From IMG/VR virus record IMGVR_UViG_3300038465_000054, positions 1 to 48,890 of that record: 48,890 nucleotides of DNA, one strand, 5' to 3'. This DNA comes from a virus. Under the pieces are notes generated by a model. It was not told the DNA's origin, searched no databases, and saw nothing but the letters and a program-made list of their open reading frames with translations. Below are positions 1-48,890 of the stretch, piece after piece (position 1 is the stretch's first letter; each line of letters starts with the position of its first letter). The position numbers were made by a program, and so were the translations under genes.

Positions 1-21
1 CACTCTCCCGCGGAGAGAGTG
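1..21. other. Perfect hairpin at the window edge
   Basis: CACTCTC (1-7) pairs perfectly with GAGAGTG (15-21) around a 7-nt loop. No T-run follows on the plus strand, so it is not a standard intrinsic terminator in that direction. It precedes the lysis-type genes and could end a transcript whose gene lies before the window. The remainder to position 79 holds only the leader and ribosome binding site (GAGGAAG) of the next gene. Confidence 0.4.
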
Positions 22-79
22 TCTTGCGGCGACGGGCGGCCCAGTGAATTGGACATATGTACCGGCGTGAGGAAGATAG

Positions 80-424
80 ATGGGCGATCCAGAGACCGCA
101 AAAGCCGCCGTTGAGGGCGCCGCATCGTTGCCGTGGTCATGGCACGAAATATGGATTGGGATCGGCACTGTGGTAACTACACTCGCAACGTGGCTCACGG
201 GGCGCGCGGCTAAAACGGTCGGCACCGTGGCGAAGCGCGCCGAGCTGGTGCCCGCCCTTGCCACACGTATTGAAGCACTGGAGAGCAAAAATACCCTCTA
301 CGAAACCAAAGACGATGCCAGTCGCTCCTACGATCATTTGCGCAACGACATCGCGACCTTACGCACGGATATCAGTGATAAGTTTAACCTGGTGGCTGGA
401 TTGATCAGGGGTACGCAAAAATGA
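80..424 (+). CDS. Small membrane protein with cytoplasmic coiled coil (holin/XhlA-like)
   Basis: A 114-residue protein with one hydrophobic segment at about residues 22-40 (beginning HEIWIGIGTVV), then a basic stretch and a heptad-rich helix (residues about 52-105). This layout, a short N-terminus, one membrane span and a coiled coil, is seen in phage XhlA-like or holin-accessory proteins. A clear Shine-Dalgarno (GAGGAAG) precedes the ATG. The stop overlaps the start of the next gene, itself a membrane protein, so the two are probably co-translated and may act together at the inner membrane during lysis. The function is inferred from position and topology; no family-specific motif was recognised. 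Confidence 0.6.
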   Translation: MGDPETAKAAVEGAASLPWSWHEIWIGIGTVVTTLATWLTGRAAKTVGTVAKRAELVPALATRIEALESKNTLYETKDDASRSYDHLRNDIATLRTDISDKFNLVAGLIRGTQK

Positions 425-693
425 ACGTGCACCCGGCGATTCATGGGGCGCTCAAGAGCATTACGATGTGGGCCGCGACGGCGCTGCTCTTGCTGGGCAA
501 CATCCTGCCTCAGCTGCCCGCAGTGATGACCGACTTCGGAATTGACGGCCCCACAACCCAAAAAGTGCTCAACATCGCCGGGGGCATCATGCTCATCTGC
601 CGGATGTTGACTACGCAGAGTTTGACCGACAAAGGTAGCGCGCCTATTCTACCGCCTCCAGCCGCTCAACCACAGCAGGAGCCTAAACCATGA
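421..693 (+). CDS. Probable holin (two membrane segments)
   Basis: A 90-residue protein with two hydrophobic segments, about residues 14-32 (ITMWAATALLLLGNILPQL) and 50-64 (LNIAGGIMLICRMLT), separated by a short loop. A short proline-rich polar tail ends in PQQEPKP. Size and two-span topology match class II holins, and the sequence style resembles small myovirus proteins annotated as holins. The ATG overlaps the stop of the preceding gene by 4 bp (ATGA). With that gene it could form a holin/antiholin pair. The call rests on topology and neighbours, not on a diagnostic motif. Confidence 0.6.
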   Translation: MNVHPAIHGALKSITMWAATALLLLGNILPQLPAVMTDFGIDGPTTQKVLNIAGGIMLICRMLTTQSLTDKGSAPILPPPAAQPQQEPKP

Positions 694-1196
694 AATTCCC
701 TTCGATCACCGGCTTACATCGAAAGATCACAGCCGTCTTGTCCGCCGCCTTCCTCGCGACGCTCTGCGCCTGTTCGGCTCTGAATGGCGCCAATCAGGCC
801 GTCACGCAGGTCACCGACGTTGGCATCTCACTGCTGACTATCCAGGCCGTGCAGTCGAACTGTCCGACCTCGACTTATCCGAGCTTGCCGGCTTGCTACT
901 ACGCGCGCGCGCAGGTGATTCAGAACATCATCACGACGGTCGAGGCGGCGGCGACCAGCCCGACAGCGACGCTATCAAGTTTGCAGGCATCGATCGCGCA
1001 GGCCGTAGCGACAGCGCCAGTGCAGGATCAGGCAGCCCTCAATCTGCTGCTGAATCAGCTGGTGATCGCACTGAACGCATCCGTTGGACCTAACAGCGGG
1101 ACCGGCGTGCTAGGGCAGTTGCAGCAGGCCACGATCACGACAGTCGGTGGCTGGATTACCGCCGTCACAGCGGGCTACAAAGCGCCGACTTCCTGA
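690..1196 (+). CDS. Exported lipoprotein, function unknown
   Basis: A 168-residue protein with a basic N-terminus, a hydrophobic core (AVLSAAFLATL) and a lipobox-like end (LCAC, acylated Cys at about 28). It should be exported by Sec and lipidated. The mature part is Ala/Thr/Gln-rich, predicted helical, with a Cys pair in the segment SNCPTSTYPSLPACYYA. It overlaps the probable holin gene by 4 bp. Outer-membrane lipoproteins beside holins are often o-spanins, but this mature domain is longer than usual for Rz1 and no overlapping Rz-like gene is seen, so that role is only one possibility. Confidence 0.6.
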   Translation: MKFPSITGLHRKITAVLSAAFLATLCACSALNGANQAVTQVTDVGISLLTIQAVQSNCPTSTYPSLPACYYARAQVIQNIITTVEAAATSPTATLSSLQASIAQAVATAPVQDQAALNLLLNQLVIALNASVGPNSGTGVLGQLQQATITTVGGWITAVTAGYKAPTS

Positions 1197-1297
1197 TCCA
1201 CGTGGAGCAGGATTGGTTCCGTCGCCGGCATCATCGGCACAAAGCGCCGTCTGCCGGCTTTATTATCGACATCATCGCCACATTCAAAGGTAACGTT

Positions 1298-1651
1298 ATG
1301 GAAACAGTTGCATTACTCGCCACGCTCCCGGACACGCGAGTCGATGGCTCCGCGCTCGCCTTAGCCGCCATCGCTTCGGTCAGCTTCCTTCGTGACATTG
1401 GCGATGGCAATGGCCCCGTCGCCTTGGCGGGCGGAACCGTTGCTGGGCCCTTCGCTTCGGCGACCGTCAATTTCACGGACAGCGCGCCGGTCAGCGGAAC
1501 GGATACGTACACGTTCAGCACCACGGATACGCAGACGCCGCCTGTTTCGAGTGCTCCCAGCAATTCCGTGGCGCTGTCGATCACGCAGCCGCCCCCGGCC
1601 TTGGCCGCCCCCAGCGCTGGCACGCTGACGGCCACGATCGTCGCCTCCTGA
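1298..1651 (+). CDS. Small beta-rich (Ig-like) protein
   Basis: A 117-residue product starting at the ATG preceded by AAAGG, preferred over a GTG 96 bp upstream that lacks a good binding site. After an N-terminal hydrophobic Ala/Leu stretch the sequence alternates Thr/Ser/Val and Gly as in a single Ig-like or fibronectin-like beta sandwich (for example FASATVNFTDSAPVSGTDTY). It ends in a Pro/Ala-rich tail. Small Ig-like proteins in phages often decorate virions or aid surface adsorption. It lies between the lipoprotein and the lipase, so a surface or envelope role is plausible. I did not recognise a specific family. Confidence 0.55.
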   Translation: METVALLATLPDTRVDGSALALAAIASVSFLRDIGDGNGPVALAGGTVAGPFASATVNFTDSAPVSGTDTYTFSTTDTQTPPVSSAPSNSVALSITQPPPALAAPSAGTLTATIVAS

Positions 1652-1655
1652 TCCA

Positions 1656-2498
1656 ATGCTCGCGCCAGCGCAGCTGGCAGTGCTTGTCCAATACGCGATG
1701 GACATGCACGACGGACAGCGGGGCAGTCTTGCCCCGCCGCCCGATCCGCGCCTAAGTCCCGATTGGATCCTAGTCGGGCATCTGACAGCCAAAGATTGCT
1801 TTTTCCGCATCGGCCCCGCGGCCTTGGGCGAAGTCGTGCACTATGGCTTCCTGGCCCAAAGCGCGGCCGATCCCGGCCAATACGTTGCCGTGATCCGCGG
1901 CACGGACGGCCTGGTCGAATGGGCTGAAGATGCCGAATTCCTGGCGCTGGCCCACAAGTCTGGCGGCACAGTGGAACAGGGATTCTGGGGCGTTTACTCG
2001 AGCCTTGTATATGCGCCCCTGGCGCAGCCTGGGCCACTCCCAGCCTATCTGGGGCTATCCCGCGCCATAGGGCCGGACGGGCGCCTTACCGTGGTAGGGC
2101 ACAGCCTGGGCGCCGCCTTGGCCACATATCTGACTTACGATGTGGCTGAGCAGATTCCAGGGCGCGCCGCCGGCCGATTCTTCGCCAGTCCCCGGCCAGG
2201 CAATGCAGCGCTCGGGAAGGCTTTCGATACGTTGGTCGCTGACTACCAGGTATTCAACTACGCTCGGGACGTGGTCCCGCAGCTGCCCTACGGGCCGGAC
2301 TACAGCACGCTGCCTAAAGTATCAGTGATCAGCGATCAGGCATCGCAGGCCATAGTTCGGGATTACCTAACCTGTTTCCATCACGTGATCTGCTACGCTG
2401 CGCGCCTGGATTACGCGCTGGCCGACTGGCATAAATTCGGCGATCGTGATGCTTCGTTGACGGGCTGCATCTTGGGCCCGAACTCGGAATCTGCCTAG
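1656..2498 (+). CDS. Class-3 lipase (alpha/beta hydrolase)
   Basis: A 280-residue enzyme with the hallmarks of the Lipase_3 family: the RGT segment near the oxyanion hole (about 81-83), nucleophile elbow VVGHSLGAALATYL with Ser150, FASPRPGN (176-183), and catalytic Asp205 in NYARDVVPQLP. The likely His is His259 in ADWHKF. It would hydrolyse carboxyl esters of lipids. There is no signal peptide, so envelope access would need the holins. It is the last gene of the lysis-like cluster, four bases after the preceding gene, and is followed by an intrinsic terminator. A lipase in place of a visible endolysin is unusual: it may disrupt the outer membrane or host lipids at lysis. Confidence 0.85.
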   Translation: MLAPAQLAVLVQYAMDMHDGQRGSLAPPPDPRLSPDWILVGHLTAKDCFFRIGPAALGEVVHYGFLAQSAADPGQYVAVIRGTDGLVEWAEDAEFLALAHKSGGTVEQGFWGVYSSLVYAPLAQPGPLPAYLGLSRAIGPDGRLTVVGHSLGAALATYLTYDVAEQIPGRAAGRFFASPRPGNAALGKAFDTLVADYQVFNYARDVVPQLPYGPDYSTLPKVSVISDQASQAIVRDYLTCFHHVICYAARLDYALADWHKFGDRDASLTGCILGPNSESA

Positions 2499-2529
2499 CC
2501 GAGACCCCCAGAGCGCTAGGCGGACATTC

Positions 2530-2555
2530 AGCCGGCAGACGAAGCCGGCTTTTTA
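2530..2555 (+). terminator. Intrinsic terminator after the lipase gene
   Basis: GCCGGC (2531-2536) pairs with GCCGGC (2544-2549), extended by an A-T pair, around a 7-nt loop. TTTTT follows from 2550. It lies 32 bp after the lipase stop and just before the 3' end of the convergent leftward operon, so it separates the two transcripts. Read leftward it has no U-tract after the stem. Confidence 0.85.
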
Positions 2556-2557
2556 TT

Positions 2558-2812
2558 TCACCACTGCCGATCCCACCATTCTTCCTCTGTCTCTGGCTTG
2601 CACACTGAGGCCCAGCATTGCCTCAGCATCCGCTTTAGGAAACTTGCCAGGCGGTGATACCAGCGCACGGGCTTAAGCGTTAGTGTAACGCCGACTTGTT
2701 TTGTGATGCGCATTTCGGTTCCGTTCGATAGGATTATTAGACGGCCTTTCAGGCTCGCTGGATTAGTGCTGGTCATCGTGCATGTGACGCGCCTTGGCTT
2801 GAATAATTTCAT
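2558..2812 (-). CDS. Hypothetical basic protein, last gene of the leftward operon
   Basis: An 84-residue product beginning MKLFKPRRVTCTM. This start is chosen because GGAGGAAAG lies 5 nt upstream and because it overlaps the stop of the preceding 42-codon gene (ATGA). The reading frame stays open 37 codons further upstream but without support. The protein is Arg/Lys-rich with a central beta-like stretch (LKGRLIILSNGTEMRITKQV), a Trp/Tyr-containing middle and an acidic end (ETEEEWWDRQW). No family was recognised. It ends 3 bp from the terminator of the convergent lysis cluster. Confidence 0.6.
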   Translation of the reverse strand: MKLFKPRRVTCTMTSTNPASLKGRLIILSNGTEMRITKQVGVTLTLKPVRWYHRLASFLKRMLRQCWASVCKPETEEEWWDRQW

Positions 2813-2937
2813 GGCTGCTTTCCTCCGGCATTGGTAGGTGGCGCTTCGGCCGGGACTTCCTCTAGGCCGCTCTCGTGGATGTAGACAAACGCGTTGACGT
2901 AGATAAACACCACGTCGCCACATGCTTCAAGACTCAC
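2809..2937 (-). CDS. Very small protein (42 codons)
   Basis: Starts at GTG with GAGGTGA directly upstream and ends in TGA overlapping the ATG of the next gene. The product begins MSLEACGDVVFIYVNAFVYI and continues with an acidic, Pro/Gly-rich tail. The hydrophobic front half could be a short membrane-associated helix. The good ribosome binding site and 4-bp overlap argue that it is real. Function unknown. Confidence 0.6.
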   Translation of the reverse strand: MSLEACGDVVFIYVNAFVYIHESGLEEVPAEAPPTNAGGKQP

Positions 2938-2964
2938 GACTTCACCTCGGATGCGGGAGTGGAG

Positions 2965-3150
2965 CTACTGACCGGCATAGCCTAGCTCTATATTTTCGTG
3001 CGCGGCTTTCGAGATTTTAATTCGGTGCCGCTTTTCGGTTCCGTGCTTCTGGCAATAGCCCGGCAGATCGGCGCGGCTGACAGCGAGAAACGAGCAAGAG
3101 CAGGTCTTGTATTCCTCTAACCACAGGCGTTTTTTAGGTTTCTCGGTCAT
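2965..3150 (-). CDS. Small Cys-containing hypothetical protein
   Basis: A 61-residue product starting MTEKPKKRLWLEEYKT. The ATG is preceded by GGGGGAGAGAAG and avoids overlapping the upstream gene, whereas a start 14 codons earlier would overlap it. Residues about 17-35 contain CSC and YCQKHG, suggesting possible metal binding (three Cys and one His), but spacing is not a standard zinc ribbon. It belongs to the dense leftward operon of small accessory genes; function unknown. Confidence 0.6.
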   Translation of the reverse strand: MTEKPKKRLWLEEYKTCSCSFLAVSRADLPGYCQKHGTEKRHRIKISKAAHENIELGYAGQ

Positions 3151-3175
3151 GGCTTCTCTCCCCCGGTTCAAGTTG

Positions 3176-3496
3176 TCACTCGGTGGATTCATCGGAGTAG
3201 TCGCGGTCCACGTCGCAGATCAGGCAATGCTCGCCGACGATGTCAGGCCCGTGAAGCGTTTCGGCCCATTCATGTTCGCAGTGCATAACCGCTTTTGTGC
3301 GAACATCAATAGCTAGTAGCGGGTATTCGCGCTTACATGACTCGGCATAAGCCAGCAGCGCCGGAATTGCGTGTGGGTCACAGCTTACGTCCAGCACGAA
3401 GCAATCGCAGCCATGGTGCTTTCCACCGAGCGCGCTCTCGCCGTCGGTGCGCTCGACCTTAAACTTCCTGTATAGTCCGCGTGTCTTGTCGCCCAT
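3176..3496 (-). CDS. Conserved-looking phage hypothetical protein (106 aa)
   Basis: Starts MGDKTRGLYRKFKVERTDG with a strong GGGAGGAAAG six nt upstream, located in the 3' end of the preceding 55-codon gene. The middle (CDCFVLDVSCDPHAIPALLA) and the later Cys/His positions (VMHCEHEW, EHCLICDVD) could bind metal. Proteins beginning with this YRKF-VERTDG pattern recur as hypothetical genes in phage accessory operons. No activity can be assigned. Confidence 0.7.
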   Translation of the reverse strand: MGDKTRGLYRKFKVERTDGESALGGKHHGCDCFVLDVSCDPHAIPALLAYAESCKREYPLLAIDVRTKAVMHCEHEWAETLHGPDIVGEHCLICDVDRDYSDESTE

Positions 3497-3664
3497 TTAC
3501 TTTCCTCCCCGGTTCATAGTTGAGCGGCGGCCCGCTTTGAATGCCGCAAACATCAAGGCTGCGGTGCTTTCAGGGTTCTTCAGCGCATAATTAAGGTTTC
3601 CCGCATTGATCGGCTGCCGGGACAGCCAAAGGCGGAACAGAAGCTCTTGAGTACGGCGTTTCAC
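3497..3664 (-). CDS. Small basic protein (55 aa)
   Basis: A GTG start overlaps the stop of the preceding coiled-coil gene (GTGA), and the TAA is directly followed by the ATG of the next gene. The product begins MKRRTQELLFRLWLSRQPIN, is rich in Arg/Lys and Ala, and is probably helical. Its last codons contain the Shine-Dalgarno of the downstream gene. The precise packing between two genes argues it is translated. Function unknown. Confidence 0.6.
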   Translation of the reverse strand: MKRRTQELLFRLWLSRQPINAGNLNYALKNPESTAALMFAAFKAGRRSTMNRGGK

Positions 3665-4074
3665 TCCGGCTTTCCTGTCGTTTCCGCAGTGCTTCGCACA
3701 AGGATCGAGTATGCCGACGCCCTGAACTTTTCTCGATCATTAAAAGTCTGTAGTGAGCCGTCATAACGCCAGTGGGTGATGAATTGCTCCAACTCCGCCA
3801 CCCGCGCCTTGAGGGCGTCGCGTTGATCGCTGAGGACGTCACAAGCCTTACCATAATTCCGTTGAAGGCTTTGGCACTCAGTCCGCGCCTCAGCCAGCTC
3901 CCGCTCAACGTCTGCAAGACGGTCTAGCTGCGGCTTGGCAAGTTCCCAATTGGATCGAAGTTCTTTCATCTCCCGCTCAAGCGCTTCGATGCGGGCCTTG
4001 TCTGCCTTGATAGCTCTGCGCTCATCAATCTCAAGCGGAGTCGGTGCGCTGACCTCACCTAATAGGTTGCTCAT
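3661..4074 (-). CDS. Coiled-coil protein of the leftward operon
   Basis: A 137-residue protein with a near-perfect Shine-Dalgarno (AAAGGAGGTG) upstream of the ATG. Residues about 17-98 form a long heptad-rich coiled coil (for example ARIEALEREMKELR and LADVERELAEARTE), followed by a shorter C-terminal region containing FITHWRYDGSLQTF. Such Glu/Arg/Leu-rich proteins are common phage accessory proteins and may mediate assembly or regulation. No enzymatic motif is visible. Confidence 0.7.
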   Translation of the reverse strand: MSNLLGEVSAPTPLEIDERRAIKADKARIEALEREMKELRSNWELAKPQLDRLADVERELAEARTECQSLQRNYGKACDVLSDQRDALKARVAELEQFITHWRYDGSLQTFNDREKFRASAYSILVRSTAETTGKPE

Positions 4075-4101
4075 GACTTCACCTCCTTTACCGCCGAGAA
4101 G

Positions 4102-4854
4102 CTACGCGGCCTTCAGCAGTTCGATGAGCTTGTCCGAAGCGTCTTTGCAATAAGCCGCCCAAGCCGCCTCAGCCGCCCGAGCCGACCCAGCCGACCCAGC
4201 CGCCCCAGCCGCCCCAGCCGACCAAGCCGCCCCAGCCGACCAAGCCGCCTCAGCCGCCTCAGCCGCCCCAGCCGACCCAGCCGACCCAGCCGCCCCAGCC
4301 GCCCGAGCCGCCCCAGCCGCCCCAGCCGACCCAGCCGACCCAGCCGACCCAGCCGCCCCAGCCGCCCAAGCCGCCTCAGCCGCCCGAGCCGACCCAGCCG
4401 CCCCAGCCGCATTAATCCGGTGTCCGCTCAAACAGTCTTCGCCAGTTTCGCGGACCACTTTTTGAACGTCAGGAAACTCATCGCTGACCAGTCGCAGCAC
4501 GCCACGTTCCGGGTCGATCAGGTTCCACGCCGACCACTGATCGTAGATGCTGGTCAGGTCAGCACCAACACGGATCGCAGAGAGAAAGCGAGCGGGCCAC
4601 TGCTTGGCCTCTTTCACCGGCAGTCGCTCGAAAAAATGATCTTCGAGGTAGGCTAGTTCTTCGGGGATGCCCAGCTCAACCGGGTACTGGCTGTGCTCGC
4701 CACTGTGCAGCGTGCAACCGACTGCGCAGCCCTTGCCGTCTTTCCAGTAGCCGTAGGATTGCAGAATCTCATCGTGCTTCTGGTGCGCTCGCACGCGGCG
4801 CAGGAAGGTGCGCTTAACGGCAGCGTCACCGTGGTAGGCCAGTAAAGTGCTCAT
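4102..4854 (-). CDS. Protein with a 28-unit Ala-x-Ala/Ser tripeptide repeat array
   Basis: A 250-residue product starting MSTLLAYHGDAAVKRTFL; the ATG follows CAGGAG by 7 nt and lies beside the preceding stop. The N-terminal ~145 residues form a globular domain (RVRAHQKHDEILQSYGYWKD, GCAVGCTLHSGEHSQY) found in many phage and bacterial hypotheticals ending in low-complexity Ala repeats. Residues about 150-233 are 28 tandem tripeptides of the form Ala-(Gly/Arg/Glu/Trp)-(Ala/Ser), followed by a conserved-looking tail (CKDASDKLIELLKAA). The repeats are encoded by near-identical 9-bp units, so copy number is probably unstable. Function unknown. Confidence 0.75.
   Translation of the reverse strand: MSTLLAYHGDAAVKRTFLRRVRAHQKHDEILQSYGYWKDGKGCAVGCTLHSGEHSQYPVELGIPEELAYLEDHFFERLPVKEAKQWPARFLSAIRVGADLTSIYDQWSAWNLIDPERGVLRLVSDEFPDVQKVVRETGEDCLSGHRINAAGAAGSARAAEAAWAAGAAGSAGSAGSAGAAGAARAAGAAGSAGSAGAAEAAEAAWSAGAAWSAGAAGAAGSAGSARAAEAAWAAYCKDASDKLIELLKAA
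4156..4407 (-). repeat. 9-bp minisatellite, 28 copies
   Basis: On the coding strand each unit is GCT, then GGG, CGG, GAG or TGG, then GCG or TCG. The first codon never varies; changes sit almost entirely at one or two bases of the second codon and the first base of the third. The array stays in frame throughout and makes two other frames open too, one of them an artefactual Arg-Leu-Gly repeat. Slippage or recombination would change the protein in 3-residue steps. Confidence 0.95.
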
Positions 4855-4855
4855 G

Positions 4856-5044
4856 TCATTCTCCTGTTTGATGATCACAAATCGGTTCGGCCTCGGACGA
4901 ATCCCACTCGTATAAAATCCCAGTCTCCGCGGCGTACTTGCTTAATAGCCACACCCTTCGCCCGAAATCGAAATCAGCCGTCCTGCAATCGCCGACGATG
5001 GCTACTTTCTCAAGCTCCGCCTTGTCTATTTGCGTAATTTTCAT
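4856..5044 (-). CDS. Small hypothetical protein (62 aa)
   Basis: Starts MKITQIDKAELEKVAIVGDC with GGGAGAA upstream inside the end of the preceding gene, whose stop overlaps this ATG (ATGA). The short product has a helix-like N-terminus and a mixed middle (DFDFGRRVWLLSKYAAETGI). Its stop lies two bases before the start of the repeat-protein gene, suggesting translational coupling. No family recognised. Confidence 0.6.
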   Translation of the reverse strand: MKITQIDKAELEKVAIVGDCRTADFDFGRRVWLLSKYAAETGILYEWDSSEAEPICDHQTGE

Positions 5045-5199
5045 GGTTCTCCCGTGGGCCTCGGCAGCCAGTGGTAGTACTTAGGCAACCAACGGCGCAC
5101 GAACCAGTTTGGCAGGCGAATAGTCACACACTTCATAGTGAGCACTACCGCTCCAGAATGGCGGCCGGTAGCGATATCTATCACCACATGCAGTTTCAT
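5041..5199 (-). CDS. Small hypothetical protein (52 aa)
   Basis: Starts MKLHVVIDIATGRHSGAVVL; AGGAAAAGG lies upstream and the stop overlaps the next ATG by 4 bp. The C-terminal half is basic and aromatic (WFVRRWLPKYYHWLPR), which could be membrane-associated or nucleic-acid binding. It lies just downstream of the interrupted membrane-protein gene, so it would originally have been part of the same small-gene chain. Confidence 0.6.
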   Translation of the reverse strand: MKLHVVIDIATGRHSGAVVLTMKCVTIRLPNWFVRRWLPKYYHWLPRPTGEP

Positions 5200-5216
5200 A
5201 TATGGAATCCTTTTCC

Positions 5217-5387
5217 TCAGCGCTGCCGCACGAACAACGATGCAATCAAAACAAACGGCGTCAGCAGCACGATCACGCAGATCACCGCAAGACCCGCGAA
5301 CGCGGCCAGCACGGCCTTGAGCTGCCTGAGCGTGGTGCGGCGCTCATCCGGGTCTATGGCAATCGCTGCGACCCCCAGCGCGATAAT
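5217..5387 (-). pseudogene. 3' fragment of an interrupted two-helix membrane-protein gene
   Basis: An open frame of 56 codons plus TGA with no ATG, GTG or TTG at its front and no ribosome binding site there. It encodes the hydrophobic stretch IIALGVAAIAI, a charged loop (DPDERRTTLRQLK) and a long hydrophobic helix (VICVIVLLTPFVLIASLFV). Joined to the 11-codon 5' fragment at 6427-6395 by removing 5388-6394 it gives an intact 67-residue two-helix protein. The final codons precede the next gene's ribosome binding site, fitting the operon. The product may have been a holin-like or other small membrane protein; it is presumably inactivated here. Confidence 0.85.
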
Positions 5388-5395
5388 AAAAATTG
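5388..5395. repeat. Target-site duplication, downstream copy
   Basis: AAAAATTG on the plus strand, identical to 6395-6402. The two copies directly abut the outer ends of the 22-bp inverted repeats. In the leftward reading frame each gives the end of CCA ATT TTT in the interrupted gene, which is why excision with one copy restores the frame. Confidence 0.85.
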
Positions 5396-5417
5396 GGGAC
5401 TTATATACTTAACTCCC
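5396..5417 (-). repeat. Terminal inverted repeat, 3' end of the methyltransferase insertion
   Basis: Plus-strand reading is GGGA C TTATATACTT A ACTCCC. It is inverted relative to 6373-6394 and differs at two positions. It contains the TAA stop of the methyltransferase gene (5411-5409). It also reads as a TATACT -10-like hexamer pointing into the element. Confidence 0.9.
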
Positions 5418-6353
5418 ACAGACCAACTCCATGCCGGTCTGCCGGGTTCGATCTACGCCTAGCTTTTCGTATTCCGGGTTCAACTCAATCAGCGTCCACT
5501 TGCGCCCTAGCGCCTCGGCTACCTGCCCGGTAGTGCCGCTGCCCCCAAACGGGTCTAGCACGGCGTCTCCGGGCTTACTGCCTGCCAAGATGCAGGGTTC
5601 GATCAACGCAGGCGGGAAGGTGGCAAAGTGGGCTTCCTTGAATGGCTGCGTTGCGACTGTCCAGACGCTCCGTTTGTTGCGCGTGTCGCCTGTCGGGTTT
5701 CCCGTTCTGGCACGGCTTCCGTTGTCCATGCACATCGGGTCAACTTGCTTCCGGGTATCGGTTCTTGCCGCCCTGTTGTCGCCCGGATACGCCGACTTTT
5801 CGGCAATCGCGTCAGCATCGTAGAAATACTGTTCGTTTTTCGACAAAAGGAAGATTTGCTCATGCGCCTTTGTCGGTCTATCGCGCACGGATTCAGGCAT
5901 TGGGTTCAGCTTGTGCCAAATGATCTCGCTCCGCAGATACCAGCCATCGGCCTGGAGCGCGAACGCAACCCGCCACGGAATGCCCACAAGGTCTTTAGGC
6001 TTGAGCGTGGCGTCACTTGGGCGCGTATGGTCTGCGCCTGCCGCGCTCGCCCTGTTGGTGCCTTGCTTGAAGCCCTGCCGCGTTCCGTGACCGTTCCTGC
6101 CTGCCGCGTTGTAGCTGTCGCCAAGATTGAGCCACAGCGTCCCATCGTCGCGCAGCACCCGCCGCACTTCCCGGAACACAGCAACCATCTCGGCAACGTA
6201 CTCGGCTGGCGTCGGTTCAAGCCCGATCTGCCCGGCGTGTCCGTAGTCGCGCAAGCCCCAATACGGCGGCGACGTGACGCACGTTTGCACACTCCCGGCT
6301 TCCAAGGTCGGAAGCACGGCGCGGCAGTCTCCGATGATGACGCGGCTACTCAT
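5409..6353 (-). CDS. DNA methyltransferase (SPPY motif, N4-cytosine/N6-adenine family)
   Basis: A 314-residue SAM-dependent amino-methyltransferase. Catalytic motif IV is TSPPYWGLRDYG (Ser at about 28) near the N-terminus, and the SAM-binding motif DPFGGSGTTG (about 265-275) is near the C-terminus, the beta-class order. SPPY is typical of N4-cytosine enzymes, though N6-adenine enzymes can also have it. No target specificity can be read. It probably protects phage DNA from host restriction. The gene has no strong Shine-Dalgarno. Its ATG overlaps the stop of the truncated upstream reading frame (ATGA), so translation is likely coupled to that leader. It fills a transposon-like insertion and was probably acquired recently. 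Confidence 0.9.
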   Translation of the reverse strand: MSSRVIIGDCRAVLPTLEAGSVQTCVTSPPYWGLRDYGHAGQIGLEPTPAEYVAEMVAVFREVRRVLRDDGTLWLNLGDSYNAAGRNGHGTRQGFKQGTNRASAAGADHTRPSDATLKPKDLVGIPWRVAFALQADGWYLRSEIIWHKLNPMPESVRDRPTKAHEQIFLLSKNEQYFYDADAIAEKSAYPGDNRAARTDTRKQVDPMCMDNGSRARTGNPTGDTRNKRSVWTVATQPFKEAHFATFPPALIEPCILAGSKPGDAVLDPFGGSGTTGQVAEALGRKWTLIELNPEYEKLGVDRTRQTGMELVCGS

Positions 6354-6372
6354 AAGCCGCTGATTCCGCTAT

Positions 6373-6394
6373 GGGAGTCAAGTATATAATTCCC
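6373..6394 (-). repeat. Terminal inverted repeat, 5' end of the methyltransferase insertion
   Basis: On the minus strand it reads GGGA A TTATATACTT G ACTCCC. It begins immediately after the direct repeat and ends 19 bp before the methyltransferase ATG. TATACT inside it resembles a -10 box, with TTGTGC 16 bp upstream in the host gene, so insertion may also have created a weak promoter. Confidence 0.9.
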
Positions 6395-6402
6395 AAAAAT
6401 TG
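6395..6402. repeat. Target-site duplication, upstream copy
   Basis: AAAAATTG on the plus strand, identical to 5388-5395 and directly next to the inverted repeat at 6373-6394. It encodes the last codons (ATT TTT) of the 5' gene fragment. Confidence 0.85.
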
Positions 6403-6448
6403 GCACAATCAGGTCTTGCGGTGTCATTACGCTCCCCACCCCATCGCC

Positions 6449-6844
6449 TTAAAGTTTGACGCTCAATCCAAGGCGCGCATTGTGAATATCAACGGTGCCC
6501 TGGAACCCTATGCTTAAAAACTCCCACGCGCGCGCGGCATTGGGATGCGCGGGCAGCAGGATATCCGTCACGCCGGCGTGCACCAGGGCCTCGACGCTCA
6601 TGTAAGTCCACACGCTAGCGCTCGATGGCTTGTGCCCCATGAATTCATCGCATTGCACTTCGCTGAATCGGGTGTGCCGTATGTCGGCAGTCTGAAGCGT
6701 GTCGACCAGGTGCTCGGCCTGAAACACGCCTTCCTCGATCGCCACGTCGCGCGGGATGGAAGCGCAGCCGCCAAGGCACAGAATCAGCAGCAGGCCGATC
6801 GCGCCGATGATCAAAGCCAGGTTGCGACGTTGTCGGTCATTCAT
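6449..6844 (-). CDS. Putative lipoprotein of the early operon
   Basis: A 131-residue product starting MNDRQRRNLALIIGAIGLLL, with a hydrophobic core and lipobox LGGC (Cys at about 24). The start is chosen by the 4-bp overlap with the preceding stop; the frame is open 95 codons further upstream but overlaps two other genes. The mature part is soluble, with segments such as VQCDEFMGHKPSSAS and TDILLPAHPNAARAW. It would be anchored in an envelope membrane facing the periplasm. A role in excluding other phages is conceivable for an early lipoprotein, but nothing in the sequence proves it. Confidence 0.6.
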   Translation of the reverse strand: MNDRQRRNLALIIGAIGLLLILCLGGCASIPRDVAIEEGVFQAEHLVDTLQTADIRHTRFSEVQCDEFMGHKPSSASVWTYMSVEALVHAGVTDILLPAHPNAARAWEFLSIGFQGTVDIHNARLGLSVKL

Positions 6845-7011
6845 ATGTAACGCGCCTGATTTACCTTGTGCGCGCGGAAATCGCGAATCCCGCCGTCGCG
6901 CGCAACTGGAAACTGCGAATGCGATACGCGGCTGAAGTGGCGCAACTTGCTCATGCGGCGCTTCGTCAGCTTGCTGGCGAGCCATGCTAAAGGGCAGAGG
7001 TTCAGTTTCAC
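6841..7011 (-). CDS. Small basic protein (56 aa)
   Basis: A GTG start overlaps the stop of the preceding gene (GTGA) with AAAGGGGGAAG upstream, and the stop overlaps the next ATG. The product begins MKLNLCPLAWLASKLTKRRM and is very rich in Arg, Lys and Ser, without acidic clusters, suggesting nucleic acid binding. A later ATG would give a 37-residue protein; the coupled GTG is preferred. No family recognised. Confidence 0.55.
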   Translation of the reverse strand: MKLNLCPLAWLASKLTKRRMSKLRHFSRVSHSQFPVARDGGIRDFRAHKVNQARYI

Positions 7012-7361
7012 AACTTCCCCCTTTGCACTTCCCAAGCCGTTCCATAGCAGCAATGCTGATTCGCGCTTTTCTTGACGCGCAACCCAGCCTTGCGAATCCA
7101 TCCAGCTTTGTAGGCGCGCAGCACGACATGGCCCCACGCCCTTTTGTCGGGTGGAATCGGAATGTTCCGTTCAGCCGCTAGGCGGAAGTCTTCTAAGAGA
7201 AACGTATCTACATTGACCGCCAGAATCCATCGGCGTAGCTCTGCTAACGCTAAACTTCCCCATTCCGGAATCTGATCATCAGCGTGCGCCCTAGAAGTCT
7301 CTATTCCTTTATCGCGTTCAGTGGTCGCTTTATCGAAATCAATTGACAACTGCGCGTTCAT
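7008..7361 (-). CDS. Winged-helix-like phage protein
   Basis: A 117-residue protein. Its C-terminal two thirds (TFLLEDFRLAAERNIPIPPD, WGHVVLRAYKAGWIRKAG) match the pattern of small phage proteins with a winged-helix fold, found near replication and recombination genes. There the AWG-v---A---G-I turn sits before a beta hairpin. It probably binds DNA. It starts by ATGA overlap with the HNH gene, whose insertion may therefore have preserved the coupling. Assignment to a fold is from pattern memory only. Confidence 0.6.
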   Translation of the reverse strand: MNAQLSIDFDKATTERDKGIETSRAHADDQIPEWGSLALAELRRWILAVNVDTFLLEDFRLAAERNIPIPPDKRAWGHVVLRAYKAGWIRKAGLRVKKSANQHCCYGTAWEVQRGKL

Positions 7362-7903
7362 TTAACGTGACTCCAATTGACGCCTCTGGCGATAGAATGA
7401 ATGGCTCCAGGGCTTACACCAAATAGATCCGCTATCTGCTTTTGTTGGCGTCCCGAGGCAAGTAGTTTTTTAATTTCAACTACTTGGTGGGTCTTAAGAA
7501 TCGATCTGCCGCCGCCTTCTCCGCGGCGATCCGGCGAGCGGCCCTTGGCTTCGCGGTCTTGCGCATTGTGCTTCTGCGTACCCAGAAAAAGATGATCCGG
7601 ATTTATGCATGTCGGATTGTCGCATTCGTGTAGAACGCACAGTTCCCTTGGGATTGATCCATATATGGATGCAATCATTATCCTGCTGACCCGATAGCTA
7701 TTGCCGGCGATTCTCCGAAACCTTGACCATGTTGCATAGCCGAGCGGGTTACGCTTTCGTTGCCATTCAATACAGCCATTAGGGCCCGGCGCAGAATTGG
7801 CAATGATTGCGAGAAAAAGCATGGGATAGCGCGGCATGCCGGATGAAACTTTAGCGCACAACACGCTCTCAGCAGAATCCATTCCCGTGCCGAATCTTTT
7901 CAC
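7358..7903 (-). CDS. HNH homing endonuclease
   Basis: A 181-residue protein. Residues about 92-113 hold the HNH core (VLHECDNPTCINPDHLFLGT, then HNAQDREAKGR), as in phage HNH_3-type homing enzymes. The C-terminus (HQVVEIKKLLASGRQQKQIA followed by a second helix) is a helix-turn-helix DNA-binding module common in these enzymes. It would cut a target lacking the gene to promote its own spread. The GTG start overlaps the upstream stop; an in-frame ATG 22 codons later is an alternative. It is compactly set between two operon genes, so it is free-standing rather than within an intron. Confidence 0.85.
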   Translation of the reverse strand: MKRFGTGMDSAESVLCAKVSSGMPRYPMLFLAIIANSAPGPNGCIEWQRKRNPLGYATWSRFRRIAGNSYRVSRIMIASIYGSIPRELCVLHECDNPTCINPDHLFLGTQKHNAQDREAKGRSPDRRGEGGGRSILKTHQVVEIKKLLASGRQQKQIADLFGVSPGAIHSIARGVNWSHVK

Positions 7904-8787
7904 GCCCGCGCGCTCGCCATGATTTCTTCGCTGTAAATCCGAACGCCTGCGCCCACGACCATGCCGGCATCTTTCCCCATCGCCTTGACGGTCGCGCCAA
8001 TTTTCTTGTCATCGGGCAACATGAATGCGGGATTGATGGCCAGCGGATCAATGATCTCGAAGCGCCACACCTTGCGTGTGCTGATGCCTTTGATCTTCGG
8101 CGTTTCGGCCTGAGCCACCGGCGCCACTACCGCAGCCGCCCGTTCCTCGAACTTCTCGGCCTTGGCCTCGGCCGTCAGCCGCGCGGCTTCCGCATCCGCA
8201 TCCCGCTGGCGCTGCGCGGCAGCGTCCGCTTCCCGCCGCTCGGCGGCTTCCCGTTCCGCCTTGGTTTGCGCCTCAGCGTCCCCTGCGGCCTTGGCAGCGG
8301 CAGCGGCGGCAGCCAGGCGGCGCTGCTCGGCCTCGGCCGCTTCACGGGCAATGCGGGCTTCCTCATCGCGCAGGCGCTGCGCTGCGGCTTCCTTCTCGCG
8401 CGCTTCGCGGGCAATAGTCTCGAGCCGCTGGCGCTCGCGCTGGGCTTCCAGATCCCGCTGGCGCTGTTCCTCGGCGCGCTTGCGCTCCTGAGCCTGCTGG
8501 AAGTCCAGTAGCCGGGCTTTGATGATGCCCTCGATCTGCTTCAGCCGTTCGGCCGGCGCGCGAAAGAAATCATTGGCAGCCTTCAGCGAAGCGTTGAGCG
8601 GCCCGACGATCTTCACGCGCTCGGCTTCCACCCTGGCGGCCGCGGCTTTGACGCGCTTTAGTTCCTCGGCGCCCCCTTCGTAGGCTTCCACGGTCGTCAC
8701 GCTGAAGTGCTCGGCGAATGTGGCCAGCGCGCTTACGCCGTCCATCGCTTCGCGCACGGTTGGGATCTGATCAAACTGTTCGGTCAT
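7900..8787 (-). CDS. Long Ala/Glu/Arg-rich coiled-coil protein beside recombination genes
   Basis: A 295-residue protein. Residues about 45-225 form an uninterrupted helix dominated by Ala, Glu, Arg and Gln (for example AQRERQRLETIAREAREKEA), then a globular C-terminal domain (TRKVWRFEIIDPLAINPAFM ... GAGVRIYSEEIMASARA). Proteins with this C-terminal signature lie beside RecT/exonuclease genes in many phages and are usually unnamed; some resemble Gam-type or SMC-like accessory proteins. Here it is co-transcribed after the nuclease gene with a 4-bp overlap, so a role in recombination is inferred. Confidence 0.7.
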   Translation of the reverse strand: MTEQFDQIPTVREAMDGVSALATFAEHFSVTTVEAYEGGAEELKRVKAAAARVEAERVKIVGPLNASLKAANDFFRAPAERLKQIEGIIKARLLDFQQAQERKRAEEQRQRDLEAQRERQRLETIAREAREKEAAAQRLRDEEARIAREAAEAEQRRLAAAAAAAKAAGDAEAQTKAEREAAERREADAAAQRQRDADAEAARLTAEAKAEKFEERAAAVVAPVAQAETPKIKGISTRKVWRFEIIDPLAINPAFMLPDDKKIGATVKAMGKDAGMVVGAGVRIYSEEIMASARA

Positions 8788-9383
8788 TGCAGTGTCCTTT
8801 TTTGCAGATAGGGATAGAGGTTCAGCGCCGAAACAAACAGATGAAAATCGCTCGGGTCGCTGTATTTATGGAGCTTGAATTTGCCATCGCCAGTCAGATG
8901 CACGCAGTAGCGCGTTTTCCCAAGGCTTTGCGCCCCGCACTCGGCCACGTAGGCCGAATAATAGGCTGCCGTTTGAAGCGGAGTCGTGCGCGGAACAGCG
9001 TGGCTGGTTTTGATATCAACCAGCTTTTTAATGCCATTCCACGACACGATATTATCCAGCGTGCCGGCGTACTTCAGCTTCGGATGAAACACGAAGCGCT
9101 CGCTTTCCTCGACGACAGCGCCCGTGTAGCGAATGAAGTTGATCCATCCATCAAGGTAAGGGCGCAGCTTGGGATCAAGCGCAGGGAGGTCCAGCTGTTT
9201 CTTGTTCCAGAGATCGCAAGCCATATGCACGTGCTTGCCGAACTGCCCGGCTGCGCGCAGCAAGTGCAGCGGTATGCCGTCCAGCTGATTCAACGGATCA
9301 AGGATCGAACTGACCCCAGGCACGGCGCGGCCCCGCATCGCGTAAGTATGCGAGGCCGCGTCGAATGTGAGCCCGTCGATCAT
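8784..9383 (-). CDS. PD-(D/E)XK exonuclease partner of the annealing protein
   Basis: A 199-residue nuclease starting MIDGLTFDAASHTYAM at the ATG that overlaps the recombinase stop (TGATG). Motif pattern fits the RecB/Cas4-like PDDEXK_1 group: Asp110 in AGTLDNIVSW, Asp123-Ile-Lys125 in KKLVDIKTSH, and Gln137...Tyr141 in LQTAAYYSAY. It would resect double-stranded ends to give single strands for the Bet/RecT protein, the two-component recombination system of lambda and Rac. An alternative TTG start 8 codons upstream is less likely. Confidence 0.85.
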   Translation of the reverse strand: MIDGLTFDAASHTYAMRGRAVPGVSSILDPLNQLDGIPLHLLRAAGQFGKHVHMACDLWNKKQLDLPALDPKLRPYLDGWINFIRYTGAVVEESERFVFHPKLKYAGTLDNIVSWNGIKKLVDIKTSHAVPRTTPLQTAAYYSAYVAECGAQSLGKTRYCVHLTGDGKFKLHKYSDPSDFHLFVSALNLYPYLQKRTLQ

Positions 9384-10294
9384 CAGGGCGAAACCCCGTC
9401 GAGCCAATCAATCATCTGCTGGGCCGTCTTTAGGTCCATTTCATCGATCGATCCGAGCTCGAAGTGCGCCAGCGCATGATTTTCTGGCACGCCCGACTTA
9501 TCCAGCCGTGCGCGTACCGTGGCCCGCAGCTGCCCGACAGTCGGCGCCAGCGCTTCGACCGATCCGGCAGCGGTCGGCTTATCCTGCGCGATGGCCTGCG
9601 GCTCTTTGGTTTCTGGCTTGCCTTGCGCGGGGCTTTCAATGGCGGGGCTGTAGTCCGATTCCTCAGCGGCGTGTTCACCGCCAACTTCATCAGGAAACGC
9701 CTCGCGCAAACCAGCCGCCTCGTTACACTTGGTCATCATCTGCACCGGCGCAGCGTTCCAGCGTTTATTCGGCTGACCCTGATTGGTCAGGCCGCAGCAT
9801 TCGGCGAACAGCGTGCGCACGGTGAACTCGATGCGCGTCTTGCTCTCGGCATGCCAGCGGTAGAATGTCTGCTGGCACCACTCCGGAACCTTCAAGCCCT
9901 TGAATTCGATTTCAACACCGTATTCCGGCGTGCTGTGGCCAAGATATAGCCCTGTGCGCATCGCCGTCGTGCGCAATTCGTAGACACCAGGCATCACCAC
10001 ATCGCGCCAGCCGTATTCGCCGGTTTTGGCATCCTTCACATTCATGGGGACGATGTGACAAGGCTTTTTCATGGGATCCAGCTTCCGCGCCTTGCAGTAG
10101 TCGATCACCATCAAGATTGAATCGTTCGCTGCGCCCGGATAAAGGCTGTTCTTCAGCGTGCGCCAAGCGGCCTCGCTGATTCCCCGGCGCGATACTTCAT
10201 GAGGAAGCGCGGGAGCTATTGCTGCGGCAGCATTCTGCGCCGCTGGCGGCGGGGGCCTTGGCGTAGGCTTCTTATCTAGGTTATCTCGTGCCAT
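9383..10294 (-). CDS. bet: Bet/RecT-family single-strand annealing recombinase
   Basis: A 303-residue protein with the RecT/Bet core at about residues 55-205: NDSILMVIDYCKARKLDPMK, KPCHIVPMNVKDAKTG, MPGVYELRTTAMRTGLYLGH and TRTLFAECCG-type Cys-containing segments. The last ~90 residues are acidic/Pro-rich then helical, possibly for protein contacts. It promotes annealing of complementary single strands. It is immediately followed by the PD-(D/E)XK nuclease gene. The ATG has AGGAGAAA upstream. The short Pro/Ala-rich N-terminus (TPRPPPPAAQNAAAA) is low complexity. Confidence 0.9.
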   Translation of the reverse strand: MARDNLDKKPTPRPPPPAAQNAAAAIAPALPHEVSRRGISEAAWRTLKNSLYPGAANDSILMVIDYCKARKLDPMKKPCHIVPMNVKDAKTGEYGWRDVVMPGVYELRTTAMRTGLYLGHSTPEYGVEIEFKGLKVPEWCQQTFYRWHAESKTRIEFTVRTLFAECCGLTNQGQPNKRWNAAPVQMMTKCNEAAGLREAFPDEVGGEHAAEESDYSPAIESPAQGKPETKEPQAIAQDKPTAAGSVEALAPTVGQLRATVRARLDKSGVPENHALAHFELGSIDEMDLKTAQQMIDWLDGVSP

Positions 10295-10339
10295 CTAAAT
10301 TTCTCCTGTTCGAATTGGATCGTCGTTAAAGCGGCCCTG

Positions 10340-10558
10340 TTATTCGCCGTCGGCCTCCACTGCCTGCTCAGCATCTATGCCGGCCTTGGTGGCTGCGATG
10401 ATGTCCGCCTGGCTGGCGTATTCCACGGTCACGGATTTGCGGCTGTAAGCGTGACGCGCCTGTGCCGCGTTCGTCGCCTCGATCAGCGCCAGGGGATGCC
10501 CCTCGTTGATGTTCTTCACGGCATATAGCCGTGTAGGTTTTGCTTTGCTAATAGCCAT
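10340..10558 (-). CDS. Small conserved phage protein
   Basis: A 72-residue product starting MAISKAKPTRLYAVKNINEG with AAAGGA upstream. The pattern (RLYAV--- ..PLALIEATNAAQARHAYSR) matches small phage proteins seen close to recombination genes, whose function is unknown. It ends with an acidic tail. It lies between the recombinase gene and a run of tiny genes in the same operon. Confidence 0.65.
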   Translation of the reverse strand: MAISKAKPTRLYAVKNINEGHPLALIEATNAAQARHAYSRKSVTVEYASQADIIAATKAGIDAEQAVEADGE

Positions 10559-10560
10559 TG

Positions 10561-10755
10561 CTAAATGTCCTTTGCTTTGTGGTTAGGGAAAACTTTCGCC
10601 GCCGGCGTGATCTGCAAGCGCTCGCCGGGCCTGATAGGAATCAGCGCCAGCCCCTGGGATGCCAGTCCCTTCGCGAGCGCGGCGACAGATACATCGGGAT
10701 CGACTTCCAGCAGCAGCGCCGTATCCCGGACAACGTGCAATTGCGGCTTGTTCAT
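10561..10755 (-). CDS. Small hypothetical protein (64 aa)
   Basis: Starts MNKPQLHVVRDTALLLEVDP at an ATG overlapping the preceding stop (ATGA). The short Ala/Leu/Val-rich sequence has a Pro/Arg turn (LIPIRPGERLQITPAAK). No recognised domain. Its stop lies 2 bp from the next gene. Confidence 0.55.
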   Translation of the reverse strand: MNKPQLHVVRDTALLLEVDPDVSVAALAKGLASQGLALIPIRPGERLQITPAAKVFPNHKAKDI

Positions 10756-10895
10756 TGCGGGCCTACCGAGTGAATGTTATGAGCGCTGAAGGCGAGCACC
10801 AGCGCCACGAATCCAATCAGCGCCAGGATTTCCAGCCACAGCGGCCAGCGTCGGTCGGGCTTGAGATCCTTGACATCGCGCGATAGCCAGTTCAT
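10752..10895 (-). CDS. Single-span membrane protein (47 aa)
   Basis: Begins MNWLSRDVKDLKPDRRWPLW and continues into the hydrophobic stretch LEILALIGFVALVLAF, then a short tail. Both ends overlap neighbouring genes by 4 bp (ATGA), which together with the clear membrane span supports translation. Function unknown. Confidence 0.65.
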   Translation of the reverse strand: MNWLSRDVKDLKPDRRWPLWLEILALIGFVALVLAFSAHNIHSVGPQ

Positions 10896-11443
10896 GACTG
10901 TTTCGCCGCCTGCTCGCGGATATCTTCCAGCGCCCGCTCATTGCTCGCAAAGAAATGCGGCACGCGCCCGGTAGCTGCGCGGTACAGCAGCCTGCCGGCA
11001 TGGTGTGGACCGTATTTCTCCTCCAGTTCTGCGCCGGCCTTCCCGGCTAATGTGATCGCCCAGTCGGCGCGACAATGCGTGGTCTCGCATTTGTGCCAAG
11101 TGCTCATATCGAGCGTTCCTTTGCCGCCCTCGATGGCGGCCAGAATCTTCGCATCCAGCGATTCAATAACCGGGATATCTGGATTACGCGCCCTGAAATC
11201 AGCAGCCCGTTCGGCGTCCGTCTTTCTGGGCGGACGCTCCTGCTTCGCGGTTGCCGATTGAATGGACTCGGACCCGTTGGTTTCCGGGACATTTAACGCG
11301 CCAGCCAAGTTCGCGCGAGCGGAAACGGCGGCTCGCAGCGCGTATCCGCGCTGCTCGCCTAAAGGCTTCGCGGCGATGTCCGGTGGAAGCTCACAAGTGA
11401 AAAGAACGGCGCCTGTAAAGCGGTTTTTGATCTCGAATTTCAT
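10892..11443 (-). CDS. Pentapeptide-family phage protein with the repeat block nearly deleted
   Basis: A 183-residue protein starting MKFEIKNRFTGAVLFTCELP, with AGGAGAAG upstream. Both ends match a widespread phage family whose members carry this N-terminus, a long array of A(D/N)LxG pentapeptides, then a C-terminal domain with HxC-x-TTHCRA-W. Here the C-terminal domain is present (WHKCETTHCRADWAITLAGK, PHFFASNERALEDIREQA), but the pentapeptide region is reduced to one recognisable ANLAG unit at about residues 44-48, followed by a Lys/Arg/Glu-rich linker. Family function is unknown; repeat contraction is inferred from memory of the family. Confidence 0.75.
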   Translation of the reverse strand: MKFEIKNRFTGAVLFTCELPPDIAAKPLGEQRGYALRAAVSARANLAGALNVPETNGSESIQSATAKQERPPRKTDAERAADFRARNPDIPVIESLDAKILAAIEGGKGTLDMSTWHKCETTHCRADWAITLAGKAGAELEEKYGPHHAGRLLYRAATGRVPHFFASNERALEDIREQAAKQS

Positions 11444-11643
11444 AACTTCTCCTGAGTAATTTCCAACGAATCCGCCAGCGCGGTCTTGATGTGGACCCCG
11501 TGACATGAGGGGCAAACCGGAATGTGCTCGCGCCGCACGCTGCCTTCACTATCGACGTAGCTGGCATCGGACCAGTCGAACTGCGCCGGCGGCGCGCTGA
11601 AGTTGCAGGAAACGCAGGTCATGACTCTGAGGGTGGTCATCAT
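11440..11643 (-). CDS. Small zinc-ribbon-like protein
   Basis: A 67-residue product starting MMTTLRVMTCVSCNFSAPPA. CVSC near residue 10 and CPSCH near residue 44 make a two-knuckle zinc ribbon. The middle is acidic and aromatic. Both ends overlap neighbours by ATGA, and the second Met is an equally possible start. Such ribbons bind nucleic acid or protein partners; no specific role can be given. Confidence 0.65.
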   Translation of the reverse strand: MMTTLRVMTCVSCNFSAPPAQFDWSDASYVDSEGSVRREHIPVCPSCHGVHIKTALADSLEITQEKL

Positions 11644-11927
11644 AGCCCCCCATCGCGTAACGCCTGCTCGGCAGCATCAATCGCGGTGTACATATCGCCA
11701 TCCGGATCGAATGCCTTAAAGCCGCGCGCGATTTCCATGAGCGTCACAAGCGCAGTCGCTATTCTCGGCAGCGCCGCGATCGCCTTCGCGTGCGCTCGGT
11801 TCTGTTCAAGGCTTAGATTGCTGCTATTGCAGACGCAGATCAGATGATCGCCGTTGGCGCTCCACACGGATGTCTGCGTGGCGCCCGGAGAGGAAGGAAT
11901 TACCCAAGGGGCGGCGGCGAGAGTCAT
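11640..11927 (-). CDS. Small hypothetical protein (95 aa)
   Basis: Start MTLAAAPWVIPSSPGATQTS is chosen for its 4-bp overlap with the upstream stop; five further in-frame codons lie upstream. The second half is helical (AHAKAIAALPRIATALVTLM, AIDAAEQALRDGG), a pattern I recall in phage hypotheticals that begin with a short beta region (VWSANGDHLICVCN). Function unknown. Confidence 0.6.
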   Translation of the reverse strand: MTLAAAPWVIPSSPGATQTSVWSANGDHLICVCNSSNLSLEQNRAHAKAIAALPRIATALVTLMEIARGFKAFDPDGDMYTAIDAAEQALRDGGL

Positions 11928-12169
11928 GCGCCGCACCCGCATTTTGGGGGCTGCGCACGGCCGCAGTGTGGGCAGGCCAGCACCGCGCGGGCTTCGGCCA
12001 ACGCATCAGCATCGGACACAGCGACCATATCGGCCGCGTTCCAGTCGCGGATAGCGCCATCACTCACGCGACGAACGGTCATCCATCCTTTCGCGTCTGG
12101 CCCGGTCTGCCGCTCGCAAAGCGACCCGTACCGTGTTCGCCAGTACAGCGGCGTGTGCGCGGCACTCAT
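11924..12169 (-). CDS. Small protein with C-terminal Cys cluster
   Basis: An 81-residue product starting MSAAHTPLYWRTRYGSLCER. The C-terminus CPHCGRAQPPKCGCGA has four closely spaced cysteines suited to zinc binding. Both ends overlap neighbours (ATGA). No catalytic motif visible; function unknown. Confidence 0.6.
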   Translation of the reverse strand: MSAAHTPLYWRTRYGSLCERQTGPDAKGWMTVRRVSDGAIRDWNAADMVAVSDADALAEARAVLACPHCGRAQPPKCGCGA

Positions 12170-12540
12170 GACTGCACCGCCTTCGCGAGCGCGGCGCGTG
12201 CGAACCGTAGCGAGTTTTCCAGTTCGGTAAGTACTGACGGGACGCAGCCGCCCTCCGGTACGTCAGCCAGCGCAAAATCCAGCGCGGGGCTGGCACGGCA
12301 GACCATGTCGCGCAGCGCCGCCAGCAGCGCATCGTGCGCAATGACCTTGCGCACGATTTCGGCCGCGATGCTTTCCGTAGCCTTGGCTTCCGCATCGTCG
12401 CTTTCGCTGAGCCACAGATCCGCTTGAAATGCAGCATCCGGGCGATCTTCAAGGGTGGTGAAAAGCTGGCCGTCTTTGTAATTAAGTTTGGTCGACGTGC
12501 CGTTGATCAGGTTGTGAGTCGTGGCAGCTGCGTTCGTCAT
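12166..12540 (-). CDS. First gene of the leftward operon (hypothetical)
   Basis: A 124-residue protein starting MTNAAATTHNLINGTSTKLN; AGGACGGA precedes the ATG. It has an Ala/Glu/Leu-rich helical C-terminus (LENSLRFARAALAKAVQ) and acidic middle (SESDDAEAKATESIAAEIVR). As the promoter-proximal gene it is likely expressed first after infection, but no regulatory motif is visible. It ends with an ATGA overlap. Confidence 0.6.
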   Translation of the reverse strand: MTNAAATTHNLINGTSTKLNYKDGQLFTTLEDRPDAAFQADLWLSESDDAEAKATESIAAEIVRKVIAHDALLAALRDMVCRASPALDFALADVPEGGCVPSVLTELENSLRFARAALAKAVQS

Positions 12541-12679
12541 GGCTTGGTCCGTCCTGTTCAGTTAGCCCAAATCGGGCATGTGCTGACCCTACTCCCCTCA
12601 ATGCACGATTGCAATAGCCCACAGCGATATCTCAATGCGCGCTTGCTGACTGGATCACAATCTGCCATCTTCCGCCCCC
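12541..12679. promoter_or_regulatory. Divergent control region between leftward and rightward operons
   Basis: The 139-bp gap separates the two transcription units. It holds two direct repeats, CTCAATGCACG (12597-12607) and CTCAATGCGCG (12631-12641), matching at 10 of 11 positions and 34 bp apart start to start. It also holds ATTGCAAT (12609-12616) and a short dyad GCCC-AAATC-GGGC (12565-12577). These are candidate operators for the XRE protein. No convincing sigma70 promoter is visible in either direction; a weak leftward match is TTGCAA and TAGGGT with 17 bp between. Confidence 0.5.
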
Positions 12680-12910
12680 ATGACACAGCAAGCAGCCGCG
12701 CCCGCAGAGGCGCAAGTCCTGACCCCCCTGCAACTCAAAATCCAGCGGCTAAGCGATGCCGGGCTGTCAATGGCCCAGATCGGGCAGCTTTGGGGCATAG
12801 ACCAGGCCCAGATCAGCCGATGGCGGCAGGGGAAAACACGCCCCAGCACGGGCCAGCTGGCCAATCTGGCCGACGCCACAAAACTATCGCTGGCTGAGCT
12901 CATTCAGTGA
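12680..12910 (+). CDS. XRE-family (Cro-like) DNA-binding regulator
   Basis: A 76-residue protein with a helix-turn-helix at about residues 22-55: LQLKIQRLSDAGLSMAQIGQ, WGIDQAQISRWRQGKTRPS, then a closing helix ending LAELIQ. It is the first rightward gene, next to the divergent control region, the usual place for a Cro-type switch repressor. The 20 bases before the ATG are pyrimidine-rich without any Shine-Dalgarno, so the message may be leaderless or poorly translated. It probably binds the direct repeats just upstream. Confidence 0.8.
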   Translation: MTQQAAAPAEAQVLTPLQLKIQRLSDAGLSMAQIGQLWGIDQAQISRWRQGKTRPSTGQLANLADATKLSLAELIQ

Positions 12911-12971
12911 TTTGCGGCTGTCAAGGTTTCTGCGCCGTTCCTGCGCCTATCGGTTGCAGGTTTTGCACATA

Positions 12972-13211
12972 ATGGAAGAAATGCCCCCGCCGGCCGCTTT
13001 AGCCGCTCTCAGCGCCGCGATCCGAGAGGCCCCGCGCCAATCCCTGCGCCCCGTAGCGCGCACCGACGCCGACGCGCAGGCTGATTATTGGTGGCATGTG
13101 ATGGCCTGTACCGACCTGTCCGAAGCGATCGAGCTGCGTCAGGCGAGGCTCAGGCGCTGGCAGCAAGCTCAGGCTTTGCGCACTGCGGAACTACAAAAAG
13201 GATGTCCATGA
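12972..13211 (+). CDS. Small hypothetical protein between regulator and replication gene
   Basis: A 79-residue product starting MEEMPPPAALAALSAAIREA. This ATG is preferred to one 20 codons upstream, and a second Met three codons later has GGAAG closer to it. The C-terminal half is a basic helix (ELRQARLRRWQQAQALRTAE). The stop overlaps the start of the replication gene (ATGA), suggesting coupling. Function unknown; it may be a regulator or a replication accessory protein. Confidence 0.55.
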   Translation: MEEMPPPAALAALSAAIREAPRQSLRPVARTDADAQADYWWHVMACTDLSEAIELRQARLRRWQQAQALRTAELQKGCP

Positions 13212-14029
13212 GAGCCCGAAACATCAAACCAGGGTTCTTCCGCAACGACCAATTAGCAGAAGTTGCCCCAGAAGCTCGTCTGCTGTTCATTGGATTATGG
13301 TTAATGGCTGACCGCGAGGGCCGGCTAGAGGATCGGGTCAAACGCATCAAAATGGAGGTTTTTCCGGCAGATAACTACGATGTGGACGAACTGCTTGCTA
13401 CCTTGGTAGCAAGTGACCTGATCCAAAGGTACGAAGTGGACAATAAACAAATAATTCAAGTGGTTAACTTCGCCAAACATCAGCGCCCACACGTGAATGA
13501 AGTGGCTTCTATCCTTCCAAAGAGGCCAGACAATTACACCAAGGCAGCAAGTGGACACAACCAAGGTACAAACGACTTCGCTCTGAATCCCTCTTCTCTG
13601 AATCCCTCTTCTCTGAATCCTGAATCCCTCATCCTGAATCCTGAATCCTTGACACAAGCTCCGCTTGCTACCTTGGTAGCAAGTGAGGATGAAATCTTTG
13701 GGCACATGAGCCGGATCCGATCGGTCTACCCGAAGGCGGCCCGAATGGGCTGGATCGCTGCCGAGAAGAAAATCCGCCTGATCGTCGAAAACCGGATCTC
13801 GAGCTGGCAGCAGATCACCGCAGGCGTCGAACGGTACCGGGACTACTGCCAGGCTACCGGGCGCGAAGCGCAGAACCCGGTGGGATTTTTCGCGGACCAG
13901 GACAAGCCCTGGCTCGAACCCTGGGCGGTTATGAAGCCCCTCAACGGCTCGCACGCCGAGCCCGTGCGCACATGGAAACCCACCGAAGCAGACTGCGAAC
14001 CAGAGGATCCCCGCTATGCACAACCTTGA
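13208..14029 (+). CDS. Replication initiator-like protein (phage O-like)
   Basis: A 273-residue protein starting MRARNIKPGFFRNDQLAEVA with AAAAGG upstream. The N-terminal ~100 residues match phage replisome-organiser proteins with a winged-helix fold (FIGLWLMADREGRLEDRVKR, VVNFAKHQRPHVNEV). A low-complexity linker follows (LNPSSLNPSSLNPESL), typical of these proteins, then a C-terminal helical domain (IRSVYPKAARMGWIAAEKKI, GVERYRDYCQATGREA) that likely contacts the helicase loader. The gene contains two identical 24-bp palindromic elements encoding LATLVAS twice, a layout recalling the origin inside lambda gene O. It starts by ATGA overlap and overlaps the loader gene by 14 bp. Confidence 0.8.
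   Translation: MRARNIKPGFFRNDQLAEVAPEARLLFIGLWLMADREGRLEDRVKRIKMEVFPADNYDVDELLATLVASDLIQRYEVDNKQIIQVVNFAKHQRPHVNEVASILPKRPDNYTKAASGHNQGTNDFALNPSSLNPSSLNPESLILNPESLTQAPLATLVASEDEIFGHMSRIRSVYPKAARMGWIAAEKKIRLIVENRISSWQQITAGVERYRDYCQATGREAQNPVGFFADQDKPWLEPWAVMKPLNGSHAEPVRTWKPTEADCEPEDPRYAQP
13393..13416 (+). repeat. 24-bp palindromic element, copy 1 (origin candidate)
   Basis: Contains CTTGCTACCTTGGTAGCAAG, two perfect 9-bp arms around TT (13394-13413), plus matching flanks. It is identical over 24 bp to copy 2, exactly 270 bp downstream and in the same frame. An AT-rich stretch (13440-13465) follows. It is a candidate binding site for the initiator encoded around it, or an operator. Confidence 0.75.
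13663..13686 (+). repeat. 24-bp palindromic element, copy 2 (origin candidate)
   Basis: Same 24 bases as 13393-13416, including the 9-bp arms around TT. Between the copies lie the GAATCC-type direct repeats encoding the LNP linker (13587-13650). The pair brackets the linker region of the replication gene. Confidence 0.75.
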
Positions 14030-14558
14030 CCACGAAGAATTTCGAAAACTGCTGGACGGGCTCGCGATAACGTTCAGCAAGCCCAAGCCCGATGATGCGC
14101 AGATCGCCGTGTATTTCCGCGCGCTGAGCAATCTGCCGCTGGCCATAATCTCCGAGCGGGCGAGGCATCACGAACGCTATGGCAGGTTCTTCCCCAAGCC
14201 CTACGAGTTGCGGCCCAGGGAGGATAAACCGCCCGCCAAGGACAGCGCCGATGATCGTGCACGCTTCGATGCGGCGGTTAAATTCAATACCGAAACATGG
14301 CAAAAAGCCCTGGAAAAGAAACCAGATAACTCGGAATGGCGCCTGTTACGGGCCTTAATCGCCCGTTACGAAGTGGATGCAAACCGGCCTAACGGGGAGT
14401 TCGAGGAGAAAATGGCGCTTGCCAAATCGGTGGCAACACGATTGCGCGCAGAGCATGGAGATGGTTGTTTCTCAACGAATTTAGATGCCTGCCTGTGCGC
14501 GAATATGTTCTGGCCTCGACTGGTCGAATTTGAAAAGCTGCGGAAGATAACCGCATGA
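14016..14558 (+). CDS. Probable replicative helicase loader (G39P-like)
   Basis: A 180-residue protein starting MHNLDHEEFRKLLDGLAITF. The segment QIAVYFRALSNLPLAIISER through RYGRFFPKPYELRP fits the N-terminal pattern of loader/inhibitor proteins (G39P type). There a 'YF-AL' helix, a bundle and a 'GRFFPTPAEL'-like turn prepare helicase contacts. The C-terminal half is helical with no ATPase motif, so it is not a DnaC-type loader. It overlaps the initiator gene and the next gene (ATGA). It would deliver the host DnaB helicase, because no phage helicase is seen in the window. Confidence 0.65.
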   Translation: MHNLDHEEFRKLLDGLAITFSKPKPDDAQIAVYFRALSNLPLAIISERARHHERYGRFFPKPYELRPREDKPPAKDSADDRARFDAAVKFNTETWQKALEKKPDNSEWRLLRALIARYEVDANRPNGEFEEKMALAKSVATRLRAEHGDGCFSTNLDACLCANMFWPRLVEFEKLRKITA

Positions 14559-14890
14559 CTAAGCCGCGATATAAGCCGCCCATCGGCAGCAGCCTGGATC
14601 GGCTGCGGCTGTTCGGTCTGGAACGCTGGATCGGGATGCGCCTGAAGCTTGGCGTTGCTGACGGGGATACGACGCCCGAGATCCGGCGCGAACGCATCCG
14701 TGAAGCGATCCACGATCGCAACGCTGCCAACGAATCGGCGGGCCTCGGCCCCGATGGCACGCAGGAAACTTATGCGCAGCTGTTCGAGCGCATGTACGGG
14801 ATGCCACTCGAAAAGCTGACCGTTGTGATTGGCAACAAAGAATTTTCAGTGGAGGTGACACGTGAAGACCAACAAACGCTTGAGCTCTAA
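14555..14890 (+). CDS. Hypothetical protein of the replication operon
   Basis: A 111-residue protein beginning MTKPRYKPPIGSSLDRLRLF. It starts by ATGA overlap and its final 29 bp overlap the next gene. The middle is charged (TPEIRRERIREAIHDRNAAN) and the end carries KLTVVIGNKEFSVEVTREDQ, a small beta hairpin. Nothing identifies the function. Confidence 0.6.
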   Translation: MTKPRYKPPIGSSLDRLRLFGLERWIGMRLKLGVADGDTTPEIRRERIREAIHDRNAANESAGLGPDGTQETYAQLFERMYGMPLEKLTVVIGNKEFSVEVTREDQQTLEL

Positions 14891-15344
14891 GCCGAAGCCA
14901 AATGCAACAGCACTTCGGTTGCTGAAGTCGGCTCGCAGTTCAAAGCCGCTTGATGCCGCCTGGTCGCCTGCGCTGACTGTTGCGCAGTTCAGCGACTACA
15001 GCGCCGAATCCCTTGCGCTGCTGCGCCCGATCATCGATGCGCTGAAGTTGATAGCGAATGCATTTCCGTATCCAAACAGCGATGAAGCGCAGAAAGTAAT
15101 CGCTACTCAGCGCGAAACGATCAACAACCAGGCCGAGCAGATTAGCAACCTGACCAAGCAGCGCGACAGCGCACGCGCATCGCTTGCGGCGAACATCCAG
15201 AATTTAGGCGACACGCGTGCGCAGTTGCTTGCCGTCACTAGCGAGCACGACAAGATGGCAGGCCAGCTGCTCACCGCCAAACGCATGCTGGCAGGCTTTC
15301 GCACCGAAAATACTTCCCCCCCCCCTTTCGGCGAGGAAGGATGA
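14862..15344 (+). CDS. Hypothetical protein with coiled coil
   Basis: A 160-residue protein starting at GTG with a very strong GGAGGTGAC upstream inside the end of the preceding gene. The basic N-terminus (KTNKRLSSKPKPNATALR) is followed by a helical region and a coiled coil (VIATQRETINNQAEQISNLT, DTRAQLLAVTSEHDKMAGQL). The C-terminus is encoded by a 10-C homopolymer (15316-15325), giving Pro residues close to the end, so length changes there would alter only the last residues and the coupling to the next ATG. Confidence 0.6.
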   Translation: MKTNKRLSSKPKPNATALRLLKSARSSKPLDAAWSPALTVAQFSDYSAESLALLRPIIDALKLIANAFPYPNSDEAQKVIATQRETINNQAEQISNLTKQRDSARASLAANIQNLGDTRAQLLAVTSEHDKMAGQLLTAKRMLAGFRTENTSPPPFGEEG

Positions 15345-15439
15345 AACTCAAAACCGTCCGCTGGCTCTGCATCGGTTTCGGCGTGACGCTGTGGGCGGCC
15401 GTGATTCTTGGGATTTACTTCACCACTCGAAAAAACTAA
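15341..15439 (+). CDS. Tiny single-span membrane protein (32 aa)
   Basis: Starts MKLKTVRWLCIGFGVTLWAA and ends after VILGIYFTTRKN. It has one hydrophobic span between positively charged ends. The ATG overlaps the previous stop (ATGA) and GAGGAAGG lies directly upstream. It is too short for most gene finders. Function unknown. Confidence 0.6.
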   Translation: MKLKTVRWLCIGFGVTLWAAVILGIYFTTRKN

Positions 15440-15452
15440 TGGAGCCTGTCAG

Positions 15453-15692
15453 ATGAGTTTGATCGACAAAGCGATTCGCGATCCTCGGGACACCGGGCAG
15501 CGCTATGTGGTCAGCTACAAAGTCGTAGCCACCGGCGAGCGCTGCATCTTCGGCTGGGCCGATACCGCCGCATCGATGATCGCGATGGTGCAGGCAATCC
15601 AGAACAATCCCGAGTGGTGCGAGCCGCAGAGCCAGGACAGATTCCCGCCTATGGCTTCCCTGATTGCAGCAGCCGGGAAGCCTGATGCCTAA
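15453..15692 (+). CDS. Small hypothetical protein (79 aa)
   Basis: Starts MSLIDKAIRDPRDTGQRYVV with GGAG 8 nt upstream. A compact alpha/beta-looking sequence (SYKVVATGERCIFGWADTAA, MVQAIQNNPEWCEPQSQDRF). The stop overlaps the start of the resolvase-like nuclease gene. No recognised family. Confidence 0.6.
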   Translation: MSLIDKAIRDPRDTGQRYVVSYKVVATGERCIFGWADTAASMIAMVQAIQNNPEWCEPQSQDRFPPMASLIAAAGKPDA

Positions 15693-15948
15693 GTACGGGC
15701 GCCGCGACAGCAACGAAACGCCTATCGTGAAAGCGCTACGCAAAGCCGGGTGCGATGTCGAGATCATCGGCGGCAAGCCGTATGATCTGATCTGTGGTCT
15801 TGGCTATCGCACCTACCTGCTGGAAACCAAAACCCCGATGGGATCACTCACCGATTCGCAAAAGACATTCCGCCGTCTGTGGCGCGGGCATTACGCTATC
15901 GTGAGAAGCCCGGAAGAGGCGCTGAGAGCCGTTGGATTAACGCAATGA
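15685..15948 (+). CDS. VRR-NUC/Holliday-junction-resolvase-like nuclease
   Basis: An 87-residue protein starting MPKYGRRDSNETPIVKALRK with GGGAAG upstream. It has the PD-(D/E)XK core YDLICGLGYRTYLLETKTPM, where Asp in YDL and Glu-x-Lys in LETK are the likely metal ligands, followed by LTDSQKTFRRLW and HYAIVRSPEEAL. This matches small phage endonucleases of the VRR-NUC or resolvase type. It may process branched DNA before packaging. It precedes the ParB-methyltransferase gene with an ATGA overlap. Confidence 0.75.
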   Translation: MPKYGRRDSNETPIVKALRKAGCDVEIIGGKPYDLICGLGYRTYLLETKTPMGSLTDSQKTFRRLWRGHYAIVRSPEEALRAVGLTQ

Positions 15949-17195
15949 CCTTATACGCCTACAGCATCGTGCCCATCGCCCAGCTGGCGCCCTACGAGCA
16001 CAACCCGCGAACGCACAGCGAGGCACAGATCAGGCAATTGCGCCGATCGATCAGTGAATTCGGCTTCACCAATCCGCTACTGATCGACGAGCAGTGCGGC
16101 ATCATCGCAGGCCACGGTCGGCTGCTTGCAGGGATCGCTGAGGGCCTGCGCGAGCTGCCCTGCATTACCGTGGCGGGCCTATCGCCAACGCAGAGACAAG
16201 CGCTGGTGATCGCCGACAATCAGCTGGCATTGAACGCTGACTGGGACGACAAGCTGCTGGCGCAGGAGATCGCAGCGCTGAAGCTGGCGGACTTTGATCT
16301 GTCGATGCTGGGCTTTAGCGATGAAGTGTTGGCGGCCATAGCCAATGCGGACACGGAAGGTAAAACCGACCCGGACGAAATACCTGAAGCGCCGGCAGAG
16401 CCCATAACGCGAGAGCGCGATGTGTGGCTGCTTGGCAAGCATCGCCTGATGTGCGGCAGTTCAACAGTTGCCGATCAGGTGGCAGCGCTGCTTGGCGGTG
16501 CCGAACCGCACCTGATGGTGACGGACCCCCCCCCTTACGGCGTGGAGTACGATGCGGACTGGCGTAACCACGCATTGCGCGCCGATGGCTCGGCCTCCAA
16601 TGGCCGAGCCATCGGCCAAGTGACCAACGATGATCGAAGCGACTGGAGAGAAGCCTGGTCGCTATTTCCTGGCGACGTGGCCTACGTGTGGCATGCCGGC
16701 CGGCATGCCAGCAGCGTTCAGGAATCTCTCGAGTCTGTCGGATTTGAAATCCGCTGTCAGCTCATATGGGCCAAGCAGCAATTTGCCATCGGCCGCGGCC
16801 ATTATCACTGGATGCACGAACCTTGCTGGTACGCGGTACGCCGCGGCAAGACCGCCCACTGGAGCGGGGATCGGAAGCAAACTACCGTATGGGAAATTGA
16901 TAAGCCGCAGAAGTCAGAAACCGGACACAGTACCCAGAAGCCCGTCGAGTGCATGAAGCGGCCTATAGAAAACAATTCAGTCCACGGCGATTCGGTCTAT
17001 GAGCCTTTCAGCGGTTCGGGCACGACAATCATCGCGGCAGAGATGACCGAGCGCACCTGCTACGCGATGGAGATTCATCCGCCCTACGTTGACGTGGCCG
17101 TTCTGCGCTGGCAGGCATTCACCGGGCATGCCGCAACGCTGGAATCCGACGGCCGAACCTTCGCTGAGATATCATCGGCGCATGCCACGCGGTAA
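15945..17195 (+). CDS. ParB-like/DNA methyltransferase fusion protein
   Basis: A 416-residue protein. Residues about 5-105 are a ParB/sulfiredoxin-like domain (QLAPYEHNPRTHSEAQIRQL, IIAGHGRLLAGIAEGLRELP). From about 150 it is an amino-methyltransferase: motif IV is DPPPYG (Asp194-Tyr198) and the SAM motif YEPFSGSGTTIIAAE comes near the end. Such fusions are common in phages and methylate adenine or cytosine, often near terminase genes. Canonical motif IV is DPPY; here a 9-C run encodes an extra proline, which could impair catalysis. It starts by ATGA overlap after the resolvase-like gene and overlaps the small terminase gene by 14 bp. Confidence 0.85.
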   Translation: MTLYAYSIVPIAQLAPYEHNPRTHSEAQIRQLRRSISEFGFTNPLLIDEQCGIIAGHGRLLAGIAEGLRELPCITVAGLSPTQRQALVIADNQLALNADWDDKLLAQEIAALKLADFDLSMLGFSDEVLAAIANADTEGKTDPDEIPEAPAEPITRERDVWLLGKHRLMCGSSTVADQVAALLGGAEPHLMVTDPPPYGVEYDADWRNHALRADGSASNGRAIGQVTNDDRSDWREAWSLFPGDVAYVWHAGRHASSVQESLESVGFEIRCQLIWAKQQFAIGRGHYHWMHEPCWYAVRRGKTAHWSGDRKQTTVWEIDKPQKSETGHSTQKPVECMKRPIENNSVHGDSVYEPFSGSGTTIIAAEMTERTCYAMEIHPPYVDVAVLRWQAFTGHAATLESDGRTFAEISSAHATR

Positions 17196-17631
17196 GAAAG
17201 CCAAGCACGAAGTCACCGAGGAAACCCATCGCGAAGCCCAGGCGATGGCCGCCTGCGGCGTGGATACGGATGACATGGCGCTGATCTTCGGCATCGGGCG
17301 CAAGCGCCTTGAGAAAATCTACGGCAAGGACATCAGCACAGGACGGGCCAAGGCGCACGCCACGATCGGCAAGCGGATATTCGCCATCGCCACGCGCACC
17401 GAAGTCGACAGCCAGACGCTCAAGGCCCTGATCCTGTACGCGCGCTCGCAGATGGGCTGGCGCGATTTCACGATCGTGCAACAGCAGCAGCTGGACAAAC
17501 ACGGCAAGCCGATGAATCCGCCCGAAGCGCCCAAGACGGACGCGCGAGTGGAAGCGGAAAAGCTCACGCCCGATCAGATCACCGAAGCGCATATCCGGAT
17601 GCTGAACGGCGATCCGCCGACGGTGCAGTAA
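17182..17631 (+). CDS. terS: Terminase small subunit-like protein
   Basis: A 149-residue protein starting MPRGKKAKHEVTEETHREAQ. Residues about 20-60 form a helix-turn-helix (MAACGVDTDDMALIFGIGRK, LEKIYGKDISTGRAKAHATI), then helices (RTEVDSQTLKALILYARSQM), fitting small terminase proteins that recognise phage DNA before packaging. The remaining C-terminus (KLTPDQITEAHIRMLNGDPP) may contact the large subunit. Unusually the large subunit gene is about 8.8 kb downstream, beyond the fibre genes. Assignment rests on fold pattern and its position at the end of the replication operon. Confidence 0.65.
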   Translation: MPRGKKAKHEVTEETHREAQAMAACGVDTDDMALIFGIGRKRLEKIYGKDISTGRAKAHATIGKRIFAIATRTEVDSQTLKALILYARSQMGWRDFTIVQQQQLDKHGKPMNPPEAPKTDARVEAEKLTPDQITEAHIRMLNGDPPTVQ

Positions 17632-17712
17632 AGGCGAAATTTGACCGACGCGCTGCGCCGCGCGATGATTGGCCCCGGCCGCCAACCAACCCTCAAGCCG
17701 GAGTCGCCCCGC

Positions 17713-18639
17713 ATGAATCTTTCCAGCTACCAGCAGAATGCGTTTTTCGACGGGCTGATTCGTGGCGGCGCACTGGCCCCCGGTGGCGGCGTCAATAGCA
17801 CTGCGGTAGTGACGGGCGTCTGGACAGCCAGCACCGCCTACAGCCTGGGCAACGTCGTGGTGCCCCATGCGAACATGACCGGCGGCGGCGGCAAGTTCCT
17901 TCAGTGCACGACCGCGGGCACCAGCGGATCGACGAATACGCTGGCCGTTCCCGCCGTCGGCTCGGGTCTGTCCGAGGGCAGCGTAGTCTGGACTGCTGTC
18001 AGCGGCCTGCCTTCGATGATCAATCTGTACGTGGGCTTGCTCACGATCAACAAGGGCCTGCGCGCGAACTCGACCGCCTACAGCAGCGGGGATTGCATCA
18101 GCCTGACCGCGACTGGCGGCGGCGCCACGGGCAACACGAATCAGCATCTGTACAAGTGCACGGCTGCGGGCACGACCGCGGCATCGCAGCCGACGTATCA
18201 GGGCGATGCCGGGGAAGCAATCACGGATGGCACGGCGGTGTTCACGGAACTGTCGCCGACCATTCAGGCGGCCGCCTCCTATCCGGCGGGTCTGGCCGAA
18301 GTCACTGGTGGCAGTTATCTGCGGGTCTCTGTCGCTGCCACACTCGCCGCGTGGTCGGGCACGCAGAGCGCCGGCAGCACGACCGCCTCGACCGGCACGA
18401 ACAGCGGCACCGGCTCGCTACAGTCGAGCAACAATGCGACGATCACATTCGCGGCTCCGACCGCAGCGTGGGCGACGGCCCCTGCGGCAATCGGTGCGAT
18501 GGTGATCTACGATCAGAGTGCGGCCAATGGCGGAAATCTGCGGTATTTCATTCCGCTGACAGTACCGAAAGGGGTAAACAATGGTGATGCTTCGCCCTCG
18601 TTTGCGGCAGCTGCTTTAGCAATCGTTTTAGATAATTAA
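17713..18639 (+). CDS. Tail fibre/virion surface protein with two binding-type domains
   Basis: A 308-residue protein starting MNLSSYQQNAFFDGLIRGGA; GGAG lies 8 nt upstream, favoured over a TTG 72 bp earlier. The flanks match a common phage fibre family: N-terminal INLYVGLLT and C-terminal EVTGGSYLRVSVAATLAAWS ... GAMVIYDQSAANGGNLRYFI ... LTVPKGVNNGD. Two copies of a ~60-residue Cys/Trp domain are present (VWTASTAYSLGNVVVPHANM to GSVVWTA, and STAYSSGD to YKCTAAGTTAASQPTYQGDA to FTEL). A related domain occurs in the protein encoded at 21952-24138. These are probably carbohydrate-contacting modules. Confidence 0.75.
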   Translation: MNLSSYQQNAFFDGLIRGGALAPGGGVNSTAVVTGVWTASTAYSLGNVVVPHANMTGGGGKFLQCTTAGTSGSTNTLAVPAVGSGLSEGSVVWTAVSGLPSMINLYVGLLTINKGLRANSTAYSSGDCISLTATGGGATGNTNQHLYKCTAAGTTAASQPTYQGDAGEAITDGTAVFTELSPTIQAAASYPAGLAEVTGGSYLRVSVAATLAAWSGTQSAGSTTASTGTNSGTGSLQSSNNATITFAAPTAAWATAPAAIGAMVIYDQSAANGGNLRYFIPLTVPKGVNNGDASPSFAAAALAIVLDN

Positions 18640-18640
18640 C

Positions 18641-18657
18641 GCTGCTAAAATGGCAGC
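18641..18657 (+). other. Hairpin just before the HNH gene start
   Basis: GCTGC (18641-18645) pairs with GCAGC (18653-18657) around TAAAATG, ending two bases before the ATG at 18660. No Shine-Dalgarno is visible. A structure here could limit translation from long late messages, as reported for free-standing homing endonucleases of T4. Confidence 0.45.
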
Positions 18658-18659
18658 TG

Positions 18660-19313
18660 ATGAAAACATGCACGCGCTGTCGGAAAAGTAAGTCACAGTC
18701 TGATTTCTCTCGTAGACCGGACCGTGGCGAGAATGCGCTTAGGTCGTGGTGCAAGCAGTGTCATCGCGAATTTAGGCAGACGCAACGAAGCGTTTTCTCT
18801 CCTGAAGAAAAAGCCGCCGCGCTGGAAGTAGCCCGTCAGTGGAAGCGCGACAATCGCGCTCGCGTCAAAGCGTACAAAAAAGCATACGAAGCGGCACATC
18901 CTGAACAGACTGCGGCTCACAATCGCAGGCGTTCCGCCAAGTGGCGCGCTGCCAACCCTGAATTAGCCCGCCAGCGCGTGCTGGCTTCGGTGCGAAAAAA
19001 GCCAGAAGAGCGTAAATCCAGAAACGCGGCTTACGCGAAAGCCAATCCAGCCAAGTGCCGCGCCAAGTTCAAGCGCTACCAGACCACGAAGATGCGCGCG
19101 TGCCCCGCCTGGGCCAACCACTTCTTCATCGAGGAAGCCTACGAACTGGCGCAGCTGCGATCGAAGCTGACCGGCGTCCCGCATCACGTGGATCATGTGG
19201 TGCCACCGCAATCGCCCTTGGTCTGCGGGCTGCACGTCGAACACAATCTGGCGGTGATCCCAAAGCTTGCCAATCTGTCGAAGGCTAACCGTCACTGGCC
19301 CGGCATGCCATGA
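18660..19313 (+). CDS. HNH homing endonuclease with N-terminal zinc finger
   Basis: A 217-residue protein. Cys4, Cys7, Cys31 and Cys34 form an N-terminal zinc finger (CTRC ... CKQC). A highly basic middle (residues about 50-150, many Arg/Lys/Ala) should bind DNA. The C-terminal HNH core has HHVDHVVPPQSPLVCGLHVE, then HNLAVIPKLANLSKANRHW. It would nick or cut DNA at a specific site and promote its own inheritance. It is wedged between two fibre genes, overlapping the next start by 4 bp, and its start lacks a Shine-Dalgarno. It interrupts the structural order and is probably a selfish insertion. Confidence 0.88.
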   Translation: MKTCTRCRKSKSQSDFSRRPDRGENALRSWCKQCHREFRQTQRSVFSPEEKAAALEVARQWKRDNRARVKAYKKAYEAAHPEQTAAHNRRRSAKWRAANPELARQRVLASVRKKPEERKSRNAAYAKANPAKCRAKFKRYQTTKMRACPAWANHFFIEEAYELAQLRSKLTGVPHHVDHVVPPQSPLVCGLHVEHNLAVIPKLANLSKANRHWPGMP

Positions 19314-21952
19314 GCACTAATCCTTCTCCGCTTCCCGTTTCGATCTTCGCCGCCAGCTACGATGGCAAGTACTACGGGCGCTATCCGAACGGCAATAAGC
19401 CAAATACTGGCGCTGCGCTATCTGCCATTGGCGCGGCCGTGGCGATGGGGATTGCAGGGCTTAGCACAGCCGCTAGTGGCAATTATCTGGGCGTCAATCT
19501 AAACGCCGTCACGGCAAATCCGTACTACAACCCGGAGCAGCCGTTCCTCAACTATCTGAAGAACTCCGGCAGTGGCGTCACAAATGTGATGCACAATTGG
19601 GATACGCACAGCACAGCAGGCGGCAACACGGGCACGGGCAACGGCGCCGATCTGGTTGTCGATGCCAGCGGCTATGTGAAAACGCTGACCGGTATCTCGA
19701 GCACGGTGTATGGCGAGGTCTATGTCGCCTGCTGCAATGGCTCACTGCCAACGGCGCCCGGCGCTACGTTGCGCTATCCAAACGGTAGCTGGACTTTCCA
19801 GATGTCTGGCGCCGGATCAGTCACCATCAACGGTGATGTGTCGGGCCTGGCAACCAGCTCGGCTGGCTGCTCGATCAGTGGCGGAAACACTTTCGTTAGC
19901 ACCACATCCGCGGGCGGCTCTTGCACCTTCACCGCGACTGGCACGGGCTCTGGCTTTGGTGTCCACGTCATTGCGATACCAAGCGCCGCGACCAGCGGCA
20001 ACTACTACCCGCAAGCGATGGCGCTTTATCCGACCGTCTACGCTGCGAACTTCGCAGCCGGAGAGATCTTCAATCCGCTGTTCAAGCAGTGGATCACGAA
20101 CAACGGCGCGGGCGGATATTTGCGCGTCCGCACTATGGATTGGCTAAATACCAACTTTCAAACGCCAGCGCTGTATTTCACAGCCCAAGTTCTATCAGGC
20201 GCCAGTTCCGCGACGATTTCAGGCTTTGGATCCGCTGGAAGCACAACTGTCAGCGGAAATCAGGGCGCTTCGGCAAACAATTGGGGATTGGCGTCCGGAA
20301 CGTATACCGTTGTTTTCAGCAACGGCCAACACATCCCGTGCACGCTGGCGTTCGGATCCCCCACGATCAATTTCAGCACGCCGATGACTTCGACGCTGGC
20401 CTTCAGCAGCGGCAGCTATACGGCCAATGCCTATCTGGAAATCAATAACAGCTGGGCCAATCGCTCCAACTACACTGATTTTTGCTGGGCCACGTGGCGC
20501 GGCGTGCCGCCCGAAGTGTGCATGAAGCTGGCCGATGAAATGGGCATCGATGGCTGGTTCCCGATGCCCGTATGCGCGCAGAGCGACTGGCAGCAAGGAA
20601 TGATCAATCTTGCCTACAGCGGCGCCGGCGCGACAATTCCTGGCTATGCGGGCAAGCCGACTACGAACAAATATACTTTCGAATTTTCTAATGAAGTCTG
20701 GAACCCGGGATTCGTTCAGGGAAAATATCTTGGCTATGTCGCGAACACTGCGCCCTATAACACATGGACGAATGGCAGCACACAGCTGCAAGGCGTATTC
20801 CAGGCCGGGACCGGCGACTATGCTTATGCAACCTTCGGCGCTACGCGATTCGACAATGAAATTCTAGTCACGATGGGCTCGCAGTTCGGCGACAGCTACT
20901 ATATCCAGTACCAGCTGAACACGCCGAACTGGACAAACGCCGCCTACACGCATCACATCAACAGGATCTGCAAGGCGCCGTATTTCAATATCGCTTATTC
21001 ATCGCAGTCCTCGGCAACGTTTACCGCTGCGCCGACGGGAACTGGCGGCACGCTGACGTCCACGCTTGGAACTTCCTACACGCTAAGCGCCGCGCCCACG
21101 AATGGGGCGGTAAGCGCATCGCTATCAGGCGCCGGCGGACAGCTGGCGCCAGGAACTTACGCCGTTCAGTTCAGCGATGGGGAATGTCGCTTGGTGATTT
21201 TGTCGGCCTACACCAGCACGCTGACATGGACGGGCCCGCTGACCGGATCCTCGTTCACGACAGCGATCCATCTGTATAGCTACGCTTCCGGAACGTTGAT
21301 CACATTCAGCGACAACGAAGTGCGTCAGTGGAATCCTTCGCTTGGATTGACTTCGATCACGTGGACGACCGCGCTGAGCGGTTCCCCGACGACTGCTGCG
21401 CTGTTCGGCGATGAAGCCGCAATCATTTCCGTGTACAACGTTTCTGGACAGGCCGCCGCGGTAACGCTGCTTTATGATCTTACTTATGCCAATACTGCCG
21501 GCGGACTGACTTATAGCAGCGTTCCAAGCACCGGATTTATCGGCAGCGCCATCGCCACGCAGCAGGCCACAGTCGCGGCGTTCAATAGCGCAGGCTACGA
21601 ATGGGCCCCGAATCAGGGGGCGAACGCTATTCCCTGGGACGCCTACGAATCAGGCGATCAAGCCTATTCAGTAGGATTGCAAAGCACCACGCAGGCCCTG
21701 TTCGTCGCTTGGGCGCGCGATTCGCGTATACAGTATTGCTATAACGATCCGACGAGCCAGCTGTCGTCTAATCCCGGCTACTTGCCGGCGATGTATGCGA
21801 GCGGCTATAGCACCATGAATCATTACAACAGTTGCGAAACTTATGCCCCTTACGGAACCTTCGGCGGCATTGAAAGCATCATGCAGCCGATCGCGCCGCC
21901 GACTTCACAGCCCGATAAATATCAAGGCATCCAAGCCTTTGTGAATTCCTGA
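19310..21952 (+). CDS. Giant tail protein with glycoside-hydrolase-like fold
   Basis: An 880-residue protein. The segment YTFEFSNEVWNPGFVQGKYL (Glu462) and the later AYESGDQAY (Glu780) match the acid/base and nucleophile patterns (FSNEVWN and YEGG) of cellulase-like GH clan A proteins from bacteria. WFPMPVCAQSDWQQGMI and MYASGYSTMNHYNSCETYAP add barrel-like strands. At least three inserted beta domains share a GTY-V-FS(N/D)G signature (for example SGTYTVVFSNGQHIPC, PGTYAVQFSDGECRL). Residues 34-55 carry the same alanine/glycine repeat as the next gene. No signal peptide. It is probably a virion glycanase that cuts capsule or exopolysaccharide. Confidence 0.7.
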   Translation: MSTNPSPLPVSIFAASYDGKYYGRYPNGNKPNTGAALSAIGAAVAMGIAGLSTAASGNYLGVNLNAVTANPYYNPEQPFLNYLKNSGSGVTNVMHNWDTHSTAGGNTGTGNGADLVVDASGYVKTLTGISSTVYGEVYVACCNGSLPTAPGATLRYPNGSWTFQMSGAGSVTINGDVSGLATSSAGCSISGGNTFVSTTSAGGSCTFTATGTGSGFGVHVIAIPSAATSGNYYPQAMALYPTVYAANFAAGEIFNPLFKQWITNNGAGGYLRVRTMDWLNTNFQTPALYFTAQVLSGASSATISGFGSAGSTTVSGNQGASANNWGLASGTYTVVFSNGQHIPCTLAFGSPTINFSTPMTSTLAFSSGSYTANAYLEINNSWANRSNYTDFCWATWRGVPPEVCMKLADEMGIDGWFPMPVCAQSDWQQGMINLAYSGAGATIPGYAGKPTTNKYTFEFSNEVWNPGFVQGKYLGYVANTAPYNTWTNGSTQLQGVFQAGTGDYAYATFGATRFDNEILVTMGSQFGDSYYIQYQLNTPNWTNAAYTHHINRICKAPYFNIAYSSQSSATFTAAPTGTGGTLTSTLGTSYTLSAAPTNGAVSASLSGAGGQLAPGTYAVQFSDGECRLVILSAYTSTLTWTGPLTGSSFTTAIHLYSYASGTLITFSDNEVRQWNPSLGLTSITWTTALSGSPTTAALFGDEAAIISVYNVSGQAAAVTLLYDLTYANTAGGLTYSSVPSTGFIGSAIATQQATVAAFNSAGYEWAPNQGANAIPWDAYESGDQAYSVGLQSTTQALFVAWARDSRIQYCYNDPTSQLSSNPGYLPAMYASGYSTMNHYNSCETYAPYGTFGGIESIMQPIAPPTSQPDKYQGIQAFVNS

Positions 21953-24138
21953 TGGCGCTTTCTGTACGTCAAAGCGCATCCAGCAGCGGCGCATCGCCGG
22001 TCACGCTGGCCTATGGCTCGAACGTTCCCATAGGCGATTACAGCATTGCGGCGTGGACGCTGTCGAACACCGGGCAGGTGCCTTCGGCAGTAGCCGACAG
22101 CATAAATGGCGCGATGGCCTCCATATCGGCTCAGTCCGATGCCACTAACAGCAAGTCACTTGGCGGCTTCGGGATCTTGGCCAACGCATCAGGCACGCCT
22201 AGCGTGCAGTGGACGGCCCCGAGTTATCTGGCCTCTGTGGCGCTGCTCGATGTGACCGGATTCGCTGGTGTTGCAACAGCTGATAATGGATTTAATGGCG
22301 GCGTGCCTTACGCGGCTACGACCGCAACGACCGCGATAGCCTGCACGCCGGTCTCTAATTTCAACAATGAGATTTTGATTGCGGTCGTAACGCAAGGCAA
22401 TGGATCGTACAGCTTCCCTACGCCCAGCGGCTGGACGCTGGTCAGCGGCGGCTACAAGGTTTACTACCAGATCTGCGCCACGGCCGGAACTTCAGCGCCG
22501 TTCAATAGCACACTAACGGGCAGCACGACCTGGGATGTCGCCGTGTTTGGCGTCTACGATCACACGGGCGCAGTGCTGGCGGCTGTCGGAAATTGCGGGG
22601 CGAATGGCGCCGCCAATCTTAAAACCGGCGCGGCCTTGGCCGCCGGCGGCGCTGCGGTTGCGATGGGCCTCGCCGGACTGAACGCAGAAAGCGCCGGCTA
22701 TGCATCCGTAACGCTGGCAGGGCCGCTGTTCACGGGCGTGGGCAGCATCCTGTCGGCCTATGCGAACTGGTCGATTCAGCCCCCCGTGATTGGCTCGGTC
22801 ATCTGGTATGACCCGACCTACATGACGATCCTGCCCGATGGGGAAATCGTCGGCACAACGAACAACTTCAGCGCCCTGGCGCAGTTCTATACCGGCAGTG
22901 CCTGGTCTGATCTCACCGTGCTGGTGACGCCCGGCCTGTCCGCTGTCAGCTACGGCGAAGTCAACGGCCACGCCACGATCACGACAGGGATCCCGCTGGG
23001 CGCCATCGGATCATCCGTCGCCCAGGGCCTTGCCGCCCTTAGCACGATGCCCGTCGATCAGATTGCTGCGATCGGCAGCGTCGTGGCGAACGGCGCGGCC
23101 GCGCTAAAGACCGGAATTGATCTTGTCGCTACTGGCAATGTCGCCGCCAACGGCGCGGCATTCCTGCTGGTCGGCGCGGGGCTGGCGGCTGTGGGCAATG
23201 CCGTGGCCACGGGCTACGCGAATCTAAGCGTGCCCTCACAGCTGCACGCTACGGCGAACGTCGCCGCCAACGGCCTCGCAATCCTTAGCACGGGATCAAG
23301 CCTTGCCGCCCACGGGCAGGCATCAGCGAATGGCTGCGCCGCGATCGTCACTGCGATCGAAATGCGGGCGGTCGGGCAGGCGGCCGCCAATGGCGTGGCC
23401 GGCATCATCACGCAGATCCTTTTGAATGCGAGCGGCAGCGTGGATGCTGAAGGCGTCGCGAATCTGGCCATCGGCGCAAGCCTTCAGGCAATCGGATCCG
23501 CGATCGCCAACGGCAGTGCTTCTATCGTGGCCGGTCAGCTGGTGTTCGCTACTGGCAACGTGGCCGCTAACGGGCTTGCCGACTTCACCGCGGACGGACC
23601 GGCCGATCCGGTATCTATCTGGAATCAAGTCCCCGGCAAATTCAATCCGATCCTGGGCATCGAGCAGCCCCCCTTGGGCGTCTTTGCCTGCGGCATCGGG
23701 ATGGAGGATTTCTACGGCATCGACTGGACGATCTGGCTGGCACAGCGCTGGGCCGCGGGCGCGCTTGTGGCCGAAGGCTATGCGATCCAGCCGTGGCCTG
23801 CGACCGGCTTCCAGTACGTTTGTACGCAAGCCGGCGCTTCGGGCTCGAGTGTGCCAGCGTGGCCGCTTCAGAATGGCGCCACATGCATCGACGGATCTGT
23901 GATCTGGACAGCAGAGCCGGTTGATTTCACATCGCTGCTGACCACTGTCGTGTCGGCGCAATGGAGCTCACTGAACGGCCCGCTGGTTGCCATCGGCGAA
24001 GGCTATGAGGGCCAGCTGACGCCAGTGCTGATTATTACGAATGGCTGTATTTCTGGCACGACCTACCCCGTCGAGTGTATCGTCAGCCTGGCGAATGAGA
24101 CCACAATGACAGGCACACTTTTGTTTGAGGTTCACTAA
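21952..24138 (+). CDS. Large fibre protein with a 20-residue tandem repeat array
   Basis: A 728-residue protein starting by TGATG overlap. N-terminal ~210 residues look like a jelly-roll or fibre domain (YGSNVPIGDYSIAAWTLSNT, GWTLVSGGYKVYYQI). Residues about 349-548 hold ten tandem 20-residue units of the form hxAxGxxxAxGxAxLxxG, with another copy near 226. The C-terminal domain (IDWTIWLAQRWAAGALVAEG, YVCTQAGASGSSVPAWPLQN, CIDGSVIWTAEP) is the Cys/Trp module seen in the protein encoded at 17713. It ends with a beta region. Probably a long virion fibre; the repeats give a rigid stalk. No membrane segment or signal. Confidence 0.7.
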   Translation: MALSVRQSASSSGASPVTLAYGSNVPIGDYSIAAWTLSNTGQVPSAVADSINGAMASISAQSDATNSKSLGGFGILANASGTPSVQWTAPSYLASVALLDVTGFAGVATADNGFNGGVPYAATTATTAIACTPVSNFNNEILIAVVTQGNGSYSFPTPSGWTLVSGGYKVYYQICATAGTSAPFNSTLTGSTTWDVAVFGVYDHTGAVLAAVGNCGANGAANLKTGAALAAGGAAVAMGLAGLNAESAGYASVTLAGPLFTGVGSILSAYANWSIQPPVIGSVIWYDPTYMTILPDGEIVGTTNNFSALAQFYTGSAWSDLTVLVTPGLSAVSYGEVNGHATITTGIPLGAIGSSVAQGLAALSTMPVDQIAAIGSVVANGAAALKTGIDLVATGNVAANGAAFLLVGAGLAAVGNAVATGYANLSVPSQLHATANVAANGLAILSTGSSLAAHGQASANGCAAIVTAIEMRAVGQAAANGVAGIITQILLNASGSVDAEGVANLAIGASLQAIGSAIANGSASIVAGQLVFATGNVAANGLADFTADGPADPVSIWNQVPGKFNPILGIEQPPLGVFACGIGMEDFYGIDWTIWLAQRWAAGALVAEGYAIQPWPATGFQYVCTQAGASGSSVPAWPLQNGATCIDGSVIWTAEPVDFTSLLTTVVSAQWSSLNGPLVAIGEGYEGQLTPVLIITNGCISGTTYPVECIVSLANETTMTGTLLFEVH

Positions 24139-24139
24139 C

Positions 24140-24487
24140 ATGATCAAGCGACTACTTATTGCGATCGCCTTTGCCGTCCTGGCAGCGCCCGCATTCGCAT
24201 CGGTCCTCTACATCGACGAATACGCGCAGGGCAGTTCGCCAATCTATCCGGCTGCGACCGCGCCGCCGGTCACTTCACAAACTGTCGCCATCAGCGGGAG
24301 TGCTGCCAGTAGCGCGGCATTCAGCGCGACCACGCGACTGATCCGCATCACGTGCGATGTGATCTGTTCGTTCCTGATCGGGACAAGTCCGACGGCCACG
24401 ACCAGCAGCGCCAGATTGTGTGCTGGCTGCGTGGAATATTTCATTGTGGTCCCTGGGCAAAAGATATCGGTGATCACAAATTCATGA
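24140..24487 (+). CDS. Small exported protein beside fibre genes
   Basis: A 115-residue product starting MIKRLLIAIAFAVLAAPAFA, a textbook Sec signal peptide with an AFA cleavage site. GAGG precedes the ATG. The mature part is Ser/Thr/Ala-rich with a Cys pattern (ITCDVICSF, RLCAGCVEYF) that could form disulfides in the periplasm. An exported protein inside a virion-fibre module is unexpected. The stop overlaps the next start (ATGA). Confidence 0.65.
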   Translation: MIKRLLIAIAFAVLAAPAFASVLYIDEYAQGSSPIYPAATAPPVTSQTVAISGSAASSAAFSATTRLIRITCDVICSFLIGTSPTATTSSARLCAGCVEYFIVVPGQKISVITNS

Positions 24488-24645
24488 TTCCGCTGGTCAT
24501 GCTGCTTGGATTCATTGCCAATACGGGCACTCTGATGAATCATTCGGTGCCTGCTTCTGGCGCTTCACAGACCAGTAATATCACGACGCTATCCAGTATT
24601 AACATCACGACGCTAAGCGGAACGCCGCTAAGGACCATCCAGTGA
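24484..24645 (+). CDS. Small protein with ITTLS repeats
   Basis: A 53-residue product starting MIPLVMLLGFIANTGTLMNH, with a hydrophobic N-terminus that may be a signal or anchor. Its C-terminus repeats the motif ITTLS (SNITTLSSINITTLSG). It overlaps both neighbours by 4 bp. The C-terminal motif resembles the 'LTTLGGLDITTLGG' tail of the gp25-like protein at 46197-46676. Function unknown. Confidence 0.55.
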   Translation: MIPLVMLLGFIANTGTLMNHSVPASGASQTSNITTLSSINITTLSGTPLRTIQ

Positions 24646-26459
24646 AAAAGCTTTTCCTTCTTCTGGCCGCGCTACTGGCGCATACAGCCTTTGCGCAGAC
24701 AACGATCACCGCGCTGCCGGCGGCATCGGCGCTAGGGGGAACGGAAGTTACGCCCTGCGATCAATCGGGCACCACGACAAAGTGCAGCGTTGCGCAGATC
24801 AATTCCTACATCGTATCGCTGGGCAACGGAACCGGACTGGTCGCGCTGACCAGTTCGCCGAACTTCATTACGCCTGCGATTAAAGGATCCTCGACGGGCG
24901 TGACGACCATCGCCAGCGCAAACGCCGGTGCGACAAACTATACCGCGACGCTGCCGGCGAATAACGGAACACTTGGCGAATTGAATCTGGTGCAAACGTG
25001 GTCGGCCGCGCAGACTTTTAATCAGCCAGCCGCCTTCACGATTGCGACGGGCACGGCGCCGTTTTCCGTCAGCTCAACGACGAACGTCCCGAACCTGAAT
25101 GCGTCCAGCCTGAGTGGGGCTACCTTTGCATCCCCAGGCGCTATAGGAGGCACGTCCCCAGGGGCGGGAACTTTTCTTGCTCTAACAGCCAATGGCGTTG
25201 CGAACATCAACGCTAGTAATAACGCAGCAACGAATATCGGAACTGGCACGACCACCAGCGCGGTCAGCTTCTGCAACGTCCTGAACGTCTGCACATTTGA
25301 TGGCCCAATCGCTCTGGCTCAGGGCACCTCATACAGCGGCTCCACATGGACGACCGCTGGTATTGGGATCAGCGTCGGAGCTGCGACATTCAATGACAGC
25401 ACCGCAACTGGCACCACCACAAGCGAAGCGATTAACGCAATCGCCGCTCCTACGCTCACCTCGACGAGCGCCGCCACAATCACCAATCTGTCCAACCTGT
25501 ACCTGGCCGCGCCAGTCGCCAGCACCAATGTCACGGCGACCCATCTGCTGGCACTTCAGACTCCTGGGATCATCGCCTCAGTTCAGCCCAGTATTGCGGC
25601 AAACACCGTGGTAGATGGCATATGGCTCAATGACCCAACGGCCGCCGCAACCACCAATGAGCAGTATTCTCCCGCCATCCATTTTACTGGACAGGCATGG
25701 CATACCGGCAGCGGGGGCGCCTCACAGTCCACTGACTGGGAAATCTTCAACCAAGCCACAGAGGGCTTCGCCAGCACAGCTCAGAGTTATATTAACTTTG
25801 TTTATTCAGTCGGTGGCGGCTCCTACAACAGTGAGTTTAGCGTTTCTCAATCAGGGCAAGCTACTGCTAACGCATACGCTATTACGGGGTCAGGCGCATC
25901 GGTGAGCACAATCGGCAATGGTATTAACGCGTCAGCATCGAACACGCTACAGCTGATTGCCGGCTCAACTTCGGTGGCGACCTTCACCTCCACCACCGAT
26001 AATCTGCCCACGCTCCCAGCATCCACAGCTGCACAGACTGGGTACGTATGCTGGAGCAGCACCGGCGGCGCGCTCAGCTACGACACGACCAATACGTGCC
26101 TTGTCTCATCCGAACGATACAAACACGACATTGAGCCACTGAACGAGGGGCTCGATGCGGTGATGAAGCTGCGCCCAGTCTCCTATCAGCTCAATGACGA
26201 CATGAACCCGGCGCACATCGGACGGCAAGTGGGCTTCGTGGCCGAGGAAGTGCAGAAAGTCGATGCGACGCTGACGCCGCTGGATAATGAGGGCAAGCCG
26301 CGCGCCGTTGAATACGACAAGATTGCAGTTCTGGCGGTCGGTGCGATTCAGGATCAGCAGCGCGAAATCGCATCGCTTCAGCGACAAGTGCTGGCGCTGT
26401 GGATCTTCATAGGGCTGCTGGGCGCGGGCGTCGGGATCTTGTTCGTGCGGCGGCGGTGA
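24642..26459 (+). CDS. Tail fibre with peptidase S74 chaperone, signal peptide and C-terminal anchor
   Basis: A 605-residue protein. The start MKKLFLLLAALLAHTAFAQT is a strong Sec signal (cleavage near AFA-Q). The next ~440 residues are Thr/Ser/Ala/Gly-rich, as in beta-helical fibres. Residues about 489-600 are the intramolecular chaperone of the S74 group: SSERYKHDIEPL with Ser490 and Lys494, and RPVSYQLNDDMN, GRQVGFVAEEVQKVD, EYDKIAVLAVGAIQDQQREI. The chaperone normally trims itself after trimerisation. The end ALWIFIGLLGAGVGILFVRR is a clear membrane span with positive tail. Signal plus anchor on a fibre is unusual: it may be displayed on the infected cell or routed through the envelope. 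Confidence 0.8.
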   Translation: MKKLFLLLAALLAHTAFAQTTITALPAASALGGTEVTPCDQSGTTTKCSVAQINSYIVSLGNGTGLVALTSSPNFITPAIKGSSTGVTTIASANAGATNYTATLPANNGTLGELNLVQTWSAAQTFNQPAAFTIATGTAPFSVSSTTNVPNLNASSLSGATFASPGAIGGTSPGAGTFLALTANGVANINASNNAATNIGTGTTTSAVSFCNVLNVCTFDGPIALAQGTSYSGSTWTTAGIGISVGAATFNDSTATGTTTSEAINAIAAPTLTSTSAATITNLSNLYLAAPVASTNVTATHLLALQTPGIIASVQPSIAANTVVDGIWLNDPTAAATTNEQYSPAIHFTGQAWHTGSGGASQSTDWEIFNQATEGFASTAQSYINFVYSVGGGSYNSEFSVSQSGQATANAYAITGSGASVSTIGNGINASASNTLQLIAGSTSVATFTSTTDNLPTLPASTAAQTGYVCWSSTGGALSYDTTNTCLVSSERYKHDIEPLNEGLDAVMKLRPVSYQLNDDMNPAHIGRQVGFVAEEVQKVDATLTPLDNEGKPRAVEYDKIAVLAVGAIQDQQREIASLQRQVLALWIFIGLLGAGVGILFVRRR

Positions 26460-28051
26460 ATTGGCGCGAACCAGATTACGCGGAAATAATAGCCGCGCGC
26501 ACGGAGCGCCTGAAGCGGCTGCGCGCCGATCCGATCCTGCTGGAAGCCAACAAGATCTATTACAAGGATCACCCGGCGGATTTCGTGAATGAATGGGGCT
26601 GGACGTACGATCCGCGCAATATCGAGCGCGGGCTGCCATCGCTGGTCCCCTTCGTGCTGTTCCCGATCCAGTTCGACTGGTTCGATCACGTCATGTATTG
26701 CTGGAAGCGCGGGGAGCCTGGACTTACAGAAAAGTCGCGGGACATGGGCGCCACATGGTGCGCGATCAGCCTCGCCTGCACGCTGTCGCTGTTTTATCGC
26801 GGCATGGCGATCGGCTTTGGCAGCCGTAAAGCCGAATACGTCGATCAGCTGGGCGTCCCGAAATCCATCCTGCAAAAGGGCAGGATCTTTATGCGGATGC
26901 TGCCAAAGGAATTCCGCGGCAGCTGGAACGAACGCATAAACGCCCCGCACATGCGGATCGACTTCCCGGATACCGGATCGATCATCGCTGGGGAATCCGG
27001 CGATGCCATCGGCCGCGGTGATCGAACCAGCATCTACTTCGTCGACGAAGCGGCCCATCTGGAGCGGCCGCAGCTGGTCGATGCCTCGCTATCGGCGACG
27101 ACCAATTGCCGGCAGGACATATCCAGTGTGATCGGCCGGGCCAATTCCTTCGCTATCCGGCGCTTCAGCGGCAAAGTGAAAGTCTTTACGATGCACTGGC
27201 GCTCGGATCCAACGAAGGACGATGCCTGGTACAAAAAGAAAAAAGATCAGATCGTCGATCCGATCGTGATGGCGCAGGAATACGATATCGACTACAGCGC
27301 CAGCGTCCAGGGGATCGTGATCCCGGCCGCGTGGATTCAGGCATCGATCGATGCCCACAAGCATTTGAATATCACGCCTACGGGCATTCGCAGCGGATCC
27401 CTCGATGTGGCCGATGAGGGGCTTGATTCCAATGCCTTCGGCACACGCCACGGTATCCTGCTCAAGCATGCCGAAAGCTGGCGGGGCGTCGGATCGGATA
27501 TTTACGCCACGACGGAAAAAGCATTCTTGCTGTGCGATCTGCACAATATCGATGGCTTCGTGTACGACGCCGACGGCCTCGGTGCTGGCGTGCGTGGGGA
27601 TGCGCGGCGCATAAACGAAGCCCGGCACAAAGGAAAGAAGCGCGTAACCGCCTATCGCGGGAGCGCCGCGGTTGTCGACCCGGAAAGCAACGTCGAGGGC
27701 ACCGAACGCACGAATGAGGATATGTTCGAAAACTTCAAGGCCCAAAGCTGGTTTTCCCTACGCCGCCGATTCCTGAACACGTTTCGCGCGCGCGAGGGCA
27801 TGCCGTACAAGGCGAGCGATATCATTTCAATTGATTCCACGATCCCCGAATGCGGCGCGCTGTGCGTTGAGCTCAGTCAGCCGACATACGGCATGTCAAA
27901 GCACGGCAAGATGCTGATAGAAAAAAAACCAGACGGCGCCGCCTCCCCTAATCTGGCCGACATGGTATGCATGCTCTACGCACCGCTGCTGGCCCCGATC
28001 GCTGTTAATCCTGCATTCTTGGAGCCCCAATATGCCAGCGGCCCAGGCTAA
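26456..28051 (+). CDS. terL: Terminase large subunit
   Basis: A 531-residue protein starting at GTG, overlapping the previous stop (GTGA). Walker A-like motif is EKSRDMGATW (about 92-101), Walker B SIYFVDEAAHLERPQ, and the coupling region contains FTMHWRSDPTKD. The nuclease half has acidic residues in GSLDVADEGLDSNAF, FVYDADGLGAGV and NLADMVCMLY, as expected of an RNase H-like fold. It packages DNA by ATP hydrolysis and cuts concatemers; which end type it makes cannot be read here. The small subunit gene lies ~8.8 kb upstream. Confidence 0.9.
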   Translation: MNWREPDYAEIIAARTERLKRLRADPILLEANKIYYKDHPADFVNEWGWTYDPRNIERGLPSLVPFVLFPIQFDWFDHVMYCWKRGEPGLTEKSRDMGATWCAISLACTLSLFYRGMAIGFGSRKAEYVDQLGVPKSILQKGRIFMRMLPKEFRGSWNERINAPHMRIDFPDTGSIIAGESGDAIGRGDRTSIYFVDEAAHLERPQLVDASLSATTNCRQDISSVIGRANSFAIRRFSGKVKVFTMHWRSDPTKDDAWYKKKKDQIVDPIVMAQEYDIDYSASVQGIVIPAAWIQASIDAHKHLNITPTGIRSGSLDVADEGLDSNAFGTRHGILLKHAESWRGVGSDIYATTEKAFLLCDLHNIDGFVYDADGLGAGVRGDARRINEARHKGKKRVTAYRGSAAVVDPESNVEGTERTNEDMFENFKAQSWFSLRRRFLNTFRAREGMPYKASDIISIDSTIPECGALCVELSQPTYGMSKHGKMLIEKKPDGAASPNLADMVCMLYAPLLAPIAVNPAFLEPQYASGPG

Positions 28052-28163
28052 GCCGCAATTCCGCCGTGTGTTCCCGCTAGTGCCTACGCGCAGGCAAATC
28101 GACTTTGCCCTTAAACTGGTGCATCTTTATGGCAATCCAAAACGCAAAAGGGCGCGCAAGTGA
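28032..28163 (+). CDS. Small basic protein between terminase and portal genes (43 aa)
   Basis: Starts MPAAQAKPQFRRVFPLVPTR with GGAG 7 nt upstream, inside the last 20 bp of the terminase gene. Ends in KRKRARK with TGA overlapping the portal start (GTGA). Nearly a third of residues are Arg or Lys, so nucleic acid or capsid contact is plausible. Supported by position and both overlaps. Confidence 0.6.
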   Translation: MPAAQAKPQFRRVFPLVPTRRQIDFALKLVHLYGNPKRKRARK

Positions 28164-29686
28164 AAGGGATCAAGAATTGGGTTCGTGAGGCGTGGCACGG
28201 GACGCCGCCGATCCAGATTCAATCCGCGCCAGTAGCCTCCCCGATGCGCGTCAGCGATCAGGCGGTAGAAGCCGCGCGCGAGGTTGCCAAGGCCGATCCG
28301 AATCGGCGCAGGATCGAGTTGCCCCAGCTGCCGCCAGGGGTGCGCCCTGATCGTGCCGTAATGGCTATGGATGATTGGGGCGGCGGGCCGAACATCACGG
28401 CATGGGCCAATAGCCAGGGCTCCGGCGTGGGCCTGTATTTCCCAGGCTATGCGTATCTTTCCGAACTCGCGCAGCGCGCCGAATACCGGGCGCCGACCGA
28501 AGTCATCGCCAAGGAAATGACTCGCAAGTGGATCAAGTTCAATACCAAATCCGGCGGCGATAAATCCAAGCGGATTGCGGATATCGAGGACGCATTTAAG
28601 CGCTTCAACGTGCGCTCTGCCGTGCGCCGGGCGCTTGAACTGGATGGCTTCTTTGGCCTGGGCCACATCTACATCGACATTGACGGGCAGGAAAACGATC
28701 TGGACAAGCCGCTGCTGCTGGATCAAAAGACGATCGCCAAAGGCAGCCTGCGGGCGCTGCGCGTGATTGAGCCGATCTGGACGACGCCTGTGAAGTGGAA
28801 CGCCGCCGTGCCGACGAAGCCATACTTCTACCGCGTCGAACATTGGGCCGTCATGGGCAAGACCACGCACGCGGATCGGCTGCTCTCATTCGTATCGCGC
28901 CCCGTTCCGGATCTGCTCAAGCCCTCCTACAACTTCGGTGGCATGAGCTTATCGCAGCTGATCGAGCCCTACGTGGTGCGCTGGTTATCGACCGTCCAGG
29001 CGGTGAATCAGCTGATCAGCAATTTCAGCATCATCAACCTGGCAACCGACATGCAGGCGGTTCTGGCCCCAGGCGCCGGGCAGGAGGACTGGAACGGATT
29101 CCTGAATCGTGCCCGTATGTTCGTGCAGAACCGGAACAACCAGGGGCTGTTCCTGAGTGACAAAAACAAAGAGGAACTGAAACAGCTGACCGTATCGCTG
29201 GCTGGCCTGTCAGAGCTTCAGGCGCAGGCACAGGAGCATATGGCGGCCCCGACGCACATTCCGCTGGTCGTGCTGACAGGCATCACGCCCTCCGGCCTGA
29301 ATGCTTCGAGCGACAGCGAGATACAGGTGTTCCACAACTGGATCGGCAGCGTCCAGGAGGCCGACGCGCGCCCACATATCGATAAGATCCTGATCGCGAT
29401 CCAGCTGAACGAGTTTGGCGATGTGGATGAGGATATCGGTTACGAGTTCGTAGACCTCGAGCAGCCAAACGCCGAAGCGCTCTCGCGCATTCGCAAGGCC
29501 GATGCAGATGCGGGCATTGCCTACATTCAGGCCGGCGTCGTGGATCCGGATGAGGAACGCAAGCGCCTGGCTACGGATCCCAGCAGCGGCTATAACAATC
29601 TGACGGGCCTCGCGCCTGGGCCGCCGGAAGTGGATGAGCCGCTGCCGGGGGAAGGCGGCGATGATATTGATTCGGTGGGGAAATGA
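28160..29686 (+). CDS. Portal protein (DUF1073 family)
   Basis: A 508-residue protein starting at GTG coupled to the previous stop. Segments YNFGGMSLSQLIEPYVVRWL, FSIINLATDMQAVL, SDKNKEELKQLTVSLAGLSE and VLTGITPSGLNASSDSEIQV match the DUF1073 portal family. It would form the dodecameric ring through which DNA enters the head, binding the large terminase. DUF1073 proteins are sometimes fused to the Acb1 anti-CBASS enzyme; no such domain follows here. The acidic C-terminal tail (PEVDEPLPGEGGDDIDSVGK) is usual for portals. Confidence 0.85.
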   Translation: MKGIKNWVREAWHGTPPIQIQSAPVASPMRVSDQAVEAAREVAKADPNRRRIELPQLPPGVRPDRAVMAMDDWGGGPNITAWANSQGSGVGLYFPGYAYLSELAQRAEYRAPTEVIAKEMTRKWIKFNTKSGGDKSKRIADIEDAFKRFNVRSAVRRALELDGFFGLGHIYIDIDGQENDLDKPLLLDQKTIAKGSLRALRVIEPIWTTPVKWNAAVPTKPYFYRVEHWAVMGKTTHADRLLSFVSRPVPDLLKPSYNFGGMSLSQLIEPYVVRWLSTVQAVNQLISNFSIINLATDMQAVLAPGAGQEDWNGFLNRARMFVQNRNNQGLFLSDKNKEELKQLTVSLAGLSELQAQAQEHMAAPTHIPLVVLTGITPSGLNASSDSEIQVFHNWIGSVQEADARPHIDKILIAIQLNEFGDVDEDIGYEFVDLEQPNAEALSRIRKADADAGIAYIQAGVVDPDEERKRLATDPSSGYNNLTGLAPGPPEVDEPLPGEGGDDIDSVGK

Positions 29687-30024
29687 GCGCCCGTGGCGTA
29701 CTTCGCATTGTCGAAGGCGATTGTCTCGGATTCTGGTGCCCAGGCTGCGAAGAAATGCACGTCGTCACGAATGGATGGGCATTCAATGGCAACTATGATA
29801 AGCCAACGTTCACGCCCAGCGTTCTAGTCACATCTGGCCATTACACGCCGCGCTATAAGGCCGGCGATCCGTGCTGGTGCACATTCAATCGCGACAATCC
29901 AGGAACGACTACGTTCGAATGTTTCCGCTGCCATACGTTCGTGACCGATGGCGTGATCAACTTCCTGGATGACTGCACGCACGCGCTTAAGGGCAAGCAG
30001 ATTCCGATGAAGCCGTTCGAATGA
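29683..30024 (+). CDS. DUF6527-like zinc-binding phage protein
   Basis: A 113-residue protein starting MSARGVLRIVEGDCLGFWCP by ATGA overlap. Conserved elements are FWCPGCEEMHVV, FNGNYDKPTFTPSVLV, CWCTFN, CFRCHTFVTDGVINFLDDCT, which together fit the DUF6527 family of small phage proteins. The four Cys pairs and a His could bind zinc. Its place between portal and head morphogenesis genes is frequent, but no activity is established for the family that I know of. Confidence 0.75.
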   Translation: MSARGVLRIVEGDCLGFWCPGCEEMHVVTNGWAFNGNYDKPTFTPSVLVTSGHYTPRYKAGDPCWCTFNRDNPGTTTFECFRCHTFVTDGVINFLDDCTHALKGKQIPMKPFE

Positions 30025-30833
30025 AACTGCGCGCGCCCAAGCCAACGACGGTCCCAGCCGTGCGCGCCAGCGCAGCGCTTGAGAACTGGTATCTGGTGCG
30101 CCTACAAAAGATGTTGGATGACATGCATCGCAGCATCACTTTGCATCTGCGCGCGGCATGGAAGCGCGAGGATCCGGATATCGGATTCGCCCAGGATGAG
30201 GGCAGCGAGGCATTCTGGAAGCGCGTGTTCACGAAATGGGGACGCGACTGGATAAGCAAATTCGATGATCTCTCGCTCGATATGGCCAAGATGTTCGCCG
30301 GGCGCAATCGCCAGTACACGGATACGGCCGTGCAAGCATCCTTCAAAAAGGCTGGTTTTACCGTGTCTTTTAACCCGACGCAGCGAATGACCGATGCCTA
30401 TCGAGCGGTCGTCTCTGAGAATGTGAATCTGATCAAATCGATTCCGCAGCAGTATCTAAAAGACGTGCAGACGACGGTGTTCACGAATGTGATGAAGGGC
30501 GGGGATCTTCATGCGCTGGGCACGTCACTGGCTAAAACCTACGGCGTCAGCCTGCGGCGCGCATCGCTGATTGCACGCGATCAGAATAGAAAAGCCTTCG
30601 CGATCATGGAAAACGTCCGCCGCCAGGAACTAGGCGTTACGCAGGCGCGCTGGCTGCACAGCGGCGGGGGCAAAGAGCCGCGGCCCTCGCACGTGCGCGC
30701 CGGCCGCGATCGCGTGATTTTTGACTTATCGAAAGGCTGGTACGATCCTGATGTGGGCGAGAACATCTGGCCAGGCCAGCTCGTTTCGTGCCGGTGCGTC
30801 TCGATCGCGATCATTGAGCCATTTGAGGATTAG
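30021..30833 (+). CDS. Head morphogenesis protein (Mu F/SPP1 gp7 type)
   Basis: A 270-residue protein starting MKLRAPKPTTVPAVRASAAL by ATGA overlap. The C-terminal half carries the family signature: RRASLIARDQNRKAFAIMEN, then ARWLHSGGGKEPRPSHVRA and VGENIWPGQLVSCRCVSIAI. These proteins sit in a few copies in the head, attach to the portal and help early assembly or ejection. Its gene directly follows the portal module as usual. Confidence 0.88.
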   Translation: MKLRAPKPTTVPAVRASAALENWYLVRLQKMLDDMHRSITLHLRAAWKREDPDIGFAQDEGSEAFWKRVFTKWGRDWISKFDDLSLDMAKMFAGRNRQYTDTAVQASFKKAGFTVSFNPTQRMTDAYRAVVSENVNLIKSIPQQYLKDVQTTVFTNVMKGGDLHALGTSLAKTYGVSLRRASLIARDQNRKAFAIMENVRRQELGVTQARWLHSGGGKEPRPSHVRAGRDRVIFDLSKGWYDPDVGENIWPGQLVSCRCVSIAIIEPFED

Positions 30834-30837
30834 CCAT

Positions 30838-31611
30838 ATGAAACTCGGCCGCCTGCCACGCAAGTTTGATACACGCATCCCCAAGATGGATGCGCTGATC
30901 TTCGGCGCGACGCTTCCGCCGATCCCGACAGAGATCGACTACACCAGCGGAATGCCCGCGGATCTGGGCGTGATGCTGAACGATAGCTTAGGCGACTGTA
31001 CGTGCGCCGCGGTCTATCACGCGATCCAGGTCTGGACATTCAACGCGCTGTGCGTAATGGAGACGGAGCCCGACGCGCAAGTGCAGGCGCTGTACTCAGA
31101 TGCCTGCGGCTATGTGCCAGGCAATGCCAGCACCGATCAGGGCGGCGATGAACAGGCGGTTCTGAATTACCTGCTCAACAGCGGCGCCCCGATCAGCGGC
31201 GGCGGTACGCAGAAGATCGCAGCCTATGTCGAAGTGGATCCCAGCAAGTTGGATGATCTGCGCCGCACGATCTACGACTGCGGCGTGGCGTACATCGGCT
31301 TCAACGTGCCGAACTTCCTGATGAGCGGCCTGACTGCGGGCGGCTCCATCTGGGATGTTGATCCATCGGGCGACAACACCATTGCCGGCGGCCATGCGGT
31401 GATTCTCGCCGGCTACCTGGCGAATGGAAACTTCAAAGTGATCAGCTGGGGCAACGTTTACGAAATGACGCCAGCGTTCGTGGCGCAGTTCGTCGATGAG
31501 GCGTATGCGATCGCTGATGCCGATTGGATTGCGACCACTGGCAATTCGCCTTGCGGGCTTTCGATCAGCGATTTAGAGGCGCAAATGCAGGCGCTTAAAT
31601 TCGCGCAGTAG
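30838..31611 (+). CDS. Papain-like cysteine peptidase in the head module
   Basis: A 257-residue protein starting MKLGRLPRKFDTRIPKMDAL with GAGGA upstream. SLGDCTCAAVYHAIQVW holds the likely nucleophile (Cys54 or Cys56) at the start of a helix, as in papain-fold enzymes. His186 lies in IAGGHAVILAGYLAN, followed by KVISWGNVYEM where C1 peptidases have NSWG. The Asn is replaced by Ile, so the third catalytic residue may come from elsewhere. Role is unknown: it may mature a head protein or act on a host target after ejection. Confidence 0.7.
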   Translation: MKLGRLPRKFDTRIPKMDALIFGATLPPIPTEIDYTSGMPADLGVMLNDSLGDCTCAAVYHAIQVWTFNALCVMETEPDAQVQALYSDACGYVPGNASTDQGGDEQAVLNYLLNSGAPISGGGTQKIAAYVEVDPSKLDDLRRTIYDCGVAYIGFNVPNFLMSGLTAGGSIWDVDPSGDNTIAGGHAVILAGYLANGNFKVISWGNVYEMTPAFVAQFVDEAYAIADADWIATTGNSPCGLSISDLEAQMQALKFAQ

Positions 31612-31677
31612 CGCAAATTTGACGAGCCGATTGCAGCGCCATATGCTTTCGCTCAAGTTATCGAAGGATCACAGTGC

Positions 31678-32922
31678 TTGCAGCTTCCGTTAGCCCTCGA
31701 CAAGTCGCTCCGCTCGGTAGATGCGGATGGGCACTTGCGTGTGGAAATGTGCCGGGTCTCGAAGGCGAACATCTGCCCGTATTACGGCCGAGAGATCCCG
31801 AACGCTCAAGCGCTGGGGCTCGATCCGGATCGCATGTACAGGCTGTTTCGCGATCCCAAGGAACTGGCCAAGGGCGCGGACACAGGCACCGGCAAGCCGC
31901 TGCTGATTCGTCACGTTCCTATCAGCGCGGATCTGCCCAGCAAGGATTCATGGGTCGGAACCATCGGAACCTGCACGTTCGAGGATCCGTATCTGGTTTG
32001 TCGCCCGCTGACAGTGCTGACGGCCGAGGCCATTGCGCTGATCGAATCCGAAGCGCAGCGCGAACTGAGCGCCGGCTATCGCTACACTGCGGACATGACG
32101 CCAGGAATCTGGGGCGGGGAAGCCTACGATGGGGTCATGCGCGATCTGCAATTCAATCATTTTGCGCTTGTTTCCGAGGGCCGCGCGGGCCCAGACGTTC
32201 ACGTTGCTGATGAAGCACCACCGGAGTTAAGAGCCATGCCCCTGAAACACGCTGCCCGTATCGAAGCCTTGAAGCCGTTCCTGGCAAAAGATGCCGATCT
32301 GATCGCGCTCGATGCCGAGATCGACAAAGAGGAAAAGGCCCAGGATGAGGCCGAAGAAAAGGCCGAGGACGAAAAGAACGACTGCTACGGCCATGCTGCG
32401 GACGAATGGGAAAAGATGTCCGCGAAGGACAAGAAGTCCGCGCGCGACAAGTGGGCCAAGGACAAGGCCGCCAAAGACAAGAAGGCAAAGGATGCCAAGT
32501 CCGCAAAAGATGCGGATCCGGATCATCGCGATGATTTCGATGGCTCCAAGGATTCAGCGATCACGCAGGCCGCGATGGACGCCGCGATTGCCGCCGCCGT
32601 TGCGCCGGCCACTGCCGCCGCCGCAGAACTGGCACGCAAGCAAACGCGCGAACTGTTCATTGCGCTGGAAGCCGTGAAGCCGATCGTCGGCGTCCTGGCG
32701 ATGGATAGCGTGCAGTCGGCCGATGAGGTCTACGCCTTCGCGCTCAAGCACGCCAAAGTGAACATCAATGGCGTGCATCCCTCCGCCTATCCCGCGCTGC
32801 TTGATGTGGTCAAGTCGCGCACCGCGCCCGTCAAGTCGCGCGATCCGTCGATGGCGATGGATGACAAGGGCAATCCGATCACGATTGCGGATATCTTCAA
32901 CCTGAAGTCCAAAGCCGCCTGA
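31678..32922 (+). CDS. DUF2213 prohead protease/scaffold-like protein
   Basis: A 414-residue protein. Its N-terminal ~180 residues (LDKSLRSVDADGHLRVEMCR, VSKANICPYYGREI, KPLLIRHVPISADL, VGTIGTCTFEDPYLVC, ELSAGYRYTADMTPG) match DUF2213, regarded as a capsid maturation protease. The middle is an extreme Lys/Asp/Glu/Ala helix (KDKKSARDKWAKDKAAKDKK), and the end is helical, like a scaffold. The start is probably TTG preceded by AAGGA; upstream ATG codons are in another frame. It directly precedes the capsid genes. Confidence 0.8.
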   Translation: MQLPLALDKSLRSVDADGHLRVEMCRVSKANICPYYGREIPNAQALGLDPDRMYRLFRDPKELAKGADTGTGKPLLIRHVPISADLPSKDSWVGTIGTCTFEDPYLVCRPLTVLTAEAIALIESEAQRELSAGYRYTADMTPGIWGGEAYDGVMRDLQFNHFALVSEGRAGPDVHVADEAPPELRAMPLKHAARIEALKPFLAKDADLIALDAEIDKEEKAQDEAEEKAEDEKNDCYGHAADEWEKMSAKDKKSARDKWAKDKAAKDKKAKDAKSAKDADPDHRDDFDGSKDSAITQAAMDAAIAAAVAPATAAAAELARKQTRELFIALEAVKPIVGVLAMDSVQSADEVYAFALKHAKVNINGVHPSAYPALLDVVKSRTAPVKSRDPSMAMDDKGNPITIADIFNLKSKAA

Positions 32923-32964
32923 AGCATCGGGTTCAATTCACTTTTTAGAAATAGGTAGCCAGCT

Positions 32965-33927
32965 ATGAGCCTCACGCAAGACGGAACCCAGAACTTCGTT
33001 AACGATAAGCTGCCCGTTGGCGTTGCAGGCGACTTCGCTGGCTCGCCGACCTACGCGACGGTGCTTTCAGGATCTGAATTTGCTGTCGCCGCTCCGCCCG
33101 GCGTCACGGTCGGCTGCTTTGCCTGGTACAACCCGGCGACGGGCCTGGGCTCGAACTACTACCAGCCGGCCAGCCTGCTGGGCTTCGTGCATCGCGAAGG
33201 CCAGGCGTTGATCACGACATTCCTGGGCTTCAATGCCTCGACCGTGCTGACTGGCAACGGGATCACGATGTATAACCAGGGCTCGTTCCTGGGGCAGTTC
33301 CTGGGCGGCGGCACGGTTGGCCAAAAGGTCTATTGCGATCCGCTCTACGGCACGCTGACCGCCAATGCTACGGGCAATGGCGTCAGCGCCAGCGTCGCGG
33401 CATCATCCCTGGCCAACACGGGCGTGTTGACCACGGGCACAGTGACTGGCAGTGCAATCGCCATCGGGCAGGTCGTCACTGGCACCGGCATCCCGGCCGG
33501 GAGCTACATCGCTTCGGGCAGCGGCACGACCTGGCAGCTGGCCAATGTCGTTCCGATCGCTTCGGGCAGTTGGCCCGTCGTGGCCTCAGAAACGATCGCG
33601 ACGCAGGGCGTCTACGAAACGCCTTTCCACCTGGAACAGAGCATCGATGTCAATGCCGTGGCTACGGGCAGCTCAATCGCGGCTGCCGTGTCGCCCGCAC
33701 CTGGCGGCGTTTTCACCGTCGGCACAGTGACGGGCGGCACGTTCAAAGTCGGCTACTTCCTGAGCGGCGGAAGCATTCCGGCCGGCGCTGTGGTGCAGCT
33801 GTTGCAGCTGCTGACGGGCACGGGCGGCACCGGATCGACGTTCCTGACCAGTTACGCATCGGCAGTGACAAGCTTCACTGCGACGGGCATTGCCGGACAG
33901 ACCGGCCGCATTTCAAGCTGGGGTTAA
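32965..33927 (+). CDS. Virion decoration-like protein upstream of the capsid gene
   Basis: A 320-residue Gly/Thr/Ser/Ala-rich protein starting MSLTQDGTQNFVNDKLPVGV. Residues about 42-130 (GVTVGCFAWYNPATGLGSNY, LLGFVHREGQALITTFLG, GGGTVGQKVYCDPLYG) align with the protein encoded after the major capsid gene (35064-35546). The extra C-terminal ~170 residues are repeat-like (TVTGSAIAIGQVVTGTGIPA and TVTGGTFKVGYFLSGGSIPA), two related beta modules. It is probably a head fibre, decoration or cement protein. RBS AGGTAG precedes the ATG. Confidence 0.7.
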   Translation: MSLTQDGTQNFVNDKLPVGVAGDFAGSPTYATVLSGSEFAVAAPPGVTVGCFAWYNPATGLGSNYYQPASLLGFVHREGQALITTFLGFNASTVLTGNGITMYNQGSFLGQFLGGGTVGQKVYCDPLYGTLTANATGNGVSASVAASSLANTGVLTTGTVTGSAIAIGQVVTGTGIPAGSYIASGSGTTWQLANVVPIASGSWPVVASETIATQGVYETPFHLEQSIDVNAVATGSSIAAAVSPAPGGVFTVGTVTGGTFKVGYFLSGGSIPAGAVVQLLQLLTGTGGTGSTFLTSYASAVTSFTATGIAGQTGRISSWG

Positions 33928-33961
33928 TCAGCGCCTTTAACGGTTCATTCGAGGAATTTTT

Positions 33962-35050
33962 ATGAACGAAGTGATGGCATTCGACAGCGGAAAACTTGCC
34001 GCAGCCGTGCGCGCAGGATTCGGCCGTGCGCTGATTGAAGAACTTGCATCCGAACGGTACGGGATCAAGTTCGCCCCCGAGCTCGGCCAGATGGACTGGT
34101 TCAAGCCCGCTCTTCCGATGAACAACTTCAAGATGGCCATGGACGTGCAAAGCGAGTTGGTCACTGTCAGCAACTCTGGCATCCCTTCCTATCTGGCCAA
34201 CTTCCTTGATCCGCGCCCCATCATGATTTTGGTCTCGCCCCTGAAGGCCGCCATCATCGCAGGCGAGCGCGGGATCGGTGACTGGCTGACAGAATCGGCG
34301 CAGTTCATCACGGTGGAGCAGACGGGCGAGACGGCCAGCTATGGCGACTACAGCCAGAATGGGCAGTCGAACGTGAATGCCAACTTCCCCTCGCGCCAGA
34401 ACTACCTGTTCCAGGCGTTCCTGCAATACGGGGACTTTGAACTGGGCCGCGCAGGGCTTGCGAAACTGGATTGGGCTGCCCAGCAGCAGGCCGCGAATGC
34501 GACCACGCTGATGAAGCAGCTGAACAACGTCTATTTCTTCGGCGTCGGCAATCTTCAGAACTATGGTCTGATCAATGCCCCCACGCTGCCGCCCAGCATC
34601 ACGGCCGCTTACGCCTGGCTGACAAGCCCCACCGCCAATGCGAACACGATCTATCAGGACATTCTGCGCATGTGGATTCAGATGCAGGCGCAGACCGGCG
34701 GCGTGGTCGAGAACGATGCCAAGATCGTGCTGGCCATGTCCAACGAACAGGCCGGCGCCCTGAAGTCGATCACGCAGTACAACACGAACAGTGTTGAACA
34801 GCTGCTGAAGCAGAACTTCCCCAATATCCGCATCGAAACGGCCGTGCAGTACGCCACGGCTTCGGGCCAGCTGGTGCAGATGATCGTCGAGGATCTGGAA
34901 GGCCAGAAGACCGTCGAAGTCGCCTTCAGCTCCAAACTGATGGCGCACTCGATGGTGCGAGATACATCCAGCGTCAAACAGAAGCGCTCCGCCGGCGGCT
35001 TTGGCGCCTGGTGGGCAAGGCCGTTCTTGCAAGTAAGCATGATTGCCTGA
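33962..35050 (+). CDS. Major capsid protein (DUF2184-like)
   Basis: A 362-residue protein starting MNEVMAFDSGKLAAAVRAGF with GAGGAA upstream. Sequence blocks such as ASERYGIKFAPELGQMDWFK, FVGV-type VYFFGVGNLQNYGLINAPTL, MWIQMQAQTGGVVENDAKIV and MAHSMVRDTSSVKQKRSAGG fit the DUF2184 capsid family with HK97-like fold. Its position after the DUF2213 protease and between two paralogous decoration-like genes supports the call. No large N-terminal delta domain is seen, so scaffolding is probably supplied by the upstream protein. Confidence 0.88.
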   Translation: MNEVMAFDSGKLAAAVRAGFGRALIEELASERYGIKFAPELGQMDWFKPALPMNNFKMAMDVQSELVTVSNSGIPSYLANFLDPRPIMILVSPLKAAIIAGERGIGDWLTESAQFITVEQTGETASYGDYSQNGQSNVNANFPSRQNYLFQAFLQYGDFELGRAGLAKLDWAAQQQAANATTLMKQLNNVYFFGVGNLQNYGLINAPTLPPSITAAYAWLTSPTANANTIYQDILRMWIQMQAQTGGVVENDAKIVLAMSNEQAGALKSITQYNTNSVEQLLKQNFPNIRIETAVQYATASGQLVQMIVEDLEGQKTVEVAFSSKLMAHSMVRDTSSVKQKRSAGGFGAWWARPFLQVSMIA

Positions 35051-35063
35051 CACCGGAGGGGCC

Positions 35064-35546
35064 GTGCTTTCACAATTCGGCCCCCCTCCGCGCTTTGGCT
35101 TGGGCTATCGCGCGAATTGGAATCCCATCGCCTGCGCGCCTTGCGGCGCGCAGGAAATGACCGCAGCGCCTGGCGGCGTGATCCTGGGCCGCTTCGGCTG
35201 GGCGGATCCCAACAATGGCCAAGTCTCCAATCTCTACACGCCTGGCGCCCGTCTGGGCTGGGTCTGCCCGACGCGCGGAACATGGGGCCGTGTGTACTGG
35301 AACGGCTTCGCCTGGGTTCTGCGGCAGGGCCTGGGCTGCGTGCTCGCGCTCATCGGGGATTTTCACGCCCGCTTCTGCAACGGATCGACGGTGGGCCAGG
35401 CCGTCTACGCGGATTCGATCACCGGCCAGCCCTACAGCGGCAATGTCACCGGATCAGCGATCTTGACGCCCTGGACCGTCGTGACGCAGGCTTACGCTGG
35501 CGATTGGGCGATCATCAGCACGATGACGCCCCCGCTCACAACCTAA
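35064..35546 (+). CDS. Decoration-like protein, paralogue of the gene upstream of the capsid
   Basis: A 160-residue protein starting at GTG with GGAGGGG just upstream (a TTG 21 bp earlier lacks a binding site). GGVILGRFGWADPNNGQVSN, ARLGWVCPTRGTW and NGSTVGQAVYADSITGQPYS correspond to segments of the protein at 32965-33927. It lacks that protein's C-terminal repeats. It is rich in Gly, Trp and Pro. Likely a virion surface or connector-associated protein. Confidence 0.7.
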   Translation: MLSQFGPPPRFGLGYRANWNPIACAPCGAQEMTAAPGGVILGRFGWADPNNGQVSNLYTPGARLGWVCPTRGTWGRVYWNGFAWVLRQGLGCVLALIGDFHARFCNGSTVGQAVYADSITGQPYSGNVTGSAILTPWTVVTQAYAGDWAIISTMTPPLTT

Positions 35547-35555
35547 GAGGCACAT

Positions 35556-35963
35556 ATGGCAATGGTAAAAGTAGGCTGCAAACTCACGCACGGCTTCATT
35601 ATGGAAATCGTGACGCAAGGGCCCATGAATCTGCCGGCGCCAGCGGGCGAGCGCGTGGAAATCAAGGGCGCCAATTCATTGCTTGTGGATGGCATGGGGC
35701 GCCAGATCACGGATGGCTTCGCGTTCACGGATGTGCCTGAAGAACTGGCCAAAGAGTGGTTCCGCGTCAATGCCAACACGAAGATGGTCAAAAACGGCTT
35801 CGTGATCATGCAATCGGACAAGAAGTCGATCGAAGCGCAGGCCAAGGAACACGTGGCCGAACGCACGGGCCTGGAAGCGCTGAATCCGGATCGCGATCCG
35901 CGCTCGCCCAAGAATGTGAAGCCGTACACCAAGAACGACAAGCCCGAAAGCGCCGCAGCCTGA
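35556..35963 (+). CDS. Head-module hypothetical protein (135 aa)
   Basis: Starts MAMVKVGCKLTHGFIMEIVT with AGAGG upstream. The front half is a beta-rich domain (GPMNLPAPAGERVEIKGANS, GMGRQITDGFAFTDVPEELA) and the end is highly charged. Similar proteins occur after capsid genes in several phage groups as unnamed structural or assembly genes. It overlaps the next start (TGATG). Confidence 0.65.
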   Translation: MAMVKVGCKLTHGFIMEIVTQGPMNLPAPAGERVEIKGANSLLVDGMGRQITDGFAFTDVPEELAKEWFRVNANTKMVKNGFVIMQSDKKSIEAQAKEHVAERTGLEALNPDRDPRSPKNVKPYTKNDKPESAAA

Positions 35964-36436
35964 TGGGCAACGCCGCGCCCGTCGTATTCGATCCGGTCGC
36001 CTTCATAGGGGCGTTCCCATCGTTTACCTCGGTGCCGGCGCTCATGCTCCAGTTCAATTTCGATCTGGCCTGCCTTCAGCTGGATAACACGCCGAACAGC
36101 CCGGTCTGGAATCAGAACACGCGCCAGATGCTGCTGTGGCTGCTGACGGCGCATTTAACGGCGCTGCTCAATGGCGTGAACGGCGAGCCCCCGCCTGGCA
36201 TGGTCGGACGCCTCGCGAACGCCGCAGAAGGATCCGTCAGCGCAGCGACCGTGTGGGATGCGCAGACTTCCAGCCAGCTGGTCGCGAGCCTCCAGCAAAC
36301 GCAATGGGGCGTGCAGTATCTGGCCGCCACGGCGAGCCTCACGGGCGCGCGCTACATGCCAGCGCCCTGCCAGCCCAATGGCGGCGTCACGGGCCCGTTC
36401 TTTTTCGTCCAGCCGCCTGGGCCCTGGTGTGGCTAA
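35963..36436 (+). CDS. Head-tail connector (DUF4054-like)
   Basis: A 157-residue protein starting MGNAAPVVFDPVAFIGAFPS by TGATG overlap. The opening F-P--F pattern, QLDNTPNSPVWNQNTRQMLL and LLTAHLTALLNGVNG followed by a helix resembling adaptor proteins fit DUF4054, a connector seen in myo- and siphophages. It would sit below the portal ring. The C-terminus is Pro/Gly-rich (FVQPPGPWCG). Confidence 0.7.
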   Translation: MGNAAPVVFDPVAFIGAFPSFTSVPALMLQFNFDLACLQLDNTPNSPVWNQNTRQMLLWLLTAHLTALLNGVNGEPPPGMVGRLANAAEGSVSAATVWDAQTSSQLVASLQQTQWGVQYLAATASLTGARYMPAPCQPNGGVTGPFFFVQPPGPWCG

Positions 36437-37045
36437 ATGGCTATCGTCAGCGCCACGCTCACGGGCGGCGACAAACTGATTGCCCATCTGAAGGGCACAG
36501 CTGAGCGGCTGGCCACGGGCCGATCGGTCGCGGTCGGCTTTATCGACAAAGCCACTTATCCGCCAGACCGGCAGGAGCGCTTCGAGCGGCGCCTGGCCAA
36601 GTATCAGCGCAGCGCCGATCGGGCTTTGCGTACCGCCCAGAGCCCTCCCAAGCCCGGCCAGGGCAACCTGCGGCGCGTGAAGGTCTATAAGAGGGTAGGC
36701 CCGCACGCGCCATCCAAGCTGCTCTATGTGGCTCAGGTGGCCTTCTGGAACGAGTTCGGGACTGTGCGGGCGCCCCCGCGGCCGTTCTTCCGGGGCATGA
36801 TCGAGCGCCAATCCCCAAGCTGGGGCCCTTTGATGGCCCGGCGCCTGAAGGCAAACCGCTTCGATGCCGCCCGCACGCTCGATCAGATGGGCAGCACGAT
36901 CAACGATCAGCTGCGCCAGTCGATCGTCGATCTGACCAGCCCTCCCAATGCGCCCTTCACGATCATGATGAAAGGCGGGGCATCAAAGCCGTTGGTGGAT
37001 AGCGGCCAAATGCTCAATTCCACCAGCTGGAAGGTGGACGCCTGA
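36437..37045 (+). CDS. Tail completion/HK97 gp10-like protein
   Basis: A 202-residue protein starting MAIVSATLTGGDKLIAHLKG directly after the previous stop. The core VAFWNEFGTVRAPPRPFFRG and the C-terminal LVDSGQMLNSTSWKVDA match the 'NEFGT--iP-RPF--' and 'DTG-L--S' patterns of HK97 gp10-type neck or tail-completion proteins. It would join head and tail. An insertion with many Arg/Lys residues (about 48-85) is longer than usual. Confidence 0.75.
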   Translation: MAIVSATLTGGDKLIAHLKGTAERLATGRSVAVGFIDKATYPPDRQERFERRLAKYQRSADRALRTAQSPPKPGQGNLRRVKVYKRVGPHAPSKLLYVAQVAFWNEFGTVRAPPRPFFRGMIERQSPSWGPLMARRLKANRFDAARTLDQMGSTINDQLRQSIVDLTSPPNAPFTIMMKGGASKPLVDSGQMLNSTSWKVDA

Positions 37046-37431
37046 TGGATCTGCATTCGATGGTCGCACGCGGCATCGGCGCAGTGAATCCGCTGATCCA
37101 GGCCGTCTATCTGAAAAGCGCCGGGGCTGCGCCCACGAACGAGGATGGCTCCCAGCTGCCGACCTATTGGGCCCCCGAGGCGCTAACGGTCGATGTACAG
37201 GCGGCCAGCGGCCAGGATCTTCAGCACGTCGACAATCTGAATATGCAGGGCGTGTACCGCAAGATCTACCTGCGCGGCAACGCCCAGGGAATCGTGCGCA
37301 CGGATATGAAGGGCGGGGATCTGTTCTATTTCCCCCAGGTCAAGGGCGGCGCGCTGTGTCGCTGGCTGGTCGCTTCGGTCCCCGAGACCTGGAGTGACTG
37401 GAGTTGCGTTATCGTGTGTCTGCAACTATGA
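37045..37431 (+). CDS. Head-tail or tail completion protein (128 aa)
   Basis: Starts MDLHSMVARGIGAVNPLIQA by TGATG overlap. Pattern YLKSAGAAPTNEDGSQLPTY, GVYRKIYLRGNAQGIVRTDM and WLVASVPETWSDWSCVIV resembles small neck/tail genes found beside gp10-like proteins in myophages. The C-terminus is coupled to the next gene (ATGA). Confidence 0.65.
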   Translation: MDLHSMVARGIGAVNPLIQAVYLKSAGAAPTNEDGSQLPTYWAPEALTVDVQAASGQDLQHVDNLNMQGVYRKIYLRGNAQGIVRTDMKGGDLFYFPQVKGGALCRWLVASVPETWSDWSCVIVCLQL

Positions 37432-38009
37432 GCACTACCGTAACCCCCACGCGCTCGGATGTGATGAAGGCCCTGCGCGCTTTCATTCAATCGCTGGTGG
37501 GCACGAATATCGAAGTGATCGAAGGCTTGGGCAATCGCGTGGCGATGCCGCGCGCTGCGACTACGCCCGGCGGCGTGCCAGGCCCCAAGGGCTTCATCGT
37601 GCTGACGTGGATCCTGCAAAACACGCTTTCCACGAATCTGGACAGCTACGCCGATCCGTTCCCCTCCAATGGCAACGGCAAGACGGTAAGTGTGGATCTA
37701 GCGGTGACAGTCCAGTGCGATTGCTACGGCCAGCAGTCGGCCAATTGGGCCACGATCATCGCGACGATCATGCAGGATCAGTATGCATCCGATCAGCTGC
37801 TGCCCGTGTGCGCACCGCTGTATGCCGATGCGCCGCAGATGGCCGCGCTGATCGATGAGGAACAGCAGTACTTGGAGCGATGGACGTTCGGGCTGCATAT
37901 CAACTACAACCCGCAGATCACTTTCGTGCAGGACTTCGCCACGGATCTGGCCCCCGGCGTGTTCAACGTCGAAGTAACATTTCCCGTCGATGCGCCGCCG
38001 ATACTGTGA
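37428..38009 (+). CDS. Tail terminator-type protein (LIC_12616-like)
   Basis: A 193-residue protein starting MSTTVTPTRSDVMKALRAFI. IVLTWILQNTLSTNLDSYAD, VTVQCDCYGQQSANWATIIA and LHINYNPQITFVQDFATDLA fit the LIC_12616 family found before tail sheath genes in myophages. Likely at the tail-neck end. It starts by ATGA overlap. The gap to the sheath gene (38010-38078) may hold a promoter but I see only a weak TATTAT. Confidence 0.7.
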   Translation: MSTTVTPTRSDVMKALRAFIQSLVGTNIEVIEGLGNRVAMPRAATTPGGVPGPKGFIVLTWILQNTLSTNLDSYADPFPSNGNGKTVSVDLAVTVQCDCYGQQSANWATIIATIMQDQYASDQLLPVCAPLYADAPQMAALIDEEQQYLERWTFGLHINYNPQITFVQDFATDLAPGVFNVEVTFPVDAPPIL

Positions 38010-38078
38010 TTTTTTACCCAGCAGCGTTGCCCGTGTATTATCGCCCTAGTCCGGCCGTCCGCCTGCGGAGCTTTTAAG

Positions 38079-39569
38079 ATGACGAATAGCATTCCAGCAT
38101 CCCAATTCATGGCGGTCTATCCCGGCGTCCTGAGCGCCGGCGGCAATGCGCTAAGCCTCAACTCGGTGTGGCTGGATGAAGATACAAGCATCCCGATCGG
38201 CACCGTTAATGGCTTCCCCAGCCTCGCGGCCGTCGAGGACTGGTACGGCCCCGCTTCAAATCAAGCCTTCCTTGCGAGCAACTACTTTGGCGGCTTCGTC
38301 AATTGCCAGTCGCTCCCCTCGATGCTCTGGCTCGTCCAGTACAACGCCAGCGCCGTCGCAGCCTATGTGCGCGGCGGCTCCGTCGCGGCGCTCACCCTGG
38401 CCGAACTTCAGGCGTTCAATGCCGCCCTTACCGTTACCGTGAACGGGACGCCCTACACGACGGCCAGTATTAACCTGGCTGCGGCGACCAGCTTCAGCAA
38501 TGCGGCGACGATCATATCGGCCGCACTAACGACTGCCAGCGCCCCGGCCGCGTGCACTTACGATGCGCTGCGCGATGCGTTTGTGATCACTTCAAACACG
38601 ACCGGCACGGGCAGCACGATCAGCTTTGGCAGCGGCGGATTGGGCACGGATCTGAATCTGACGCAGGCGCTGGGCGCCGTGCTTTCGCAGGGCGCCGCCG
38701 CGGCTACGCCTGCCGGGACAATGGCCGGCGTCACCGCAGCGCTTCAGAACTTCGCCAGCTTCATGACCACGTTCCAGCCGGCCACTTCTGTCATGCAGGC
38801 GCTTGCCGAGTGGAATGCAGCACAGAATGATGCCTACGCTTATGTGCCCTGGGATTCTAACGTGCTGATCACTGAATCCCCCCCGCAGCCGACGATCCTC
38901 GCGCAGCTGATTGCAGGCATCGATGGCACGGCGCCGCAGTACGATGCGACGGGCGCGATCGCCGCGTTCATCTGCGGCGTGATTGCCTCGATCAACTTCC
39001 AGCAGAAGAAGGGCTATCTGACCTTCGCCAATATCAGAAGCCCACTGCTTACCCCGAACGTGTCCAATCAGACCGTGTACGACAACGTGATCGCCAACGG
39101 CTACAGCTGTTATGCGGCGATCGCCACTGCCAACCAGAACTTCGAGTGGTACGAAAACGGACAGGTCAGCGGCGCATGGGACTGGCTCGATGAGTACGTA
39201 TTCCAGATCTGGCTGACCAATCAGCTACAGCTTGCCGGCATGGAACTGCTGCAAGATGTGCCCTCGATCCCCTTCAATCTGTCCGGCGCTGAACTGATCG
39301 CATCGGCCTACGCCGGGCCAATCAGCGCGGGCGTAAACTTCGGTGGCATACAGGCGGGCGTGCCGCTTACCGCCTCGCAGGAACTGGCGATCACCAACGC
39401 CGTGGGCGCAGCCGCTGTAACGGCACTGTTCAATCAGGGCTGGTATCTGTCGGTCCCGATCCCCTCCGGCAACGTGCAAAGCACGCGCGGCCCGTGGCCC
39501 GCGACTCTTTTTTACGTCAATGCCGGTGGTGTTCAAAGCCTTGAACTCGCCTCGATCGACGTGCAGTGA
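38079..39569 (+). CDS. Contractile tail sheath protein (DUF3383-like)
   Basis: A 496-residue protein starting MTNSIPASQFMAVYPGVLSA with GGAG upstream. Hallmarks are NGFPSLAAVEDWYGPASNQA, LVQYNASAVAAYVRGGSV, then YLTFANIRSPLLTPNVSNQT and WYENGQVSGAWDWLDEYVFQ, as in DUF3383 sheaths of small myophages. It forms the contractile layer around the tube. The insertion rich in Thr/Ala/Gly (about 115-215) is an outward domain. It is followed by the tube gene. Confidence 0.85.
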   Translation: MTNSIPASQFMAVYPGVLSAGGNALSLNSVWLDEDTSIPIGTVNGFPSLAAVEDWYGPASNQAFLASNYFGGFVNCQSLPSMLWLVQYNASAVAAYVRGGSVAALTLAELQAFNAALTVTVNGTPYTTASINLAAATSFSNAATIISAALTTASAPAACTYDALRDAFVITSNTTGTGSTISFGSGGLGTDLNLTQALGAVLSQGAAAATPAGTMAGVTAALQNFASFMTTFQPATSVMQALAEWNAAQNDAYAYVPWDSNVLITESPPQPTILAQLIAGIDGTAPQYDATGAIAAFICGVIASINFQQKKGYLTFANIRSPLLTPNVSNQTVYDNVIANGYSCYAAIATANQNFEWYENGQVSGAWDWLDEYVFQIWLTNQLQLAGMELLQDVPSIPFNLSGAELIASAYAGPISAGVNFGGIQAGVPLTASQELAITNAVGAAAVTALFNQGWYLSVPIPSGNVQSTRGPWPATLFYVNAGGVQSLELASIDVQ

Positions 39570-39577
39570 GATAACCC

Positions 39578-40009
39578 ATGCTTACCTCTGAAAACAGCAT
39601 CATCACGATCAGCGTTCAGGAAGTGTTCGGTGGCACGCCGCAGCAGCTTTCCAACTTCGCGACCGACGATATGTATGACGCCCCCGAAGTGAAGCCGGGC
39701 GAGGCGGTCATGGGCACCGATGGCATTCTGACGGCCGCCGCGCTTCCGGTGCCGATTGAATTTCGCTTCATGCTGATGGCCGATAGTCCATCGATCACGA
39801 ACATCATGGAGCCGTGGTTCGGGCAGGAGCAGCAGCAGAAAGCCAAATACGTCGCCACAGTCGCCCTGCTGATCCCGCAGCTGAACAAGCGCTATTCAGG
39901 CAGCGGGTTCCTTACCAGCTACAAGCCCGCGCCCAAGGCCGGCAAGTTCCTGAGCGCTGCGATGGAATACGGGCTGACGCTGCAATCCTTCCTGCCCAGC
40001 CCGATGTAG
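39578..40009 (+). CDS. Tail tube protein (DUF3277-like)
   Basis: A 143-residue protein starting MLTSENSIITISVQEVFGGT. KPGEAVMGTDGILTAAALPV and PIEFRFMLMADSPSITNIME fit tube proteins of the KPP10/DUF3277 type, and it directly follows the sheath. It would polymerise as hexamers to make the inner tube. Size is usual for the family. Confidence 0.78.
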   Translation: MLTSENSIITISVQEVFGGTPQQLSNFATDDMYDAPEVKPGEAVMGTDGILTAAALPVPIEFRFMLMADSPSITNIMEPWFGQEQQQKAKYVATVALLIPQLNKRYSGSGFLTSYKPAPKAGKFLSAAMEYGLTLQSFLPSPM

Positions 40010-40012
40010 CCC

Positions 40013-40480
40013 GTGACACGCAAGCGCGAGGAAATCACGATCACGGAAGCCGATCGCGATCACGGGAAAACCTTCGTTCTAAACGAGATGCCATCCTTTC
40101 AGGCCGAGCTCTGGGCTGGCAAAGCACTGCACATGATCCTGCGCGCCGGGCGCGAACTGCCCCCTGGCGCTGCCGGCGCAGGTGTTGCGGGACTCGCCGC
40201 TACATTCGGGGCTGCCAATGGCGTGCTATCGGAACTTGAGGAACTACATTTCATTTTGCAGCATCCTGATCTTTCAGAGGTATTAGGATGCATCAAGTTC
40301 AAGAATCCTGCCGGCATCGAAATGCCGATCACTTTCGATGTGAATTGCCAGATCGATGAAATCCGCACATGGAAGCGCCTGCGCTTCAGGCTGCTGACAC
40401 TTCACACGGGTTTTTCTATGCCCGTAGAATCCCAAACTACGGGCTTGAAATCTTCGCAAAGCGAAGCCCCAAGCACCTAG
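40013..40480 (+). CDS. Tail-assembly chaperone, short form (G-like)
   Basis: A 155-residue protein starting at GTG (MTRKREEITITEADRDHGKT). The region FVLNEMPSFQAELWAGKALH to EELHFILQHPDL fits chaperones encoded between tube and tape measure genes. A canonical slippery heptamer, GGGTTTT, lies at 40408-40414 in the correct phase, 5 nt before a perfect 8-bp stem, so part of the ribosomes should shift -1 and make a longer 209-residue protein. The zero-frame C-terminus after residue 134 is Ser/Gln-rich and looks unstructured. Confidence 0.82.
   Translation: MTRKREEITITEADRDHGKTFVLNEMPSFQAELWAGKALHMILRAGRELPPGAAGAGVAGLAATFGAANGVLSELEELHFILQHPDLSEVLGCIKFKNPAGIEMPITFDVNCQIDEIRTWKRLRFRLLTLHTGFSMPVESQTTGLKSSQSEAPST
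40408..40444 (+). promoter_or_regulatory. Programmed -1 frameshift signal
   Basis: Slippery site G-GGT-TTT (40408-40414) in the X-XXY-YYZ phase of the chaperone frame. A 5-nt spacer follows, then stem GCCCGTAG (40420-40427) pairing perfectly with CTACGGGC (40437-40444) around a 9-nt loop. The same arrangement drives the G-GT frameshift in lambda-type tails. Confidence 0.9.
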
Positions 40481-40641
40481 ACTATGTGAACGTTCCCCGC
40501 ATCATCGCGGATCTGGTCACATCCAAGATTTGCACTCTCCATGAGTTGCAGACAATCTACTCCGCAGAGGACGCCTATAACCTCCTGGAGATCCTGAACG
40601 TGAATGCCGCCAACGCGATCCGGAGCAAGCCAGATGGCTGA
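40414..40641 (+). CDS. Frameshift extension of the tail-assembly chaperone (T-like)
   Basis: After slippage at 40408-40414 the ribosome reads TTC TAT GCC onward for 75 codons (FYARRIPNYGLEIFAKRSPK ... ending IRSKPDG), giving a 209-residue G-T fusion with residues 1-134 of the short form. The frame contains an ATG at 40369 without a ribosome binding site, so independent initiation is unlikely. The segment LVTSKICTLHELQTIYSAED is the helical T domain that would contact the tape measure. The stop lies 8 bp into the tape measure gene. Confidence 0.8.
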   Translation, partial: FYARRIPNYGLEIFAKRSPKHLDYVNVPRIIADLVTSKICTLHELQTIYSAEDAYNLLEILNVNAANAIRSKPDG

Positions 40642-42037
40642 GGGCACCGTAGTCGATGCTCTTTTAATGACGCTTGGCCTTGATGATAAGGACTTCAAGC
40701 GCGGGCAGGAGGAAACGACAAAGCGCACAAAAGAGATGCGCAATGTCACCAAGTCTGCCAGCGAGGACATGGCCAAAAGCCTTGCGCAAGTGGCTAAGCA
40801 ATTCACGCTCGGCGCCCTGGGCGTCGGCAGCATGGTCGAAGCGGTTCGCACCTTCGCGCGAGTGGTCGGGCAGAATGACCAGCTGGGGCTGCTGGCGAAC
40901 AATCTGGGCGTTAACGTAACGCAGCTGAACGCTTTGGGAAATGCAGCGGAAACGGCCGGCGGAAAGTCTGCCGATATTAACTCGGCCCTTGCGCTGATCA
41001 ATAAAGAAGCGACGCAGCTGCGAAATTTCGGGCCCGATGCATTCTCCAATCTGTTCCGCCTGGCGCGCTTCGATCCGCTGGACCCCCTGACGCATCAGCC
41101 TAAAAATCCCGTGGAAGGCTTTAAGGCCATTGGTGATTTCTTCAGGGACTTTGAGGCGAAGAACGGGCGCATTGCCGCGCTTAATGTCGCGGAGCAGTTC
41201 GGATTTACCGAAGGCGCTTTCCGTATATTGGAGCAGGGCACGACAGGGATCGATGCGCTGATTAAAGCCGAGGAAAGGCTCGGGGCAGAAACGAAAAAAG
41301 ATGCCGATGCCGCGCGCGAACTGGATGCGGCATGGACGCAGCTTGGACACACTTTCGCGCAAAGGGGGCGCGATATCACAACGACCGCTGCGCCGGCGCT
41401 TAACTGGTTTCTAAGGGGCCTCACAGATGCGGTCGGCGGAACAACAGGCGGACAGCTTGGGAATGATCTCTACGACCTGTTCCACAACGGCGGATACAAT
41501 CCCAATGCGCCGGGCGTGGCCCACGGAAAGATCAATCGCGGCGGCACCGTGTCGGATCGCAACAACAATCCGGGGAACCTGAAGCCTAGCGGCTTCTCTT
41601 ATCCTGGGCAGACCGGAGTGGACGCTAACGGCTTCGCCATCTTTGCCACGCCGGAGGCCGGACGCGCGGCGCTTCAGGGGGATCTTCGCGCCAAGTTCAA
41701 CCGCGGCGATAACACGATCAGCAGCCTGATCACGGACTACGAAGGCCACGATTTCAAGCACAACGACATAGGCGCATACATCGCAGCCGTCTCGCAGCAG
41801 ACGGGCCTGGGCGCGAATCAGCCTTTCAGCGCCGATCGGCTCGAGCAGATCTCGCGCGCGATCACGCGGCAGGAGGGCACCAGCGGATTCGGTGGCACGA
41901 ATAATACGCATTCGGTCGATATCGGAACGATCGTCATTAACACGCAGGCGACCGATGCGGCGGGAATAGCGGCTGACATGAACAATCAGCTACAGCGCAA
42001 AAAGACTCTGGCGCTGGCGGATGGGAGCTCAAGCTGA
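40634..42037 (+). CDS. Short tape measure protein with lytic-transglycosylase-like domain
   Basis: A 467-residue protein starting MAEGTVVDALLMTLGLDDKD with GGAG 8 nt upstream. Residues about 1-110 are a tape-measure N-terminus with helices (KRGQEETTKRTKEMRNVTKS, MVEAVRTFARVVGQNDQLGL). A C-terminal domain from about 305 has DRNNNPGNLKPSGFSYPGQT and FAIFATPEAGRAALQGDL, the NNPGNL signature of structural muramidase-like proteins that open peptidoglycan at infection. The protein is short, predicting a short tail. The end (about 430-467) has HSVDIGTIVINTQATDAAGI. Confidence 0.82.
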   Translation: MAEGTVVDALLMTLGLDDKDFKRGQEETTKRTKEMRNVTKSASEDMAKSLAQVAKQFTLGALGVGSMVEAVRTFARVVGQNDQLGLLANNLGVNVTQLNALGNAAETAGGKSADINSALALINKEATQLRNFGPDAFSNLFRLARFDPLDPLTHQPKNPVEGFKAIGDFFRDFEAKNGRIAALNVAEQFGFTEGAFRILEQGTTGIDALIKAEERLGAETKKDADAARELDAAWTQLGHTFAQRGRDITTTAAPALNWFLRGLTDAVGGTTGGQLGNDLYDLFHNGGYNPNAPGVAHGKINRGGTVSDRNNNPGNLKPSGFSYPGQTGVDANGFAIFATPEAGRAALQGDLRAKFNRGDNTISSLITDYEGHDFKHNDIGAYIAAVSQQTGLGANQPFSADRLEQISRAITRQEGTSGFGGTNNTHSVDIGTIVINTQATDAAGIAADMNNQLQRKKTLALADGSSS

Positions 42038-42705
42038 TGCCCATCCCCAATCTGTTCCCCAATGTCCCGAATGTGCCTGGCGCGCCGCAGATCCCGCGCA
42101 GCCCCGATGCGCCCACATCGACAACGCCTGCGCTAGCGGATGATTCAACGCAATCGGTACTTGCAAGTTCCGCTAACGGATCCCCGTTGTGGGGCGTATT
42201 CGATTCCTCCGGGAATCTTGCGATCAATGCCGATTCTGTGCGCAACTTCGACTGGCGACAGGAATATAGAATCGGGAACTATCCGGTGCAGCAAGGAAGT
42301 TTTGCCAGTTACGACAAAGTGACGGTGCCTTACGAATGCGCCGTGCGCGTCGTGTGCACGGGCGATATTGATTATCGGTCGGACTTTGTTTCTCAGGTTC
42401 AGGGCGTGATAGCTTCGCTGGATCTCTATACCATCATCACCCCAGAGGAAAGCTATCAGAACTGCAATGTGACGCGCGGCGAATTGTCACGCCATGAGCG
42501 CAACGGCGCTTATGTCATTGTCTACGATCTTTTCTTTCAGCAGATCATTCAGGTGACAGGCCAATATGCGGCCACGGCCAACACGGCGAACGCGCAGCAG
42601 CCGACTGCCCAGGGCGTCGTTAATAACGGGCAGGTCAATGCGACGACGCCCACGCCTGCGGCCCAGAACGCGGCCACTTCGGCTCTAAACCAGCAGACTC
42701 AATAA
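42037..42705 (+). CDS. Baseplate/tail-tip protein (Dit-like or LysM-less connector)
   Basis: A 222-residue protein starting MPIPNLFPNVPNVPGAPQIP by TGATG overlap. The central part (SVRNFDWRQEYRIGNYPVQQ, GSFASYDKVTVPYECAVRVV, YTIITPEESYQNCNVTRGEL) matches tail-to-baseplate proteins in Pam3/KPP10-like myophages, with an N-terminal Pro-rich and C-terminal Ala/Gln/Asn-rich tail. It probably ends the tube and binds the hub. Exact equivalence is inferred from gene order. Confidence 0.65.
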   Translation: MPIPNLFPNVPNVPGAPQIPRSPDAPTSTTPALADDSTQSVLASSANGSPLWGVFDSSGNLAINADSVRNFDWRQEYRIGNYPVQQGSFASYDKVTVPYECAVRVVCTGDIDYRSDFVSQVQGVIASLDLYTIITPEESYQNCNVTRGELSRHERNGAYVIVYDLFFQQIIQVTGQYAATANTANAQQPTAQGVVNNGQVNATTPTPAAQNAATSALNQQTQ

Positions 42706-44612
42706 TGCTTGGCGTCCCCTTAAGCCCGGTCCCCTCCCAGACGCTGCAAGTAGTGCTCGACGGCCAGAATGTGCAGCTGTCGGTCTATCAGTTGCCGACA
42801 AAAACATATCTTCCTGGCGCTGGCTACGTGGGCGATGCGCCGCTGTTCATGGATGTCAGCTTAGGCGGCGTTGCTGTGGCGACCTGTCGCAGCTGCCTGA
42901 ATGGCGTGCGCGTGCTGCTGGATGAGCAGTACAGCGATTTCGTCGGCGATTTCGTGATCGTCGATACCCAGGGCGACACCGATCCGGTCTATACGGGGCT
43001 AGGGACTCGATACCAGCTGGTGTACATGGAGGCCAGTGATCTGGGGGAAAGCTCCACCGGCACGGTGATTACACCGACGCCGCCCGCGCCTTTGCCGCCG
43101 ACGAATCCTGCGATCTACTATCCCGTAACACCCGCCGAGCTTGCCGCTGGCGTGACGCCTCTCAATTATGGATACAGCGCTGGAAACGTAGTGAGGTACG
43201 GGGCTGACCCGACGGGCTTTAACGACAGTACCGTCGCTTTTGCTGCTGCTATCGCGGTAGCCTCTCAAAATCTTGGCCCGATGGTCTGGATCCCTGCCGG
43301 TCAGTTCAATATCAGTTCGACGCTAAACATCGCCTCGGGTAAGCAGGTCAACATACAGGGCGCAGGAAAATTCCTCTCTATCCTGTACGGCACTGGATTT
43401 GGCAGCGATGTTCCTGTCATTAGCTATAACGGCACGGGAGCAGGAAGCGCCTCGATTGATTCCATTGGCTGTAGAGGGTTCGCCATCTGGTCGAACAACA
43501 ATCTTGCCAGAGGAATCACGGCAAGCTGGACCACTAACAGCGCTTTTGATGATCTGTACTTCTATGATTGCTACAACGGATGGGTGGGATACACCGCCTT
43601 TGGCAATAAGTTCCGCAACAACAATGCCTACAACATCACTAACGCAAGCTACATCCTAAGCACTTATGCGGGCGCTAATGCGGGCTGCTCGAACTCCTTG
43701 TTTGAGGGGGTCCGAATGGTGGGCAATGTGGGATGCGCCGTTAATACCGCGACTGATTCTCTCGCCTTCATCGGGTGCGATATCGAAGGCATCATAGGAA
43801 ACGGAGCGGGATTAGCCCTGGTTCCCCCTACCGGGTGCGTCGTCTCCAACGTCGTCGTGATGGGATCTCATATCGAGAACATCAACGGGACTGCGATTTA
43901 CTGTGCCGGTGTCGATGCGAATTCTGTCACCGGGTTAGTCGTCAAGGGAAACATTATCAAAGGCGGCTTTGGAGACTCAGCCAATCCTTATGCGGTCAAT
44001 GCGATCCAGCTGTATCACGTGAACGGATTCGACATCTCTGGTAATAACTTCATTGATTGGGGAACCGATGATGCGACGGGGGGCGGCACACAAGGATACG
44101 CCTGCTACTACATGTCCACCGCATCGAACGGAGTCATAGAAAACAATACCTCGGCGCAATCCACCATCGGCGGCACGGTTAAACGAACCGTCCAGAATCT
44201 GTGCGATGTTCTGCCGGCAGCTTCGGTGCGCATAGCTAACAACTGGGCTCCAGTGAACGGCACCGGGTATCTGGGTTACACGGTTAACTACACAAACTCC
44301 AATGAAGTCACCTTACCGTACTCGTCTACGATTGCCGTAGATGCATCGACAGGGGGCTTGTTTGATATCACGGCTACCAATAACACCGGCTTTACGATCA
44401 GCAATCCAACGAACGGATTCAAGGGCAAGACCATCACTTTCAAGATCCGCAATACCTCGGGAGGAGCGCTAGGGGCCGTGACCTGGATGAGCAGCTTCAA
44501 GATGTCAACATGGACCAGCCCGGCCAACGCTTATAGCCGCTCTGTCACGTTTTGCTTTGACGGTACTTATTGGATTCAGATATCACAGACGGGCGTGGAT
44601 GTGCCTAACTAA
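42705..44612 (+). CDS. Baseplate plug domain fused to a beta-helix tailspike
   Basis: A 635-residue protein. Residues 1-~115 match the baseplate plug (Pam3 gp18 type): SQTLQVVLDGQNVQLSVYQL, RSCLNGVRVLLDEQYSDFVG and FVIVDTQGDTDPVYTGLGTR. That protein is normally a stand-alone ~110-residue domain. A Pro/Thr linker (TGTVITPTPPAPLPPTNP) leads to a pectate-lyase-3-like right-handed beta helix (VRYGADPTGFNDSTVAFAAA, WIPAGQFNISSTLN, repeated N-rich turns) and a C-terminal beta region. The DNA from about 43180 looks less GC-rich than its neighbours. It may be a receptor-binding depolymerase tethered through the plug. Confidence 0.82.
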   Translation: MLGVPLSPVPSQTLQVVLDGQNVQLSVYQLPTKTYLPGAGYVGDAPLFMDVSLGGVAVATCRSCLNGVRVLLDEQYSDFVGDFVIVDTQGDTDPVYTGLGTRYQLVYMEASDLGESSTGTVITPTPPAPLPPTNPAIYYPVTPAELAAGVTPLNYGYSAGNVVRYGADPTGFNDSTVAFAAAIAVASQNLGPMVWIPAGQFNISSTLNIASGKQVNIQGAGKFLSILYGTGFGSDVPVISYNGTGAGSASIDSIGCRGFAIWSNNNLARGITASWTTNSAFDDLYFYDCYNGWVGYTAFGNKFRNNNAYNITNASYILSTYAGANAGCSNSLFEGVRMVGNVGCAVNTATDSLAFIGCDIEGIIGNGAGLALVPPTGCVVSNVVVMGSHIENINGTAIYCAGVDANSVTGLVVKGNIIKGGFGDSANPYAVNAIQLYHVNGFDISGNNFIDWGTDDATGGGTQGYACYYMSTASNGVIENNTSAQSTIGGTVKRTVQNLCDVLPAASVRIANNWAPVNGTGYLGYTVNYTNSNEVTLPYSSTIAVDASTGGLFDITATNNTGFTISNPTNGFKGKTITFKIRNTSGGALGAVTWMSSFKMSTWTSPANAYSRSVTFCFDGTYWIQISQTGVDVPN

Positions 44613-45553
44613 TGGCAGCATCCAGCTTTCAGCAAAAACTTCTGCGAACGACGTTCATCCTCTCGAACAACGCCGTGTTCAACGGCGCCAATAATCAGCT
44701 ACAGATCGTAGGGCTTCGAACGCTGGCCACCATTCGGGCATCGGGCGCGGGAATCGCGCCGCAAGCGACGATCCAGATCTACGGCATGAAGCAGTCGGAT
44801 ATGAACGCGCTGACCATGCTGGCGTGGCAAGCGCTCACTATCGAGCGCAACACCGTGATTCTGGAAGCCAGCAGCGATGGCGGCCAAAGCTGGAATGCAG
44901 TCTTTCAGGGCCAGATCACGACCAGCGGGCCGGACTATACGGCCATGCCTGATGTGTGCCTGCGCGTGGAAGCGACCACGCTCTATTACGAACTGCTGAC
45001 CCCTGGCGAGCCGCTTGCCTATACCGGCGTTACATCGGTCGCCAGCGCGGTCGCCAAGCTGGCGCAGGGCATCAATTATGGATTCCAGAACAACGGCGTG
45101 ACGGCGACCTTGCAGAATCCCTATATCCCAGGATCCAGCATTTCGCAGATGAAAACGCTGTGCGATCAGGCCGGCGTCGACTTTTATATCGATCCGCAAG
45201 GCGGCCCGAACGGCAAGGGGCTGATTGCGATCACCAACAAAGGACAGCCACGCACGGGCGCGCTTATTCCAACGCTAACGCCGCAGTCGGGCATGGAATC
45301 CTATCCGACGCTTGAGTTCTGGGGCTTCACCGTGCGATCCCTGTATAACCCAGCCTATGTGTTTGGCGGCCAGATCATCGTTAAGGGCAGCGATGTGCTG
45401 GGGCCGAGCGGTACGCCCTATGCGCTGGGCGCTAACGGCACGTGGTGGATCTACAAAATCACTCACACGCTTGAATCTATCAAACTGAATGGCACCTGGA
45501 AGTCAGAACTTGGATGTACTTCGTTTCAGACCCAGGTGATTGCAACGCCATGA
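44612..45553 (+). CDS. Baseplate hub protein
   Basis: A 313-residue protein starting MAASSFQQKLLRTTFILSNN at a TAATG overlap. ATIRASGAGIAPQATIQIYG, QTFKG-type GWNAVFQGQITTSGPDY, LRVEATTLYYELLTPGEPLA and LCDQAGVDFYIDPQ fit the hub (gpD/T4 gp27-like) of small contractile tails. It would hold the spike trimer and continue the tube. It overlaps the spike gene start (ATGA). Confidence 0.78.
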   Translation: MAASSFQQKLLRTTFILSNNAVFNGANNQLQIVGLRTLATIRASGAGIAPQATIQIYGMKQSDMNALTMLAWQALTIERNTVILEASSDGGQSWNAVFQGQITTSGPDYTAMPDVCLRVEATTLYYELLTPGEPLAYTGVTSVASAVAKLAQGINYGFQNNGVTATLQNPYIPGSSISQMKTLCDQAGVDFYIDPQGGPNGKGLIAITNKGQPRTGALIPTLTPQSGMESYPTLEFWGFTVRSLYNPAYVFGGQIIVKGSDVLGPSGTPYALGANGTWWIYKITHTLESIKLNGTWKSELGCTSFQTQVIATP

Positions 45554-46200
45554 GCAGCGTGTACACACAGCAGGATGTTCAAAGCGGCGCATCCGACTAC
45601 GCCACGACGCAATTTCTGATCAATCAGGCGATCAGGAAGATTCCAGGCTCCCTGCCCGTGCAAGTTATCTCCTGCACTAATAGCGGCGGCGTCGCAGGCT
45701 TCGGCTTCGTGAACGTCAAGCCGCTGATCCAGCAGATGGACGGTAATTTTCAGATCGTCCCCAATGGCGTCGGCACGATCTATCAGCTGCCCTACGTGCG
45801 AATCCAGGGCGGCGTGAACGCCATCATTCTGGATCCAGTCGCTGGCGATATTGGCCTGGCTGTGTTCTGTTCGCGCGATATTTCGCTGGTGAAGCAAAGC
45901 CGCGTGCTATCGGCCCCAGGATCGCGGCGCATTAACGATTGGGCTGATGGCGTTTATATCGGCGGCATCCTGAATTTGGCGCCTACCAACTACCTCGCCT
46001 TCACGCAAAACGGGATTGTGCTTCTGTCGACGCAAAAGGTTACGATTCAGGCACCTACCGTGGCAATTCAAGGGAACCTGACCGTGAGCGGAACGACAAT
46101 CGGGCAAGGTGATGGCACATTCGCTGGCATCGACGTGCAGGAGCACACGCACAGTGGCGTCGAAAGCGGCGGCGATAACACGGGGCCGCCAGTGCCATGA
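45550..46200 (+). CDS. Baseplate spike protein (Gp138/gpV-like)
   Basis: A 216-residue protein starting MSSVYTQQDVQSGASDYATT. It has an OB-like N-terminal domain (LPVQVISCTNSGGVAGFGFV, NVKPLIQQMDGNFQIVPNG) as in Gp138. A beta-helical stem follows (IVLLSTQKVTIQAPTVAIQG) and a tip EHTHSGVESGGDNTGPP, whose HxH is the metal-binding apex seen in membrane-piercing spikes. The gene overlaps its neighbours by ATGA. Confidence 0.85.
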   Translation: MSSVYTQQDVQSGASDYATTQFLINQAIRKIPGSLPVQVISCTNSGGVAGFGFVNVKPLIQQMDGNFQIVPNGVGTIYQLPYVRIQGGVNAIILDPVAGDIGLAVFCSRDISLVKQSRVLSAPGSRRINDWADGVYIGGILNLAPTNYLAFTQNGIVLLSTQKVTIQAPTVAIQGNLTVSGTTIGQGDGTFAGIDVQEHTHSGVESGGDNTGPPVP

Positions 46201-46676
46201 GCGGGCCATTCTCCACGCTTTGCCTTGATGTGAGCACATGGGATCTGATCGCGGACGCTTCCGGGAATGTCGCCGTAGCCAATCCGCCCTATGCCGTCGC
46301 TCAAGATGTGGCCTCGGCCCTAAAAACATTCTTCGGCGAAGTCTGGTACGACGATACGATCGGCGTGCCGTATCTGACGACCATTCTGGGGCGCGTTCCG
46401 CCCTTGAGCGTATTCAAGCAGCAGATGGTAAGCGCTGCTTTGACAGTCCCCAGCGTTGTCAGCGCGGTGTGCACCATCCAGAATTATTCGCGCGTGACGC
46501 GGCTGGTTATAGGACAAGTGCAGTTCACAACCCAGAATGGCACTGTCGGCACTGTCGGCATCGGCTCGCCAGTGCCCGCTGGCATATCCAATCCGGGCAC
46601 TGGCGATACGCTGACGACGTTAGGCGGCTTAGATATTACGACATTAGGCGGCCAGAACATCGAGGCGATTCAATGA
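46197..46676 (+). CDS. Baseplate wedge protein (gp25/W-like)
   Basis: A 159-residue protein starting MSGPFSTLCLDVSTWDLIAD. NPPYAVAQDVASALKTFFGE through IPYL-type GVPYLTTILGRVPPLSVFKQ and VSAVCTIQNYSRVTRLVIG match the gp25-like family linking wedge and sheath. The last ~40 residues are a Gly/Thr repeat tail (TVGTVGIGSPVPAGIS, TLTTLGGLDITTLGG) not usual in gp25, which resembles the repeat in the 53-residue protein at 24484. Confidence 0.82.
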   Translation: MSGPFSTLCLDVSTWDLIADASGNVAVANPPYAVAQDVASALKTFFGEVWYDDTIGVPYLTTILGRVPPLSVFKQQMVSAALTVPSVVSAVCTIQNYSRVTRLVIGQVQFTTQNGTVGTVGIGSPVPAGISNPGTGDTLTTLGGLDITTLGGQNIEAIQ

Positions 46677-47887
46677 CAACAACCGCGGTTCCGCAGATTG
46701 AATTCACGTCGACGGGCCTTGTTGTTCCCTCAGAGCCTGCGGTGCTGGCAGGCTGTCAGGCCGATTGGAACAGTGCCTTCGGCGGGATCCTTAATCCGGC
46801 GCTTAATACGCCGCAGGGACAGCTGGCCTCGAGCGAATCGGCGCTCATCGCGAATAACAATGCGCTGTTCGCGCAGATGATCAACCTGATAAACCCGGCG
46901 ACCAGCAGCGGCTTTATGCAGGATGCGATTGCGCAGATCTATTTCCTGACGCGCAATCCTGCGCTCCCCACGATCGTGCAGTGTACGTGCGCGGGCCTTG
47001 ATGGCACGGTGATCCCCATCGGGGCGCTGGCTACGGACACCAGCGGCAATCTTTACGTATCGCAATCGGCAGGAACGATCAGTTCCGGCACCGTAGTGCT
47101 GCCCTTCGCCAATGTGGTCGACGGGCCAATCGCGTGCCCGGCTGCCACGCTGACAAACATCTATCAGGGCATCAATGGATGGGAATCGATCACCAACGTA
47201 GCCGCTGGTGTGATCGGCCAGAATGTTGAGACGCCACAGGCTTTCGAATATCGGCGCCAGCAGTCGGTCGCACTGAACTCGCACGGCCCTGTGCAGGCGA
47301 TCTACGGCGTCGTATTTGCTTTGCCGGGCATAACCGATGCCTACTGCGCCGAAAATGTCCTGGCCAGCACTGTCGATGTGGGCTCGACGAACTATCCAAT
47401 GGTGCAGCATTCCATTTACGTCAGCGTCTATGGCAGCGCGACTTCGGCCGCTGTAGCCCAGGCGATCTATAGCAAAAAAGGCCCAGGCTGTAATTACAAC
47501 GGCGACACGACCGTGGCTGTCACGGACACCAGCGGATATGAAGTGCCCTATCCGACCTATAACGTGAGCTTCCACTGGCTGACGAACACGCCGATCCTGT
47601 TTGCGGTAGATATCGCTAACAACGCATCGCTCCCCTCCAACATCGTCGGCCTTGTGCAGGCCGCGATCATCAATGCCTTCACGGGCGGCGATGGCGGGAC
47701 GCGCGCGCGCGCTGGCGCACTTCTGTCAGCGGGGCGCTTCTATGCCGGCGTCATGGCGACAAGTCCCTTTGTGTCGGTCAATTCCATATTGCTTGGCAGC
47801 GCGAGCGCGACACTGACCAGCCAGCTGATCGGGATCGATCAGGAACCCACGATCACGGCCGCCAACATCGTGGTCAATCTGGTATGA
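46673..47887 (+). CDS. Baseplate J-like protein
   Basis: A 404-residue protein starting MTTTAVPQIEFTSTGLVVPS by ATGA overlap. The pattern STGLVVPSEPAVLAGCQADW, TPQGQLASSESALIANNNAL, FMQDAIAQIYFLTRNPALPT and EYRRQQSVALNSHGPVQAIY is that of gpJ-type wedge proteins. It joins hub and fibre network, and its C-terminal half forms the trifurcation contacts. Length is normal for small myophages. Confidence 0.88.
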   Translation: MTTTAVPQIEFTSTGLVVPSEPAVLAGCQADWNSAFGGILNPALNTPQGQLASSESALIANNNALFAQMINLINPATSSGFMQDAIAQIYFLTRNPALPTIVQCTCAGLDGTVIPIGALATDTSGNLYVSQSAGTISSGTVVLPFANVVDGPIACPAATLTNIYQGINGWESITNVAAGVIGQNVETPQAFEYRRQQSVALNSHGPVQAIYGVVFALPGITDAYCAENVLASTVDVGSTNYPMVQHSIYVSVYGSATSAAVAQAIYSKKGPGCNYNGDTTVAVTDTSGYEVPYPTYNVSFHWLTNTPILFAVDIANNASLPSNIVGLVQAAIINAFTGGDGGTRARAGALLSAGRFYAGVMATSPFVSVNSILLGSASATLTSQLIGIDQEPTITAANIVVNLV

Positions 47888-48744
47888 GCGTCGCGGTCCC
47901 CAATGTTGTGGGACTGAGCCTGCCGGCGGCTACCACAGCCATGCAGGCTGCTGGCCTGATTGTCAGTGCCGTCCCTACGGCGCCCAGCACGCAGTATGCC
48001 GTAGGCGTGATCGCAAGCCAGGCGCCGCCGGCGGGCACGACCGTAGCCAGTGGCAGCAGCGTGCAGCTGGTCGAATCGATCGGAGCGCCCACGTATCCGG
48101 CGCAGTTCAACTTTGAGCAGACGATCATCAGTCAGTATGCCAACAGCCCGACGCTGATGCAGCTGATCGAGAACATGGAGCAGTATTTCGATCAGTCGGC
48201 AAACTTCGCAGAATTCTACAGCTTTGTGTGGAACGTCAACACCGCGCAGTATTGGGGCCTGGATATCTGGGGCGCCATCGTCGGCGTATCGCGCTATCTG
48301 ACAATCCCGACGGTCGATCCGCCGCTGTATTTTGGTTTCGCTGACGGGGCGGTGCCGGCCGACAATCTGAACTTTAATGCAGGCCCATTCTATAGCGGCT
48401 CCGATGCGACAGAGACCTACGCGCTACCCGATTCGCAGTACCGCACGCTGGTGCTGGCCAAGGCACTGGCGAACATCATCGAGGCCACGATCCCGGCGCT
48501 TAATCAGCTGCTACTGAGTCTGTTTGGCGCATCCGGCCGCTGCTATGTGGGCGATCTGGGGAACATGCAGATGATGTTCACTTTCGAGTTTTTGCTGACG
48601 CCAGTGCAGTATGCGATTATGACTCAGTCGGGCGTCATCCCGCACCCGGCGGGCGTGGAAGCCTTTGTTCAGCAAGTGATTCCGGCAGGAACTTTCGGAT
48701 TCGCGGCAGGATTGCAGAACTTCAACAACGGATCTTTTTTGTGA
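47884..48744 (+). CDS. PASTA domain fused to a DUF2612-type baseplate protein
   Basis: A 286-residue protein starting MSVAVPNVVGLSLPAATTAM. Residues about 4-66 are a PASTA domain (VPNVVGLSLPAATTAMQAAG, GVIASQAPPAGTTVASGSSV). PASTA modules bind cell-wall fragments in bacterial kinases and penicillin-binding proteins. The remainder (YPAQFNFEQTIISQYANSPT, QYWGLDIWGAIVGVSRYLTI, LPDSQYRTLVLAKALANI) is DUF2612, the gpI-like wedge partner encoded after gpJ. The fusion could put a wall-binding or spacer module at the baseplate rim. It overlaps the gpJ gene by ATGA. Confidence 0.82.
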   Translation: MSVAVPNVVGLSLPAATTAMQAAGLIVSAVPTAPSTQYAVGVIASQAPPAGTTVASGSSVQLVESIGAPTYPAQFNFEQTIISQYANSPTLMQLIENMEQYFDQSANFAEFYSFVWNVNTAQYWGLDIWGAIVGVSRYLTIPTVDPPLYFGFADGAVPADNLNFNAGPFYSGSDATETYALPDSQYRTLVLAKALANIIEATIPALNQLLLSLFGASGRCYVGDLGNMQMMFTFEFLLTPVQYAIMTQSGVIPHPAGVEAFVQQVIPAGTFGFAAGLQNFNNGSFL

Positions 48745-48753
48745 GCGTGAATC

Positions 48754-48890
48754 ATGGCCGCACCTAGCCTTCCGCAACTGATCGCGATCCCCTTCGCCAA
48801 TGGCGCGAGCGCTACGACAACGCCTGCGAGCGCAGCGCCAGGCACCAAGACTTATCCATTCCCGTCGGCCTCCCAAATCGGCACCACACC
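48754..48890 (+). CDS. Start of a tail-fibre-type gene, cut by the window end
   Basis: Open reading frame of 45 codons without a stop, starting MAAPSLPQLIAIPFANGASA, with a weak GAGCG upstream. Ala/Thr/Pro-rich sequence (TTTPASAAPGTKTYPFPSAS) fits the N-terminal part of a baseplate-attached fibre, which is expected after the DUF2612 gene. Incomplete, so function cannot be read. Confidence 0.6.
   Translation, partial: MAAPSLPQLIAIPFANGASATTTPASAAPGTKTYPFPSASQIGTT

Follow-up and report, generated by a model that had tools for sequence, protein, structure and literature searches.

The analysed stretch of DNA, a 48,890-base virus record referred to here as the window, encodes a contractile-tail module comprising a sheath protein (phrog_205), a tape measure, a Dit-like protein, a fusion gene, hub, spike, wedge, J and DUF2612 proteins and the beginning of a tail fibre gene. 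The fusion gene joins a baseplate plug domain to a tailspike-like module, and the features of this region are the following:

42037 to 42705, + strand: Dit-like protein (phrog_1830), directly upstream of the fusion gene; its Pfam Dit_like score is slightly under the cut-off
42705 to 44612, + strand: whole fusion gene, an open reading frame of 635 aa
42705 to 43049, + strand: plug or hub-wedge adaptor domain (Pam3 gp18 type), about aa 1-115, from PF22479, phrog_349 and fold matches to 9b45_A, 8env_G and 7yfz_h
42804 to 42845, + strand: extra loop of ~14 residues within the plug domain (around aa 34-47), from alignments; the closest relative (L018) has the same loop length and most others lack the loop
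43050 to 43127, + strand: Ser/Thr/Pro-rich linker, aa 116-141, from the sequence; it begins where stand-alone relatives end
43128 to 44228, + strand: tailspike-like beta-helix module, aa 142-508, opening with the head segment TPAELAAGVTP...RYGA, from PF12708 (aa 161-346), phrog_2234 and a 64% identical module in contig L003
44229 to 44609, + strand: C-terminal domain, aa 509-635, with 87-97% DNA identity to L003 and a match to phrog_18522 (aa 539-628)
44612 to 45553, + strand: baseplate hub of the E217 gp41 type (PF22759, E=1.4e-12; phrog_196, E=1e-46)
45514 to 46200, + strand: central spike with GpV apex motif (PF18946)
46197 to 46676, + strand: baseplate wedge subunit (phrog_120)
46667 to 47887, + strand: baseplate J-like wedge protein (PF04865, phrog_6)
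47884 to 48744, + strand: DUF2612 protein with N-terminal PASTA domain (PF11041, E=2.6e-55; PF03793, E=7.6e-12)
48754 to 48890, + strand: conventional tail fibre gene, start only, cut by the window end; its full length in contig L002 is 370 aa (phrog_12796 tail fiber, E=2e-56)

The fusion gene occupies the usual plug slot between the Dit-like and hub genes, and this slot, ahead of the hub, spike, wedge, J and DUF2612 genes, is common to Edwardsiella, Klebsiella, Acinetobacter and Aeromonas phages. Its start codon shares bases with the upstream Dit-like stop codon (TAATG), and at the 3' end its stop codon likewise overlaps the hub ATG, so that the overlapping gene joints of the operon are unbroken on either side. 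The remaining baseplate genes of the window are ordinary by their profile matches. Elsewhere in the window, at 19310-26459 and upstream of the terminase, there are three large open reading frames (880, 728 and 605 aa). The first has no confident family and in the third a Peptidase_S74 chaperone domain of the tail-fibre type lies close to the C-terminal end; these frames are additional receptor-binding candidates, in an unusual position.

Given that the fusion is unique among the plug genes examined and comes from one phage population, we considered whether plug and tailspike had been joined in the contig only, through an assembly error. A second contig, L002 (24,761 bases), is identical to the window over 34705-48890 and 1-2356, differs from it in length and ends, and contains this fusion as well, 100% identical. 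The shared join is evidence against misassembly, yet it provides no second lineage, since L002 is the same phage and the fusion is consequently known from a single phage population. The first-pass annotation had left room for a stop or frameshift between the two domains, and neither is present in frame: all 635 codons are open, and L002 agrees at every position. Considering also that the overlaps with the flanking baseplate genes are preserved, an assembly chimera is highly improbable. L002 additionally bridges both window ends through 1,363 bases (L002:14187-15549) that contain most of the tail fibre gene and an endolysin gene, which indicates a circular genome map and a record slightly short of complete.

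The identity of the N-terminal domain is supported by profile and fold comparisons. PF22479 (Pam3_gp18) covers residues 2-109 with E=2.4e-14 (54 bits against a cut-off of 24.2; profile positions 2-100 of 101) and phrog_349 matches residues 1-116 with E=7e-19. Using AlphaFold2 with 53 sequences, residues 1-120 were modelled with a pLDDT of 88, and Foldseek comparison of this model with the PDB returned, with probability 1.00, Pa193 gp34 (9b45_A, TM on target length 0.82), E217 gp33 (8env_G, 0.81) and Pam3 gp18 (7yfz_h, 0.81) as the top matches, with further matches to 9ndy, 9cuy (phiTE) and 7kh1 (XM1). Single-sequence PDB searches with the plug or the whole fusion gave no real match. A profile built from 14 plugs recovered Pa193 gp34 (9b45, six chains), E217 gp33 (8env and 8eon, 12 chains over two entries) and Pam3 gp18 (7yfz, six chains), and in addition phi92 gp136 and the 'spacer protein gp019' of phage Bas63 (entry 9ndy). 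The earlier assignment of the first ~115 residues to the Pam3 gp18-type plug is thus borne out, including by the fold prediction that had been proposed as a check.

The plug is a single-copy domain that adjoins the hub gene within a contractile-tail baseplate operon (tail sheath phrog_205). A search at a permissive threshold found no second plug gene in the window or in L002, which makes the fused protein the only one available to act as adaptor. It departs from the typical stand-alone size of ~100-120 residues in having 523 residues after the domain, size not being part of the profile definition. The plug domain presumably binds the hub protein encoded at 44612-45553.

The first-pass annotation placed the plug at the centre of the hub, a location in which a ~500-residue enzyme would be hard to fit. 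The published structures of the family do not agree with this placement. In E217, gp33 is an adaptor present in six copies without mutual contacts; it links the mobile 'nut' of wedges to the cap and is lost upon contraction (PMC10329688). In Pa193, six copies of gp34 decorate the cap, binding the tail hub with a 2:1 interface (PMC11042391), and P1 gp26 is likewise an adaptor outside the central cap that ties the wedges to it (PMC12810830). The E217 and Pa193 papers disagree on the exact contact partner, but both have the adaptor in six copies on the outside of the cap, and the PDB entries of the solved relatives hold six chains per baseplate. A cargo carried by such an adaptor need not fit inside anything, and the apparent paradox falls. 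A hub-centre plug that forces a redesign of the baseplate would be in line with the Pfam name 'plug', but the peripheral six-copy location in the solved structures and the ordinary character of the other baseplate genes in the window make it most implausible, and we rejected that location. Of the two outcomes proposed earlier, surface display is favoured from the solved relatives and is a natural consequence of their architecture, and a changed baseplate design is not needed.

Beyond the linker, PF12708 matches residues 161-346 (E=1e-8, 35.4 bits against a cut-off of 27), phrog_2234 (tail spike) matches the fusion with E=1e-8, and the end of the phrog_18522 tail protein family matches residues 539-628. 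The module opens with the segment TPAELAAGVTPLNYGYSAGNVVRYGA, which we take to be a head segment of the tailspike type, common in tailspikes. These matches, together with the sequence of the linker, corroborate the earlier description of a Pro-rich linker leading into a pectate-lyase-3-like tailspike. Homologues for a better spike model were limited to L003 in the viral contigs and two short weak matches elsewhere, and with two sequences only the AlphaFold model of this part reached a pLDDT of 42. The PDB matches of this low-confidence model were weak (best E=1.2e-3), with CBA120 TSP2 and Det7 on top, and were mostly beta-helix tailspikes and hydrolases. The tailspike part is thus probably a beta-helix and, judged by its sequence, a putative depolymerase. 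The displayed beta-helix could instead bind polysaccharide as a receptor-binding module devoid of depolymerase activity, considering that the general pectate-lyase-fold family is the sole match, with no activity-specific family and no catalytic residues identified. We regard this as unlikely, since the weak fold matches include known glycan-cleaving tailspikes and most characterised phage beta-helix tailspikes with such a fold are enzymes.

The spike differs in composition from its surroundings. Its GC content is 52.9% against a mean of 59.3%, within the lowest 0.4% when compared with window stretches of the same length, and the structural region as a whole has its GC minimum inside the spike. 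The GC at fourfold sites is 0.63 in the spike and 0.73-0.81 in the adjacent genes, in agreement with the earlier impression of an acquired segment. In the viral collection its only close relative is in L003, a contig read as podophage-like from its head-closure Hc3 gene (phrog_578), where a module 64% identical over the beta-helix follows a different N-terminus. This second context, together with the foreign composition, identifies the spike as a movable module. The DNA identity to L003 is 44-71% over the beta-helix and rises to 87-97% over the last ~120 codons, which points to a recent exchange of the C-terminal domain.

To place the fusion among its relatives, plug genes were collected from phages (tblastn), viral contigs and genome contigs, giving 137 distinct domain sequences when closed and open reading frames are taken together. 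The 523 residues after the plug domain occur in 4 of 202 closed frames, all copies of this phage, and the other 198, many of them near-identical and from few genera so that the sample is narrower than the count, have 0-37. In the prophage plugs retrieved by searching whole genomes, the domain is followed by 23 residues at most. No other plug-tailspike fusion was found in the phages (tblastn), the viral contigs, the genome contigs or the 398 and 399 whole genomes searched. A frame of 308 codons with a weak, sub-cut-off plug match in one genome was discarded, as no enzyme follows the domain. On these sequence comparisons, the plug-mounted tailspike appears to be a rare and novel means of attaching such a module to a phage.

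The closest plug relative (L018) has a 53% identical plug and the same gene order. Its plug ends a few residues past the position where the linker starts in the fusion and runs straight into its own hub gene, implying that the tailspike was joined at the C-terminal end of the plug and that the hub gene was left undisturbed. The plugs of Bcep43 and phiXaf18 have short C-terminal tails of 30-37 residues, showing that this end can carry additional sequence. In these two phages (L007 and L012) the plug gene is preceded by a wedge gene, not a Dit-like one, and tail-fibre-type genes come next.

The long Ser/Thr/Pro linker, of a kind accessible to proteases, raises the question of whether the product is a precursor, in which cleavage of the linker or an internal restart of translation would leave a plain plug in the virion and free the enzyme as a soluble depolymerase. 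Such a product would solve the stoichiometry of six adaptors and three-chain spikes, and the RcGTA tailspike TspA is a precedent for detachable tailspikes (PMC13420450). Against it, none of the in-frame starts near the linker has a good ribosome-binding site, by which an internal start for a free spike was rejected, and no known cleavage signal was seen. A search for programmed frameshifting found no slippery heptamer within the linker or close to it, and this route was also discarded; the stop in the -1 frame at 43037 is likely there by chance. Overall, a precursor seems improbable.

We favour, with a probability of roughly 0.7, an intact fusion that displays an acquired tailspike, probably a polysaccharide depolymerase, in six external copies on the sole plug/adaptor, with possible shedding. 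According to this proposal, a small contractile-tailed phage would have gained a horizontally acquired tailspike by in-frame fusion to the C-terminal end of the one plug/adaptor gene that it has. The domain would retain its structural job, six copies being bound around the outer surface of the trimeric hub and tying the wedges to it. From each copy a Pro-rich tether of ~26 residues would hold a beta-helix module, either an enzyme or a receptor-binding domain, and the modules would surround the hub-wedge interface alongside the conventional fibres. Once displayed, they may cleave surface polysaccharide or attach to it, ahead of adsorption or while it proceeds, and the enzyme might be shed together with the adaptor on tail firing, by analogy with E217 gp33. 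Since the E217 adaptor is lost on contraction, we can speculate further that the spikes would act as single-use enzymes, the shedding of all six adaptors at sheath contraction coupling firing to depolymerase release at the cell surface, although this remains a doubtful extension built on the analogy. Six adaptors and presumably trimeric spikes have no obvious match, so the virion would require either two trimers or a rearrangement of subunits; if the spikes are trimeric like other tailspikes, two trimers per virion would be the simplest solution.

The fusion plug shares the PF22479 family and the fold of Pam3 gp18, E217 gp33 and Pa193 gp34, and its slot ahead of the hub gene is that of the syntenic phages; its likeness to P1 gp26 is drawn from the literature alone. 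The Pam3, E217 and Pa193 proteins are stand-alone, with ~100-110 residues and without a catalytic or receptor-binding domain, in contrast to the fusion with its tailspike. Tailspikes are known to swap between phages on dedicated anchors. The beta-helix tailspikes of P22, Sf6, CBA120 (TSP2) and Det7 resemble the fusion in their pectate-lyase-like repeat module, a fold weakly supported here, as well as in the head segment and in the exchange of domains between phages; they have dedicated N-terminal anchors, whereas the anchor of the fusion is a structural baseplate adaptor. Two reports on the evolved Dit proteins of siphophages describe a structural ring protein that gained carbohydrate-binding modules (PMC10688798, PMC7291167). 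The principle is the same, a structural baseplate protein gaining a surface-displayed saccharide-directed domain, with the difference that the carrier is Dit, in siphophages of Gram-positive bacteria, and the cargo consists of binding modules, while the fusion has a whole tailspike on the plug. RcGTA TspA, a baseplate-borne depolymerase able to detach, offers a functional analogy for possible shedding; it differs in having a beta-sandwich N-terminus unrelated to the plug and in being encoded by a separate gene of a gene transfer agent (Rhodobacter). As far as tested, neither evolved Dit nor TspA is homologous to the fusion in its anchor.

The DUF2612-type protein of the closest relative (L021:9724-11850) is 708 aa in length; an extended, repetitive N-terminal stretch and PASTA-like repeats, recognised by eye, precede its DUF2612-like end. 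The window counterpart has one PASTA domain. This phage clade seems to hang additional modules on various baseplate proteins.

A conserved structural adaptor, present in six copies in solved baseplates, appears to have been turned into a tailspike anchor. If this is true, the hub-wedge adaptor would give simple myophage baseplates a new site at which receptor-binding or enzymatic domains can be attached, the C-terminus of the plug would be shown able to carry cargo, and a symmetry question would be posed by six anchors and trimeric spikes.
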